DNA of 64,000 nt, from assembly GCA_026874595.1 (NCBI GenBank), contig CM049307.1:93594330-93658329 (forward strand). Reading direction: 5' to 3'. Under the pieces are notes generated by a model. It was not told the DNA's origin. It searched no databases and worked only from the letters and a program-made list of their open reading frames with translations. Position 1 is the first letter of the stretch. Every line of letters begins with the position of its first letter. A program made the translations under genes and the position numbers. Source of the DNA: Sipunculus nudus. Taxonomy: Eukaryota; Annelida; Sipuncula; Golfingiida; Sipunculidae. Of this stretch, positions 1 to 64,000 are shown piece after piece.

Positions 1-839
1 AGAATATGACCTATTAGAACCATTCTTGGTAGCACTTCCTTCTTGCAATCGTATAAAAAAGAGGGTTTAGACGTCAGAAAATAAATAAACATAGTTTGAA
101 ATTAATATACTGACAAACATTCATCAATATTAATTATTACCTTTACATACGCCAATGTAACAAGCAACCATTCCCAATTCAACTCCGATATAGATAAATA
201 CAAAAGTTATTTATTTTCCGAAAAAAAATATTATGTTAGGCCTGTAAAGTGTAGTTTGAAACACATGAAACAAGTCGTGAACTGATGTTTTCGGACTTTT
301 TAGTTGTAGAAGCGGCTGGAGCTTACGTCCTTCCGGGACCTTATAGAAAAGGTTTGGTCATGTTGTAAATAGCCTGGCAAGAATTAATTCTACACAGGCA
401 TAAATTCTCTTTTATTTTAATATAATACTATATGGACCCGTGGATGCTTCCGGTATCAATTTCTTTTTATCAATGTGCTTCACATGATATAAAGATTACT
501 TGTGCTGGAATTCTCATGGAAACTCCTTCCCCAATTAATGACAGTACGCAAAGACAGGCAAACTATGCAATTCAACAAATCAAAGAGAGAAATGTTTTGA
601 AAAAAAAGTGGGGCATATCGGATCTACGAATTATTTAATTATTATGATAAAGGATATGAGTACAACATCATCTTTACTGGAGTGAAGGCAATAAAATATA
701 CCGAACGATTGCATAAAGCAGGCGTCTACCGAAACAGTAATTGGAATTTAATAATAAGACTATAGCAAAATAAAGTTTAAAAAAGATACTTTGTATAAAT
801 TTAAGCTCAGAGCACATCACGGAAAATGTTTAAGTTTTT

Positions 840-1800
840 TTATTACCTCTTTTTTTTGTAAACTACAATTATACCATCTGTATTAAGTTCCAAGAAATGA
901 CCAGTGCAACGCAACAAAGTTTGTACCTATATCATGTAATCCACGTCTGCCTTATTGTAAAGACCACCCAGTGCAGTGTCGTCTGCGTAATCGAACAGTT
1001 TCAATCTTTAGAAATGGCTCTGCATTCATTAGTGTGCTAGGTGAATAAAATGGTGAAAACACATCCCTGAGAAGCTCCTGTATTAGGCTGAATTTATCTT
1101 GAAATGACATTATTAAAAATGACAAACTGTCTTCTCTTTGTTTAAAAAATGTATCCAGACTATAATAAATTGATTAACATTCATACTCATTAGTTTCCTC
1201 AAAAGCACATGCGGTTGTATATTATTGAAAGCACTTGAACCGTCTATAAATAAGATGTATGCAAACTTGCGATTTCCCTTGCCATTTGATGTATCAAGAC
1301 ATTAAGGAAGGTCATGAGTGATGAGAATCGTCGGGTCTTCAACACAGAATTCTGTTTTTTTTAACTTATTTTCGAAAAATTCCTAAGAATAGCAGGGTGA
1401 AACCTGTGTGTCTCTGGTCTGAAATCATTTCATATATTGAGGATGGTGTTTTTTAAACAGTAAAATGATTTTAGAGGTTTTCAAAATGGTCATTACATAT
1501 CCTGTGAATAGTGAAGTCTGATATAATCGAGTATAAATTTGGGATTCAGAGCCAATTTCTTTCTACATATTTTGAAGATCTTTCCACCTAAGTGGTCCGG
1601 CCCAGTAGTTTTGCAAAAATTTACACTGTTAAAAACGTCTTGTGTGTTAATTTGCATACATGTATCCTATATTATATCAAGATCGTATAACAGTAGTGCA
1701 CACGTCTGGAAACTTGTGTTTAATAAATCGCCCATAAAACCCGTTCAGTCCAATGCGGTATTCCTACAGGTACTCTGATTCAGGTGAAATGGTTCTCTTA
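840..1800 (-). pseudogene. LINE reverse transcriptase, decayed (unit 1)
   Basis: Read on the minus strand this shows successive blocks of a non-LTR retrotransposon reverse transcriptase, broken by stops and frameshifts. In order: GPDHLGGKIFKI (about 1605-1565), a LKTSKIILLFKK block (about 1480-1440), FIDGSSAFNNIQPH (about 1255-1210), GASQGCVFTILFT followed by a stop (about 1080-1035), the catalytic box FDYADDTAL (YADD at 978-989) and LELNTDGIIVVYKKK (about 890-845). The order and spacing fit the Rex1/CR1-like group of LINEs; the clade name is an inference. It sits within the presumed intron downstream of PTS exon a. It is not functional. Confidence 0.82.
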
Positions 1801-1918
1801 AGATAGACAGTCAAGGTTTTAAACTTTTCTGATTTTGTATCATCAAGTTCTGTACTTTACGCTTATAGTTCTGTTCACCCCTACAGATACATTCCCTTAT
1901 CTCCCGTATTTTGCTTAC

Positions 1919-1978
1919 CAGTTGGTGCTAAAGTTCTGGTTGGAGCCATGGTTTGGGCCGATGTGGTCGTTTGGGCCA
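1919..1978 (-). CDS. PTS-rich mini-exon a, unit 1 (mucin-like gene)
   Basis: A 60-nt exon candidate on the minus strand. It is preceded by TATTCTTCAG and followed by a GTAAGC donor. It starts with two bases completing a codon and ends with one base of the next, so it is phase 1-1 and can be repeated or skipped without a frame shift. The complete codons give AQTTTSAQTMAPTRTLAPT, a Thr/Pro/Ala-rich stretch of the kind that carries O-glycans in secreted mucin-like proteins (inference). It is the most diverged of the three exon types. The LINE remnant begins about 100 bases into the intron that follows. Confidence 0.62.
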
Positions 1979-2689
1979 CTGAAGAATAATATATATTTGT
2001 TAATAATCCTGTTTTATTGGATGCAATGCAAACCAATCAAGAATTAAACTAATTTTTCAAATTGCCTTTGCTTTCTCCTTCCACAGAATAGAATATTCAA
2101 TCTTTACTTGCTGCGGTTCCTATTTTAGTGCTCGCTGGCGTATCCATACATTAATAATTTACTAGCAACTTGCGTGAAAAAACACGGTAGGAGAGGTGTT
2201 TCAAAGCAAAATTTTCTGTACATTTCATTTAAACTCCATTTTTGGGATAGAAGATTACTGACATAAGGTAGGCCAGCGGGCATGAAATGCATGATAATCT
2301 AACTTTTAGCATCCATAAGGATGCTCGCGAGGATCATATAAAGCTTTCTAAAATTAATGTCACCAAACACATCTTCAAATGGGAAAAGTGGTACCCCTGT
2401 GGACAAATGTTAAAATTATTAAAAATTTCACTATTAAATTAAATATTTTTTATGGTGTCCACAACACTTGTGAAGAACTGGCATGGCCGTTTTTTTTATA
2501 AATATTTGCATGGTTGTTCGACTTCTGTATTAACTATGCTACAAACACAATGGATTGCCAATGACCTCCATGATCTTATTATTTTTTGTTATTCTTGTAT
2601 ACCACATATTAAGTACGTTCAAAGGCACTTTATATAAACGAAATCATAGAAAGAATATACCTAGAACGGATACCAAAAAAGACGGGGGA

Positions 2690-3175
2690 AATACTAGAAT
2701 TAAGACACATTGTTGTGTGCTAAAAATAAAGGTTTCTTAAAAGTGTCAACAGAACTAGAGTCTCTGACATTGGATGGTAGGTTTGTTCCACAGACTAGAT
2801 CGCTCCAACAAAAACAGCTATTGCCATTAATAGCAGTTCTAACACGAGGGGAGACCAGAGTGAGAGAGTTTTGTCACCTGAGCTTTCTGGTTGGAGAATA
2901 CATCCTGCATTTTACGAACATATCCTGGGGCCTGGCCATTGGGCCTTATAAGTACATAACAGTATCTTAAAGTCAAGTCTGCTGAGAATAGGAAACCAAT
3001 ACAAGTCCTTCAGAACTAGAGTAATGTGACTATGACGTGATTCTCTACTGATAATTCTGGCTGTTGTATTCTGAACGCCTTGCATTTTATTAATCAATGT
3101 GTTTGGCACTCCGTGCAAAAACAAATTACAATTATCCAACTTGGATGTTACAAGTGAAAGAAATAAACGTTTTGA
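2690..3175 (-). pseudogene. Second LINE C-terminal fragment (unit 1)
   Basis: The minus strand encodes SLVTSKLDNCNLFLHGVPNT, then GVQNTTARIISRESRHSHIT, VLKDLYWFPI and DFKILLCTYKA, the typical thumb region of L2/CR1-type LINE reverse transcriptases. After a stop, another frame gives NLPSNVRDSSSVDTFKK, the usual end of these proteins. The frame changes show it is a dead fragment. It lies between PTS exons a and b, within a presumed intron. Confidence 0.8.
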
Positions 3176-3950
3176 TTAGAGCATTATATATTTAATTTTG
3201 CATGTGATATTTCTAATTTTATTTTCTCCGTTAAATAGTGTTGCTGATTGGATTTTCGTTTCATTCCATTTCATTTTTCTTTAGTTCTAGGACCATTGTG
3301 TAGTTTTATATAAACTATAGGGACTATTCCAGACACTAAATGTATGTGGAATAAACGATTCCGAGAAAAGACATGTCATACATCTGAAATAATCTAAATC
3401 ATGACTGTTTCCTAGAGGAGACTGCACACGTTTTGTGAATAAGTCTGGGGACATACTGTGCCGAAAACTGTGCAGCAAGTCTATTGATCATTTTATATAA
3501 CATTGTCAATATGGGTTGTTCTCTACAGACCTACTTTTACTCCCATCCAAATTCATTATAAATTTCCCGATCACTGGATTTTTATGTTACCCGGTAACAA
3601 CCCTGGTTGCATAAGACTGAATCATGTCCAATGTATTTGAATATGTCTCTTTGACATACGTTCATATGACACTTCCATCATCTAATATAGCCGATCAAAG
3701 GATTTATTTATTACCTTTAACATTAGCCTATCAAGTGGGTACTTTAATTTCTTGAATATATCAATTATATTTTATGCTTTTTTGCATACGTCTGAAAAGT
3801 GACAGGACAATTGGGAAAAATAGCTTTAGGTTTTGCCGGAATAAACACAACAAGCCACTGATCTTCCTCCGGGGTAGATTCTATCATCGACCATTGACCT
3901 GAACTAGAGAGTGCTTCACTTATGCTTAATACGACATGTATTTTGCTTAC

Positions 3951-4010
3951 CAGTTGGTGCTGGAGATGTGGTTGGAGTCATGGTGGGGGCCGGTGTGGTC
4001 GTTGGGGCCA
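3951..4010 (-). CDS. PTS-rich mini-exon b, unit 1 (mucin-like gene)
   Basis: A 60-nt phase 1-1 exon candidate, the most regular of the three. Complete codons give APTTTPAPTMTPTTSPAPT, almost entirely Thr, Pro, Ala and Ser. The acceptor side is ATATTCTTCAG and the donor is GTAAGC. The intron flanks on both sides (about 100 bases before and 250 after in plus-strand order) resemble those of exons a and c, so exon plus flanks were duplicated together long before the large tandem array formed. Product: part of a secreted or surface mucin-like protein (inference). Confidence 0.68.
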
Positions 4011-4534
4011 CTGAAGAATATTATACATGAAATCATGTTTTATTGAATACAATGTCAACCAATAATTAATAGAACTGATATTTTAAATGGCCTTTGATTT
4101 GTCCTTCCATAGAATAAGATGTTCAGTCCTTTCGAGCTGCGGTCCCCCGTTAAGTGCTCGTTGGCGTTGCAAGTCATTAATAATTTACTAGCAACTCGCA
4201 TGTGAAAAACCACAGCAGGACCAGTGTCTAAGCAATTTTGTTCACAAAATTTCATTAAAACTTCTAATTCCTTTATAGGAAATACATATATCCGGCAATC
4301 CAGCGAGCACAAATTGCCGAAATACTGTAAGGTTTTGCCGGATTAAATACTACCAGCCACTGAGTTGAACAATTTGATGAAAATTGTTATTAGAGAAACA
4401 TATCTCTACTGCTTTGAGGCAACTGCGAAATATATGCTGAATATTTCTGCATCCGAGGAAGACCCTAACATCTCCCATCGACATAAATCAGAGAATGTAA
4501 CACTAAAGCTTAATACGACAGGTAATTTGCTTAC

Positions 4535-4594
4535 CAGTTGGTGCTGGAGTTGTTGCTGGAGCCATGGCAGGGGGTGGTGTGGTCGTTGGATCCA
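4535..4594 (-). CDS. PTS-rich mini-exon c, unit 1 (mucin-like gene)
   Basis: A 60-nt phase 1-1 exon candidate with acceptor TATTCTTCAG and donor GTAAGC. Complete codons give DPTTTPPPAMAPATTPAPT. It lies about 520 bases from exon b within a related module. In transcript order (minus strand) exon c comes first, then b, then a. Confidence 0.66.
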
Positions 4595-5339
4595 CTGAAG
4601 AATAATATACAAGAAATCATGTTTTATTGAATACAATGCCAACCAATAATTTATAGAACTGATATTTCAAACCACAGAATAAAATATTCAGTCCCTCTTT
4701 TAGTGCTCGCTTGCGTTGCAAGTCATTAATAATTCTTAGCAACTCCCATGAAAAACCCCTACAGGATCAGGGTCAAAGCATTTTTTTTACAAAATTTAAT
4801 TTAAACTTTTGTAGGGGATTACAGAGATCAGGCCATCCAGGGAGCACAAAATGCATGATAATCACACCTTTAGTATCCAAAAGAATCCTCGGGACGATCA
4901 TATAACGCTTTCTAAAAAATGTTGCTATCAAACATAATCTCAAAGGAGAAAAGGTGTACTCCGTGGGGCAACTGTTGGCATTATTGTCATTTCAGCTTAA
5001 TAAAATATAGTCGTTTAAAAGGAAAACGTACAACGAAGATACTTGTGCCAAATTTGGAATTGCATCCACGTTAATAATTGGGGAAAAGAACACCATATGT
5101 ATCTATTAATAACATAGTTATTTCAACATTAAAATATAAATACAGCAACATTTCCTATTTCACGTGCTTCGATATCCGAAAAAACAGGCCGTAAATGACC
5201 ATAACCCTAGTATTGTAACGAACCAGATTACTTTTGGATTGAAACAATTTAAGACCTCACATGGAAACGTTTCTCAACAAATGATAAGACCCTATCGTCT
5301 CCTATTTGCCGAATCAGAGAATGTGCTAAAAACCTGTAA

Positions 5340-5410
5340 CCTGCTTACATGTTTTGGAGAAGTTGAGATCGGAGCAACGGTGGGGACATGGTTTTTACCA
5401 ATATTTGTCT
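5340..5410 (-). pseudogene. Decayed fourth PTS exon module
   Basis: The plus-strand sequence around 5315-5400 still resembles the flank and body of exon c: a CAGAGAATGT stretch, then GCTTAC where the donor should be, then a run aligned to the exon. On the minus strand the GTAAGC donor is kept, but the matching acceptor is gone and the reading is no longer Thr/Pro-rich. It lies in the 1.6 kb segment absent from units 2 and 3. Confidence 0.5.
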
Positions 5411-5794
5411 TATGCGATTGTTCTATAACACTGTTATACATAACAACAACCAGCATGCATATTGACCGATTGAACGTAAAAGAGAGGATAAGATAAGATA
5501 TATTTATAAAACCCATATGAAATACAGTATTTGTTTTGCTTAGGACATACACAAAACTAAATCACATAATCGTGACTAGATTTTAAGTACTTGCACTCAC
5601 AGCTCTAAAATGTCTATTGTATCATGTAATAGGAAAAGGTACATCCGATTGCATACGTTAACTAGTTTTACATGCTACTGAGCAAAGTCTCTTCTCAGAT
5701 AGCAGCATTTCATAATAAACATGCAACGAATGAGAGGTATCATTCTGTATTACCTAGCTTTTTTAAAAAACGCTTTACTCGCTACTATATTAAA

Positions 5795-6060
5795 TCAATC
5801 CACAGCAGACCCAATAGTCTGAGCTATCCGTTTTACGCTTTCTAGATGAGACTTGTCAACAGAGGATGCCCTTTTGTACCAAACAATGATACCAAATATT
5901 GCAACACTTTCAATGACAGAAGAATAAAACAATCTTAAAGTATTGTTATCTACACCAATATATTTCAGTCTCCTTAAGAAAAAGAGCCGTTTATCTGCCT
6001 TCATAATTTGTTCATCAATATTATCAGACCATTTGAGATCATCCTGAATAATTGTACCAT
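5795..6060 (-). pseudogene. LINE reverse transcriptase C-terminal piece (unit 1 only)
   Basis: The minus strand reads GTIIQDDLKWSDNIDEQIMK, then LFFLRRLKYIG, LFYSSVIESV and IIVWYKRASS, the conserved C-terminal part of Rex1/CR1-like reverse transcriptases. It would continue the reverse transcriptase that begins in unit 2 (7385-8344), but about 1.25 kb of other sequence lies between. It is inside the 1.6 kb segment that units 2 and 3 have lost. Confidence 0.8.
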
Positions 6061-6398
6061 AGGCATTTATAATGATTTACAATCTTAAATTGAACATCGT
6101 CAATGCACGCTTTGTTGACTTCATTACATTCTAACCTGAAATTCACAAATAGAGCTCTCACATGAGTTCCAGACTCTTTACACTGGCTTAACAGGGTATA
6201 TCCTGATTAAGGTCGTGCAAGATAGATGGTATCTCTGTATTATTCTTTGTGTTGCACCGTCACCGTCAAGGAAATCAACTAACCTCTTACTGAAGCTGTG
6301 ATGGTTTCAAGGCCACCCTTTACTATTGTATTAGTAATTTGACTCCAGATTCTTTTCAATCTTATTTCTCAGACACTTTTACATTTCTGTATCAAGGA

Positions 6399-6545
6399 GT
6401 CCTAGGCTCTTTCAACCTGTTTCATTTCTTCCTTATTTGGAGACAATCGTAATCTGTGTTTTTCTCTAATTTTCAATTTCAATTCTGAAGTATCTACAGT
6501 TTGGAATTTGGATGAGTTGTAATCTCTTTTAATTGATTAATAATC
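6399..6545. other. Unassigned end of array unit
   Basis: A+T-rich sequence shared by all full units and joined directly to exon-c module sequence in units 2 and 3. No coding, RNA or repeat signature was recognised. The first 840 bases of each unit are likewise unassigned; short open frames there are not conserved in all units. Confidence 0.4.
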
Positions 6546-7384
6546 AGAATATGACCTATTAGAACCATTCTTGGTAGCACTTCCTTCTTGCAATCGTATA
6601 AAAAAGAGGGTTTAGACGTCAGAAAATAAATAAACATAGTTTGAAATTAATATACTGACAAACATTCATCAATATTAATTATTACCTTTACATACGCCAA
6701 TGTAACAAGCAACCATTCCCAATTCAACTCCGATATAGATAAATACAAAAGTTATTTATTTTCCGAAAAAAAATATTATGTTAGGCCTGTAAAGTGTAGT
6801 TTGAAACACATGAAACAAGTCGTGAACTGATGTTTTCGGACTTTTTAGTTGTAGAAGCGGCTGGAGCTTACGTCCTTCCGGGACCTTATAGAAAAGGTTT
6901 GGTCATGTTGTAAATAGCCTGGCAAGAATTAATTCTACACAGGCATAAATTCTCTTTTATTTTAATATAATACTATATGGACCCGTGGATGCTTCCGGTA
7001 TCAATTTCTTTTTATCAATGTGCTTCACATGATATAAAGATTACTTGTGCTGGAATTCTCATGGAAACTCCTTCCCCAATAATGACAGTACGCAAAGACA
7101 GGCAAACTATGCAATTCAACAAATCAAAGAGAGAAATGTTTTGAAAAAAAAGTGGGGCATATCGGATCTACGAATTATTTAATTATTATGATAAAGGATA
7201 TGAGTACAACATCATCTTTACTGGAGTGAAGGCAATAAAATATACCGAACGATTGCATAAAGCAGGCGTCTACCGAAACAGTAATTGGAATTTAATAATA
7301 AGACTATAGCAAAATAAAGTTTAAAAAAGATACTTTGTATAAATTTAAGCTCAGAGCACATCACGGAAAATGTTTAAGTTTTTT

Positions 7385-8344
7385 TATTACCTCTTTTTTT
7401 TGTAAACTACAATTATACCATCTGTATTAAGTTCCAAGAAATGACCAGTGCAACGCAACAAAGTTTGTACCTATATCATGTAATCCACGTCTGCCTTATT
7501 GTAAAGACCACCCAGTGCAGTGTCGTCTGCGTAATCGAACAGTTTCAATCTTTAGAAATGGCTCTGCATTCATTAGTGTGCTAGGTGAATAAAATGGTGA
7601 AAACACATCCCTGAGAAGCTCCTGTATTAGGCTGAATTTATCTTGAAATGACATTATTAAAAATGACAAACTGTCTTCTCTTTGTTTAAAAAATGTATCC
7701 AGACTATAATAAATTGATTAACATTCATACTCATTAGTTTCCTCAAAAGCACATGCGGTTGTATATTATTGAAAGCACTTGAACCGTCTATAAATAAGAT
7801 GTATGCAAACTTGCGATTTCCCTTGCCATTTGATGTATCAAGACATTAAGGAAGGTCATGAGTGATGAGAATCGTCGGGTCTTCAACACAGAATTCTGTT
7901 TTTTTTAACTTATTTTCGAAAAATTCCTAAGAATAGCAGGGTGAAACCTGTGTGTCTCTGGTCTGAAATCATTTCATATATTGAGGATGGTGTTTTTTAA
8001 ACAGTAAAATGATTTTAGAGGTTTTCAAAATGGTCATTACATATCCTGTGAATAGTGAAGTCTGATATAATCGAGTATAAATTTGGGATTCAGAGCCAAT
8101 TTCTTTCTACATATTTTGAAGATCTTTCCACCTAAGTGGTCCGGCCCAGTAGTTTTGCAAAAATTTACACTGTTAAAAACGTCTTGTGTGTTAATTTGCA
8201 TACATGTATCCTATATTATATCAAGATCGTATAACAGTAGTGCACACGTCTGGAAACTTGTGTTTAATAAATCGCCCATAAAACCCGTTCAGTCCAATGC
8301 GGTATTCCTACAGGTACTCTGATTCAGGTGAAATGGTTCTCTTA
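7385..8344 (-). pseudogene. LINE reverse transcriptase, decayed (unit 2)
   Basis: Same decayed reverse transcriptase as in unit 1, with the YADD box near 7523-7534. It was copied as part of the large tandem unit rather than inserted independently, since breaks and flanks are shared. Confidence 0.82.
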
Positions 8345-8462
8345 AGATAGACAGTCAAGGTTTTAAACTTTTCTGATTTTGTATCATCAAGTTCTGTACT
8401 TTACGCTTATAGTTCTGTTCACCCCTACAGATACATTCCCTTATCTCCCGTATTTTGCTTAC

Positions 8463-8522
8463 CAGTTGGTGCTAAAGTTCTGGTTGGAGCCATGGTTTGG
8501 GCCGATGTGGTCGTTTGGGCCA
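8463..8522 (-). CDS. PTS-rich mini-exon a, unit 2
   Basis: Copy of exon a with identical splice borders, phase and encoded peptide, produced by the large tandem duplication. Confidence 0.6.
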
Positions 8523-9233
8523 CTGAAGAATAATATATATTTGTTAATAATCCTGTTTTATTGGATGCAATGCAAACCAATCAAGAATTAAACTAATTTT
8601 TCAAATTGCCTTTGCTTTCTCCTTCCACAGAATAGAATATTCAATCTTTACTTGCTGCGGTTCCTATTTTAGTGCTCGCTGGCGTATCCATACATTAATA
8701 ATTTACCAGCAACTTGCGTGAAAAAACACGGTAGGAGAGGTGTTTCAAAGCAAAATTTTCTGTACATTTCATTTAAACTCCATTTTTGGGATAGAAGATT
8801 ACTGACATAAGGTAGGCCAGCGGGCATGAAATGCATGATAATCTAACTTTTAGCATCCATAAGGATGCTCGCGAGGATCATATAAAGCTTTCTAAAATTA
8901 ATGTCACCAAACACATCTTCAAATGGGAAAAGTGGTACCCCTGTGGACAAATGTTAAAATTATTAAAAATTTCACTATTAAATTAAATATTTTTTATGGT
9001 GTCCACAACACTTGTGAAGAACTGGCATGGCCGTTTTTTTTATAAATATTTGCATGGTTGTTCGACTTCTGTATTAACTATGCTACAAACACAATGGATT
9101 GCCAATGACCTCCATGATCTTATTATTTTTTGTTATTCTTGTATACCACATATTAAGTACGTTCAAAGGCACTTTATATAAACGAAATCATAGAAAGAAT
9201 ATACCTAGAACGGATACCAAAAAAGACGGGGGA

Positions 9234-9719
9234 AATACTAGAATTAAGACACATTGTTGTGTGCTAAAAATAAAGGTTTCTTAAAAGTGTCAACTGAACT
9301 AGAGTCTCTGACATTGGATGGTAGGTTTGTTCCACAGACTAGATCGCTCCAACAAAAACAGCTATTGCCATTAATAGCAGTTCTAACACGAGGGGAGACC
9401 AGAGTGAGAGAGTTTTGTCACCTGAGCTTTCTGGTTGGAGAATACATCCTGCATTTTACGAACATATCCTGGGGCCTGGCCATTGGGCCTTATAAGTACA
9501 TAACAGTATCTTAAAGTCAAGTCTGCTGAGAATAGGAAACCAATACAAGTCCTTCAGAACTAGAGTAATGTGACTATGACGTGATTCTCTACTGATAATT
9601 CTGGCTGTTGTATTCTGAACGCCTTGCATTTTATTAATCAATGTGTTTGGCACTCCGTGCAAAAACAAATTACAATTATCCAACTTGGATGTTACAAGTG
9701 AAAGAAATAAACGTTTTGA
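9234..9719 (-). pseudogene. Second LINE C-terminal fragment (unit 2)
   Basis: Copy of the L2/CR1-like fragment of unit 1, carried by the tandem duplication. It has the same breaks. Confidence 0.8.
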
Positions 9720-10494
9720 TTAGAGCATTATATATTTAATTTTGCATGTGATATTTCTAATTTTATTTTCTCCGTTAAATAGTGTTGCTGATTGGATTTT
9801 CGTTTCATTCCATTTCATTTTTCTTTAGTTCTAGGACCATTGTGTAGTTTTATATAAACTATAGGGACTATTCCAGACACTAAATGTATGTGGAATAAAC
9901 GATTCCGAGAAAAGACATGTCATACATCTGAAATAATCTAAATCATGACTGTTTCCTAGAGGAGACTGCACACGTTTTGTGAATAAGTCTGGGGACATAC
10001 TGTGCCGAAAACTGTGCAGCAAGTCTATTGATCATTTTATATAACATTGTCAATATGGGTTGTTCTCTACAGACCTACTTTTACTCCCATCCAAATTCAT
10101 TATAAATTTCCCGATCACTGGATTTTTATGTTACCCGGTAACAACCCTGGTTGCATAAGACTGAATCATGTCCAATGTATTTGAATATGTCTCTTTGACA
10201 TACGTTCATATGACACTTCCATCATCTAATATAGCCGATCAAAGGATTTATTTATTACCTTTAACATTAGCCTATCAAGTGGGTACTTTAATTTCTTGAA
10301 TATATCAATTATATTTTATGCTTTTTTGCATACGTCTGAAAAGTGACAGGACAATTGGGAAAAATAGCTTTAGGTTTTGCCGGAATAAACACAACAAGCC
10401 ACTGATCTTCCTCCGGGGTAGATTCTATCATCGACCATTGACCTGAACTAGAGAGTACTTCACTTATGCTTAATACGACATGTATTTTGCTTAC

Positions 10495-10554
10495 CAGTTG
10501 GTGCTGGAGATGTGGTTGGAGTCATGGTGGGGGCCGGTGTGGTCGTTGGGGCCA
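10495..10554 (-). CDS. PTS-rich mini-exon b, unit 2
   Basis: Copy of exon b; 60 nt, phase 1-1, with the same GTAAGC donor and TTCTTCAG acceptor. The encoded peptide is unchanged. Confidence 0.66.
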
Positions 10555-11078
10555 CTGAAGAATATTATACATGAAATCATGTTTTATTGAATACAATGTC
10601 AACCAATAATTAATAGAACTGATATTTTAAATGGCCTTTGATTTGTCCTTCCATAGAATAAGATGTTCAGTCCTTTCGAGCTGCGGTCCCCCGTTAAGTG
10701 CTCGTTGGCGTTGCAAGTCATTAATAATTTACTAGCAACTCGCATGTGAAAAACCACAGCAGGACCAGTGTCTAAGCAATTTTGTTCACAAAATTTCATT
10801 AAAACTTCTAATTCCTTTATAGGAAATACATATATCCGGCAATCCAGCGAGCACAAATTGCCGAAATACTGTAAGATTTTGCCGGATTAAATACTACCAG
10901 CCACTGAGTTGAACAATTTGATGAAAATTGTTATAAGAGAAACATATCTCTACTGCTTTGAGGCAACTGCGAAATATATGCTGAATATTTCTGCATCCGA
11001 GGAAGACCCTAACATCTCCCATCGACATAAATCAGAGAATGTAACACTAAAGCTTAATACGACAGGTAATTTGCTTAC

Positions 11079-11138
11079 CAGTTGGTGCTGGAGTTGTTGC
11101 TGGAGCCATGGCAGGGGGTGGTGTGGTCGTTGGATCCA
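11079..11138 (-). CDS. PTS-rich mini-exon c, unit 2
   Basis: Copy of exon c with intact splice borders and phase. The deletion junction of this unit lies about 205 bases upstream on the minus strand, outside the exon. Confidence 0.64.
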
Positions 11139-12329
11139 CTGAAGAATAATATACAAGAAATCATGTTTTATTGAATACAATGCCAACCAATAATTTATAG
11201 AACTGATATTTCAAACCACAGAATAAAATATTCAGTCCCTCTTTTAGTGCCCGATTGCGTGGCAAGTCATTAATAATTCTTAGCAACTCCCATGAAAAAC
11301 CCCCACAGGATCAGGGTCAAAGCATTTTTTTTACAAAATTTAAGTCCTAGGCTCTTTCAACCTGTTTCATTTCTTCCTTATTTGGAGACAATCGTAATCT
11401 GTGTTTTTCTCTAATTTTCAATTTCAATTCTGAAGTATCTACAGTTTGGAATTTGGATGAGTTGTAATCTCTTTTAATTGATTAATAATCAGAATATGAC
11501 CTATTAGAACCATTCTTGGTAGCACTTCCTTCTTGCAATCGTATAAAAAAGAGGGTTTAGACGTCAGAAAATAAATAAACATAGTTTGAAATTAATATAC
11601 TGACAAACATTCATCAATATTAATTATTACCTTTACATACGCCAATGTAACAAGCAACCATTCCCAATTCAACTCCGATATAGATAAATACAAAAGTTAT
11701 TTTTTTTCCGAAAAAAATATTATGTTAGGCCTGTAAAGTGTAGTTTGAAACACATGAAACAAGTCGTGAACTGATGTTTTCGGACTTTTTAGTTGTAGAA
11801 GCGGCTGGAGCTTACGTCCTTCCGGGACCTTATAGAAAAGGTTTGGTCATGTTGTAAATAGCCTGGCAAGAATTAATTCTACACAGGCATAAATTCTCTT
11901 TTGTTTTAATATAATACTATATGGACCCGTGGATGCTTCCGGTATCAATTTCTTTTTATCAATGTGCTTCACATGATATAAAGATTACTTGTGCTGGAAT
12001 TCTCATGGAAACTCCTTCCCCAATTAATGACAGTACGCAAAGACAGGCAAACTATGCAATTCAACAAATCAAAGAGAGAAATGTTTTGAAAAAAAAGTGG
12101 GGCATATCGGATCTACGAATTATTTAATTATTATGATAAAGAATATGAGTACAACATCATCTTTACTGGAGTGAAGGCAATAAAATATACCGAACGATTG
12201 CATAAAGCAGGCGTCTACCGAAACAGTAATTGGAATTTAATAATAAGACTATAGCAAAATAAAGTTTAAAAAAGATACTTTGTATAAATTTAAGCTCAGA
12301 GCACATCACGGAAAATGTTTAAGTTTTTT

Positions 12330-13290
12330 TATTACCTCTTTTTTTTGTAAACTACAATTATACCATCTGTATTAAGTTCCAAGAAATGACCAGTGCAATG
12401 CAACAAAGTTTGTACCTATATCATGTAATCCACGTCTGCCTTATTGTAAAGACCACCCAGTGCAGTGTCGTCTGCGTAATCGAACAGTTTCAATCTTTAG
12501 AAATGGCTCTGCATTCATTAGTGTGCTAGGTGAATAAAATGGTGAAAACACATCCCTGAGAAGCTCCTGTATTAGGCTGAATTTATCTTGAAATGACATT
12601 ATTAAAAATGACAAACTGTCTTCTCTTTGTTTAAAAAATGTATCCAGACTATAATAAATTGATTAACATTCATACTCATTAGTTTCCTCAAAAGCACATG
12701 CGGTTGTATATTTTTGAAAGCACTTGAACCGTCTATAAATAAGATGTATGCAAACTTGCGATTTCCCTTGCCATTTGATGTATCAAGACATTAAGGAAGG
12801 TCATGAGTGATGAGAATCGTCGGGTCTTCAACACAGAATTCTGTTTTTTTTTAACTTATTTTCGAAAAATTCCTAAGAATAGCAGGGTGAAACCTGTGTG
12901 TCTCTGGTCTGAAATCATTTCATATATTGAGGATGGTGTTTTTTAAACAGTAAAATGATTTTAGAGGTTTTCAAAATGGTCATTACATATCCTGTGAATA
13001 GTGAAGTCTGATATAATCGAGTATAAATTTGGGATTCAGAGCCAATTTCTTTCTACATATTTTGAAGATCTTTCCACCTAAGTGGTCCGGCCCAGTAGTT
13101 TTGCAAAAATTTACACTGTTAAAAACGTCTTGTGTGTTAATTTGCATACATGTATCCTATATTATATCAAGATCGTATAACAGTAGTGCACACGTCTGGA
13201 AACTTGTGTTTAATAAATCGCCCATAAAACCCGTTCAGTCCAATGCGGTATTCCTACAGGTACTCTGATTCAGGTGAAATGGTTCTCTTA
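12330..13290 (-). pseudogene. LINE reverse transcriptase, decayed (unit 3)
   Basis: Third copy of the same decayed reverse transcriptase, with the same blocks in the same order and the same breaks as units 1 and 2. Confidence 0.82.
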
Positions 13291-13408
13291 AGATAGACAG
13301 TCAAGGTTTTAAACTTTTCTGATTTTGTATCATCAAGTTCTGTACTTTACGCTTATAGTTCTGTTCACCCCTACAGATACATTCCCTTATCTCCCGTATT
13401 TTGCTTAC

Positions 13409-13468
13409 CAGTTGGTGCTAAAGTTCTGGTTGGAGCCATGGTTTGGGCCGATGTGGTCGTTTGGGCCA
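13409..13468 (-). CDS. PTS-rich mini-exon a, unit 3
   Basis: Third copy of exon a, unchanged in frame and splice borders. Confidence 0.6.
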
Positions 13469-14179
13469 CTGAAGAATAATATATATTTGTTAATAATCCT
13501 GTTTTATTGGATGCAATGCAAACCAATCAAGAATTAAACTAATTTTTCAAATTGCCTTTGCTTTCTCCTTCCACAGAATAGAATATTCAATCTTTACTTG
13601 CTGCGGTTCCTATTTTAGTGCTCGCTGGCGTATCCATACATTAATAATTTACTAGCAACTTGCGTGAAAAAACACGGTAGGAGAGGTGTTTCAAAGCAAA
13701 ATTTTCTGTACATTTCATTTAAACTCCATTTTTGGGATAGAAGATTACTGACATAAGGTAGGCCAGCGGGCATGAAATGCATGATAATCTAACTTTTAGC
13801 ATCCATAAGGATGCTCGCGAGGATCATATAAAGCTTTCTAAAATTAATGTCACCAAACACATCTTCAAATGGGAAAAGTGGTACCCCTGTGGACAAATGT
13901 TAAAATTATTAAAAATTTCACTATTAAATTAAATATTTTTTATGGTGTCCACAACACTTGTGAAGAACTGGCATGGCCGTTTTTTTTATAAATATTTGCA
14001 TGGTTGTTCGACTTCTGTATTAACTATGCTACAAACACAATGGATTGCCAATGACCTCCATGATCTTATTATTTTTTGTTATTCTTGTATACCACATATT
14101 AAGTACGTTCAAAGGCACTTTATATAAACGAAATCATAGAAAGAATATACCTAGAACGGATACCAAAAAAGACGGGGGA

Positions 14180-14665
14180 AATACTAGAATTAAGACACAT
14201 TGTTGTGTGCTAAAAATAAAGGTTTCTTAAAAGTGTCAACTGAACTAGAGTCTCTGACATTGGATGGTAGGTTTGTTCCACAGACTAGATCGCTCCAACA
14301 AAAACAGCTATTGCCATTAATAGCAGTTCTAACACGAGGGGAGACCAGAGTGAGAGAGTTTTGTCACCTGAGCTTTCTGGTTGGAGAATACATCCTGCAT
14401 TTTACGAACATATCCTGGGGCCTGGCCATTGGGCCTTATAAGTACATAACAGTATCTTAAAGTCAAGTCTGCTGAGAATAGGAAACCAATACAAGTCCTT
14501 CAGAACTAGAGTAATGTGACTATGACGTGATTCTCTACTGATAATTCTGGCTGTTGTATTCTGAACGCCTTGCATTTTATTAATCAATGTGTTTGGCACT
14601 CCGTGCAAAAACAAATTACAATTATCCAACTTGGATGTTACAAGTGAAAGAAATAAACGTTTTGA
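14180..14665 (-). pseudogene. Second LINE C-terminal fragment (unit 3)
   Basis: Third copy of the L2/CR1-like fragment, with the same breaks as in units 1 and 2. Confidence 0.8.
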
Positions 14666-15440
14666 TTAGAGCATTATATATTTAATTTTGCATGTGATAT
14701 TTCTAATTTTATTTTCTCCGTTAAATAGTGTTGCTGATTGGATTTTCGTTTCATTCCATTTCATTTTTCTTTAGTTCTAGGACCATTGTGTAGTTTTATA
14801 TAAACTATAGGGACTATTCCAGACACTAAATGTATGTGGAATAAACGATTCCGAGAAAAGACATGTCATACATCTGAAATAATCTAAATCATGACCGTTT
14901 CCTAGAGGAGACTGCACACGTTTTGTGAATAAGTCTGGGGACATACTGTGCCGAAAACTGTGCAGCAAGTCTATTGATCATTTTATATAACATTGTCAAT
15001 ATGGGTTGTTCTCTACAGACCTACTTTTACATCCATCCAAATTCATTATAAATTTCCCGATCACTGGATTTTTATGTTACCCGGTAACAACCCTGGTTGC
15101 ATAAGACTGAATCATGTCCAGTGTATTTGAATATGTCTCTTTGACATACGTTCATATGACACTTCCATCATCTAATATAGCCGATCAAAGGATTTATTTA
15201 TTACCTTTAACATTAGCCTATCAAGTGGGTACTTTAATTTCTTGAATATATCAATTATATTTTATGCTTTTTTGCATACGTCTGAAAAGTGACAGGACAA
15301 TTGGGAAAAATAGCTTTAGGTTTTGCCGGAATAAACACAACAAGCCACTGATCTTCCTCCGGGGTAGATTCTATCATCGACCATTGACCTGAACTAGAGA
15401 GTGCTTCACTTATGCTTAATACGACATGTATTTTGCTTAC

Positions 15441-15500
15441 CAGTTGGTGCTGGAGATGTGGTTGGAGTCATGGTGGGGGCCGGTGTGGTCGTTGGGGCCA
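15441..15500 (-). CDS. PTS-rich mini-exon b, unit 3
   Basis: Third copy of exon b, unchanged in frame and splice borders. Confidence 0.66.
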
Positions 15501-16024
15501 CTGAAGAATATTATACATGAAATCATGTTTTATTGAATACAATGTCAACCAATAATTAATAGAACTGATATTTTAAATGGCCTTTGATTTGTCCTTCCAT
15601 AGAATAAGATGTTCAGTCCTTTCGAGCTGCGGTCCCCCGTTAAGTGCTCGTTGGCGTTGCAAGTCATTAATAATTTACTAGCAACTCGCATGTGAAAAAC
15701 CACAGCAGGACCAGTGTCTAAGCAATTTTGTTCACAAAATTTCATTAAAACTTCTAATTCCTTTATAGGAAATACATATATCCGGCAATCCAGCGAGCAC
15801 AAATTGCCGAAATACTGTAAGATTTTGCCGGATTAAATACTACCAGCCACTGAGTTGAACAATTTGATGAAAATTGTTATAAGAGAAACATATCTCTACT
15901 GCTTTGAGGCAACTGCGAAATATATGCTGAATATTTCTGCATCCGAGGAAGACCCTAACATCTCCCATCGACATAAATCAGAGAATGTAACACTAAAGCT
16001 TAATACGACAGGTAATTTGCTTAC

Positions 16025-16084
16025 CAGTTGGTGCTGGAGTTGTTGCTGGAGCCATGGCAGGGGGTGGTGTGGTCGTTGGATCCA
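16025..16084 (-). CDS. PTS-rich mini-exon c, unit 3
   Basis: Third copy of exon c, the most upstream PTS exon visible in the array in transcript order. The nine exons together would encode about 180 residues of PTS-rich sequence. Confidence 0.64.
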
Positions 16085-16437
16085 CTGAAGAATAATATAC
16101 AAGAAATCATGTTTTATTGAATACAATGCCAACCAATAATTTATAGAACTGATATTTCAAACCACAGAATAAAATATTCAGTCCCTCTTTTAGTGCCCGA
16201 TTGCGTTGCAAGTCATTAATAATTCTTAGCAACTCCCATGAAAAACCCCCACAGGATCAGGGTCAAAGCATTTTTTTTTACAAAATTTAAGTCCTAGGCT
16301 CTTTCAACCTGTTTCATTTCTTCCTTATTTGGAGACAATCGTAATCTGTGTTTTTCTCTAATTTTCAATTTCAATTCTGAAGTATCTACAGTTTGGAATT
16401 TGGATGAGTTGTAATCTCTTTTAATTGATTAATAATC

Positions 16438-18339
16438 AGAATATGACCTATTAGAACCATTCTTGGTAGCACTTCCTTCTTGCAATCGTATAAAAAAGAG
16501 GGTTTAGACGTCAGAAAATAAATAAACATAGTTTGAAATTAATATACTGACAAACATTCATCAATATTAATTATTACCTTTACATACGCCAATGTAACAA
16601 GCAACCATTCCCAATTCAACTCCGATATAGATAAATACAAAAGTTATTTTTTTTCCGAAAAAAATATTATGTTAGGCCTGTAAAGTGTAGTTTGAAACAC
16701 ATGAAACAAGTCGTGAACTGATGTTTTCGGACTTTTTAGTTGTAGAAGCGGCTGGAGCTTACGTCCTTCCGGGACCTTATAGAAAAGGTTTGGTCATGTT
16801 GTAAATAGCCTGGCAAGAATTAATTCTACACAGGCATAAATTCTCTTTTGTTTTAATATACTATATGGACCCGTGGATGCTTCCGGTATCAATTTCTTTT
16901 TATCAATGTGCTTCACATGATATAAAGATTACTTGTGCTGGAATTCTCATGGAAACTCCTTCCCCAATTAATGACAGTACGCAAAGACAGGCAAACTATG
17001 CAATTCAACAAATCAAAGAGAGAAATGTTTTGAAAAAAAAGTGGGGCATATCGGATCTACGAATTATTTAATTATTATGATAAAGAATATGAGTACAACA
17101 TCATCTTTACTGGAGTGAAGGCAATAAAATATACCGAACGATTGCATAAAGCAGGCGTCTACCGAAACAGTAATTGGAATTTAATAATAAGACTATAGCA
17201 AAATAAAGTTTAAAAAAGATACTTTGTATAAATTTAAGCTCAGAGCACATCACGGAAAATGTTTAAGTTTTTTTATTACCTCTTTTTTTTTGTAAACTAC
17301 AATTATACCATCTGTATTAAGTTCCAAGAAATGACCAGTGCAACGCAACAAAGTTTGTACCTATATCATGTAATCCACGTCTGCCTTATTGTAAAGACCA
17401 CCCAGTGCAGTGTCGTCTGCGTAATCGAACAGTTTCAATCTTTATAAATGGCTCTGCATTCATTAGTGTGCTAGGTGAATAAAATGGTGAAAACACATCC
17501 CTGAGAAGCTCCTGTATTAGGCTGAATTTATATTGAAATGACATTATTAAAAATGACAAACTGTCTTCTCTTTGTTTAAAAAATGTATCCAGACTATAAT
17601 AAATTGATTAACATTCATACTCATTAGTTTCCTCAAAAGCACATGCGGTTGTATATTATTGAAAGCACTTGAACCGTCTATAAATAAGATGTATGCAAAC
17701 TTGCGATTTCCCTTGCCATTTGATGTATCAAGGAAGATTAAGGAAGGTCATGAGTGATGAGAATCGTCGGGTCTTCAACACAGAATTCTGGTTTTTTTAA
17801 CTTATTTTCGAAAAATTCCTAAGAATAGCAGGGTGAAACCTGTGTGTCTCTGGTCTGAAATCATTTCATATATTGAGGATGGTGTTTTTTAAACAGTAAA
17901 ATGATTTTAGAGGTTTTCAAAATGGTCATTACATATCCTGTGAATAGTGAAGTCTGATATAATCGAGTATAAATTTGGGATTCAGAGCCAATTTCTTTCT
18001 ACATATTTTGAAGATCTTTCCACCTAAGTGGTCCGGCCCAGTAGTTTTGCAAAAATTTACACTGTTAAAAACGTCTTGTGTGTTAATTTGCATACATGTA
18101 TCCTATATTATATCAAGATCGTATAACAGTAGTGCACACGTCTGGAAACTTGTGTTTAATAAATCGCCCATAAAACCCGTTCAGTCCAATGCGGTATTCC
18201 TACAGGTACTCTGATTCAGGTGAAATGGTTCTCTTAAGATAGACAGTCAAGGTTTTAAACTTTTCTGATTTTGTATCATCAAGTTCTGTACTTTACGCTT
18301 ATAGTTCTGTTCACCCCTACAGATACATTCCCTTATCTC
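16438..18339. repeat. Tandem array unit 4 (partial, end of array)
   Basis: Partial copy matching positions 1 to about 1900 of unit 1. Identity stops abruptly at 18339: units 1-3 continue into the flank of PTS exon a, while this copy continues into unique sequence encoding the endonuclease part of the same LINE. The breakpoint therefore lies inside a LINE. No PTS exon is present in this partial copy. Confidence 0.93.
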
Positions 18340-18900
18340 TCTCTTTATATTATTCAACTGATAACAATCTTTGTCAAGTAAGCATTTCTGTGCACATGTT
18401 ATAACTCCTTAAGTTCTTTAGTAACCCATGGCTTTCCGTTTTGATTACATGTTATTTCTCTTTTTCACACTAAAATGTATGTAACTAGTAATGGAGTCGA
18501 TATTATTATCTTGGCATGATGTCATGACAAAAACAACTCCAAGGCAGTTGTTTCTACAAAGAACTGCATTTTACCACAGGTATCCTGATCCACCACTTTC
18601 ACAGTTTTGTCACAGGTTTACATTATTTGTGTTTCTGTTTATACTTAGTGAAACGGTGAAGAATATTTTGATCTGATTCGGCTATATAACTATTTGTTAC
18701 AAAAAAACAGATCCAGGCTATAATTAACTCTTAAGCGACACTGAACTGCTGATAATGTGGAACAGTTTTCTGGAATTCACAATGATTGAAATAACCATAG
18801 ACAATTATAAGGCAGTTCGGGCATTAACTTTCACAGTCCTTGATCTGATCATACAATATGCTTGAAACTGCTTTCTATCATCATCACCTGGTACATACAC
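17277..18900 (-). pseudogene. LINE with endonuclease and reverse transcriptase remnants
   Basis: This is the longest version of the LINE. Positions 17277-18236 match the reverse transcriptase remnant of units 1-3. Beyond the array end (18339) the minus strand continues with broken pieces that fit the endonuclease end and the linker to the reverse transcriptase: an HCEFQKTVPHYQQF-like block near 18800-18750, an SLDLF block near 18710, and a KPWVTKELKEL block near 18445-18405. Several frameshifts and stops lie between them. It probably represents the original insertion, parts of which were carried into the tandem units. Family placement (Rex1/CR1-like) is inference from these motifs. Confidence 0.7.
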
Positions 18901-19139
18901 ATTAAATTTTTTTTCATACTTCCACGGCCAGATTCTCTCCAAACATTATGAATGAGAGCTTGGTATGATAGAATTCAATTTGTCTCACAATCTTATTTTA
19001 GATTGTGGATTAATGGGTTTGCTGATGTAGTTTTTAAGTTCATTAAAAATTACAAGATATTTCAGATTTCAAATAATTATAACATGTTCCAAATATTGTC
19101 TGCTTCACGCATTTCATTCACAAATCATTTACGGATATG

Positions 19140-21045
19140 AACCTGCGCATGTTTTGGGAGTCCACGCGCACGCATATTCATTACATTTTCATTGTCGTTA
19201 TATCAAAACGCACACTTCAGGTACCGTTGAATTTACTGTTAACTCTTTGGACATAATCTCATTTTTAATTAAATATAACTATTTCATACAATTAGAAAAG
19301 ATATATGTTAATGACAACATATATATACATTGAAGTTAAAATCTCCCGTAAGCTCCATTCAAGGAATTATTTTGCTTTTTTTGGCATTATTTTTCTTATT
19401 TCGCGTTCGAATTCAGAACAAACCATTCCATTTAAGCCCCAAATGCATGCATGGAGTCCTGAATTATTCCCAGTAACAAAATGAGGATAGCCTTAGTAGC
19501 ATAGTTTAGAAATCTGTACTTTAAAGTTAATATCTCCTACGGAAAATCTCCCGAATCATGTTAAACACTATTCGATGGAGCGATAGTGAAATATATTGCT
19601 TTTAACAGAGCCACTGCGATCAGTCTTAGCAGCAGCCTTTCATTGGGCACAATGTATGCACTATGTGTGATTACTTAACCTGTGAAAAAGATATAACTGA
19701 AGACGTATAAAATTAAACGTATTATAAAAGGTTAGAGGAGAAACATAAAGTATATGATTTCGGGTTGTTACTTACAAGATATCAAGTGTACAATTGAAAG
19801 TGAAAGGGCTAAAGAATAATGGAAAGTATATAGGCCTAGCATGGGGATGCTACTGCTAACATGTCCTTTCAAGTTCTGTTTTAGACTCTGAATGTTTAGA
19901 TATTTACGTTTAGATATTGTTGCTCTAAATCTTGCTAAAATTAGAAAGTTTTCACTGCAGTCTACAATAGCATTATCATTGCATCTCCATATATTTGTGC
20001 TGATCTTTTTAATGTGTTAGCACGGGCGAAGAATATTTACAACATGTTGATTATAATTGTTTACTGCTTGGAGGTTTTAGATTTTAAATTTCCTTAGACG
20101 AAGGCCCATATTACCCTGCGATTGTAAAGAATAAAAAACTAAAGAACACAAAGCACCAAGACGAAAGAGACCCATGAGCACAGAAGAAAATGGACTCGAA
20201 CTAGCACTGCAAAGCTGGCAGGATAGCCTGGAACAACAGCAGCTATCGGGGGGGGGGGGGGGGGGGGACTGCCTTGACACCAGCTTTCAACAAATCTCGC
20301 CTGACTTTGGCCTTCACAAGTGGTGTTTTGCAGATAGACGCTTCGACTCCTCCTGAACTGACGTGACCCATTTCGAAGATAATTACGCACGACCCTTTAA
20401 AGCAATCAAGTTTCTGATAATCAACTTGTTAGATGATTTCTGAAATGTAACACTATGGCTCAATTTGACTGCGTAAGACAGCAAAGTATCTCAAGATATG
20501 AATACATTATTTATTTTACAGATTTTAAAACATTATAATAACAAATATGAGGAACACTTCGCGGGTCGAATAGTGACGTTTGGCAATACGTTGGGCCAAG
20601 AGAAATCATCGACCCCGGAAAACCCCTACATACAACTTTAATATCTAAGCTAGGAAATACACCCGGGTCACTAGTGCAGAGAGTCGAGGATTTTCCCACT
20701 GAAGTTAAAAAAAAATCCTTTATTTGTCTACACAATTTTTAATCTCACGTGCCTGACTATAACAAGTAGAAACACCCACCTAGAAGTCAGTCCCAAGCGT
20801 TTTGTTTCAAGCTGGCTTTATATTTCGAAACCCATCAAAGTAGACTTGAAATACAAGAAAATTACCCTGCATGATTTATATTTTAATTTGCATTTCTGCA
20901 AATACCTTCCCTCACTTACCTTAATTTATCACTTTTTTTTACCCGAAAATGAGATCAAAGTGAATTTGTTCTTTTCTCTTATAAATCATTTCTTTTTATT
21001 TAATACAATTTTATTTAGATTTTTATTGTTGATCATAACACCAAC
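19140..21045. other. Gene-poor stretch with a 20-base G tract
   Basis: No exon or transposon was recognised apart from a run of 20 G at 20248-20267. Short frames crossing the G run give poly-Gly or poly-Pro and are not credible. The stretch would be intronic if the exon at 21046 belongs with the PTS exons. Confidence 0.5.
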
Positions 21046-21138
21046 CTGAACCTCCCGAACCAGGTAAACCGGAACCAGCTGGATCGGTGCCGCTGCCAAC
21101 GCTGCTTAAGCCACTTGAATCAAAACTGCTTCCGTGCA
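21046..21138 (-). CDS. Ser/Gly-rich exon candidate, phase 1-1
   Basis: A 93-nt exon candidate on the minus strand. The acceptor is GCAATTTAG, followed by two bases, 30 full codons and one base, then a GTTGGT donor, weaker than consensus. The codons give a Ser/Gly-rich, low-complexity peptide beginning HGSSFDSSGLSS and ending PAGSGLPGSGGS, with some Asp and Pro. Phase is 1-1, as in the nine PTS exons 5 kb downstream on the same strand, so it could be an upstream exon of the same mucin-like or linker-rich secreted protein. Local G+C is well above its surroundings. No family assignment is possible. Confidence 0.5.
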
Positions 21139-22030
21139 CTAAATTGCGAAGTCACAATCATATATAACTTGTAAAATGTAAAATCAATGATCATGAAATG
21201 TTACAATAATAATAATAGAGCACATCCTTTCCTGATCATTAGTTTTGGAGCACATTTCCCTGTTTAATTTCGAAACATGTTGCATTGTATCCGCAGTATG
21301 GGGTTTTCTTGTAGCCTTTATGGGGCCATATTCCTTCCTTTATCCCTAAAGATTCATTAAAATATGACACGGGCATATTATTAGTTCTAAACTTGTTTCA
21401 AAATAATGTCAGCCTAAATGTATAAGTCTACTAAACTATAGTTTCTGAATTTATGTAAAAGAGCATACATTAAACAAGTATGTACAGGCAAATTGAATGT
21501 TTTATAAATATTATCTTTACAGTGTCTTTTACTTCATAGCATCTTGGTATCATTAGATTCGTAGAAATTCTCCAAATTCAATAATAAAATAGAAGGCTTT
21601 TAAAATTGGCCACAGATATAACACATGTTACTGCTTCAAGGCCAATATACTATATATCATTATATGTACCTCATGTTCTTCAAAATTCTATTGATGCCAA
21701 CACTGTAAAAGGATAATTTAAAATAAGGAAGTTATTGTTCAGTGCAATGTCGTTCCACAGGAAATATCAGAATTGGGTACGCGATTTGTAAAAAAAATCG
21801 ATTTTCAGGGTGTTTATCACGTTTGCAATCACTTGATAATGAGTATAGGACACCTCAAAGAAGAGAACAAAGGGCTCTCTAAAATTCTTTAGTTTGACCG
21901 AAGGCGATAGGATTGAGGTCAGTGCTGCCTGTAGGTCCGTGAGAATTGTTTCATGTCGGCGCAGATTTAAACCAGTTTCTTTAGAATCATTAATGCTGTA
22001 TTCATCAAAAGCAACGCACCTGTATGCTTA
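21139..22030. other. Unassigned A+T-rich sequence
   Basis: No exon, RNA gene or transposon signature was recognised in this stretch. Confidence 0.5.
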
Positions 22031-22039
22031 ATTTTTCAT

Positions 22040-22940
22040 TTTTTTTCTATTGAGGCTTGTCCAGGTTTTTTGTATTCATGCGATCGAACAAAAGGCCAAG
22101 GACGGTCAGGGGATGTGACTTCAACAGCAGTATATAGGCTGTAACCCGGACAATAAAAAAAACTCCTGGGTTGGCACCCTTGATGATGTAGTCTGACAAA
22201 TTATCAGTCCAGTAGGAGGGTCCGAAGCCGCCTGTGAACAGGACGTTTCCCGTTGTATGACTTATCGAAGTCTGCGGCAACTATTGTAAATATTGTCTCA
22301 AAACGGACTTGTGAGTTACTGTTGTAGTTTCAGATGGACTTGTAGCTTCTGCTGTGTATCTGCCGGGGACAAATTTTACTTTGGTGTTTGTTAGAGGAAC
22401 CAGATATTCTCGTGTGCTGAGGCATATTCAAGTACAGATTACGCTGGCAGACGTTGGCTGTCTGGGCTTCGTCAAAGTGAAGACCGTGTCAGGCCAGGTA
22501 TTTGCTTCATGGCAAGGGGCGCCTGTACGCGTGTATAAGGGTGAACCGAGTGGACTTGAGAAGTCACGTGGGTGACGATTATGTGAGGTGTGGCCTAGGG
22601 CCAACCTTCTGTGTACTTCACATAGAGCTTGTGGACTCTGTGAATCTGTATTTTGTGATTTGAACTTAGTGATTATTATTGTCCCTCGAGCATGGACGGC
22701 CTCCAGAGTATGTAAGTTTACCTTGATTATACTCCTTAGTGTAAATTACACGCGTTCTCATCTTTGTTTATGTATGTGTAAGCTTCAGCCAGTTTGGGAA
22801 CCTTTCAATAGAACCTGTTTTGTTTATCATTAGGGCAGGGGTATGACAACTTGGGGGACTCATTATTAGTCCACGGACTTTGTTCATTTTTTTTTCTCAT
22901 GAGGCGTGTCCAAGTTTTTTTTTTTGTATTCACGTGTTAT
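22040..22940. repeat. G+C-richer block between 45-bp direct repeats
   Basis: A similar sequence of about 45 bases (T-rich run, then TGAGGCTTGTCCAGG or TGAGGCGTGTCCAAG, a T run and TGTATTCA) occurs at about 22030-22080 and about 22880-22935. The 800 bases between are noticeably richer in G+C than their surroundings. A plus-strand frame from about 22324 to 22575 stays open (includes FVRGTRYSRVLRHIQVQ), but no domain was recognised. This could be a mobile-element remnant or a solo repeat pair; the evidence is limited. Confidence 0.35.
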
Positions 22941-24110
22941 GTCACGTGCTGTCACTGATACTCTCTCTTATACTGTCTCTAATACTATGGATAGAAATAT
23001 TTTGTGTTGTTTTCCTTTAAAATTATTTCTTTCTGTTTGCGTTTGTACGATACGAAGTAACATACATCAGTCATCTTTTGAGGGTAATGTCCAATTTTGA
23101 TATACAAACTTGTGTAAAGGCTTTTGTTATTTCCAAGTCCCGTCAATTAAAAAAAAATAATTCAATGAGATTTCCATTGCGGGGGAGTGCTGTATATCAT
23201 TATTTTGTTGAGCTTGGTACATCTGCTTTCCTAGGCATTTTGTCAAATGACGCGTCAACTGACAAATTTAAAGAACGTTTTTGTGCCAATATATACAACT
23301 AAAATGTATAGCATTATTTGAAATCTTTGTAGAAGCAGTATGTGGTACATTCGTTTTCTTTTTATATGACGAGATTGATGCAGAAATGGATTAAATGACA
23401 TGATGTTATGAATAACATAAAACATATTCCAAGATCATATTTAATGGTTAAGAGTTCTTGGAAACACCTAAGCTAGTAGGGGATGTTTTTAATGTTGAAT
23501 ATTTTATGCTTGTATGGTAAACATTAACGCTCTGACATGTCCTTATACCTCAGGTGTTTACATGCAGTTTGTCTGAGTGCGAAGGTGGGTAAAGATATTT
23601 ATGGGATTTTTATTAAATTGTTAAGGAAATCTGGATTGCAATCATATATTTCTGTTCCATTGGAAGAATTCCTTCCACTCTTTTGTCCCTGCCTGGCTGA
23701 GAGATACTGTTTAACAGGTATCCAGTAACTAGAATTATTGAACCGTGACATGCTTTCTTCGTCTTGCAGTGTAGATTCATAAAAGGTTTTAGCCTTTCAT
23801 ATGATAATTGTGATATTTTCTTTATGAAAAGTTTCAAATGGAAACACCTTGCCTTGGTGTTTCCACTGTCTGCTAAATGAGAATGAGCCACAAAGAGAGA
23901 ATCTAGATATTTTCATAATTAGACATTCTGTATTTGAGGCCATAAGACAAATAAGAGCACATTTCTCAGATTTATCATTGCGGTAATGACAGGTTTTGAA
24001 CATTGGGCTTCACTTTCAACACTTGACCACCAGCCTATGTCACTCAAGAAAGTGCGCCGATTAAATATTACTAAGTTAAAAAAAAACTAAATTGAATTGG
24101 CGTCGTCTCT
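22940..24110. other. Unassigned stretch with short broken frames
   Basis: Several open stretches of 60-90 codons on both strands, without recognisable motifs or splice context. They may be relics of a mobile element, given the repeat to the left and the Tigger element to the right. Confidence 0.3.
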
Positions 24111-24126
24111 TATTATTCAAAAATTA

Positions 24127-25235
24127 GTTGCCATTCATCCGAACACCATTAATCCTTAAAACCGTTAATCCGTATTTAAAACTGGAGAACCGAAATTATG
24201 GCCCTTTATCCGTAATTTTGAAAATTGGGAAATAAAAAATAATATTTATTCAATAGGAAGAACTGATAATGGCTCGTGTTCGCTCCCGGTCCCGCCTAAT
24301 TATGAATGCATCACCGGTTCGTTTCTGCAGGTGTGGCAACGCCTATTTAGCCAAGTTGTACACACGCATCAAACCCTTCATTAGAGCAGTTGTAAGTGTG
24401 AAAACCTACCACCGGCCGAGTCCCCAAATTAAACTTTTGTCCTGCAATGTCGAGTTGTTCACATCTGCAAACGATCCGTCCATGAGAGCGAGTAGATTTT
24501 GTGCTAATAATGTCGGACTCTGATACGCTTGAACTTGTACTCATCTTAGCAGTTTAACAGTGCAGTCAAATCTATCTTCTATATAAGCTGTACCATGACA
24601 CGCGAGTTCATTCACAATTTAGCAAAGCTTCACCACGACAACACAGCTCTCAAGTTTCATGTCAGATGGAGTCGGGGTCTCCCAAGCGCAAACGCCATTT
24701 TCTGTCACTTGAAGACAAGCTCTGCATTCTGGAGAGACTTGATCGAGGCACCAAGGCAGCTGAGCTGGCCTGAGAGTTCTATGTTGGCAAAATGGTCTAA
24801 ATGAGTCTCACAAGCACATATAGTTTAACTGTCTGCACAAAGGGGGCGGCAACGAGGGAGGTTAATCTATTATGCTGGATATCCACATATTCAGCGAAGG
24901 ATTTACTGGTTCATGGTCTTCACTGACAAATAATTTAAATAAAGTAATTAAAAATATTATAATAGCTTGATTGAATGTTTGATTTGTTCATTCTGTGTTC
25001 TGTGTAGGTAAAAAGGGTATTTATCACACATTATTCCGTTCCGGTTCCGTTTTTTATAACTATGGAATCTAACCGAAGTCCGTGACACCGGACCACCATT
25101 TAGCAGATATCAGATATCCCGGAATGACAACGTCGATGTAACGATTTTATTTTACAGATGACCGTTCATCTTAGGTACGTTTATCCGAACAAAACCCGTG
25201 TTCCTGGAGATGTTCGGATGAACGGCCCGCCACTC
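24127..25235 (+). mobile_element. Decayed Tigger/pogo-like DNA transposon
   Basis: Both ends carry an inverted repeat containing TTCATCCGAACA: near 24133-24145 on the plus strand, and near 25205-25222 on the minus strand. The element appears flanked by TA on both sides (24125-24126 and 25236-25237), the target site of the Tc1/mariner-pogo group. Inside, the plus strand from about 24668 reads KRKRHFLSLEDKLCILERLD then RGTKAAELA, the N-terminal helix-turn-helix of CENP-B/Jerky/Tigger proteins, broken by stops soon after. At 1.1 kb it is far too short for a full element and has no visible DDE domain, so it is an internally deleted, dead copy. Confidence 0.75.
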
Positions 25236-25239
25236 TAAT

Positions 25240-27015
25240 TAATCTTACTTTCAGTGGCGAGGAATATCTTCGAAGTCAAAGTATCATTCAATAACCCAAT
25301 ATTTACGGGTGATAAACAAAGGCAGTTACCAATACAATGGTTTCTCTAATTCGAAGGCATGGTATTTTCCATTGAATCCCTCCTATATGAAAATGTGTAC
25401 CTGATTAACCAAAATCCATGCTATCGCTTAGTTTGTCAATGAAATAGCGTTATTTGTGTTAGATGTATTCCTTTTTGAAACTGAAAGGAGGCAATTGCTT
25501 TTCATATTTCAAACATATGTTCAATGAATTGCATATAAAGAGTATGAACATTTTATCAATCAATAATATACCTAACGGTCTTATTAAAATATGTTTTATC
25601 TACTTTAATATCAAATAAAAAAAATAATGAAATATTATACACGGTATTATTATCATCAAAATCGCCCATATCTTAATAAAAAAATGTTCAAAATTCATAT
25701 GGCTCTATAAAGAGCACATTGTGTTAACCTGGTATAGTCATCTTTCTGATTATATACATGTTTTAGTACTTTTTATTAATTTTCACCTGTTTTTGTAACA
25801 TTCTGGAAAAAAAGCTAAAATATTGGAAGGTTATTTATTTTAAGCATCCAGTAACTGTAAGCAACATTTTACTGGACATATATTAAACTACATGACAATA
25901 TCTGAAAAACTTCTTTTCTTTTTCCTCTAATGTGTCTTTCTTGTTGAAAAATAGTTAACCCTTTATAAGCCTTCCTATTATAAATATTCATAGGGAAAAG
26001 AAAGTTAAAACCCAAATTTGTATTTCGCCAATACTATTGCCGTAATACAATGCTAACAATTATATAAAAATTAGTTTTTTCATAACATTTCAATACCGCG
26101 AAAAATGAAGGGACACATGATAGAAGCGCATATTGTTTTAATATGATTCTACAACTATGTGAAAATTATGGTAAAAATCCTAACTCATACATAGGCCCAG
26201 ATCACGGAACGAGAGTAATAACACCTGCATTCTAAATTATAAATGACAGCATCATTTTAACATTTGATCGGATATTAAAGTTGATCCAACGGATAACCTC
26301 AAATGAATGTTTAACCGTGAACATATTTACTTTGTAATTCCAGTCATTTATTAAAGCATTGTAACCTTATTTATCAGAGTATTTTCCTATGTAACACTGA
26401 AATAATTAGGGGGGGGGGGTTGTAAGATTTTGCTGGGGCTTTATATAGAAATCTACATTGATGCAATAACAATAATGCACTGTACACTTTTTGCAGCTAT
26501 CAACTGACAGTTGACAATCCTTACGTATAACAATCGTGTTTTCTATACTTCTGTATTCTTATCTGGCCAGTGTTTTACAATGTTGAAGCGAAACACCTAT
26601 TTCTTTATAATAAATATTTAATAATACATATTTAACAGGAATTTATCTAAATTTCCAACCTTGTGCTTGGATATACCACACTATGAGTAGGCTGAACAAA
26701 TGCATCTTGCTAAGATATTCTTCGAATACTACAAGGACAATGACATGAGGCAGCCAAGTAGTTTAAGTTATAGACATATCCAAACATGATTTCGCTCTAT
26801 ATTGCCACTGATGGTATCGGGTTTGGTTATATATTTTACCTGATTTACAAGTGCCAGGTGGATCCATATTGATACTATCTTTTCAGGAGCAATTTGTTTA
26901 TCTGCATAATAGTGATTTCGGTAGCAAAGGTTGATTTCACATAGAAATAGCATCAGCGTTTCCTTGCTGTTTACTTTACACATGGTAACCCTTATATACA
27001 GGTTACAAGTATTCA
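25240..27015. other. A+T-rich intergenic or intronic stretch
   Basis: No gene signature was recognised. Contains a short G run at about 26410. Confidence 0.5.
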
Positions 27016-27246
27016 AAACAGCCCTCTCTCATTCTCTCTCTATCTCTCACTCTCTGTCTCTTTCTCTCTCTGTGTATATAAATATATATGATGAAACGCT
27101 ATCAGAGGGCAGTCACGGGACCGGACAAATTGTTCGTGATAGCGAGGTGGTGTCCGACCAAGAGGGGGTTGGGCTCCGCAGACCTGTTTTGTCAACATGT
27201 CCGAAGCGAAGGTATGGGACTTAACCATGGAAGCCCGTATTTTGTG

Positions 27247-27288
<42 letters not shown>

Positions 27289-27290
27289 CG
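27016..27290. repeat. (TC)n and (TA)n microsatellites flanking a 160-bp block
   Basis: CT-rich tract at about 27022-27073 and (TA)n at 27249-27286. The block between is G+C-richer, with phrases such as GACAAATTGTTCGTGATAGC and GGTGTCCGACCAAGAGGGG. Similar phrasing (GACAAATTGTCCGT, GGTGTCCGC, CAGAGGGGG) recurs at 28370-28560. The two are probably copies of one dispersed element. Confidence 0.5.
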
Positions 27291-28365
27291 TTAATATACA
27301 TTATATGTGAATAACATTTTTTGCAAGCGGTTATTATGTTTTATGATGTATTTTCAAATGAGGCTATCATTTGATACTCGAACATAAACGTCATTACTTG
27401 CGAGAAAGAAATGTTCTAATATTGAATAAAACCAGCTGGACCCATTGCGGGCGTCTCGACGGATTTCTGCTCTAAGTCCATATAAGTTCCTAATCACGCA
27501 CTCTTTTCATGATAATAAAATAATCACACATATGTAATAAACGAATTAAAACATCTCGTTCAAGTTCTGTTAAACATCACTATCGTAAGAAAAATAAGAT
27601 ACACAGATTTATCATACCATATGCGTTTATTACTGGTAGACTAAAGCTCATTTCCCTGATGCATATGTATCGTGGATTGGTTAATAATTAACGCGTACAG
27701 AGTGCAATCGGTAGCAAACAAAAGTTCACTAACGCAAAATAAATGTTCATACATAATATCCAAATAATAAGATTATGTAATAAGGATAACAAGAAATCTC
27801 AGGTTGTAAACGCATAAAAATATAATGCATTTTTGACTAGTCATGTAAAATCTGGGCTTTTAAACCTCTAGTTCTGCAATTTTTTTTTATCACAGAGTCT
27901 ATGAATAGATTATAGAGGCTATGTCCACAACCTGAAAGGAATGGGGAGTTAATCATTTTGAGCAATTACTGACCCCAGAAGTTGCCAATAAGGTGCATAA
28001 TTAACTTCTTTGATCAAAAGCCAGCTTAGCCCCCAATCCAGGCTAGAGGTCATGACACATGACAAAGATCATCCTCGTTCCCGGGCCTATGTTTGAATAA
28101 AATGGCCCGAATTCAGAATAAATATGTAACCACTGAAAGCTCTACTTAAAGGAAACTCCGTAAAAACCGTATTTTTGTTTGCACTGCCAGGAATATTAAG
28201 GATAAATAAAATATAATGTTCAAATTGAATTAAAAAAAAGCAAGCTGAATTGAGTAATACAAGCTCGTGTCTCATAGTCATGATGGTATGCCTATAGAAT
28301 AAGAACATTTTAGTTGGATAAGACGTACTTGAAGCAGGCCATATTTGCAATTTCAACGTATTTCG

Positions 28366-28582
28366 ACCGACACAGGGCGGCCGCTAAAGTGCCCGTTAGC
28401 GGGGATGATTTTGGCCATTAGACGGAGTAAAAGGACCCGTTGTCCTGAACTGCAGGGTGTCCGCCTCAGAGGGGGTTTTAAAATATTAAAACGTTCTGTA
28501 AGCCGACAAATTGTCCGTAAGGAGGAATGTCTGCCATAGAGTGGTGTCCGCAGCCCGTGTCTTCACTATATATAAAGAGAGA

Positions 28583-28632
<50 letters not shown>

Positions 28633-28650
28633 AAGAGAGATAGAGAATAA
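28366..28650. repeat. Dispersed-element-like block and (GA)n microsatellite
   Basis: 28366-28560 shares several phrases with 27095-27200 (GTCCGC..AGAGGGGGTT and ACAAATTGT.CGT) and looks like a second, diverged copy of the same repeat. A (GA)n tract follows at 28576-28642. Confidence 0.45.
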
Positions 28651-29270
28651 GATGGTTTAGTTTTAATAACAGGCCGTTATTTTAATATGTTTACCAAAGT
28701 TAAGAAAAATGTTTTTTTTTGTCAATTATGTTTAAAAGTAACTTTGATGCATCTAACAGTGTAGTTTCAAATATAAAACCATGGTGTATTAACGCCAACT
28801 TTTTATAAAGTTTATTGCATGGAAAAAGTTAAATGCCTTTTCTGTTGTAACCAGAGACGATGGCATCCTACACCATGACCAATACACAAAATACTGGCCT
28901 TCATATTGGACATCTCGATGTATATGACTATCAGACCATTACTCTAATTCAAATTAGATATTTGCGCAAGACCGCGTTCATCTATGCTCGGAAAATGTAA
29001 AACTTTAATATCTTTAATGAATGGGTATTCGAAATCATGAAACGCTACCCACGAATTTTTCATTATCTTTCTAACAGACAGCACGTCCTAAGTGGATAAG
29101 CATGTGTACGCATCATTCTGTGTGATAATTAATTAGATGATTAACTGAATTGTGGTCAAGTTTATATTTTAGTCCTCCATAACATTGATCACAATTATGA
29201 AATTGTACCTAATAACTACCATATATCAAATATTGTTATCCCAGTATCTTTATATGTATGTATATATATA

Positions 29271-30765
29271 TGGAGATAAGGTTCAATGGATGATAATGAT
29301 TCATAGACACATATTGGTATGTGCGCAATTACCATGCCATCATTTTAACTATTTAGATAACCACCTTTAGATATAGCTTGAATGCAGCAAAGCCTGAGGT
29401 ATCCTGAGTTGTCACAACAAAATATTTGTTCAATTGAAATAGGATAAAACAAACAGTAATTAATTAAAATATTACTATATTTCAGATATATATCATATAA
29501 TTTTCCTAACTTCATTATAACAAACCTCTCTAAATTGACGTACATTGATGCATAATTTCTAATTTGGACTTGGATGTGGGAACACTTAACAAACCCGGCA
29601 TCTACACATATGGGAATCTTATAATAGTTGCATAACCGCAATAAATATTAAACGGAGCTGTATTTATTGAAAAAAAGTTCTGATTTGGCTTAATGCATGT
29701 CATTATTACATCATGAACCATCACACGTCACTCGTTCGTAAAAGCATAATGGTTACATGAAATTATATTGTTTCAGAAAATACAGCTTAATATTGGACCT
29801 CTCTTTAGAGACATACAGTGCTTGTAACCTGTAACAATGACAGCCTGATAAGAGGCACCGTTGAGCGCAAATGGCATTTGCGGAAATGTACGAATATTAT
29901 GACGAGCAATTTATATTTCATGCTTTAGGTGAATTTATGTGAAGGCATTTTTTTATATTTTGTAATCCAAATCAAGTTTATGAGACTCCAATACCAATAT
30001 TTTCTATAACTATTGCATACATCTTCTAAGTTTACAAGGCGTTTCAATGAAAAGCTGCATAGGTAGCCACTTTTTGTTTAATTAACGTGACGTAGTTATT
30101 TGTATGTCTAAACCACGCGTTCGTGCACTCACACTCAAGGCTCACAATAATGACAGAGACGAGCATATCAGATGAACCCGTCTTGAATGCGTTTACCTTG
30201 ACTAGCCAAACAAATTCCTACCTACACAGTACAATCAGGAGATTTGGTAGGAATCCTTGAGTACCCACACGATCCGCTACAGACTGACGTCGTTACCGGA
30301 ACTACCAGTTCTGTGCTGGACACGTGTGCCCTCAGTGCTCGTGTTAGTCACTGCCGGGATGAGATGTATCTCGATACCTATCGTCACTGACAAATTACTC
30401 TCCCGTCCGTCACACTTGAGCGCCTTCTATCGACCTTGTTGACGAACCCTGCGACGACCTTGCGGTACTGGTCTGCGTCTCACCAGAAAACACCTTCCAT
30501 CATCCCGCGATATCCGCCTCTCCGTCAGCTTGCCAGTACATCCAACTCCCCCCCCCCCCCCCCCTGTGCTCCTCGGCCTCGCCGATGTGGTCTCCGTCGG
30601 GATAAAGAGCTCACAGGGACGTATGCCACGAGGGACTAATGCATACAAATGTTCCCACTCAGAGAACGTTATACCATACCAGGTGTACACAGTACGCGAG
30701 TACGTGGCATTGTTAACAAGATTTGCGATAACTCGCATATTGACATCATAGAAACCTCGTATTCC
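29271..30765. repeat. Duplicated segment A, copy 1
   Basis: Direct, diverged copy of 44055-45675; long stretches align with scattered changes and indels from the GGAGA-AAG-TTCAATGG start to the CATATTGACATCATAGAAACC end. The last 500 bases are G+C-richer than the surroundings and include a C run at about 30548-30565. It may be an old segmental duplication or a dispersed repeat. On the minus strand both copies keep ATGATGGAAGGTGTT before GTGAGACGCAGACC, which might be a short first exon with donor, but only about six codons are involved. Confidence 0.8.
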
Positions 30766-33700
30766 CCTCCTCTTTTATCTTATGTTAAGTCATTTTTTTT
30801 AGTTTATAAATTTTACTATATATTTACAGTATACCGTATACATCTGAATATTTAAATTGATTCATAAATCTAAATTACATCAACATTTACACTTAATTTG
30901 GTCAGGTAACATCACATTACGCACGCAGATATATTTCTTTTTTTATATAAAATATATTTTTTTTAATTTGCAAAATAATAATTATATGAAAATAACACTC
31001 CAGTATTCACATTTTTAAATGGCACCTTTATTTATTCATGATTTTGTTTATATATTATCAAATAATGCCTACTGATGGGTTAAATTATATTTTGTTTATT
31101 TATTGAAAAGGAAATTATTTCTTATTAATGCAACATAAGGCAGCGTGGCATTTCTGGAATTACTTCTTGAATTAATATTTCAAGAACAGAAGTGCACATA
31201 GGATAAAAAACAGATTTACAACTAAAGAAATACAGTTGACATTAACAAACCATGCATTGCAATATAATAAGTGATGGTGGTGATGGTTGGGGGGGGGGGG
31301 AGGACTGGGGGTTGGAGGTTAGGGTAGGGCCCATGAGAATAAGTGAATGTTTAAAACAGCAGGGGTGTTCTGCCAGTGCTGCATCACTAATAAGGTTTCA
31401 GGAAAGGGCTGTAGTGAGCAAGAGTGGGGTCTTGGATATACAAAATGCAAATACATTAGAGCATCTGAAAAACTTCAATAATTAGAATAATTTTTAAGGT
31501 TTTACTTTCAAATTACAGAATTTAACAGATTAAATCCACATGTATCCCGGCTGTGAAAAATAAATTAAATATTCTTACGAAAAGTGCCATGGCAAATTTG
31601 GGCAACATTTAAGGTACCAGTTTCATGTTTTTGCTAATATTAAAAAGAAATAAAAGATTTTGATATAATTTTGGGTATGCAATTAAATTTGGATTAATTA
31701 AAGTTATATTACTTTAAAAATATCTCCTAGCTTTAATATTTTTTTTGTTAAATGACCAAATATTTTCCTGATTTTTTACAAAGTGCATTAAGTATTGGCC
31801 CATAACTTTTTTTTAAATTAAAGAATACAGACCTATTTGCTGGCAAGTACATATGAACTATATAGATGAATATTATGGTAAATATGAGGATAACAGATGA
31901 GTGGTTTTGATATTAGGCAGTCATGAAGTGTGAAAAAAGTTTTTAATGAAAAAAATGAGATTTATCCTTAATTTCATAAGGGAACGAGGTCGCAAAGACC
32001 CAGTTTTCGGCTTGGTAGGAGATCTTGGAAACATCTTACCTTATGCCGAATTTTGGATTCCTAGGTCCTACGGTTTCAAAACGTACCACATCTACGGACG
32101 GATGGACAGACAGACGGACAATGGACCACCACTGTTGCTCAGATGAGCTAAAAAATTAACTGTTTGAAGAATTTGATTTTTGAAATGTGTAAATGTGTCC
32201 CTGCTGTGTCTATAGAAGTACTTGAGAGAGGATTTTGAAAAAAAAATGAAATTATCAGATTACCTTTGTCACTGGAAAGAATGGACACCAACGTTTGGTA
32301 ACTTTAACTGCCAAAATATTCAATAAGGGTGACTGGAAATAAGCATCCCTTATTACCACTCCCAGGTAGTGGAAATAAGGTCTGCCTAATTATAAGGAAA
32401 GGTTGGTTACAAAGGGATAAACAGTACTGATGCCTCCTCTGCAATGAAAATTAATTTTAAGGAAACCCTGAAACCATGATTAAACACTTTGAAGTGTTTG
32501 AACCCTTGCATGATAAAAAAATGTCATATTTATTTTTCCACCATGACTAAAATTAAATCCATTTAGTAGTAAAACCTAAATTAAATAAAACTGTTTAATA
32601 AAAAATCAGGCCCTCCCACATATTGAGTTCGATAGACATGCAGTGAGTTTCTTCAATATAAGCCTCAGACTGCACACCACCTTATGCCCTTATAACCAGT
32701 GTCATCAGGTTTTATTTACCCCTGCCAGCTCGACACTCTTGAGAGCTGGGCCCATTACAACAAAATGTTACCAAAATCTGGCTGTCAATCACTCGAGTCA
32801 ACGAGGCTCCATGTGAGGTCTTTAAAAGTTCACTTTTTCCCCTGATCTTCTCTGTACCTACTAAACTTCTTGACATGCCTCCGGTAATGAGGTCAGTAAA
32901 TGTTTAAAAGTGATGATCCAAATCTAATCTTAGTTGCTATTAAAGCCATGAAACACGTGCTTATTGGTGTTAAAATGGTGTAATTGCCTGTTAAAATGTT
33001 GTAATCGTGCGTCTTGTTGTTTAGCAGTTAACAGGCACTCAAAGAAGATGCAATGGATCTGTTGCATTTTCTGTGGCTTACAGTTATATGGTAGAAAGTT
33101 TCTCTGTATAGATATCGGACTTGATATATGGCAGGGGCTTATAATACGGAGTCCGATTGAAAGGGGGTAATAAAAATTCTAACAGTAAAACTTGAACAGA
33201 ATTTTATTTTAATCGAGTTATGTTGGGGAATAGCCAATTCCCGAGACATAACTGTTTCAAAAAGGGCTTCCCCATATGTTGGTGACATTTGTGCACTTCA
33301 GCAAATAGAGAATCAAACAGATTATTAGCAACATTCTGTAATTACAAGCTGTAATATAAAAAAAACTAATATCTGGGGGTGGGGCGAATGGCCAGACAAT
33401 TTTTCAAAATGTTGAGGAAAATTAGAATATGAACATATTAATAAAATTAGTGCAAACATGACTGGCTTGAAGTTAATATGGCCGCCGATATGGGTCTCGG
33501 AGAACGTGCTATTTTTCCGCTTAATAAAAGCTATGTAAAAATCGACCAAAATTGTTTTAGGACTTGACGGATTAAGAACCAGTGAAATAGGAATTTGGAT
33601 GTATTGCTTGCAAATAGTACGACAAACCTGTGGCTGTGTATCTATAATAATTTATAATATGCAGTCTTAACCGTGTATTATTTCATCCTCCCTCTCTGTT

Positions 33701-35284
33701 GGATTTCACATGAACCTCTGTCTATGACGAATTTTCCCGAGTGTTGACTTTGGGAACGATATGTTGACCTTCCGTGTCGTCTGAATCTTATAAAAAGCAG
33801 TTATTGTGACAGTTTGCAATTATTTCTCCCACTTGAGGGAATTCTTTGACCTGAATGAACCGGAATTGGTAATAAAGGGACCGAAAACTCTGGCGCCGAA
33901 GTCTTAATCCCATGACGTGTGAAGTCCGCTTTGAAACTCGTGAACAAATTTTTTTTTTATATCCGCCTTTATATTTGATAATGAATCGCAATACAAATTG
34001 AGGGATAATATTAACTACAAGATATCTGTATCTAAAATCATTGTTGAACACACATGAACAATGTCATGTCATTCATGTGACGGCGACTGGGCTTTAGGCA
34101 AATCTAATAAAGTTGTCGACTTTACTGAGAGTCCCAAAAACATTTGGTCATTAAAATACCACGTAATTAGTAACCAGCTTTAATTTGGCAGTAGAGAAAT
34201 GCGTGATAACTCTAGTTGATTTATAAGTGACAAGATATGCATACATGATGTCCGCATGGGGTCCGATATCCGATTTTAAAGTCGAACTTTTAGCTTGTTC
34301 TTGCTAAAGAAGCACGCCTCCTGTTGGACAATCGTGTGAACTGATTAAGTAGTATACTTGTCAATCAGTAGATGGCGCTGTTTCATTCAGGAATTTCATT
34401 CCTTCAAATGAGTAAGCTTCCAACCTATCAAATCGCCGCATGTCTGGGTCAAAATGGTGAAAAAACTAAATCAGTCCTTTCATTGGCCAACAACTGCGCG
34501 GTGTGAATTAAGACCCCATCTAATATAAATTATATTAGGCAAAAAAAAAAAAAACGTTTGGTTCTCAGGCACTTTTTCCAGAAATCATTCTGGGCGAAGA
34601 TATTTTATTTTTTACTTAATTTGTATGTTTCGATAAAATGTCATAAGATCAGGGAAACGCATGAAAATAACAATGTTAAACAATTGATAAACTTGAAAGA
34701 GGACTTCATAACAAAGGAAATCTTTATCAAAATTGTATTATCTTCTTGTCTTGAAATGTGACAATCAACATAACAGTTTTTTTTATGTTGGGAGTTAAAA
34801 TTGACGCGGGCCGTGGCTGGAAACGATACCTTTAATAATTTTTTTTTTTGGCCCCGTGTTAATTTTGTGTTACTCCTGTGGATCTTGGTAAGCGACTATC
34901 TCAGAAAGTTCTTTCACCTGTTTTATTTTTACATATCTGCTTATTTGATAAAAAATGAAAACAAAATGACCAGGTTTTACTATTGCAATATAATAATTTT
35001 AAACACAAAACATAATTTTGGTAGTTCATCACAAAATCCTATACAGCTTGCTAAAATTCATCTGTAGACAAATTCACAGAATTCAGAATCTGTCATCCAT
35101 AATCTGTTTTTTTTTGTCCCTAATTAATGTCTTGTTTTTGTCTTGTTTCTGTAATATTTAATCAACTTCTAAAATCTAAATATATACTACATGAGTTGAG
35201 TAAGTTAGGTTGTTAAGTCAAAACTACTTTGGAAAGTCTCACATTAAAATGGCAAAATTATATATTTTATATATATTATAAAAA

Positions 35285-35328
<44 letters not shown>

Positions 35329-35348
35329 TATGTATATATATATAAATA

Positions 35349-35379
<31 letters not shown>

Positions 35380-35700
35380 CGCACCTACAACAAATATCGT
35401 TATATATTTGAATACAAAATTTCAAGGCAACACCCTGCCCTAATAAGTACATGCCAATTATTATATTGTTTTGAATTTTACCTGGCCCTAATAATTACAT
35501 GACATTTTTATACGGCTTGAAAAGGGTGTATCATTAAGGGGGCGGGTTCAGGGAGATGTGATATGATTGATTTATTTTTCGCCTTTTTATGATTGGTTGA
35601 TTACAATAGGGTCTTCGATTAGTTTGTTAAATTCTACTTTTTTATTGATATGGTGCATTAATTTGCAAACTAATATTGCATTACGGCCACAATACAGTTT
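30766..35700. other. Sequence between segments A1 and C1, unassigned part
   Basis: No gene was recognised. Contains a G run at 31290-31301; a stretch ending in GGATGGACAGACAGACGGAC near 32098, a tetranucleotide-like motif often seen in molluscan dispersed repeats; and (TA)n tracts at 35288-35381. Together with what follows up to about 40510 it has no counterpart between segments A2 and C2. Confidence 0.45.
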
Positions 35701-35719
35701 CTGGTAACTAACCAAAGGA

Positions 35720-36060
35720 GGTATATTTTATATACGAAATTCCTCAGTGTGAAGGTCCTTATAAGAGGAAGGCGACTGGCTGGGAGGAAGAAGGTGGCTA
35801 TTGGAGATGCTTCTGGGGTACTCAAATGTATTTGAAGTACCGATGCTCAAATTGACAAGATGTCTACAGGAGCCTTCCTCTTGCTGAAGAACTTCACATT
35901 TGGCTGTAAAAATGTGTTGCTATCAGCTAACAGTGTCATTGTTAAATCAACTGAATTCCATGCACCCTACTCAATTTAGCTACAAGGAGTCTTTCTTGTT
36001 GATCCACTACACCACCAAATACCCCGATAACTGATGTTCAGTCTCACCCTGAAAATGATT
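35720..36060 (+). pseudogene. Decayed coding-like stretch upstream of candidate exon
   Basis: One plus-strand frame reads RRLAGRKKVAIGDASGVLKC, then after a stop DKMSTGAFLLLKNFTFG and VLLSANSVIVKSTEFHAPYS, followed by another stop. Composition and flow look protein-like, vaguely like an OB-fold sheet pattern, but no family can be named. The two in-frame stops argue for decay. Confidence 0.3.
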
Positions 36061-36652
36061 AGCTTGTGACCATGACTGGGTCAATTACAACTGTAAGTAT
36101 TCATATTATTAAATCACTCTTGCTTTAAAATACCACAAATATTCATTCATAATGATATAACCATACTTAATATCATTGATACTCTAACAGTATTGTATCA
36201 ATATGTTTTCACCGATTATCAGTATATCAGAATATTATGACCCAATACCGACCAATTATCAAGTTGTTGATTTCTCCTAAGTTCCTCTCCTCATAAAAAT
36301 AACTGAAAATCCCTGGTTAACCACTTTTTTAAGATATTATTTTTTGCTCCATTATTTGCTCCATAATAGTTTATTTCTTGGGTCAAATTATTTTTTTGCT
36401 CCGTAACAATACTTCTTAATATAAATAATAAGTGGAACTAAGTCTAACACCACCAGCCTGTTGCTCTAAAAGGACTGGGAAATGCTCTAAAATCTATAAC
36501 TCTGAATTGATCAGTTCTATTAAGTAGTAAAACATAATCATTATAATCAGGCTCCTTTATTTAGAATGTCAGATTATAACTTTACTTCCTTTCACAGAAT
36601 CGTCATATTCTATTCAGTCTAATTAAATTATATCAGATTTGTATGTTTTCAG

Positions 36653-36865
36653 GATGAGACTCCTCGTGAAGTTACAGTTGCTGGGAGAGCAACTATGGAT
36701 AGAAACCGACTATTAAGGATGGCACAGGCCACATATCTGTGGCCCTCTGGCAAAGCAATGCAAAAACGTGATATAAAAAACTGGAGATATAGACAAAATA
36801 ACTCATCTACGGACAAATACTTGGCATGTATTGCCCTTAATACAACATCAAACACCAGGATAGAT
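36653..36865 (+). CDS. Candidate internal exon, 71 codons, unknown protein
   Basis: Plus-strand stretch bounded by TATGTTTTCAG and GTAAGTAT, 213 nt, open throughout in phase 0-0 (71 codons). The peptide starts DETPREVTVAGRATMDRNRL and contains MAQATYLWPSGKAMQK and NTTSNTRID at its end. Good splice borders at both ends of a continuous frame make chance less likely, but the protein is not recognised. A decayed coding-like stretch lies about 600 bases upstream and another downstream near 37200-37420 (FETANEDELLTKFSDLGDTE, ending before GTAGGAT), so the set may be a dead multi-exon gene or mobile-element protein. Confidence 0.4.
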
Positions 36866-37179
36866 GTAAGTATAACTCCAGCCATTTTAAGTGAATACTT
36901 TAATTATAAGTATAATGAATGTAAAGTATGATTTATTGTCAAGTATTACAATGTATACTTTGTTTAACAGATTATTGATACACAAATATATTAAATAAAT
37001 CAGATGAATGGTAGTTCATGCCGCATGCATGGATGTAGCTTTAAAAAAGGTTGCATACATTGACATAAGACCAGGCAGATATTATGACAAGGCTGTTTTG
37101 TAACGCTTAATCATGTACACATTAAACATTACTTTCTAAGCCCTGTGGCATAGTATGCGAAGTACTTTGCATTTAATGT

Positions 37180-37424
37180 ATGGTATCTGCCCAGAAAGAA
37201 GAGCCTGCTACTGCATGTGTATTCATGGCCTTCATTTGAATCGACAGCGTAAGGGACGACGATAACACTTACAACATTTTTGCACCTACCGGTGATGATG
37301 TCAATGGTTACTTCTCTGATGTTATCTAAACGGATGTTGTCATGGCATTATTTGAAACTGCGAATGAGGATGAACTTTTAACCAAGTTCAGTGACCTAGG
37401 TGATACTGAAGTGTTCCTGAAAGG
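37180..37424 (+). pseudogene. Decayed coding-like stretch downstream of candidate exon
   Basis: The plus strand reads NTYNIFAPTGDDVNGYFSDV, a stop, then TDVVMALFETANEDELL and TKFSDLGDTEVFLK ahead of a possible donor at GTAGGA. Acidic, protein-like composition with an internal stop. No family recognised. Confidence 0.28.
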
Positions 37425-38029
37425 TAGGATGCTTTTAGTGCACTTGTATTTATTGATGTTCCCCACTCTGATTGAAAACATCTCTGCAGTTGCAAAACAA
37501 TACTGTAAATTACAACAAAGGCAAAATCTTTGGTAACTTGCTTTAGAGGATCTGTTAGGTAATGTTTTGTAACTTGTTGCAGAGGTTAAATACAATTATC
37601 TGTTTTCATTGCCACCTGCGTTTATGTGTGGTGCAGCCACATATGACTAAAAACTGACTACATATGCACATGTTACCATGCCTCATATTTTTGGTAACCT
37701 TGTATTAACTGATTGGTAAATGGTAATTACCTTGCTGTTAAATATTCAGGAACTATTTTATAGCTTCTATTATTCAACTGTGAAGTTATTGGGAATTGTG
37801 CATAATGGATGGGTCAATATATTCATGTTGAATCCAGTATTTTCAAAGAAACTGTGTGATTGGTCGGTGCCCAAAAATTTACCATGGTTTCTACTTAAGC
37901 TTAACAGATACTTTTCAAACTCTATGGGGTAGGGGAGGGTTGGGATGTAATCAAACACTGCATGTTAATGTGGTCCCTCTCGGCAGATAACATTGACCCT
38001 GCAGAGAAAACCTTGCATTACAACAGAAC

Positions 38030-39280
38030 CCTGGTATTTCAAGCACAAACTCCAAATCAGGGGGGCATATTCGAACCCTCCCAAACTAATTAGACTGAGG
38101 CACAGATTCCTTATATTAGACAGGGGTATCTTCCCAACAGTGGTCATATTCAAACCCTCCAAAAATCATTTGCCTTGGGGGAAAAATCCTAATGGTAGAC
38201 TTATTCCAAATTCCAAAACTTAATTAGCTTAGGGACATGTATTTTATTAGACCGGGGGGGGGGGGGGGCATATTCCAACTCTCCAAAACTTATTAGCCTG
38301 AAGGACAGATTTCCCTATATTAGACAGGAGTATGTTCCCAACAGTGGACATATTCCAATCCTCCAAAACTTATAAGACTGGAGGACAGATTTCCTTATAT
38401 TAGACAGGAGACTATCCCTAACAGTGGAAGTATTCCTACCTTCCTAAAACTTATTTAGCTGGGGGGGGGGGGGGGAGTATCCCAAAGGTGAACATATTCC
38501 AAAACTCCCAAAACATATTAAGCAGGGGACATGTATTTTATTAGATAGGGCTACATAATCTCAGCCCTGTTGCGGTGCATTTTCAGACCAGAGTACATAC
38601 CCCAAATGAGGGGATATATTCAAACCCTCCAAAGGACATATTTCAACCCTCAAAAATTAATTAGACCGGGGGACTGAACCCTTATATTAAACAGGGGTAT
38701 CCTCCCAACAGCGGACATAATACAACCCTCCCAAATAAAATAGGCAGGGTGATATGTTACAGCCCTCCCAAACTTATCAAGCAGATGGGACATATTCCTA
38801 CCCTCCCAAACTTATCAAGCAGGAGGGACATATTCTAACCCTCCCAAATTTATCAAGTAAGAGGGACCTTTTCTAACACTCACAAACCTAACAGGCAGGC
38901 GGGCCATATTTTAACGCTGCCAACCTGTTAGGTTTGGGGAACATATTCAAATCATTACAGAGGGGTAAATATTCCCAACCCTCACAGGGGAGGGGTATAT
39001 TAATTTATTATTAGACAAAACTTTTTTGCCTGAGGGTACATCTTCCGCTAATCACGCAGGTCAGGAGAGACAAATTACAAGTGACACGATGCTCCCAATA
39101 TTATTAGCCAGAAGAACAATTTCAAATACAACACTTTTTTGGCAGTGAGGATGGGGGAGAATATTTAAAACCTGCTCGCAAACGGGGACGGCATATTACA
39201 ACCTTCCCTAACTGGCAGGGAGGACATATTATAACCCTCTGAACCTTAAAGAGCCTGAGCCCTTTGTGGACATTAAAACT
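38030..39280. repeat. Degenerate minisatellite, ~41/85-bp periods
   Basis: Many diverged copies of a phrase like CATATTCCAACCCTCCCAAA followed by CTTATTAGACTG and GGAGGGACA. Between about 38760 and 38900 the period is about 40 bases. Earlier a longer form of about 85 bases includes TTATATTAGACAGGAGTAT and CCCAACAGTGGA. G runs occur at about 38254-38268 and 38461-38475. No coding content. Confidence 0.75.
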
Positions 39281-39299
39281 CATAGAATACTAGTCGGCT

Positions 39300-40510
39300 A
39301 GACCTTATTTCATGTTTCTAACGACATTTGCCGAGGACCTCAATGTTTTATGTTAAAACATTCTAGGCCTTATAGATACAAATTGTATCCATCTGACTGT
39401 CTTGGTGCTCAAGAATATATTTTCAGCCCATAAGGGTGCAGAATATAGGTCTAATTTTAAATTTCAAAGAAGATTTGCCCAGGACCTCGGCCTGGTGCAT
39501 ACAAGTTGTACCCATCTAATCGTGTTTTTTGGCCTGTCACGTGCTGGTTTCCAGTCGGATTTGCCAAGATCTAATTAGTTGTGTTTAAAGATTTAAGGGC
39601 TTAAGGTTTCTTTTTTGTGCCCATCTGACAGTTAGGGTGCTCCTATGACACTTTGAACCCTGCAGGTTGCAGAATATAGGTGACAGTGACTTTGACTGTT
39701 TCAAAGGACATTTGTGTTGGACCTCCCTGAATATTATGTTAGAATATTCTAGGCTTGATGGCCTCAATTTGTACCCCGTCTGTCAGACTGCTTAAAATGC
39801 TATGCCTAATGGATACAATTTGTGCTCCGGCTGACCTTCTAGTATGTTCGCCTAGAATCCCAAGTATATTGTCTTGGAAGATTCTTCGCCTAACAGATTT
39901 CTGCCCATCTGACATTCGGGGTGCTCAAAATAATGGTTTCGGCCCGTAGGTCACAAAATATACGTCACCAATTTCAGGATTACAAGGATATTTGCCTAGA
40001 ACTCCCGGGATATTGTTTTAGAAGATTATAAGCCTAACAGATACGATTTGTATCCATCTGACACTCAGGGTGTTCCCATGACATCTTTTTCCCAATAGAA
40101 CGCAGAATAAAGGTCACAGTTATCTAATTTATGGCTTCCAAGAACATTTGCCTAGGCGCTCCCACAATGGAACGTTGAAGGATTCAAGGCCTAAATTAAA
40201 TGGATACAATGTCTGCCCCATCTGGCTGTCTCAGTGCCCAAAATCAAGTTTTTTTAGCCCGTAGGTCACAAAATATAGGTCACCATGACCTAATTCCAGG
40301 TTTTCATAGAGATTAGCCAGAAACACCCAGGTTAGTGTGTAAGAAGATTCTAGGCCTAACATATACGATTTGAACCCATTTGACATTTTGGGTGCTCATG
40401 TCACATATCTTTCCTTGCCGTAAAATGTGACCCAATTTCAGGTTTCCAAGGACGTTTGCCTAGAACCTCCCTAAATGTCTTGTAAGAGGATTTCAGTCTA
40501 GATTGATACA
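39300..40510. repeat. Degenerate tandem repeat, ~110-160-bp period
   Basis: A phrase close to TTCTAGGCCTAACAGATACG then ATTTGTATCCATCTGACA recurs near 39364, 39598, 39747, 39801, 39890, 40030, 40190 and 40350. Between them TTTGCC(T/C)AGAACCTCC and CAGAATATAGGTCAC phrases also repeat. Copies are strongly diverged, so the array is old. Confidence 0.7.
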
Positions 40511-41648
40511 ATTTTAAATATTATTACGAAACTTAGAATAAATTTGAAACTTACTTATGAAATCAGAGATCAATTATGTACAATTATTTGGTTTTGAATC
40601 GAAACTAACAAATAAAATCTCACAACGTCACACAACAGACCTGACTTGTAAATGCACACAATTGCTCGTAAGAACCAAAACACAATATTCAGTTATATAT
40701 CCAATAAGTATAATATTATGTTAACATAATATTTTGTTTAAACAGCCCCTTCGGCCAGAGTTTGTCAAATACCTCATAAAGCCTCAGACAATTACTTAGA
40801 TATGTGTGTGTTTAACAAAATTAACACATACACAAGTAAAGGTGCACATGAAATGGAATCATCACAACATAAGCTTAATATTTATGGTTGGCGATCCGGA
40901 TGTTGCTATCAGCTTTCGTGGAATTTAATTAATTACTTCTATATTTATTTGCTTTTAATTTGGAAAACTTAATACTGTAGCTGTGTCTTTTTTACAGCTA
41001 AAATTAATGGCCTTATGAATAAAGTAGTGATATAATGTAAAAAGAGCATTGGTCATATTCACTCCATGCAGAAGTTAATATACAGGTTCATATCACCCTT
41101 ATTTTAATGTAGCCCGTCCTAAACAGAAGGGTAAAAAACAAAGGATTCTTCAGTGCCTTTCTTTTGCTATAAACTGAAGAACAATTTTTGAACACAGAAT
41201 GTGTCGGTAAACTCTCCAGATAAGCCTGAGATTAACAGATTTTTTAAAAGGTTCATTCTGTTTAGAATAGCATGATGTCTATCTATGGGAGTTTATGTAA
41301 CATCTCTCTAAATCTGTTGCTACTTTATCCAGAGTCTGCTATTCAGGTCCAGTTGTCACACTTATGTGTCGGGATAAATTCTACTGTGCTTTTGACTCCA
41401 ATTCTCAATTTGCGCAGTAATACTTTAAGTGGCCCTGAAAATAACACCTTTACGTGAATGCGTCAGTGAACATTGCTATATTTCTGTAATAATTATGTAT
41501 ATTATGACATATTTTTATTCAAAACACATTATTTCCATACCATATAAGTAAGCTATATATTCAAGCTCGAGATGAACAGGTAATGGTTAAACTTGGATCA
41601 CCTTCCAGATGCCTTGTTTTAATGGTATGTTTAAGCCAGTATTGCATT

Positions 41649-41656
41649 TATAAAAG
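41649..41656 (+). promoter_or_regulatory. Possible TATA box upstream of exon at 41724
   Basis: TATAAAAG lies 75 bases before the ATG at 41724, leaving room for a short leader. In copy C2 the aligned sequence reads CATTAAAA, so the box is not kept there. Confidence 0.35.
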
Positions 41657-41723
41657 TAACACTAGCATTGGTACAGTTTCAAATAAGAGAAGCTGGCCAG
41701 GCACGAGAAAGAGAATATAAAAT

Positions 41724-41798
41724 ATGGAACGACGGGTTGTTGCAAACCTTTTTGTTTTATCATTATCGTTAGGTTTAACGGCAGCGAGTTTGTTGCAG
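41724..41798 (+). CDS. Signal-peptide-like first exon, copy C1
   Basis: ATG followed by 25 codons ending at a GTAACC donor. The peptide starts MERRVVANLFVLSLSL and ends TAASLLQ: a basic N-terminus, a hydrophobic core and small residues, as in a cleaved signal peptide. The sister copy at 47248 keeps the frame and length, with several amino-acid changes. A 3' splice site (TGCTTCTTGCAG, ending 41996) follows after about 200 bases. Reading on in phase gives only 15 more codons (FLDSLFRKRPISAKH) before a stop, so the product would be a secreted peptide of 40 residues if that junction is used. Without splicing the frame ends six codons after the donor. Function unknown. Confidence 0.45.
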
Positions 41799-42000
41799 GT
41801 AACCTTGGCAGTGTGTTAAGAGCTCACCACACAACCAACTAACATCTAAAAAGTGTCTGGCAACTGTAAGGGTACGCCAAGTCAATCACTCTTCTCAATA
41901 CATCAGCAGCAGCTCGCCACCAGGAACATCCTATCGGTAGCGGTTAAATAAGAAAAGTGGTTAATAACTCGTTGTACATCTTTTTGCTTCTTGCAGTTCT

Positions 42001-42140
42001 TGGACAGTTTATTTCGGAAAAGACCTATATCAGCAAAGCATTGACAGAATATTATAAATGATTTAATTAAGCACGTAATAGCTGAAATAAAATACACATG
42101 ATAATTATATATTCAATTCTAATGTAAATGCGGATCCGGA

Positions 42141-42195
<55 letters not shown>

Positions 42196-43369
42196 AACAA
42201 TTTAAACTTTATATTAAAGGGAGAAAGTACAAGTATCCGTTTAAGGATATACTTTAAAACAGGCGCAACTATAGAAACATTTCAAAGTAGGTGGAAGCAC
42301 TGGATGCGGCAGCTAATACAACCATATAGTTGGCACTTCTATAAAGTGGGCAGTTTGGTCAGGTCCCAAGGGTGCATTATAGAGGTTCGACTGTACTTGC
42401 AAATATTAAAGGTCCTTTACTTTAAACTTTTTCTATATATGGCGGCTGTCCATAAATATTAAAAACACTATTTTAACGGTACCATCTGTTTCGTTGCACA
42501 CGATGTTGATATATGTGAGGCGTGAAATGTCTCTATACATTATTGAACACAGTTATATCAGACAGCATAAGAATTCCTATTGACTAAGCATGTTGTAAGC
42601 TTAATAAACAAACTCAAAGGGAAATATTTTGGGAAATTACGATAAAAAGGGTACACGCTGTATTTTGCTGGGTGACTGAGCTTAGGGCATCCAAAAGGAG
42701 ACCTCATTTCCAAGTTATCTTCCACAAAATTATGTCAAATAGAGGTGAACTCGATCTAAAAAATGTAGTGGCACCTGGCTTCTGTTTGAAGGATTGTACT
42801 TTATTATCCAAAGCTGCACTTCAATTATCAATATCCATGTAGGTGGCGCTTCTGGAGGGAATTTCCTAGACTTATGTCTCTCTTTACGTGAAGATCGTGG
42901 TTCCGAGAAGGGAATGATCTCCTATCTCTGGCATGAGTCACATACGTCCGCTTTTAAGATTTATCAAATTTATCTGTCAGTATTTAATAACTGGACACCG
43001 CGCCCTTGGCATCCTTTTACTGATTTAATTACTTACTGGTTACTTAATGAATGCATGTCGCTCAAGAAGGAAAGGGTCGTTCTTACGAGGAAATCATCAT
43101 CATCATTCACACTGATAATACCTTACACAGTGCTGTTTTGTCTTAATGATTGATCTGGATGATAAGAGTAATGTTGAGCAGGTTCGATATGGTGCCCTTC
43201 AGATGGAACATTTGACTTGACGAATTATTCACATCAGGTAATTAAAATGTGTATTCACACAGAGTGAAAATATTACACACATAGGTAATCTGTAAACTGT
43301 ATAACAAACATGGACGTCGAATGGTTGGGGGGGGGGGTGCATCTCTTTTAAGAGGCTTGAAACATTTTC

Positions 43370-43424
<55 letters not shown>
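42001..43424. other. Unassigned stretch between C1 and the SINE
   Basis: Contains (TA)n at about 42144-42191 and 43371-43424 and a G run at 43327-43337. A 119-codon plus-strand frame at 42794-43153 begins MYFIIQSCTSIINIHVGG; it has no recognised domain and no clear splice borders, and is not called as a gene. Confidence 0.4.
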
Positions 43425-43427
<3 letters not shown>

Positions 43428-43620
43428 TGTATGAATAGCTATGCTGGTTCATTGTTTCATAGATGGAAAGGGTATACACAGAAAAGTGGTTCACTGCCAG
43501 TGGGATTCGAACCCCCGATCTTCCGATTTCCGGTGCGGCTGCCTTAGTCCACTTGGCCATGACAGATTCCCAACCTCACTGTGTATTTGTACACTTTTAT
43601 AGGAACCAGCGAAGTGACGT
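43425..43620 (-). mobile_element. tRNA-derived SINE with (TA)n tail
   Basis: The minus strand contains TGGCCAAGTGGACTAAGGC, resembling an A box, and GGGGGTTCGAATCCCAC, a B box/T-arm, about 25 bases apart as in a tRNA. An unrelated body and a (TA)n tract follow. The acceptor ends do not pair convincingly, so it is a SINE head rather than a tRNA gene. Confidence 0.7.
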
Positions 43621-43733
43621 CATGGTAGTGACGTCATAGTCTCACCCACTACACGTGTCGGCACGGTGACTTTTGCATGCAGCAGGGAGAACTGATGGCT
43701 TTATTTGGTGTACGGCATATATTATATATATAA

Positions 43734-43807
43734 AGATGTATGAGTAGCCATGCTGGTTCATTGTTCATAGATGGAAAGGGTATACACAGAAAAGTGGTTC
43801 ACTGCGG
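43734..43807 (-). mobile_element. Truncated second copy of the SINE tail
   Basis: Near-identical to 43425-43500 (same GTATACACAGAAAAGTGGTT and CATGCTGGTTCATTGTT phrases), again next to a TA tract. It lacks the tRNA-like head; CT-rich simple sequence follows instead. Confidence 0.7.
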
Positions 43808-43814
43808 CTTGCTC

Positions 43815-43871
43815 GCTCGCTCCCTCTCTCTCTCTCACTTTCTCTCTCTCTCACACCCACACGGGCTTCTT

Positions 43872-43913
<42 letters not shown>

Positions 43914-43960
43914 TATATATAAAGAAAGAGAGAGAGAAAGAGAGTGAGAGAGAGATACCA
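43815..43960. repeat. Compound (TC)n-(TA)n-(GA)n microsatellite
   Basis: CT-rich tract, then (TA)n, then (GA)n. The TC and GA arms are mutually complementary around the TA core. Confidence 0.85.
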
Positions 43961-44054
43961 ATTTACTTAACATGCCATACTGCACACATCAGTTGATATT
44001 ATTTTAATGGCCAAACCTATTACGTCGTATAGGTCCGTGCAAAAGCAACCTGAC

Positions 44055-45675
44055 TGGAGACAAGCTTCAATGGATATTTAATGATGCATAGACACATGTT
44101 GGTATGTGCGCAATAGCCATGCTATCATATATGTCGGAAATGGTATTACATTTTGATTGCCTCATTTAAACAGCATTATAACTATTTACATAACCAGCCT
44201 TAAGATATATTCTGAATGGAGCAAAGCATGAAGTATCCTAAGTGATATTTTAAATAAATCTTTATAAGATATAACAAACAGACATTAATCGAAATATTCC
44301 TATATTTCAGATATATATCAAATAATTTTCCTAAATTTATTATAAAAAAAAAAACCTCTCTAAGCTGACATACATGGATGCATAATTTCTAATTTGGACT
44401 TGAAACGGGGAACATTTGATGAATACGGCATCTACATATATGGACATTTTATAATAGATGCTAGACTGCAATTAATATTAACCGGAGCTGTATCTTTGAA
44501 CAAAAAAAATCAGATGTGACATAATGCATGTCCTTGTAAAGTCATTATCTATCACTACGTCACTCCTCCGTATAAAAATAATGGTTATATGAACTAATAT
44601 TGCTTCAAAAACTACAGCTTAATATTGGACCTGTCATTAGAGACATACGGTACGTGTAACCAGTAACAATGACAGCCTGTACGGATATTATGACGAGCAA
44701 TTTATATTTCATGCCTGATTTCTTGAAATATAGTCAAGTGCTTAGAAAAGTATTCTTTAATTTTTCAATTAAACATGGCTATAGTTACTGGTTATACATT
44801 GAGCTTTTCTTTAGATGATTAAAGCAAACATTTTTATTCAATTTTAATCTGTCGTACGTCTGCTTGAATTTAAGAATGCAATTTTTTTTAGTGAGGGCAT
44901 TTCTTTATATTTTGTAATCCAGATCAAGTAAATAAGACTCCAAATACCACCTTTCTCTAATATATTGCATAAATATTCTAAGTTTTGGAGATGTTTCCAT
45001 GAATAGCTGCAAGGGTGGCTACTTTTAGTGTTTAGTTAATTTAACGACGTTGTTTGCTCGTCCGAGCTCGTGCACACATACACACACACACACACACACT
45101 CAGTCACTCACTCAAGGCTCACAATAATGACAGAGACCAGTATATAAGATGAACACACCATTTCTTCTTTGCTGGACAAGTGCGCCCTCATTCCTCGGTT
45201 AGTCATTTCCCGGACCAGCCCTATCTCCATACCTATAGTCACTGACAAATTACTCCCCCGCCCGTCACACTTGAGCGCCTACTTTTGGCTTTTTTGACGA
45301 GTCCCGCGTCGACCGAGCGATTCTGTGGAGCTGGTCTGCGTCTCACCAGACAACACCTTCCATCATCCTGGGATGTCCACCTCTCCGTCAGCTTTATAGT
45401 ACCCCAACTCCGATCCATGCGCTATTCGGCCTCTCCGATGTGGTCCCACCCGGGGTAAAAAGCTAACAGGAAAATTAATACACAAGAATACCCACAACTC
45501 CTATAACCCGATCAAGTACAAGAGACGTATACTACGAGGGACTCCTGCCTAGAAAGGCTCCTACCGAGGGAACGTTACATCATACCAGTTGTACACAGTA
45601 CGTGAGTACGTCGCATTGTTAACATGATTTGCGAAACCTCGCATATTGACATCATAGAAACCCCGTATATCCCTC
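44055..45675. repeat. Duplicated segment A, copy 2
   Basis: Diverged direct copy of 29271-30765. It has about 130 bases more, mainly around 44700-44890. A CA microsatellite lies at about 45077-45099. Confidence 0.8.
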
Positions 45676-45904
45676 ACAAAATAATCAGTGCATGAGGAAC
45701 TACTGACCGATTGAACGACCGCCCTTACTAAAATTGTCCACTAAACATTAAGCTACCTTCTGCTTTTCATGAAGAAAGGATTATTATACACTACAGAGCT
45801 TTAATAGACACAACCAAGTTTAAAACCTGGACTTTACTTTTACGAAAAATGATGAATATACATAATAAAAAAAACCTTTAAAAGCTTGACGAAAACATTT
45901 TTAT

Positions 45905-46080
45905 TGACAGTTGACAGTTGAATTAACATGAACAAAGGCGAACTCTCTCTATTTGGGAGAAAGATTTTAAATATTTTATTACGTAACTGAGAATAGAAGT
46001 AGAAGGTGACAGTTGAATTAACATTAACAAAGGAGAAAAAAAATTTAAATATTATAACGTAACTAAGAATAAACTAGAAA
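45905..46080. repeat. Imperfect tandem duplication, ~95 bp
   Basis: GACAGTTGAATTAACATGAA, then CAAAGG and a TTTAAATATT..TACGTAAC block, occurs twice in a row. It lies between segments A2 and C2. Confidence 0.7.
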
Positions 46081-47525
46081 ATTACCAATGAAACTACAGA
46101 TCAATTATGTACAATTATTTGGGTTGGTACCATACATATTAAATCTCACAACGTCATACAACCGATCTGGCTTGAATATTGTGCACACAATTGCTCGTAT
46201 GAACCAAAACCAAAATAAATTATGAATTTAATAGGTATAATATTATTTCAATATAATATTTTGTTTGAAAAGCCCCCTCTGCCAGAGTGTGTCAAATATT
46301 CCTTTAAACTTCAGACAAATGCTTAAATAAGATTCCTAAGTAAAATAATACATTCACTATTAAAGTTGACTATTTTGCAAAATAAGGCCTATTAAATTAA
46401 ATCATTACATCATACGTATGATATTTAATTAAGCAGCTACACGATTTGGATGTTGCTATCAACCTTCATGGAATTTAGATACTTAAATATTTATTTACTT
46501 TTAATTGGGAAACTAAATACTATAGCTATGTCTTTTAACAGCTTAAATGAATGGCCTTATACATAAAGTAGTGTTGAAATGTTTAAAGACAGGTTCATAA
46601 CACCGTTATTTGAATGTAGCCAGCCAAAACAAAATGCGATAAACAAAGGCTTTCTTCTGCGCCTTTCTTTTGCCTTCAACTGAAGAGCAATCTTTGAAGA
46701 CAGAATGTGTCAGTAAATTCTCCAGATAAGCCTGAGTTTAATTGATTTACTGAAAGGTTCATGCTGTTTGAATAACACGATTTCTTTAAATGGAGTTATA
46801 TGTAACATCTCTCTGCATATTTTGTTTCTTTATCCAGAGTTTGCTATTCAGGTCCAGGTGTCTCACCATTTGGATCAGGATATATTCTACCGTGCTTTTT
46901 ACCCCTATCTGTGCAGTTGTAATTCTCAATTTGTGCATTTTCCTGAAAATAACACTTTCACGCCAATGCGTTAATGAACATTGCTATATTTATGTAATAA
47001 TAATGTATATTTTGTCTATTTTCGTTCATAAGCCATTATTTTCATTTCATATAAATGAGCCATATATTAAAGCTCGAGATGAACTGGTAATGGTTTAACC
47101 TTGATCACCTAACATTGGCAGGTTTTCCAGATGCCTTGCTTTAACGGTAGGTCTATGCCAGTATTTAATTCATTAAAATTAACACCAGCATGCATTACGG
47201 TTTGAAATAAGAGAAGCTGGCCAGGCACGAGAAAGAAAATATAAAATATGGAACGACGGTCTGTTGCAAACCTTTTTGTTTTATCATTATCGTTAAGTTC
47301 AACGGCAGGGAGTTTGTTGCAGGTAGCCTTGGCAGTGTGTTAAGAGCAGAGCACACAGCCAAGCAACATCCACAAGCTGTCTGGCAACTGAAATGGTACG
47401 CAAAGTCAATTACTGTTCTTTATACACCAGCAGCAGCGCGCCACCAGGAACTTCCTACTGGATGCGGTTAAAAAAGAGAAGTGGTTAATACTTCGTTGCA
47501 TATCTTTTCTGCTTCTTGTAGTTCT
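46045..47525. repeat. Duplicated segment C, copy 2
   Basis: Diverged direct copy of 40515-42000. A2 and C2 lie only about 370 bases apart, whereas A1 and C1 are 9.7 kb apart. Confidence 0.82.
47248..47322 (+). CDS. Signal-peptide-like first exon, copy C2
   Basis: Diverged paralogue of the exon at 41724: again 25 codons from ATG to a GTAGCC donor, starting MERRSVANLFVLSLSL and ending GSLLQ. Replacements fall mostly in the core and leave it hydrophobic. A possible acceptor (GCTTCTTGTAG, ending 47521) follows. Past it the frame stays open for 49 codons, to a stop at about 47659-47661, but that stretch is antisense to the decayed repeat protein at 47560-47940, so its coding value is doubtful. 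Gene extent and function are unknown. Confidence 0.42.
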
Positions 47526-47559
47526 ATAAAGGCTTGGAATGCCATCTAGCGGTTTGTAA

Positions 47560-47940
47560 TAGGATGGAAAACGTACACGTCAGGAAACCTCTCGTATATT
47601 TCAACCTCGATTTGGCTTATGTTATAGCTTCAAGCAATGACGTGCTTTTTTACTCCTCCTGAGTGTGACCTTTCGTGTTAATCAACATGTTGTCCCTGAT
47701 GTGTTTTTCGACCCTATCCAAGTAACTTTACTCGTTCAAGATGGCTCTCAATAATCTGATGTAGTTCTCCATTCGGGTAAGCACGGAACGCAGCAGGGAG
47801 TCAACTTCAGCCTCTTACCCCCTCTTCATTTCAACCTGAATTTTGCTCATGTAATCATTCCAAGCAATTACGTGCTTTTTAACACACTCCTAAGTCTTGC
47901 ATTTCATGTTAATCAAGACTGCTCTTGTATATTCGAGTTT
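47560..47940 (-). pseudogene. Decayed coding repeat (~78-residue unit), unknown protein
   Basis: On the minus strand one frame runs through four isolated stops: VLINMKCKT-stop-ECVKKHVIAWNDY, MSKIQVEMKRG-stop-EAEVD, SLLRSVLTRMENYIRLLRAI and LDRVEKHIRDNMLINTKG. After one frameshift, KKHVIA-stop-SYNISQIEVEI repeats the start of the first unit. The DNA period is about 236 bases, or about 78 residues. Charged and leucine-spaced composition suggests helical or coiled-coil repeats. No family recognised. The stops are all one base from Gln codons, as expected from simple decay. Confidence 0.5.
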
Positions 47941-48059
47941 GGTTTATTCCCAACTGACGTAAAACTTTCTGGTTTGCCTGACAACATGATTTTGGAGAGC
48001 CTTTAATGGCTTTAACTGTCACTGTTACAAAATTATAGTTCTATGGAACCAGGGAACAA

Positions 48060-49960
48060 AATGTATGTTGTTTCTTTTCATCTTTTTTAATTAAATAAAT
48101 TTTATTGCGGAAAATAATACAATACACATTTCACACATAATTGTACACAACCACATCCAATATAATATATAGAGAGCACATTGCTTCGATATTATTCCAA
48201 CTATACCTCATATTTTCAATCCTTCTAATTAGCATATGCAGTATATTCATATATTCTAGTGGTCTTTACCCCTTTCTTTACTTTCAATACTAAAACTGCA
48301 ATGCTACTGTATGTTATACATTTTTACTTATTTTTCCCATATTTTTTTCTAAATGTGCAGGAACTTTATACTTTTGTTTTGCTATTATATGTTCAATTTT
48401 CTATATAAATTTCATTCCCTTAAAAAGCCTTTGATTAAATTGCTGATTTTCTGATTTTGTTAATCTCTACTTTTATATACATACATTTTGAATGTAAGGA
48501 GCACCTGATTCATTAAAAGGTTCTTCCTTATTTGAAACATTCCATACAATAATGTGTTCAAGGTTAATGGTGGCATTATCACTCCATCTTATTTAACCAA
48601 TCCACATTTCTAAAATATATACTTTTTGTCACAAAACATTAAAAAAAATGTGTTCCTTTGTCTCTTATTCTATGAACCTAACTTCCATTTATATAGTAAA
48701 CCTTTGTTTGGTAAATAGTTATAGGGTATTTAAGATAAGAATTCCCTTGAGTACATATCCAATGAGATTTCTTTGTTATGGCACCAAAGTAACAGTCCTA
48801 GTTGATATTATTTCCCTATATTGTATGCCCTAGCCTGACCAATGATGAGCGAGCAGTTGACTTTTGTTCCACCAATATATCATTACATATTTAAAAGACA
48901 AAGATTGTATATTTGTTATACTCTAAGTTATAATTATGTTATGCTCCTTTCATATACCTTCATTAGATTCGGTATCCTCGTCTTTTATACGAAGGCTTTT
49001 ACAAGCTTTCTTCCACATAAAACAAATGCTTGCAATACACTGACTTTTCATCCACTTTAATCCATTTATTGTTACAGTGAGGTTGCAGTTTTACCTCGCT
49101 TCTTACCGATGGTTCTTTTAAGACAAGTTGTGACCCATCTTCCTGACACTGTTTTAAAAGCCTGGTATCTTCGATGGTATTTTATGGTATTCAAACTTTT
49201 AAGACACATTGGTTACGCCACCAAATTTCTCAAGTTAAGAAATTGGTAGTGCTTTCCTTGCATTAGCATTATTACATAGAATCAACCATTTAATCCAAAA
49301 TTTTCTTTGAGTTTTCAATCTGCTGGCTTAGTCTACAAAGTTTATACCACCTTTGTGGTATGGTCCTCTCGGTGTACTCTATCTGACCTCTCTTAAAAAA
49401 TGTTTCATCATTGACATAACAATATCTATGAATGACTGTGGTGTTACATGCATATTGACTACATATATTACTTTGTATAAAGCTATTGTTCTACATATTT
49501 CTGCTCTTTCAAACAATGTTAACTTTTCTGCTGGAATACACGTTAATGATTTATTTGTCACTTTTTCTCTCACATTATCAAAATTAAGTTTCCTATGTTT
49601 TCTTTACCATACGAGTGCCAGATGCCAAGAGTTTAAATTGCTCTTTTTTTTCAGGTTAACCAATTAACATTTAACTGGTTCTAGTGTACTATGTTTACTT
49701 GAACCTATCCAGGCTGCATCAGTTTTATTATATTTGACATGCAGGACAGAAATTTGTAAAAACCCATTTATAGTGCTAAAATTAAATGTACAAATATAGA
49801 TGTGTTCCTGATGGAACGTTTTGTCATCTGCAAAACATGTCATTTTTAGTTCATATGCACCAACATGGCCTCCTTTGATATCTTAATTTATACAAACATG
49901 ATTTGTTAACACTTCAACAAATATAAATAAACACATATGGCTTTCTTGGATTCTTGGGGA
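48060..49960 (-). pseudogene. L1/Tx1-like LINE remnant
   Basis: The minus strand has broken frames throughout. The clearest part is near 48570-48330, where NTLLYGMFQIRKNLLMNQV, TFKMYVYKSRD, QRLFKGNEI-like sequence and KVPAHLEKNMGKI follow in the order typical of the C-terminus of L1/Tx1-type ORF2 proteins. Further upstream, HNLS.KNHR-like and QQIENSKKIL-like pieces fit the region behind the reverse transcriptase. The family call rests on weak motif resemblance. Confidence 0.45.
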
Positions 49961-50244
49961 TTAAAGTCCTCCTAAAAGCTTGTAAGGGATTTTGTTAACC
50001 ATATATATATAATTAATAAAACAGTTCTTCTTTACCTAAGGGGTTCACTTTTTTACTTTCCTATTCCTTCTAATGGGATAGAAAAACTTCAATAGGTTTA
50101 CATCCGTATGCTGATTTTCTTTTCCCTTGGTACAATTCTGTTCAGGACGTCCAATTCTTACAGTTTTGTGCTTGACCTGGTCCCTCAGAACAGAACGTCA
50201 CAGACACTTTACCCTACCCCCCCCCCCCACAACGTATCCTGGAA

Positions 50245-50265
50245 CCAATAAATATATATAAATAT

Positions 50266-50301
<36 letters not shown>

Positions 50302-50515
50302 ATATATATATATATAAATGTATATATATATATACACCCACACGTGTATTTATAAATATATATATATATATGACGTATAAGTCACTGACGTATCAGTCAA
50401 GGCCGTATCAGAAATGGACGTTACAGTCACAGCCATTACATTCAAGGACTTTACAGTCAAGGACGTTTAAATCACGTTTCAGTCACGGACTTATCAATCA
50501 TGAACATATAGTTCA
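50245..50515. repeat. (TA)n tracts followed by a 15-bp minisatellite
   Basis: TA tracts at about 50252-50372. Then about nine degenerate copies of GACGTATCAGTCAAG (variants GCCGTATCAGAAATG, GACGTTACAGTCACA, GACTTTACAGTCAAG) run from about 50370 to 50510. Confidence 0.75.
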
Positions 50516-50789
50516 TTGTGTCACCCGTTACAAGTTACCCCATTCATAACACAAATCCTTATGATGAATCAGTTTTTTCCGAGGATTGCACAATTGTTTG
50601 CTATTTCTTTTAGGAGTGAACTCGGGGACATGTTTTCTTTGCCTCGAACCAGTAAGACTAGTTTTATAGTGTCGTCTGATTACACAAGGATTAAACATAT
50701 GATCTGAATTAATTATAAGACAAAGCATGGATCTGTTACATTATTACATACTTACATACTTGGTAATACATATGGATCAACGATTTTGA

Positions 50790-50930
50790 AACGTGACTGG
50801 ACTTGGGTTCGAGTCCGTACTACAGTCCACTGTTTCAGGGACTTTACTTCGAGTCCGTGCTACGGTCCACTGTTTCAGGGACTTGGGTTCGATTCTGGAC
50901 TACAGTCCACTCTTTCAGGGACTCCGCCTA
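50790..50930. repeat. ~50-bp tandem repeat, about three copies
   Basis: A unit containing GGGTTCGAGTCCGTACTACA and GTCCACTGTTTCAGGGACTT recurs three times with small changes. The TTCGAGTCC phrase resembles a T-arm, but no tRNA-like partner sequence is present. Confidence 0.7.
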
Positions 50931-51362
50931 AGACCTGAGGGTATTGGAAAGGCATTTGTCCTTGGACTTTGAGTTTAGATCCCGGGAATAACAAACCTGT
51001 CTTCAGATTGATAGTACTGTTTGATCTTGATAAAAGTAATAAAAATACAAATGTGGAGCAAGTTTGATATAATATATATACATAGCTAATTTAGGATTCC
51101 TAAATACACCAAAGCGTTATTTAAGACTTTTTTCATAAATAGGTTAAAACAGTACTTTTTATTATAATTATTTGATATTGAAGTGAGATGAATTAAAAGT
51201 GGATCGTTTCACAAACGTGAACGAAATTAATAAAATAAATGCTAAAGACGGATTGTGCAAGCGCAGTTTAAACGTAAATAAAGGGCAAGTTGACACTTTA
51301 AATGTTGTCCCCTCCCGAGTAAACAGTTGGGCTGATGTTAGCATAACCCCCCACTTTTTTTC

Positions 51363-51517
51363 ATTTCAATGAATTAACAGAAAATACATAACATCTATAT
51401 TTTAATATAAGATATAAACATTCTTTCAAGGATAAGGCTTATTTCAATGAATTAACAGAAAATACATAACATCTATATTTTAATATAAGAAATAAACATT
51501 CTTTCAAGGATAAGGCT
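51363..51517. repeat. 78-bp tandem duplication
   Basis: Two almost identical 78-base copies, the second starting at 51441, with a single T/A difference in the ATATAAGA(T/A)ATAAAC part. It is recent. Confidence 0.9.
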
Positions 51518-51519
51518 GT

Positions 51520-54500
51520 ATAGATTGTTATTTGCAAGACAGAAATTTACCGACGCTTCCTAAATAAAACTGTTCTGATCTCGATTTAATGATTGTTTCG
51601 CATGTTATGCTAATCCACACCTTATATAACTGCATTATGACATGTATGTGTAGTGAAAGTGATAAGCAGCCATGTTTTTACTGACAGACTGTTTTCTCCC
51701 AGAGAGCAGGCGGATGAACCAAAGTGCGACGAGATAAGATCTTCACACGAAGGTCCAATCGACCGTAATACATTGTTATCTTTATGTCCAAAAACACTAA
51801 AGCATTTTCATATAAAACACCCAAATAAGAAGTTTTTGTTAAAGTGATTTCATACAGATGATTTTTTCACATGTAGGTATTAAATTTGATGCAAGTATTT
51901 GCACAGAGTGACTTCTTTTTGATGAAATCTTAGATATATGGACATGGCACAAAAAGTCAGTAGTTACTTATTCCCCCCCCCCAAAAAAAAAAAAACAACG
52001 TATGAACAAAATTGTTAAAATGAAACAAGCTGTTGCTTGGAAATGCTGTTGATTAATTCTAAATTTAAAAAAAAAACTCAGTTCAGCCCAGTTCTAAAAT
52101 GTGTCTACCACAGTTCTTGAAAAAAATATACATTCGATCCTGATTACAAGTTGCATATATGTTAGAATATTTGAGATTTTGATTTGTTTAATCAGTGACC
52201 AAAGTGTGAGAAATGCTACCGTCAATATACAGGCAACGCCACAATATGCCGTTTACTGCGCGTTTGGTATAACATACCAACTGTACAATATTTCCTGAGA
52301 ATACGACCATGGATTTCATGGACTGTGAATTTAAAGGGAAGGTTTTTCTGACTTGGGAAATGAAAAGTGTGTTGTGGGTTCCTAATTGAGTACCATTTAC
52401 ACCAAGGCCGGGCCGATCTTGGTTATACAGGTATGGAACAGATAGGTCCAGGCTGACAGATCATAAACGATTTTAAAGGCGTTTATGGTTTATTTTTTTT
52501 AGGGGGGGGGGGGACAAAACAACATATAGCGATTGAACCCATTTTGTTGAAAGAAGAAAGATAACGCCTAATATTACCCGATATTTTTTTATTAATTAAT
52601 TATAAATAAATTGTTTCATTGAATTAATTTCCCTCTCTTCTCGGGTCCATGTCATTTTTATTTCAAACAGAATTATTCGTTGTTATTGTATGATTATTAT
52701 CCTTCTGTTTTATACGTATAGTTTTTAATGATGCGGGAAAATCGTTATGTAGTAAAAGGTGATGCTGATCAAAAAATGTCATGACATGTAAAAATCGTAG
52801 GTAATCTGATATGAAATGCGACTGTGTAATATGATGAAATGTCATGTGGAATGTTATGTTATAATATATTATGTCGTAATTTGTGATTAACTTGTCAAAT
52901 ATGGTGGAGAAAATCTTTTTTTCTCTATTTGATTTATCAATCAGATATATTATCGTGCGAAGTGATATCCCAGGACATATTAAAATAATGTATCATATGA
53001 GATAGAAAACGCCATCTTGAAGACTGAAGAGGGCAAATACCAAAACCATGGAAGACAAAGGATCTTGCTTAAGATCAAGACTCGGACTAATATTCTGCGA
53101 GTCATACAACGATCCATGGTTTAAAGCACCCCGGATTTCAATTTTTTCTCGGCGTGACTGGTGAATTTGTGATAGGATCAGCAATGACCAAACGTAAAAA
53201 AAAACAATTTTGCAGTAAGAATTAAATTTGGACTTTCGAACTAAATTTTGAATTTTGATCTGAGTTGGAATCCAGCCAAACTTGTTCCTGAATTAAAATA
53301 CACCTCTCTTGGCTTATGACCCATTCTCTTGGTAAATTTCAATAAACCAATAAACACAATTTTAGAATTTTTTAAGGAGGGAGGGATATAGTTGTGAACC
53401 TCCATTTGGGGCTTATATGTCGATACGACTTTGTCGTGGCCACGTCGTCATGGTTACATGGTCCTCATGGAAGTTGGATGCAATTTGAGATAAATAACAT
53501 TGACGTCATGATAAGGTCCCGTGGGTACCAGCCAAGAGAGAACATTTTATATCATTTTAACCAATCAGACAGACATATCTGTTTGAATGACTGAACGCTG
53601 TCACTGTGTCGTATTTAGGTATCAAAATCTACTTTGTTTGGTGTAAGGAGCTTGGCGGGAGGCGGGTCTCAGATAAGCCCCCCTTCAAACATCAAACAGC
53701 TCGGCACTCACCATAAGTAATCAGAGACTGCACGGTACAAAATTGTTTGTTTGTCATAACATACATTTTAATCTGCCAAAGTTCTGAAGTAATTGAACTT
53801 TTGTAGAGGGATGGACAATTTTGTCATTTTTTTCTGTTTAATTGTTTATGTTTGTTTTCAATATAATTTGATTTTAATTGAAGTGATGTGACATGGTGGA
53901 CAATTGGTATAATATACTATGAGGAGGATCTTGAAGTCGGTGCAGGGGTTGGTGGAGGTTTGCGCTCTACGCGTGCTTGCTCGTCAAGATGAACCTATTT
54001 TATTTTCGCGGATATTTAACTTATTTTTCATTCCTGCATTTGTAATCGTTTATACATCTTTCAAATGGAATTTCACAACAAATATCAAGGGAAACAAAAT
54101 GGTCCTACATTTTATACTTTATTGGTGCATCCCAATCGAATTTGTGAAACAATGTACAGACATAAATATCATAAATAAGCATGTGCAGTGTAGTGCATAC
54201 ATATTTAGCTAAACATGAAAGAAAAATAGTTATATTTATGTCTGAGTAAAGTTTGGATACCACATCACACAGACAGGCATGTTGTTACAAACAAGTGGTG
54301 AAAGTCACCTTGTTTTGTCATCTCATACCTCCGGCCCACAGATTGAGATGTATTACTAAATTACGAACTGAATACTGAGCCAAAAAAAACTGCATGCCTG
54401 TCGTTTAAGACAGATGTTTGTTTAATTAACAGAATAATCCAGACATAGAATGACTTGCTTAATATATTTTTGTTTGTATATATAAATCTTGGTATATTTA

Positions 54501-54930
54501 AACTACTACTAGCAATAATATCATTCTTGATATTATGATACACTAATTTCACAATACATGAACACAATAATAATAAAAGCAAAAAATTGTAACAGTCCAG
54601 GGACGGATAAACCCGATTTTCTATCTAAAATCCCGTAAAAAAAGATGAATACAGTCACAGTCTTACTACGATATATAACTTTCACTAACTGCATTGTTAA
54701 AGCTTAAAGATCTTGAACATTTCAACATCATCAGAGGGACACAGCCTCTCCAATGCTGCCCCCTGGTGTCATTCGCGAGCTCGTTACATGACCCCTCACC
54801 CATATTCGAAAGACCGCCCCTAAAGAATTCCATTTTGCAAAAGGTAGGAAATATTCTTCACCAATATAGCATATATGTAAAAAGCAATATGTATCTTTGA
54901 ACACATGGTATTAAGATAAACCGACAAATA
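51520..54930. other. Unassigned A+T-rich stretch
   Basis: No exon, RNA gene or transposon was recognised. Contains C/A runs near 51975 and a G run at about 52502-52513. Short frames (for example 53394-53594 and 53919-54212) lack recognisable domains and splice context. Confidence 0.45.
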
Positions 54931-54935
54931 ACGTG

Positions 54936-54966
<31 letters not shown>

Positions 54967-54971
54967 GTATA

Positions 54972-55022
<51 letters not shown>

Positions 55023-55260
55023 AGTGATCATAAAAAGAAGTAAGACCTCAACGCCAACATTTCAAACAATCATATTATTTGGATAACATATACAGAGCGA
55101 TTGACGAAGGCTAAGGGGTAGCTGAAAATTTAGCTTCAATCTGTATATGATTGTTTCAAATATTAGCGTTGATGTCTCTCTTCTTTTTATGTTCAATGAC
55201 TGTCTTAAGCCGTCACCCGGAGAATTTTGAAATATATATATATATATATATATATATATC
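54936..55260. mobile_element. Fold-back (MITE-like) element embedded in (TA)n
   Basis: 55019-55074 and 55144-55203 are inverted copies of each other (about 57 bases; GTCATTGAACATAAAAAGAA-like, then CAACGC-AA-ATTT-AAACAATCATAT). They surround a 70-base spacer containing GACGAAGGCTAAGGGGTAGC. TA tracts lie on both sides (54936-55018 and 55234-55258), so insertion into TA repeats, or TA target duplication, is likely. Confidence 0.7.
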
Positions 55261-55447
55261 TTACAAATATTATCAGTACAACAGAGATTATCACAATTCA
55301 GTAGTTATATAATAATAATAATGACATGATATATATGAAACAATATTTAAACAATAATTTTTTTTACTCAAGTTTGATCTGCTAAGTTCCACATAGAAGG
55401 AAAATGAGTACTTTGCCCACGTTTTAATGAAACAAGCTGATATTAGT

Positions 55448-55453
55448 TTTATT
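55448..55453 (-). terminator. Possible polyadenylation signal for the C-type lectin gene
   Basis: AATAAA on the minus strand about 330 bases past the stop codon at 55782. A+T-rich context makes chance occurrence likely. Confidence 0.2.
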
Positions 55454-55478
55454 AATTTCGCCTCAGGCCAATTTAATA

Positions 55479-55531
<53 letters not shown>
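55479..55531. repeat. (TA)n microsatellite
   Basis: Long TA tract downstream of the lectin exon; frames through it give Tyr-Ile repeats and are not genes. Confidence 0.9.
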
Positions 55532-55533
<2 letters not shown>

Positions 55534-55781
55534 TTGTATAGAGTCAGACATTTTGTTTTACCTGTTAAACGTACTCGATCTGGTAAGGAGGGGTTATTCT
55601 AGCTTTAAAACTTGGGGCCTTGCTTTTGTTTAAAAGATATTGCTTTTGTACGGATTAACAGCACAAGGAGACACATAGATGTTGATACAAAAATCCAATG
55701 AAGAGATAAGAGAGAAAAACAAGAAAATTACAAGAATAATCCCTGGAAAGGGTTCATTATATAGTAAAAATAAAGTAATAA

Positions 55782-55999
55782 TTAACCGAGTGCTGCTTCA
55801 CACAGTGTTAACCTGCTCCAAATACAGCCACCATCATGCCATTCGCTGTTGGTATCATCCCAAAATATATATAAACAGTTCTGCGTATTGCCATCCGTCA
55901 CGTAGTAACCATCCGGCAGTGTGCCGTTTACCGGGGCTCCGCTTGATGCCCACCTCCACACTCCTTCTGTGCCTTCGTCGGTACCGGAACTCCAATATT
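55782..55999 (-). CDS. C-type lectin domain, last exon
   Basis: Second coding exon of a C-type lectin-like domain, ending in a stop codon (55784-55782). The acceptor is GATATATTCAG. The exon starts with two bases that complete the codon left open by the exon at 62263-62472, so the phases match. It reads YWSSGTDEGTEGVWRW, then SGAPVNGTLPDG, QNCLYIFWDD, EWHDGGC and LTLCEAALG. These are the second half of the fold: the region usually WIGL, the long loop, the central strand and three of the conserved cysteines. In the calcium site the usual EPN/QPD is LPD and the usual WND is WHD, so calcium-dependent sugar binding may be altered (inference). Secreted or surface lectin; ligand unknown. Confidence 0.85.
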
Positions 56000-56439
56000 C
56001 TGAATATATCAAGAGACCATGTCTTTGTATTGAGAATTTCTCATACATAACATTATATTAAGATATTATTAACATTAAATGTTAAAAAAGTATAAATTTA
56101 ACATAAGCGTTTAAGTCTAGGGGTGAGGGGGCGCTCACCTTTGATAAAAGAAAATGAAGTGGGTGTAATATTTATCATGAACTTTGTGTGAGTGTTGGAG
56201 GGGGGGGTTGACCAGTGAGTATCTACTGCGGACACCTGTCCTCCAACATCTCAACATTAATCTAATTTGTTAGATCAGTATATCAATCATGGTTTGTTAA
56301 TAATAATCATTAGAATTATGTATTAATCAATATTAATAAGTAATATTAATGATAGTAATAACGGTATACAATCAGATGTTATAAAATTAAAGGACATTTG
56401 TCAATATACATATACACATATTCATTCTACATAGATTAT

Positions 56440-56689
56440 ACAAATAGTTATTATAATTAATCGAGGCACTCTCCATGGCTCAGGTGGTGGCGTTTGGTAG
56501 TACCAAGAGTTGGAGTAAACCGGCGAACCCTGAGAAAACCACCGGCCTTGGACGGGCAAATACAACCCACTCTCATAGCCACGCCAGGGATCGAACCCGG
56601 GTCGCAAGCGGAGAAAGCTTAGCATTTTACCCCTGTCCAGGCCCCTAACATTACCTAACGGTGTTATGCATAACGTGAATATCATATGA
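56440..56689 (-). mobile_element. tRNA-derived SINE in lectin intron
   Basis: The minus strand shows CCTGGACAGGGGTAAAATGC, then CCCGGGTTCGATCCCTGG (B box), then a conserved-looking body with GAGAGTGGGTTGTA and GGCCGGTGGTTTTCTC. The order fits a SINE with a tRNA head and a central domain. It directly abuts the left target duplication of the hAT element. Confidence 0.6.
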
Positions 56690-56697
56690 GTCGAAAC

Positions 56698-58081
56698 CAG
56701 ACTTGGGTCCAAATACTTTTAAAGTAATCGATTACAAATACAATTACTTTTAAAAGGGAATCAATTACAATTACAATTACTTTTGTGTTTTCCGAAAAGT
56801 AATCGATTACAATAACAATTACTTTTAAAAGTTATCGCAATTATTTTTCCAATTACTTTTGTGTTTGTGAAAATTTTCCTCATGCAAGAACAGCAACTGC
56901 GTTAGAGATTGGTTTAAGCTCTTTAACAGTTGTAACAAATTTAATATAGGCACAACCTACACAATCTATTTTATAAAATGAATCGCAGTAGGATATGTAC
57001 AAAGAGTCATTGTTAACCGGTAGTGTCATTTTAAATTAACATTTCATATATATATATACTCCCTACGGATCCAGATTGTGATATATACCAACGAAGCTAG
57101 TTGTCAAAATAAAAGGAAAACAAATCAACAAAACATTATTATAAAGACACACACGCACATGTGTATGTGGATTTGGGTTACCACTAAATGGATATAAACC
57201 GGGCCAATTCAATGATATTGTGGTGAAAAGAAAAAAAAACTACTCAAACATTATTATATATAAAAGCTTGGATATGTGGCTTTTAGTTACCACTAAACAG
57301 ATAGAAACTGTTACTTTCAAAACAGCTGTTTCTGTATGTTTATTTACATAAATTTCATAAACGTCTTCTTGTTTTCCCAAATTAGTTTGAATCTCTGTAT
57401 ATACTTTGTTTGCAAGTAATTTGTCATGCGCTTTTGGCGAAGTGTACGAGTCAATAAGAATACACTTTAAATTATTGGTAACAATATGCGACAACTCTTG
57501 CAAGACTGGTTCAACCTCTTAGATCTTGTATCTTTTATGGAGTTTATTGAAATAATATATCATTGGTGAAAAGCATTAAAAGTTATCCTTGAATTAAATC
57601 AACAAGACGGTAATTAATCTAAAAAGTGTGGGATAAACCTGAAATTAGGTTCAGGCTACCCCAAGGAATAACTTGAAAGTGATTTCAGATAACCAGGGGT
57701 AACCTGAAGTCTTTACATTAGATACCTTTGATAGGAAATTTTTTTATTCAGTCAAAATTAACTAGCAGCATGAGATAATAAACTAATTTTTTAAAATGCA
57801 TGTGTGCCTTTGAAGAACATGAGGAACAACCATAGAAATTGGTTAATAGTCAGGTTTGTTTAATAAATGTGACAGTTTGATGGAATTATTCATATGAGAC
57901 AAATATACCCAAAACGTAAACGAAAAGCAATTTTTCAAACAATTACTTTTCAAAAGCAATCGATTACAATTACAATTACTTTCCAGGATTAGAAAAGTTT
58001 ATCGATAACAATTACCATTACTTGAAAAAGTAATTGTAATTACAATTTCTTCAATTACAATTACTTTTGAACCCAACTCTG
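56698..58081. mobile_element. Non-autonomous hAT-like element with 8-bp target duplication
   Basis: The ends are inverted: the left starts CAGACTTGGGTCCAAATAC, and the right on the minus strand starts CAGAGTTGGGTTCAAAAG. Both ends then run into AAGTAAT(C/T)G-AATTAC-rich subterminal repeats. The flanks GTCGAAAC (56690-56697) and GTCAAAAC (58082-58089) match at 7 of 8 bases, the target duplication length of hAT elements. At 1.38 kb with no recognisable transposase it is non-autonomous. It lies within the lectin intron. Confidence 0.8.
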
Positions 58082-58755
58082 GTCAAAACTGGAGAGAGTT
58101 GTGAATTTCCTGTTTTTGAATATGTTCATCTTGTCCTAAAGCTAAACATCATGTTGTTCATTTCACAGCGGCATGATCTGAAACAAGCTATCGCTTTCTG
58201 TTGTAATTCTTTAGGTTTGTGTTATATCTGAATAAACTAGCATGATCTTGACCCATGATCTTGAGTCAAGAAACAGAAAACATTTGAAACTAGAAAAAAT
58301 GAGCATATTTGTTGTTTCGCTGGTTGAATATCGCGGAGGAGAGGGCTACCTACATACTCATCAGTAGTTTACTTATAGCTGCAAGGTCCATTCAAAATTA
58401 CAGTCTTTAACTTATAAAGAAAGGGCTTCCGATCCAGCCCGAGGACCACACATCTACCCACCACCTGTAGACATAACCACACATGATGACTCGGTCACTG
58501 ATTCCATGAAGGCCTCATCCCCCTTTCCTAATGGATTGATCGATATTACGAGTGATTTCACCAAAGCACCTTCTTCATGAAACCATATTGACGGTGTAAA
58601 TATGGAAGGTATACAATTACTTGGTGGAATTAAAACAAACCTGCAAAATATGTCTTAATTAATAATAAATAAATGAATAAATATGTTTGATTGAAATTGA
58701 CAAAAAAATAAGGTGTGATCAAAAGCAAGTAAAATCACATTTCTCAGGAAGATAA

Positions 58756-58782
58756 AGATATTATTATTATTATTATTATTTA
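58756..58782. repeat. (ATT)n microsatellite
   Basis: Run of ATT triplets in the lectin intron. Confidence 0.85.
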
Positions 58783-60119
58783 TCTTGAATATTTTTTTCA
58801 GATGACTTGTTAGTCTCTCGTTTGAAACTTGGACATCATGTAGGCGCGTATGCATAAATGGATGAAAATTTTCACAGTATATGTTACAGTTAATGTGTGA
58901 AATCAGTGAATACACTTATTTCCCAATACTTTCAGTAAATACGTGGAGTTCCTAATTCAATGAGGGACCTCATGTATTTATTATTCCTGAAAATCAGGGA
59001 TAAGGAATTTCGTGTGTTTGCTGATATAAAAAACAAAGACAACAAATACAACTATCGGAATATATTGCATATATTAGGATTCAGTTTACTTCTCCATATC
59101 TATATCATCTCGGAAACCTACATGCATAAAATAGTTATGTCAATGAATTTCCAAATAACAAATATGGCGAATGCTTTCCTGTATGAACTGATGTCAAAAT
59201 ATAGACTGCTATGACAACAATCGGGTTCTATGTTTTCAATCAAATTATTAGAATTAAAGCAAACAATTCATCTACTAGTTTATTATTTCTATAGACCCTG
59301 TGTGATTTTTGGCTAACTTTCCATTTCTATATACCTTATGAGATTGTTTGCTTACTTTCCATACATATTAATGAAAGGTAAATAATTCCTGTTATTAAAT
59401 ATTCTTATAACGCCTCTGTGATGGATGCATTAATCCACTTTTCAAAATAAATGAAACAAAGGTCTTCTTTTCTAAAATAATTGTATTTTTATATCCTTAA
59501 CATGTTTTATCGATGCCTTGATACAAAGTGTATAAAAGAAAGGTGAACATTTTTTTTTATTTGAAGCGGAGGGTGATTTTTTTTTCAGTCGATAATTTGT
59601 GTGTTATGTGTGTGTGCTATATTTATATCTGAAGGACGGAATCACAGATTGTATTTAACATCCTAAGAAAAAATAGTCTTTGAATGAGATGCTTTATCTT
59701 TTTTTCAAATATCATTCGGCGGAAAGTTATGCCATGGGTTCATATATCGGCTAATAATTAAACGTGACATGAAGTGACGGCAATGGGAATAATGTTGTCA
59801 AAGGCATCTGTTGTTCCTTTAAAAATCATAAGCATTTATGTAATTTCTTTTACAACATAACGGCCTGTAATACACAGAGAAATTACAAAAAATACATCAC
59901 ATAGATCCATTATACATCATATACATAAAACTGTCAACAGATATTAAGCGAAAGCGCAGGGAAGAAATGAGGGCTAAAGTCACGTTGTAAATATATAAGA
60001 TATAGGGTTACGTAGTGAACAGGTGACAGCAAAGTTGCTAAATATTTAAAAAGCAGTTCGATTTAAACATGGAAAAAAGTCTTGATACACAATGATATAG
60101 AAAATGAGAAAAAACTAGA

Positions 60120-60340
60120 AGATAATATGAGCGCGCTAGCCTTTTTTAGAGTATCGGCATTGATGAACATTTTTTGGAGGTTGTTCCATGGAACATTAGC
60201 TTTATAAGAAAAATATGGGGTTTCGAGATGTTTACATTGAAGTTACTGAAGAACGAGCTATACTGATGAACATCACTGGCAAAATTCTTAATAAAATAAG
60301 AAGGGACGACTCCATTGAAGCATTTAAATGTCAATATCAA
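60120..60340 (-). pseudogene. LINE reverse transcriptase C-terminal fragment
   Basis: The minus strand reads MILTFKCFNGVVPSYFIKNF and, further on, a decayed FLIKLMFHGTTSKK that fits the usual place of the W-N-LP motif of L2/CR1-type LINEs. It is in the lectin intron and on the same strand, but is not part of that gene. Confidence 0.55.
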
Positions 60341-60895
60341 TTAAAAGTACAAGTTGCTCTATGTTCATCCTTCATTTGTCATGGATTATTGCTAAGCTGT
60401 TTTGTGAGTGATTATAAATTCCCGAGACAGGTGCATCCATTCAGTCTGTTAATTTTAACAAATTTCTACTTATATGAGCATATGAAGTGATTGTTATTAA
60501 TGTGTCGGGTCAAAGTGGACGTGCGAGGTGACTGAGTAATGTGCCAGGTGCCTTAGTAACCAGCCTTTTTTCACCTTATATTTTTTACATATACTTGTAA
60601 CATTTTAAGAATCAAAACTGGAGAAAATGCATATTTATGTACAAATTGTTACCTACAGATGAAAGTGTAACGTAATGAAACTTGAAGGAAACATGACATT
60701 CATATTATAATTCCCTTTCACAAAAATTACTTTTTTTCCAGTCCTGCCTGCTAAGTCTATAGGATGGGGATGGGGGAGGGGGTTGGTCCAACCGCCTACG
60801 CCCCTGAAATTCGGTAAAACTATAAACATTATGATGGGTTTGATCAAATATTTTGTCGTTTAGTAGTCTGTATCCAAACTTTCATGCATCTCCGT

Positions 60896-61406
60896 GATAA
60901 AGTGAAGTAAATGCAACCATGGCAACCACCTATTTAGAAACTAATCATCAGTCCCCCTATGATGAAGTGAAGTACATGTAACCATGAAAAACACCTAATC
61001 GAAAACTGATCATACATGCCACGTGATACAGTGAACTACATGTAACCATTACAAACTCCTAATCAGAGACTATTAATACAAGCCACGTGATACAGTGAAC
61101 TACATGTAACCATGATAAATACCTAATCAGAGACTTATAATACAGGCCACTTGATACACTGAGGAAGATGTAACCATGACAAACACCTAATCAGAGACTA
61201 ATAATACAAGCCACGTGATACAGTGAACTACATGTAACCATTACAAACTCCTAATCAGAGACTTATAATACAAGCCACGTGATACAGTGAACTACATGTA
61301 ACCCCTTAAACACCTAATCAGAGACTTATAATACATGCCACTTGATACACTGAGGAAGATGTAACCATGACAAACACCTTATCAGAGACTAATCATACAT
61401 CTCACC
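60896..61406. repeat. 64-bp minisatellite with three-unit higher-order pattern
   Basis: Eight copies of a 64-base unit (TGATACAGTGAACTACATGT, then AACCAT and CCTAATCAGAGACT), starting near 60896, 60960, 61024, 61088, 61152, 61216, 61280 and 61343. Units at 61024 and 61216 share one variant, and those at 61152 and 61343 share another (TGATACACTGAGGAAG), giving a 191-192-base higher-order period. It lies in the lectin intron. Confidence 0.85.
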
Positions 61407-62262
61407 AGACCTGATAATGACCTCAACAGTCAATCCTTTGAGTCTACTGACTTTTATCGCACCATACACAGGTAACATTATTATTATGGCACTTTATTGA
61501 CAAAATAAGGGATGGGGGTGGAAATCTGGTATACCCCGTTACAAGGACCTATGGTGTGTGTATATGGTGGAGAGGGGGGAGGGGCGTCTCCTACACCCAC
61601 ACCCACCCTCCACATACACACATATTGTAAATGGAAATGCGCCCCTGCATAAATGCAGAACGATTGTTATGTTAAGTAGACTTTTTTCCCAGTAATGTGA
61701 GATATATCTTATTTGTATAAAAATATATCAATGTTCACTTTGATAAGTTTCTATTTAAGACATCACTATGCAAGGTTATAAAACACTATTAACTTAGTAT
61801 ATGTGACATATGTATATATTTTTCTTTGGTAATATTTTTGGTCAATATTTGGTCAATGTCGTATGATGGGGCTGGTGATGTAAAATTTGTTATTTGAAAA
61901 GAGTATTATTCAAAAGATATTAAAGTATATATTTTAGTTCTTCTGGTATTTTTGTTTCTACACCGCTAGCGTTGAGATCCCATGCCATGGCTCACGGTTT
62001 TAGTTTTTACTTTTACGTCATGATTTATACCAATTTCACTCTACTTTGTTTTCGGAAAATTTACCAAAGTTATTATATTTGTTTCTCGTGGGTGCACACA
62101 AGTAGAATCGGGAGCAGAGGTTAACTTGACTATTATGCACACCGACTGCAATCAATGAAGTTTCCAAAAAATGCAGCAGAAAGAGTCCAGAAGGATTACT
62201 TATATGACGTTATATATCTCTGAAATGTCCTTAACAGTATCGTTAACTGTTGTTGTACTTAC

Positions 62263-62472
62263 GATTATACAGCAAGTTTATTGAATTCCTCATTACACTC
62301 GTGAGGTGGTTCATCTCATATTCGGTTTCTATAGCCACCAGGTCAGCTCCCCGGCTCGTGCAGTACTGACGTGCCTCATCCTTTGTTCTTTCCTGATCAA
62401 GTGCGAACTTGTAACATGATGATTTCGCTCCGTAGTCGAGTTTTAATCCGAATCCATCAGGACAAGTTACTT
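62263..62472 (-). CDS. C-type lectin domain, first domain exon
   Basis: 210-nt exon with acceptor ATCTTTTACAG and a perfect GTAAGT donor. After two bases it reads VTCPDGFGLKLDYGAKSSCY, then KFALDQERTKDEARQYC and GADLVAIETEYEMNHL, ending with one base that joins the exon at 55999. This is the first half of a long-form C-type lectin domain: two N-terminal cysteines, the helix-1 region with the YC cysteine, and the LV.IE.E motif. Together the exons give about 142 residues with all six cysteines of the long form. The exon begins in phase 1, so at least one more upstream exon is needed for the start and signal peptide. The intron between is 6.26 kb and holds several mobile elements. Confidence 0.88.
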
Positions 62473-63967
62473 CTGTAAAAGATCAATTAATAGAAAAAAA
62501 TAGCAGGTGCGAACTAGAGGTCCGATTAAGTAGGTGGACCGGTCAAAGCGGTCAGGTTGATTTTGTAAAACATAATTAAAAATAAATCAAAATTGTTGTT
62601 TTCTATTCTGGTTTTATTCTTCACAATATATTGCATATATTTGTTCAAATATTAAATAAAAGCAATAATCATTTACACAGAAACATGGATTTTTATTTTT
62701 AAATGACTTATCTAAGTCAATTTTTTTGTAAATTTACAGAATTTATTCAAAGAATTTGCAGGGTGGGGATGGCTGCGGCCTGACATAAGCTTAATTGTGA
62801 TACCATTGTTCAGTTGCGATTTGAAAATTTAAAAAAATCTAATGTGAATAATACATATAGTAAATAGAGGCCCATCTATTCAACGAATTATATGTATAGA
62901 AATTGTTCTTATTATAATTTGATGCAAGGTGATATACAGATTAAAATCATTACAGCAGGGGATTAGAATTCTTATGATGAATATGTCACTCTAATCACAA
63001 GTTAAAGAAAAATTACTCGTTTCTGGTAATAAGAAAAAAAAATGAAATAAATACATATACACGTATATGTGCCCATAGCCGCGGAGAATTGACCGGAATA
63101 ACTTGCTTAGGGACCCGCCTTTCATCGTGAATTATAAAATTTCATGCAAAAAATATGCTCATCATTGAATTAGCATCGTCACGCTAGAAACATGACCCTG
63201 AGCCCTCACCAATGTGCTGAAAAGTGAGAACAAACACAACATTTCAAACCTGAAGGAAGTTCAAGTGCATTTCCTCTGGGCATGGCTCATATTTTTACTC
63301 ATACTCATATGTCAATGAGTTTATAGAGATTTGCCCATACATATCATGTGCGCACTGGGTAAGAAATGGTCCTGAAAATTTGAATGAAAGAGACTGCCAG
63401 CACGTACCTTTAAAATAGAACCTAAACGCATAATTTGAATTGTATAACGAAAATTAGCCTTACATTTCTGTATTTTCTCTACATTATAGTAATGAGCATA
63501 GGAAACTAAGATCTTTTAAGATTGATTTTACCTTGAAACTTAGGCTTAAGAATCACATGGTTCTGATCTTGACAAATGATTACTCACTGAGACTACACCA
63601 GTTGTAATAATCTTCGATAGGATTTCATAATTTCTCTAGAAATGTATTTATTTCATTACAAGAATATAACCTGTATAAAAAAATCTAAAATACACATACT
63701 AATCCCAAGCTGGACCAAGAGCCTCTGGATACAGTTTTATATATATTTTTTTTCAATACGTATATAAAAATCATAATAAATGTCATAATATATAAATTAC
63801 AAAACGTATCTATGATACCTTATCAGCCAAAATTCGCCTACAAAGAAAACAATCAATTGTTGCAAAAGTGTGCTATATGTCCTTAAGCAACCAAATCGTA
63901 GAACAGAGCAATAATGAAGCTTATTAATCCAGTTATCTTGACTGAATGGCCCATACACACATCTCAC
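62473..63967. other. Upstream of the lectin exon, presumed intron
   Basis: No exon was identified with confidence. GT-AG-bounded stretches can be drawn (for example after an AG near 63375), but they carry stops in the frames needed. A missing short exon is expected here if the edge exon belongs to the lectin gene. Confidence 0.35.
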
Positions 63968-64000
63968 AGGAGCCACGTCAACACCAGCAGCAGCCTCCAA
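63968..64000 (-). CDS. Possible signal-peptide exon (partial, at window edge)
   Basis: On the minus strand the last 33 bases before a GTGAGA donor read WRLLLVLTWLL in one frame, a typical hydrophobic signal-peptide core. It lies upstream of the lectin exons on the same strand and could be their first exon. However, this frame leaves two bases at the donor while the exon at 62472 needs one, so either another exon lies between or the frame or link is wrong. The start codon is outside the window. Confidence 0.3.

Follow-up and report, generated by a model that had tools for sequence, protein, structure and literature searches.

We analysed a 64,000-nucleotide stretch of the Sipunculus nudus genome (the window), in which a first-pass annotation had described nine minus-strand stretches of 60 nt with an TTCTTCAG acceptor, a GTAAGC donor, phase 1-1 and three sequence types. 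Exact pattern matches bore out this description. A search for the borders TTCTTCAG...GTAAG returned exactly nine matches in the window, all on the minus strand, and each of these PTS exons was 60 nt long, in phase 1-1 and followed by GTAAGC. Types a, b and c had three window copies apiece; the copies within a type were identical, and the types shared 77-85% identity with one another. A fourth, diverged PTS exon (the type d relic) was found by alignment to a, b and c; it retained the GTAAGC donor, and the usual acceptor side was looked for there and not found. By eye, the relic resembled diverged exons at C2:93675581, C2:93767615 and C17:60711634. Each of the nine exons was recovered by the border match, an exon scan, a family search and the spliced model described below:

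16025..16084, minus strand: PTS exon type a, unit 5
15441..15500, minus strand: PTS exon type b, unit 5
13409..13468, minus strand: PTS exon type c, unit 5
11079..11138, minus strand: PTS exon type a, unit 4
10495..10554, minus strand: PTS exon type b, unit 4
8463..8522, minus strand: PTS exon type c, unit 4
4535..4594, minus strand: PTS exon type a, unit 3
3951..4010, minus strand: PTS exon type b, unit 3
1919..1978, minus strand: PTS exon type c, unit 3
5349..5393, minus strand: type d relic

The nine PTS exons were the top nine non-overlapping internal-exon candidates on the minus strand in a scan using generic splice sites and G+C content. The splice-site frequencies in the exon and signal scans were general-knowledge values, not derived from the S. 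nudus genome; an earlier exon scan with stricter cut-offs had missed the nine exons, and the cut-offs were then relaxed. Pro/Thr/Ser/Ala-rich candidates, defined by at least 70% of such residues and a length of at least 15 residues, numbered nine (three distinct) in the real strand and none in 60 simulated strands (first-order Markov).

The whole predicted gene, gene A, was visible only when the genome was read beyond the window. In-silico splicing joined 21 exons, namely one signal-peptide-like, one Ser/Gly, 17 PTS and two lectin exons, into 1587 nt encoding 528 aa with a single, terminal stop. All internal borders were AG/GT, and every junction was in phase 1. The predicted exons besides the PTS exons are:

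26660..26705, minus strand: first coding exon of gene A, signal-peptide-like (MHLFSLLIVWYIQAQ), donor GTTGGA, phase 1
21046..21138, minus strand: Ser/Gly-rich exon of gene A, 93 nt, phase 1-1
C2:93571946-93572155 and C2:93568617-93568834, minus strand, left of the window: lectin-domain exons of gene A

The first exon ranked third among six candidates in a scan for start, hydrophobicity and donor; an earlier, unrelaxed signal-peptide scan had given no candidate, and the scan was then relaxed. Its frame reads on into the following exons, and the 201 bp around it were 89.6% identical to a site in stretch L012 that likewise encodes a hydrophobic start, with no match in the other genome stretches examined (L009-L029 except L012). 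The Ser/Gly exon had a counterpart in L012 as well (72% over 364 bp, with length, phase and both splice sites kept), its only match among the genome stretches examined. Both of these exons have weak GTTGG donors and one counterpart apiece. The 17 PTS exons encode 20 residues each, and their 340 residues include 124 Thr, 85 Pro, 63 Ala and 11 Ser, counted from one residue inside the first PTS unit. In silico, a frame without a stop runs from the signal-peptide-like exon to the C-type lectin domain, in agreement with the earlier proposal that the stretches are spliced exons.

Two further lectin-domain exons lie within the window and were assigned to a neighbouring paralogue, gene B:

62263..62472, minus strand: first lectin-domain exon of gene B, phase 1-1
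55782..55999, minus strand: last lectin-domain exon of gene B, with the stop

The gene B domain matched Pfam Lectin_C (E=1.9e-12, 48.3 bits) and also solved C-type lectins. These exons were considered as part of gene A and rejected: their frame closes at 55782, which lies upstream of the tandem array described below, and the PTS exons fitting gene B lie right of the window. Among 20 peptides (mostly single ORFs) scanned against Pfam, the only matches besides lectin were RVT_1 and ALKBH8_N, which we read as retroelement remnants.

A direct tandem array spans window positions 1-18339, with non-duplicated flank from 18340, and extends past the window's left edge. The whole array comprises five units (three of 6.54 kb and two of 4.95 kb) and holds 15 of the 17 PTS exons of gene A. 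The units are 99.2-99.8% identical overall and, counted by mismatches, 99.6-99.8% identical in the window; the junctions in the window lie at 1905/1906, 8449/8450 and 13395/13396:

13396..18339, minus strand: tandem unit 5, at the array's right edge, 4944 bp, without the 1.6-kb stretch
8450..13395, minus strand: tandem unit 4, 4946 bp, without the 1.6-kb stretch
1906..8449, minus strand: tandem unit 3, the long form, 6544 bp
1..1905, minus strand: tandem unit 2, upstream-intron end, the rest left of the window
C2:93583145-93596234: tandem units 1 and 2
4800..6397, minus strand: 1598-bp stretch present in unit 3 and missing from units 4 and 5

The tandem duplication reported in the first-pass annotation held, but the array is larger than stated there (five units, and 17 PTS exons in gene A), and two of the five units lack 1.6 kb. 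At its left end, the 1598-bp stretch carries on the homology shared by the introns of types a, b and c. The leftmost unit continues into sequence homologous to the exon b intron, as the original edge of the array should, and this counts for duplication.

We collected 77 exon homologues from the genome without requiring splice sites or frame, and 64 of them combined AG and GT borders with a length of 60 nt and an uninterrupted frame. Four further homologues were 48-nt exons with intact borders and frame, taken from a separate list of 43 exons that was limited to open frames with a PTS-rich peptide and served no other purpose. Six of the 77 were damaged: one lacked the GT donor, two lacked the AG acceptor, one was 55 nt long, one was 57 nt long without an acceptor, and one had a stop and no borders. 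The length implied by the profile (60 nt for 75 of the 77) was not counted as evidence, because the ends were extrapolated and the 48-nt type was scored as 60. By position, lectin exons lay downstream on the same strand of at least 9 of the 11 PTS-exon clusters, among the lectin matches listed (150 of 1398 candidates scored). Among these matches, the clusters at C6:15.87 Mb and C2:92.60 Mb had no lectin exon and cluster I had its nearest one 43 kb off; in cluster F, one lectin match contained a stop. Of seven other clusters checked, six contained block duplications with PTS exons, and together with the five-unit array they support the earlier claim of growth by genomic duplication of exon sets. 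As predicted from the DNA, every repeat has a frame-neutral exon to itself, and the exons were duplicated along with their introns. The duplicated blocks vary in length among family members, and gene A is the longest case seen.

Coding constraint was then assessed in the family. Of the 60-mers bordered by AG and GT, 48 were distinct, and none of these had a stop in the coding frame; the same-strand +1 and +2 frames were interrupted in 7 and 1 of them, and the three antisense frames in 28, 17 and 5. Second codon positions were the least variable (0.148 vs 0.237 and 0.227; permutation p=0.023), and they were C in 798 of 960 codons, which keeps Thr, Pro, Ala or Ser. The family-wide pN/pS was 0.79, and the +1 frame gave an equal value. 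For the pairs a-b, a-c and b-c, exon identity was 83, 77 and 85% vs 84, 81 and 77% in the upstream intron; dN/dS among the three types was 0.64, 1.05 and 3.8, and the lack of indels in the exons was within chance (P 0.06-0.30). Types a, b and c alone, compared by identity, codon position, dN/dS and indels, showed no conservation above their own introns; what speaks for coding is the gene model together with the family as a whole.

The lectin part of gene A matched Pfam Lectin_C (PF00059; E=1.6e-11, 45.3 bits vs a curated cut-off of 22.6) and nothing else in Pfam; a peptide of the Ser/Gly exon and two PTS units gave no Pfam match. The classical sugar and calcium motifs of C-type lectins are EPN or QPD plus WND, and proteins can belong to the fold family without them. 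Reading the translation by eye, we found these motifs absent from the gene A domain, with APVNG and WHD about where they are expected. Because the motifs are lacking, classical calcium-dependent sugar binding seems unlikely and is not expected of the predicted protein. One published definition of a mucin asks for a PTS domain plus VWD or SEA (PMC1552070). Gene A has the PTS domain; its spliced frame consists of signal peptide, Ser/Gly, PTS and lectin only, and neither VWD nor SEA was matched in the selected ORFs scanned. As the frame ends in a lectin domain, gene A is predicted to encode a secreted C-type lectin whose stalk is mucin-like, rather than a mucin in the strict sense. This corrects the earlier reading of a mucin-like gene.

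It is very probable, judging from the DNA itself, that a single minus-strand C-type lectin gene contains the nine stretches as coding exons and that its stalk was lengthened by block duplication. The predicted exons, frame, domain, array and family can all be read in the sequence. Gene A would be transcribed, and its predicted product would be secreted and carry a Thr/Pro/Ala-rich stalk of 340 residues, probably O-glycosylated and perhaps serving as a spacer, as well as a C-terminal lectin domain. The stalk would have grown in two steps. Old duplications of an exon with its intron would have given types a, b and c and the relic d; much later the block of three exons would itself have been duplicated recently, after which unequal crossing over or conversion may have produced the five near-identical units. 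Because the PTS exons are frame-neutral, their gain or loss would leave the lectin unharmed.

We consider it improbable that gene A is a dead copy whose exons persist as fossils of a family member that was once active. The three exon types do diverge as fast as the introns, and the relic d, the six damaged homologues elsewhere and the intronic retroelement remnants indicate that decay happens here, but all 21 exons retain their splice borders and one 528-residue frame, and the lectin domain lies above the Pfam cut-off. An assembly artefact, in which a single unit or two haplotypes were placed repeatedly in a row, is very improbable. The unit identity falls within the allelic range, and allelic difference in many marine animals spans such values. 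However, the window contains no N, the units have private differences (30 variable columns in their alignment, one at the alignment edge) and exon c has two forms among them, and 1.6 kb is missing from two units. Moreover, unique sequence lies at both outer edges, the left one as tandem duplication predicts, and the sister clusters show older, clearly distinct block duplications. The first-pass version, a mucin gene with the PTS region as its main product and no lectin part, would account for the PTS composition and for the arrangement of a single repeat in each exon known from chicken Muc13 (PMC1552070). It is extremely unlikely given that the frame continues through an entire C-type lectin domain to a stop, that lectin exons follow most clusters among the matches listed, and that the ORFs scanned gave no VWD or SEA match.

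The predicted lectin gene was compared with systems described in the literature. One PTS repeat per exon and amplification of exon plus intron are already known from Muc13 and SmPoMuc. In chicken Muc13, a 20-residue PTS repeat occurs at least 12 times, each copy in one of a set of nearly identical exons, and length change by recombination or splicing was proposed (PMC1552070). Gene A shares the 20-residue PTS repeat per exon; Muc13 has SEA, transmembrane and cytoplasmic parts, whereas gene A has a C-terminal C-type lectin domain, and its amplified unit contains three different exons and about 5-6.5 kb, mostly intron. In Schistosoma mansoni SmPoMuc, a 27 bp repeat exon lies within a genomic repeat of ~1 kb with copies >93% identical, repeat number differs among individuals, the genes form a multigene family, and unequal crossing over and conversion were proposed (PMC2576457). 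SmPoMuc resembles gene A in the amplification of a small repeat exon inside a genomic repeat and in the multigene family, but its unit is one exon of 9 residues, and the excerpted account names no lectin domain (PMC2576457). SmPoMuc was studied through transcripts and individuals, whereas gene A is known from the DNA of one genome. The neck of human CLEC4M (L-SIGN) is not known to be PTS-like. In this C-type lectin, the extracellular neck varies in length by tandem repeats that all lie inside exon 4 (PMC3261175, PMC11945572), whereas each gene A repeat is its own exon. A frog glue protein with duplicated exons (PMC11237159) was judged not close from its excerpt, and literature titles and abstract openings named no invertebrate lectin or mucin with such exons.

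Tentatively, this secreted-lectin family could tune the length of a glycosylated stalk by gain or loss of multi-exon blocks, and stalk length may be selected and copy-number-variable. If this is true, the five near-identical units of gene A would be free to recombine between individuals. One genome illustrates how copying of frame-neutral exons can extend a disordered, probably glycosylated stalk in 20-residue steps with the lectin domain untouched. The sister clusters, which have between 4 and 17 PTS exons in the DNA examined, offer a natural series for asking if stalk length is under selection and differs between individuals, and how block duplication compares with the coding minisatellites usual in mucins.

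A border search of the window recovered the nine 60-nt stretches exactly as described in the first-pass annotation. Each is a predicted PTS exon, a small phase-1 exon encoding a 20-residue Thr/Pro/Ala-rich repeat; in minus-strand reading order they run a, b, c, thrice over, and the three copies within each type are identical. A blind scan using splice sites and G+C ranked these stretches as the top nine non-overlapping minus-strand candidates, and 60 first-order Markov controls yielded no comparable Pro/Thr/Ser/Ala-rich candidate. The results showed that window 1-18339 is a tandem array with 99.6-99.8% identity between units, counted by mismatches, with unique sequence from 18340 at its right end. 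The boundary between units lies 13 bp past the exon c donor in every copy (1905/1906, 8449/8450 and 13395/13396). Types a, b and c are homologous over 400-600 bp, introns included, and alignment to them revealed a relic of a fourth exon near window 5349-5393 (minus strand). Two retroelement remnants were also observed in minus-strand introns: a weak RVT_1 match under the cut-off at window 1116-1301, and a Pfam ALKBH8_N match at 5798-6076, which we take to be part of a retroelement and not an alkB gene.

The window spans C2:93594330-93658329 in a genome of 1.43 Gb, and the array extends left past it by two units, giving five in total.

Units of the array on C2 (contig CM049307.1)
Unit 1: C2:93583145-93589689, 6545 bp
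Unit 2: ends at C2:93596234, 6545 bp
Unit 3: ends at C2:93602778, 6544 bp
Unit 4: ends at C2:93607724, 4946 bp
Unit 5: ends at C2:93612668, 4944 bp

In gene A, the predicted minus-strand gene holding these exons, the array is followed by two more PTS exons and then by two C-type lectin domain exons. Its upstream part, within the window, comprises a signal-peptide-like first exon and a Ser/Gly exon, each with one similar counterpart among the fetched stretches of this genome, in L012. In-silico splicing of 21 exons gave 1587 nt and 528 residues, with the sole stop terminal and all junctions in phase 1, and the lectin part matched Pfam Lectin_C (1.6e-11). Sequence outside the window thus settles the predicted model, and the mucin identity proposed initially gives way to a predicted stalked lectin, the 21-exon frame ending in the Lectin_C match.

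We then ran a profile of the 60-nt exon on 19 stretches (the window and L009-L026), with neither splice sites nor frame required. This gave 77 matches, 17 belonging to gene A; 64 of the 77 combined AG and GT borders with a length of 60 nt and an open frame. The remaining 13, sorted by eye, comprised four 48-nt exons with intact borders and frame, three diverged d-type exons and six damaged ones.

Damaged PTS exons
C17:18167493, GT absent
C2:97976318, AG absent
C2:97980738, AG absent
C2:93842662 (L019), 55 nt, both borders present; would break the frame if used
C6:15872411, 57 nt, AG absent
C6:15872052, stop, borders absent

None of the 48 distinct 60-mers with AG and GT carried an in-frame stop, whereas 7 had one when read in the +1 frame and 1 when read in the +2 frame. 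The second codon position was the least variable, the pattern that free interchange among Thr, Pro, Ala and Ser codons, which share a middle C, would produce. Selection on the exact exon sequence is weak, with a family pN/pS of 0.79 and an equal value in the +1 frame. Within the window alone, exons a, b and c were not more conserved than adjacent introns, and their freedom from indels was within chance expectation.

The PTS exons grouped into 11 clusters, nine of which have same-strand lectin exons downstream; counts are lower bounds because DNA was fetched in part for most clusters.

PTS clusters: matches, downstream same-strand lectin exons, internal duplication offsets
A: at least 17; lectin exons present
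B: at least 8 and one d-type; lectin exons present; 0.95 and 2.3 kb
C: at least 8 and one d-type; lectin exons present; 2.3 kb
D: at least 4; second lectin exon only
E: at least 4 (one broken); second lectin exon only
F: at least 6; C2:93.53-93.54 Mb; about 0.5 kb
G: at least 9; C2:97.996-98.000 Mb; 1.94 kb
H: at least 4; C17:18.151-18.155 Mb; 1.94 kb
I: at least 5; C17:60.781-60.794 Mb; 3.8 kb
J (C6:15.87 Mb): at least 6
K (C2:92.60 Mb): at least 4

The pairing of clusters with lectin exons is by position, the distance in cluster I being 43 kb. Clusters J and K had no lectin exon nearby among the matches listed (150 of 1398 candidates scored). Predicted gene A is one member of a gene family. 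A second predicted C-type lectin gene, gene B, ends within the window (55782-62472, minus strand), and eight PTS exons fitting it lie to the right, at C2:93664071-93674723, in DNA 85-96% identical to that of gene C (C2:93.75-93.77 Mb). Between its two lectin exons is a minisatellite (64 bp, about 8 copies, window 60893-61400). Also on the minus strand are an Rfam tRNA match close to TA repeats (43492-43566) and, by eye, a tRNA-like sequence that carries a SINE-like tail (56425-56718). The same pairing of a 60-nt with a 48-nt exon, in units of about 1.94 kb, recurs in the clusters at C2:97979394-97988311 and C17:18164711-18168480. The lectin matches downstream of these two clusters score equally, a hint of recent copying from one chromosome to another.

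Each exon of chicken Muc13 encodes one 20-residue PTS repeat, and its authors proposed recombination or splicing as length control (PMC1552070). Schistosoma mansoni SmPoMuc has a 27-bp exon within a repeated unit of ~1 kb, its repeat number varying between individuals (PMC2576457), and in human CLEC4M, a C-type lectin, the neck varies in length (PMC3261175, PMC11945572). Compared with these systems, predicted gene A joins a one-exon-per-repeat PTS stalk to a C-terminal lectin domain, and its amplified piece is a three-exon block. Titles and abstract openings of the literature searched named no lectin family with such exons, which is weak evidence given their partial coverage.

Types a, b, c and d arose by old duplications of a single exon with its intron, followed later by duplication of a block carrying a-d exons; no long homology was visible by eye at the ends of the duplicated block. 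In the leftmost unit, sequence past exon c still matches the exon b intron, as required if this unit retains the original edge. Two of the five units are without a 1.6-kb stretch. Since the homology shared by the introns of a, b and c runs on into this stretch, absence of the stretch is read as a deletion in one unit, after which the shortened unit would have been copied. The units are nearly identical, which points to recent copying, conversion or unequal crossing over, each of which would fit. Internal duplication was checked in seven other clusters (B, C, F, G, H, part of I, and K). Blocks with PTS exons were duplicated at 85-98% identity in six of the seven, and cluster K showed no internal duplication at the cut-off used. 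Together with the five-unit array, these blocks bear out the growth by exon-set duplication suggested by the first-pass annotation. Because the offsets differ between clusters, several separate duplication events are likely, of which one may be common to B and C and another to G and H.
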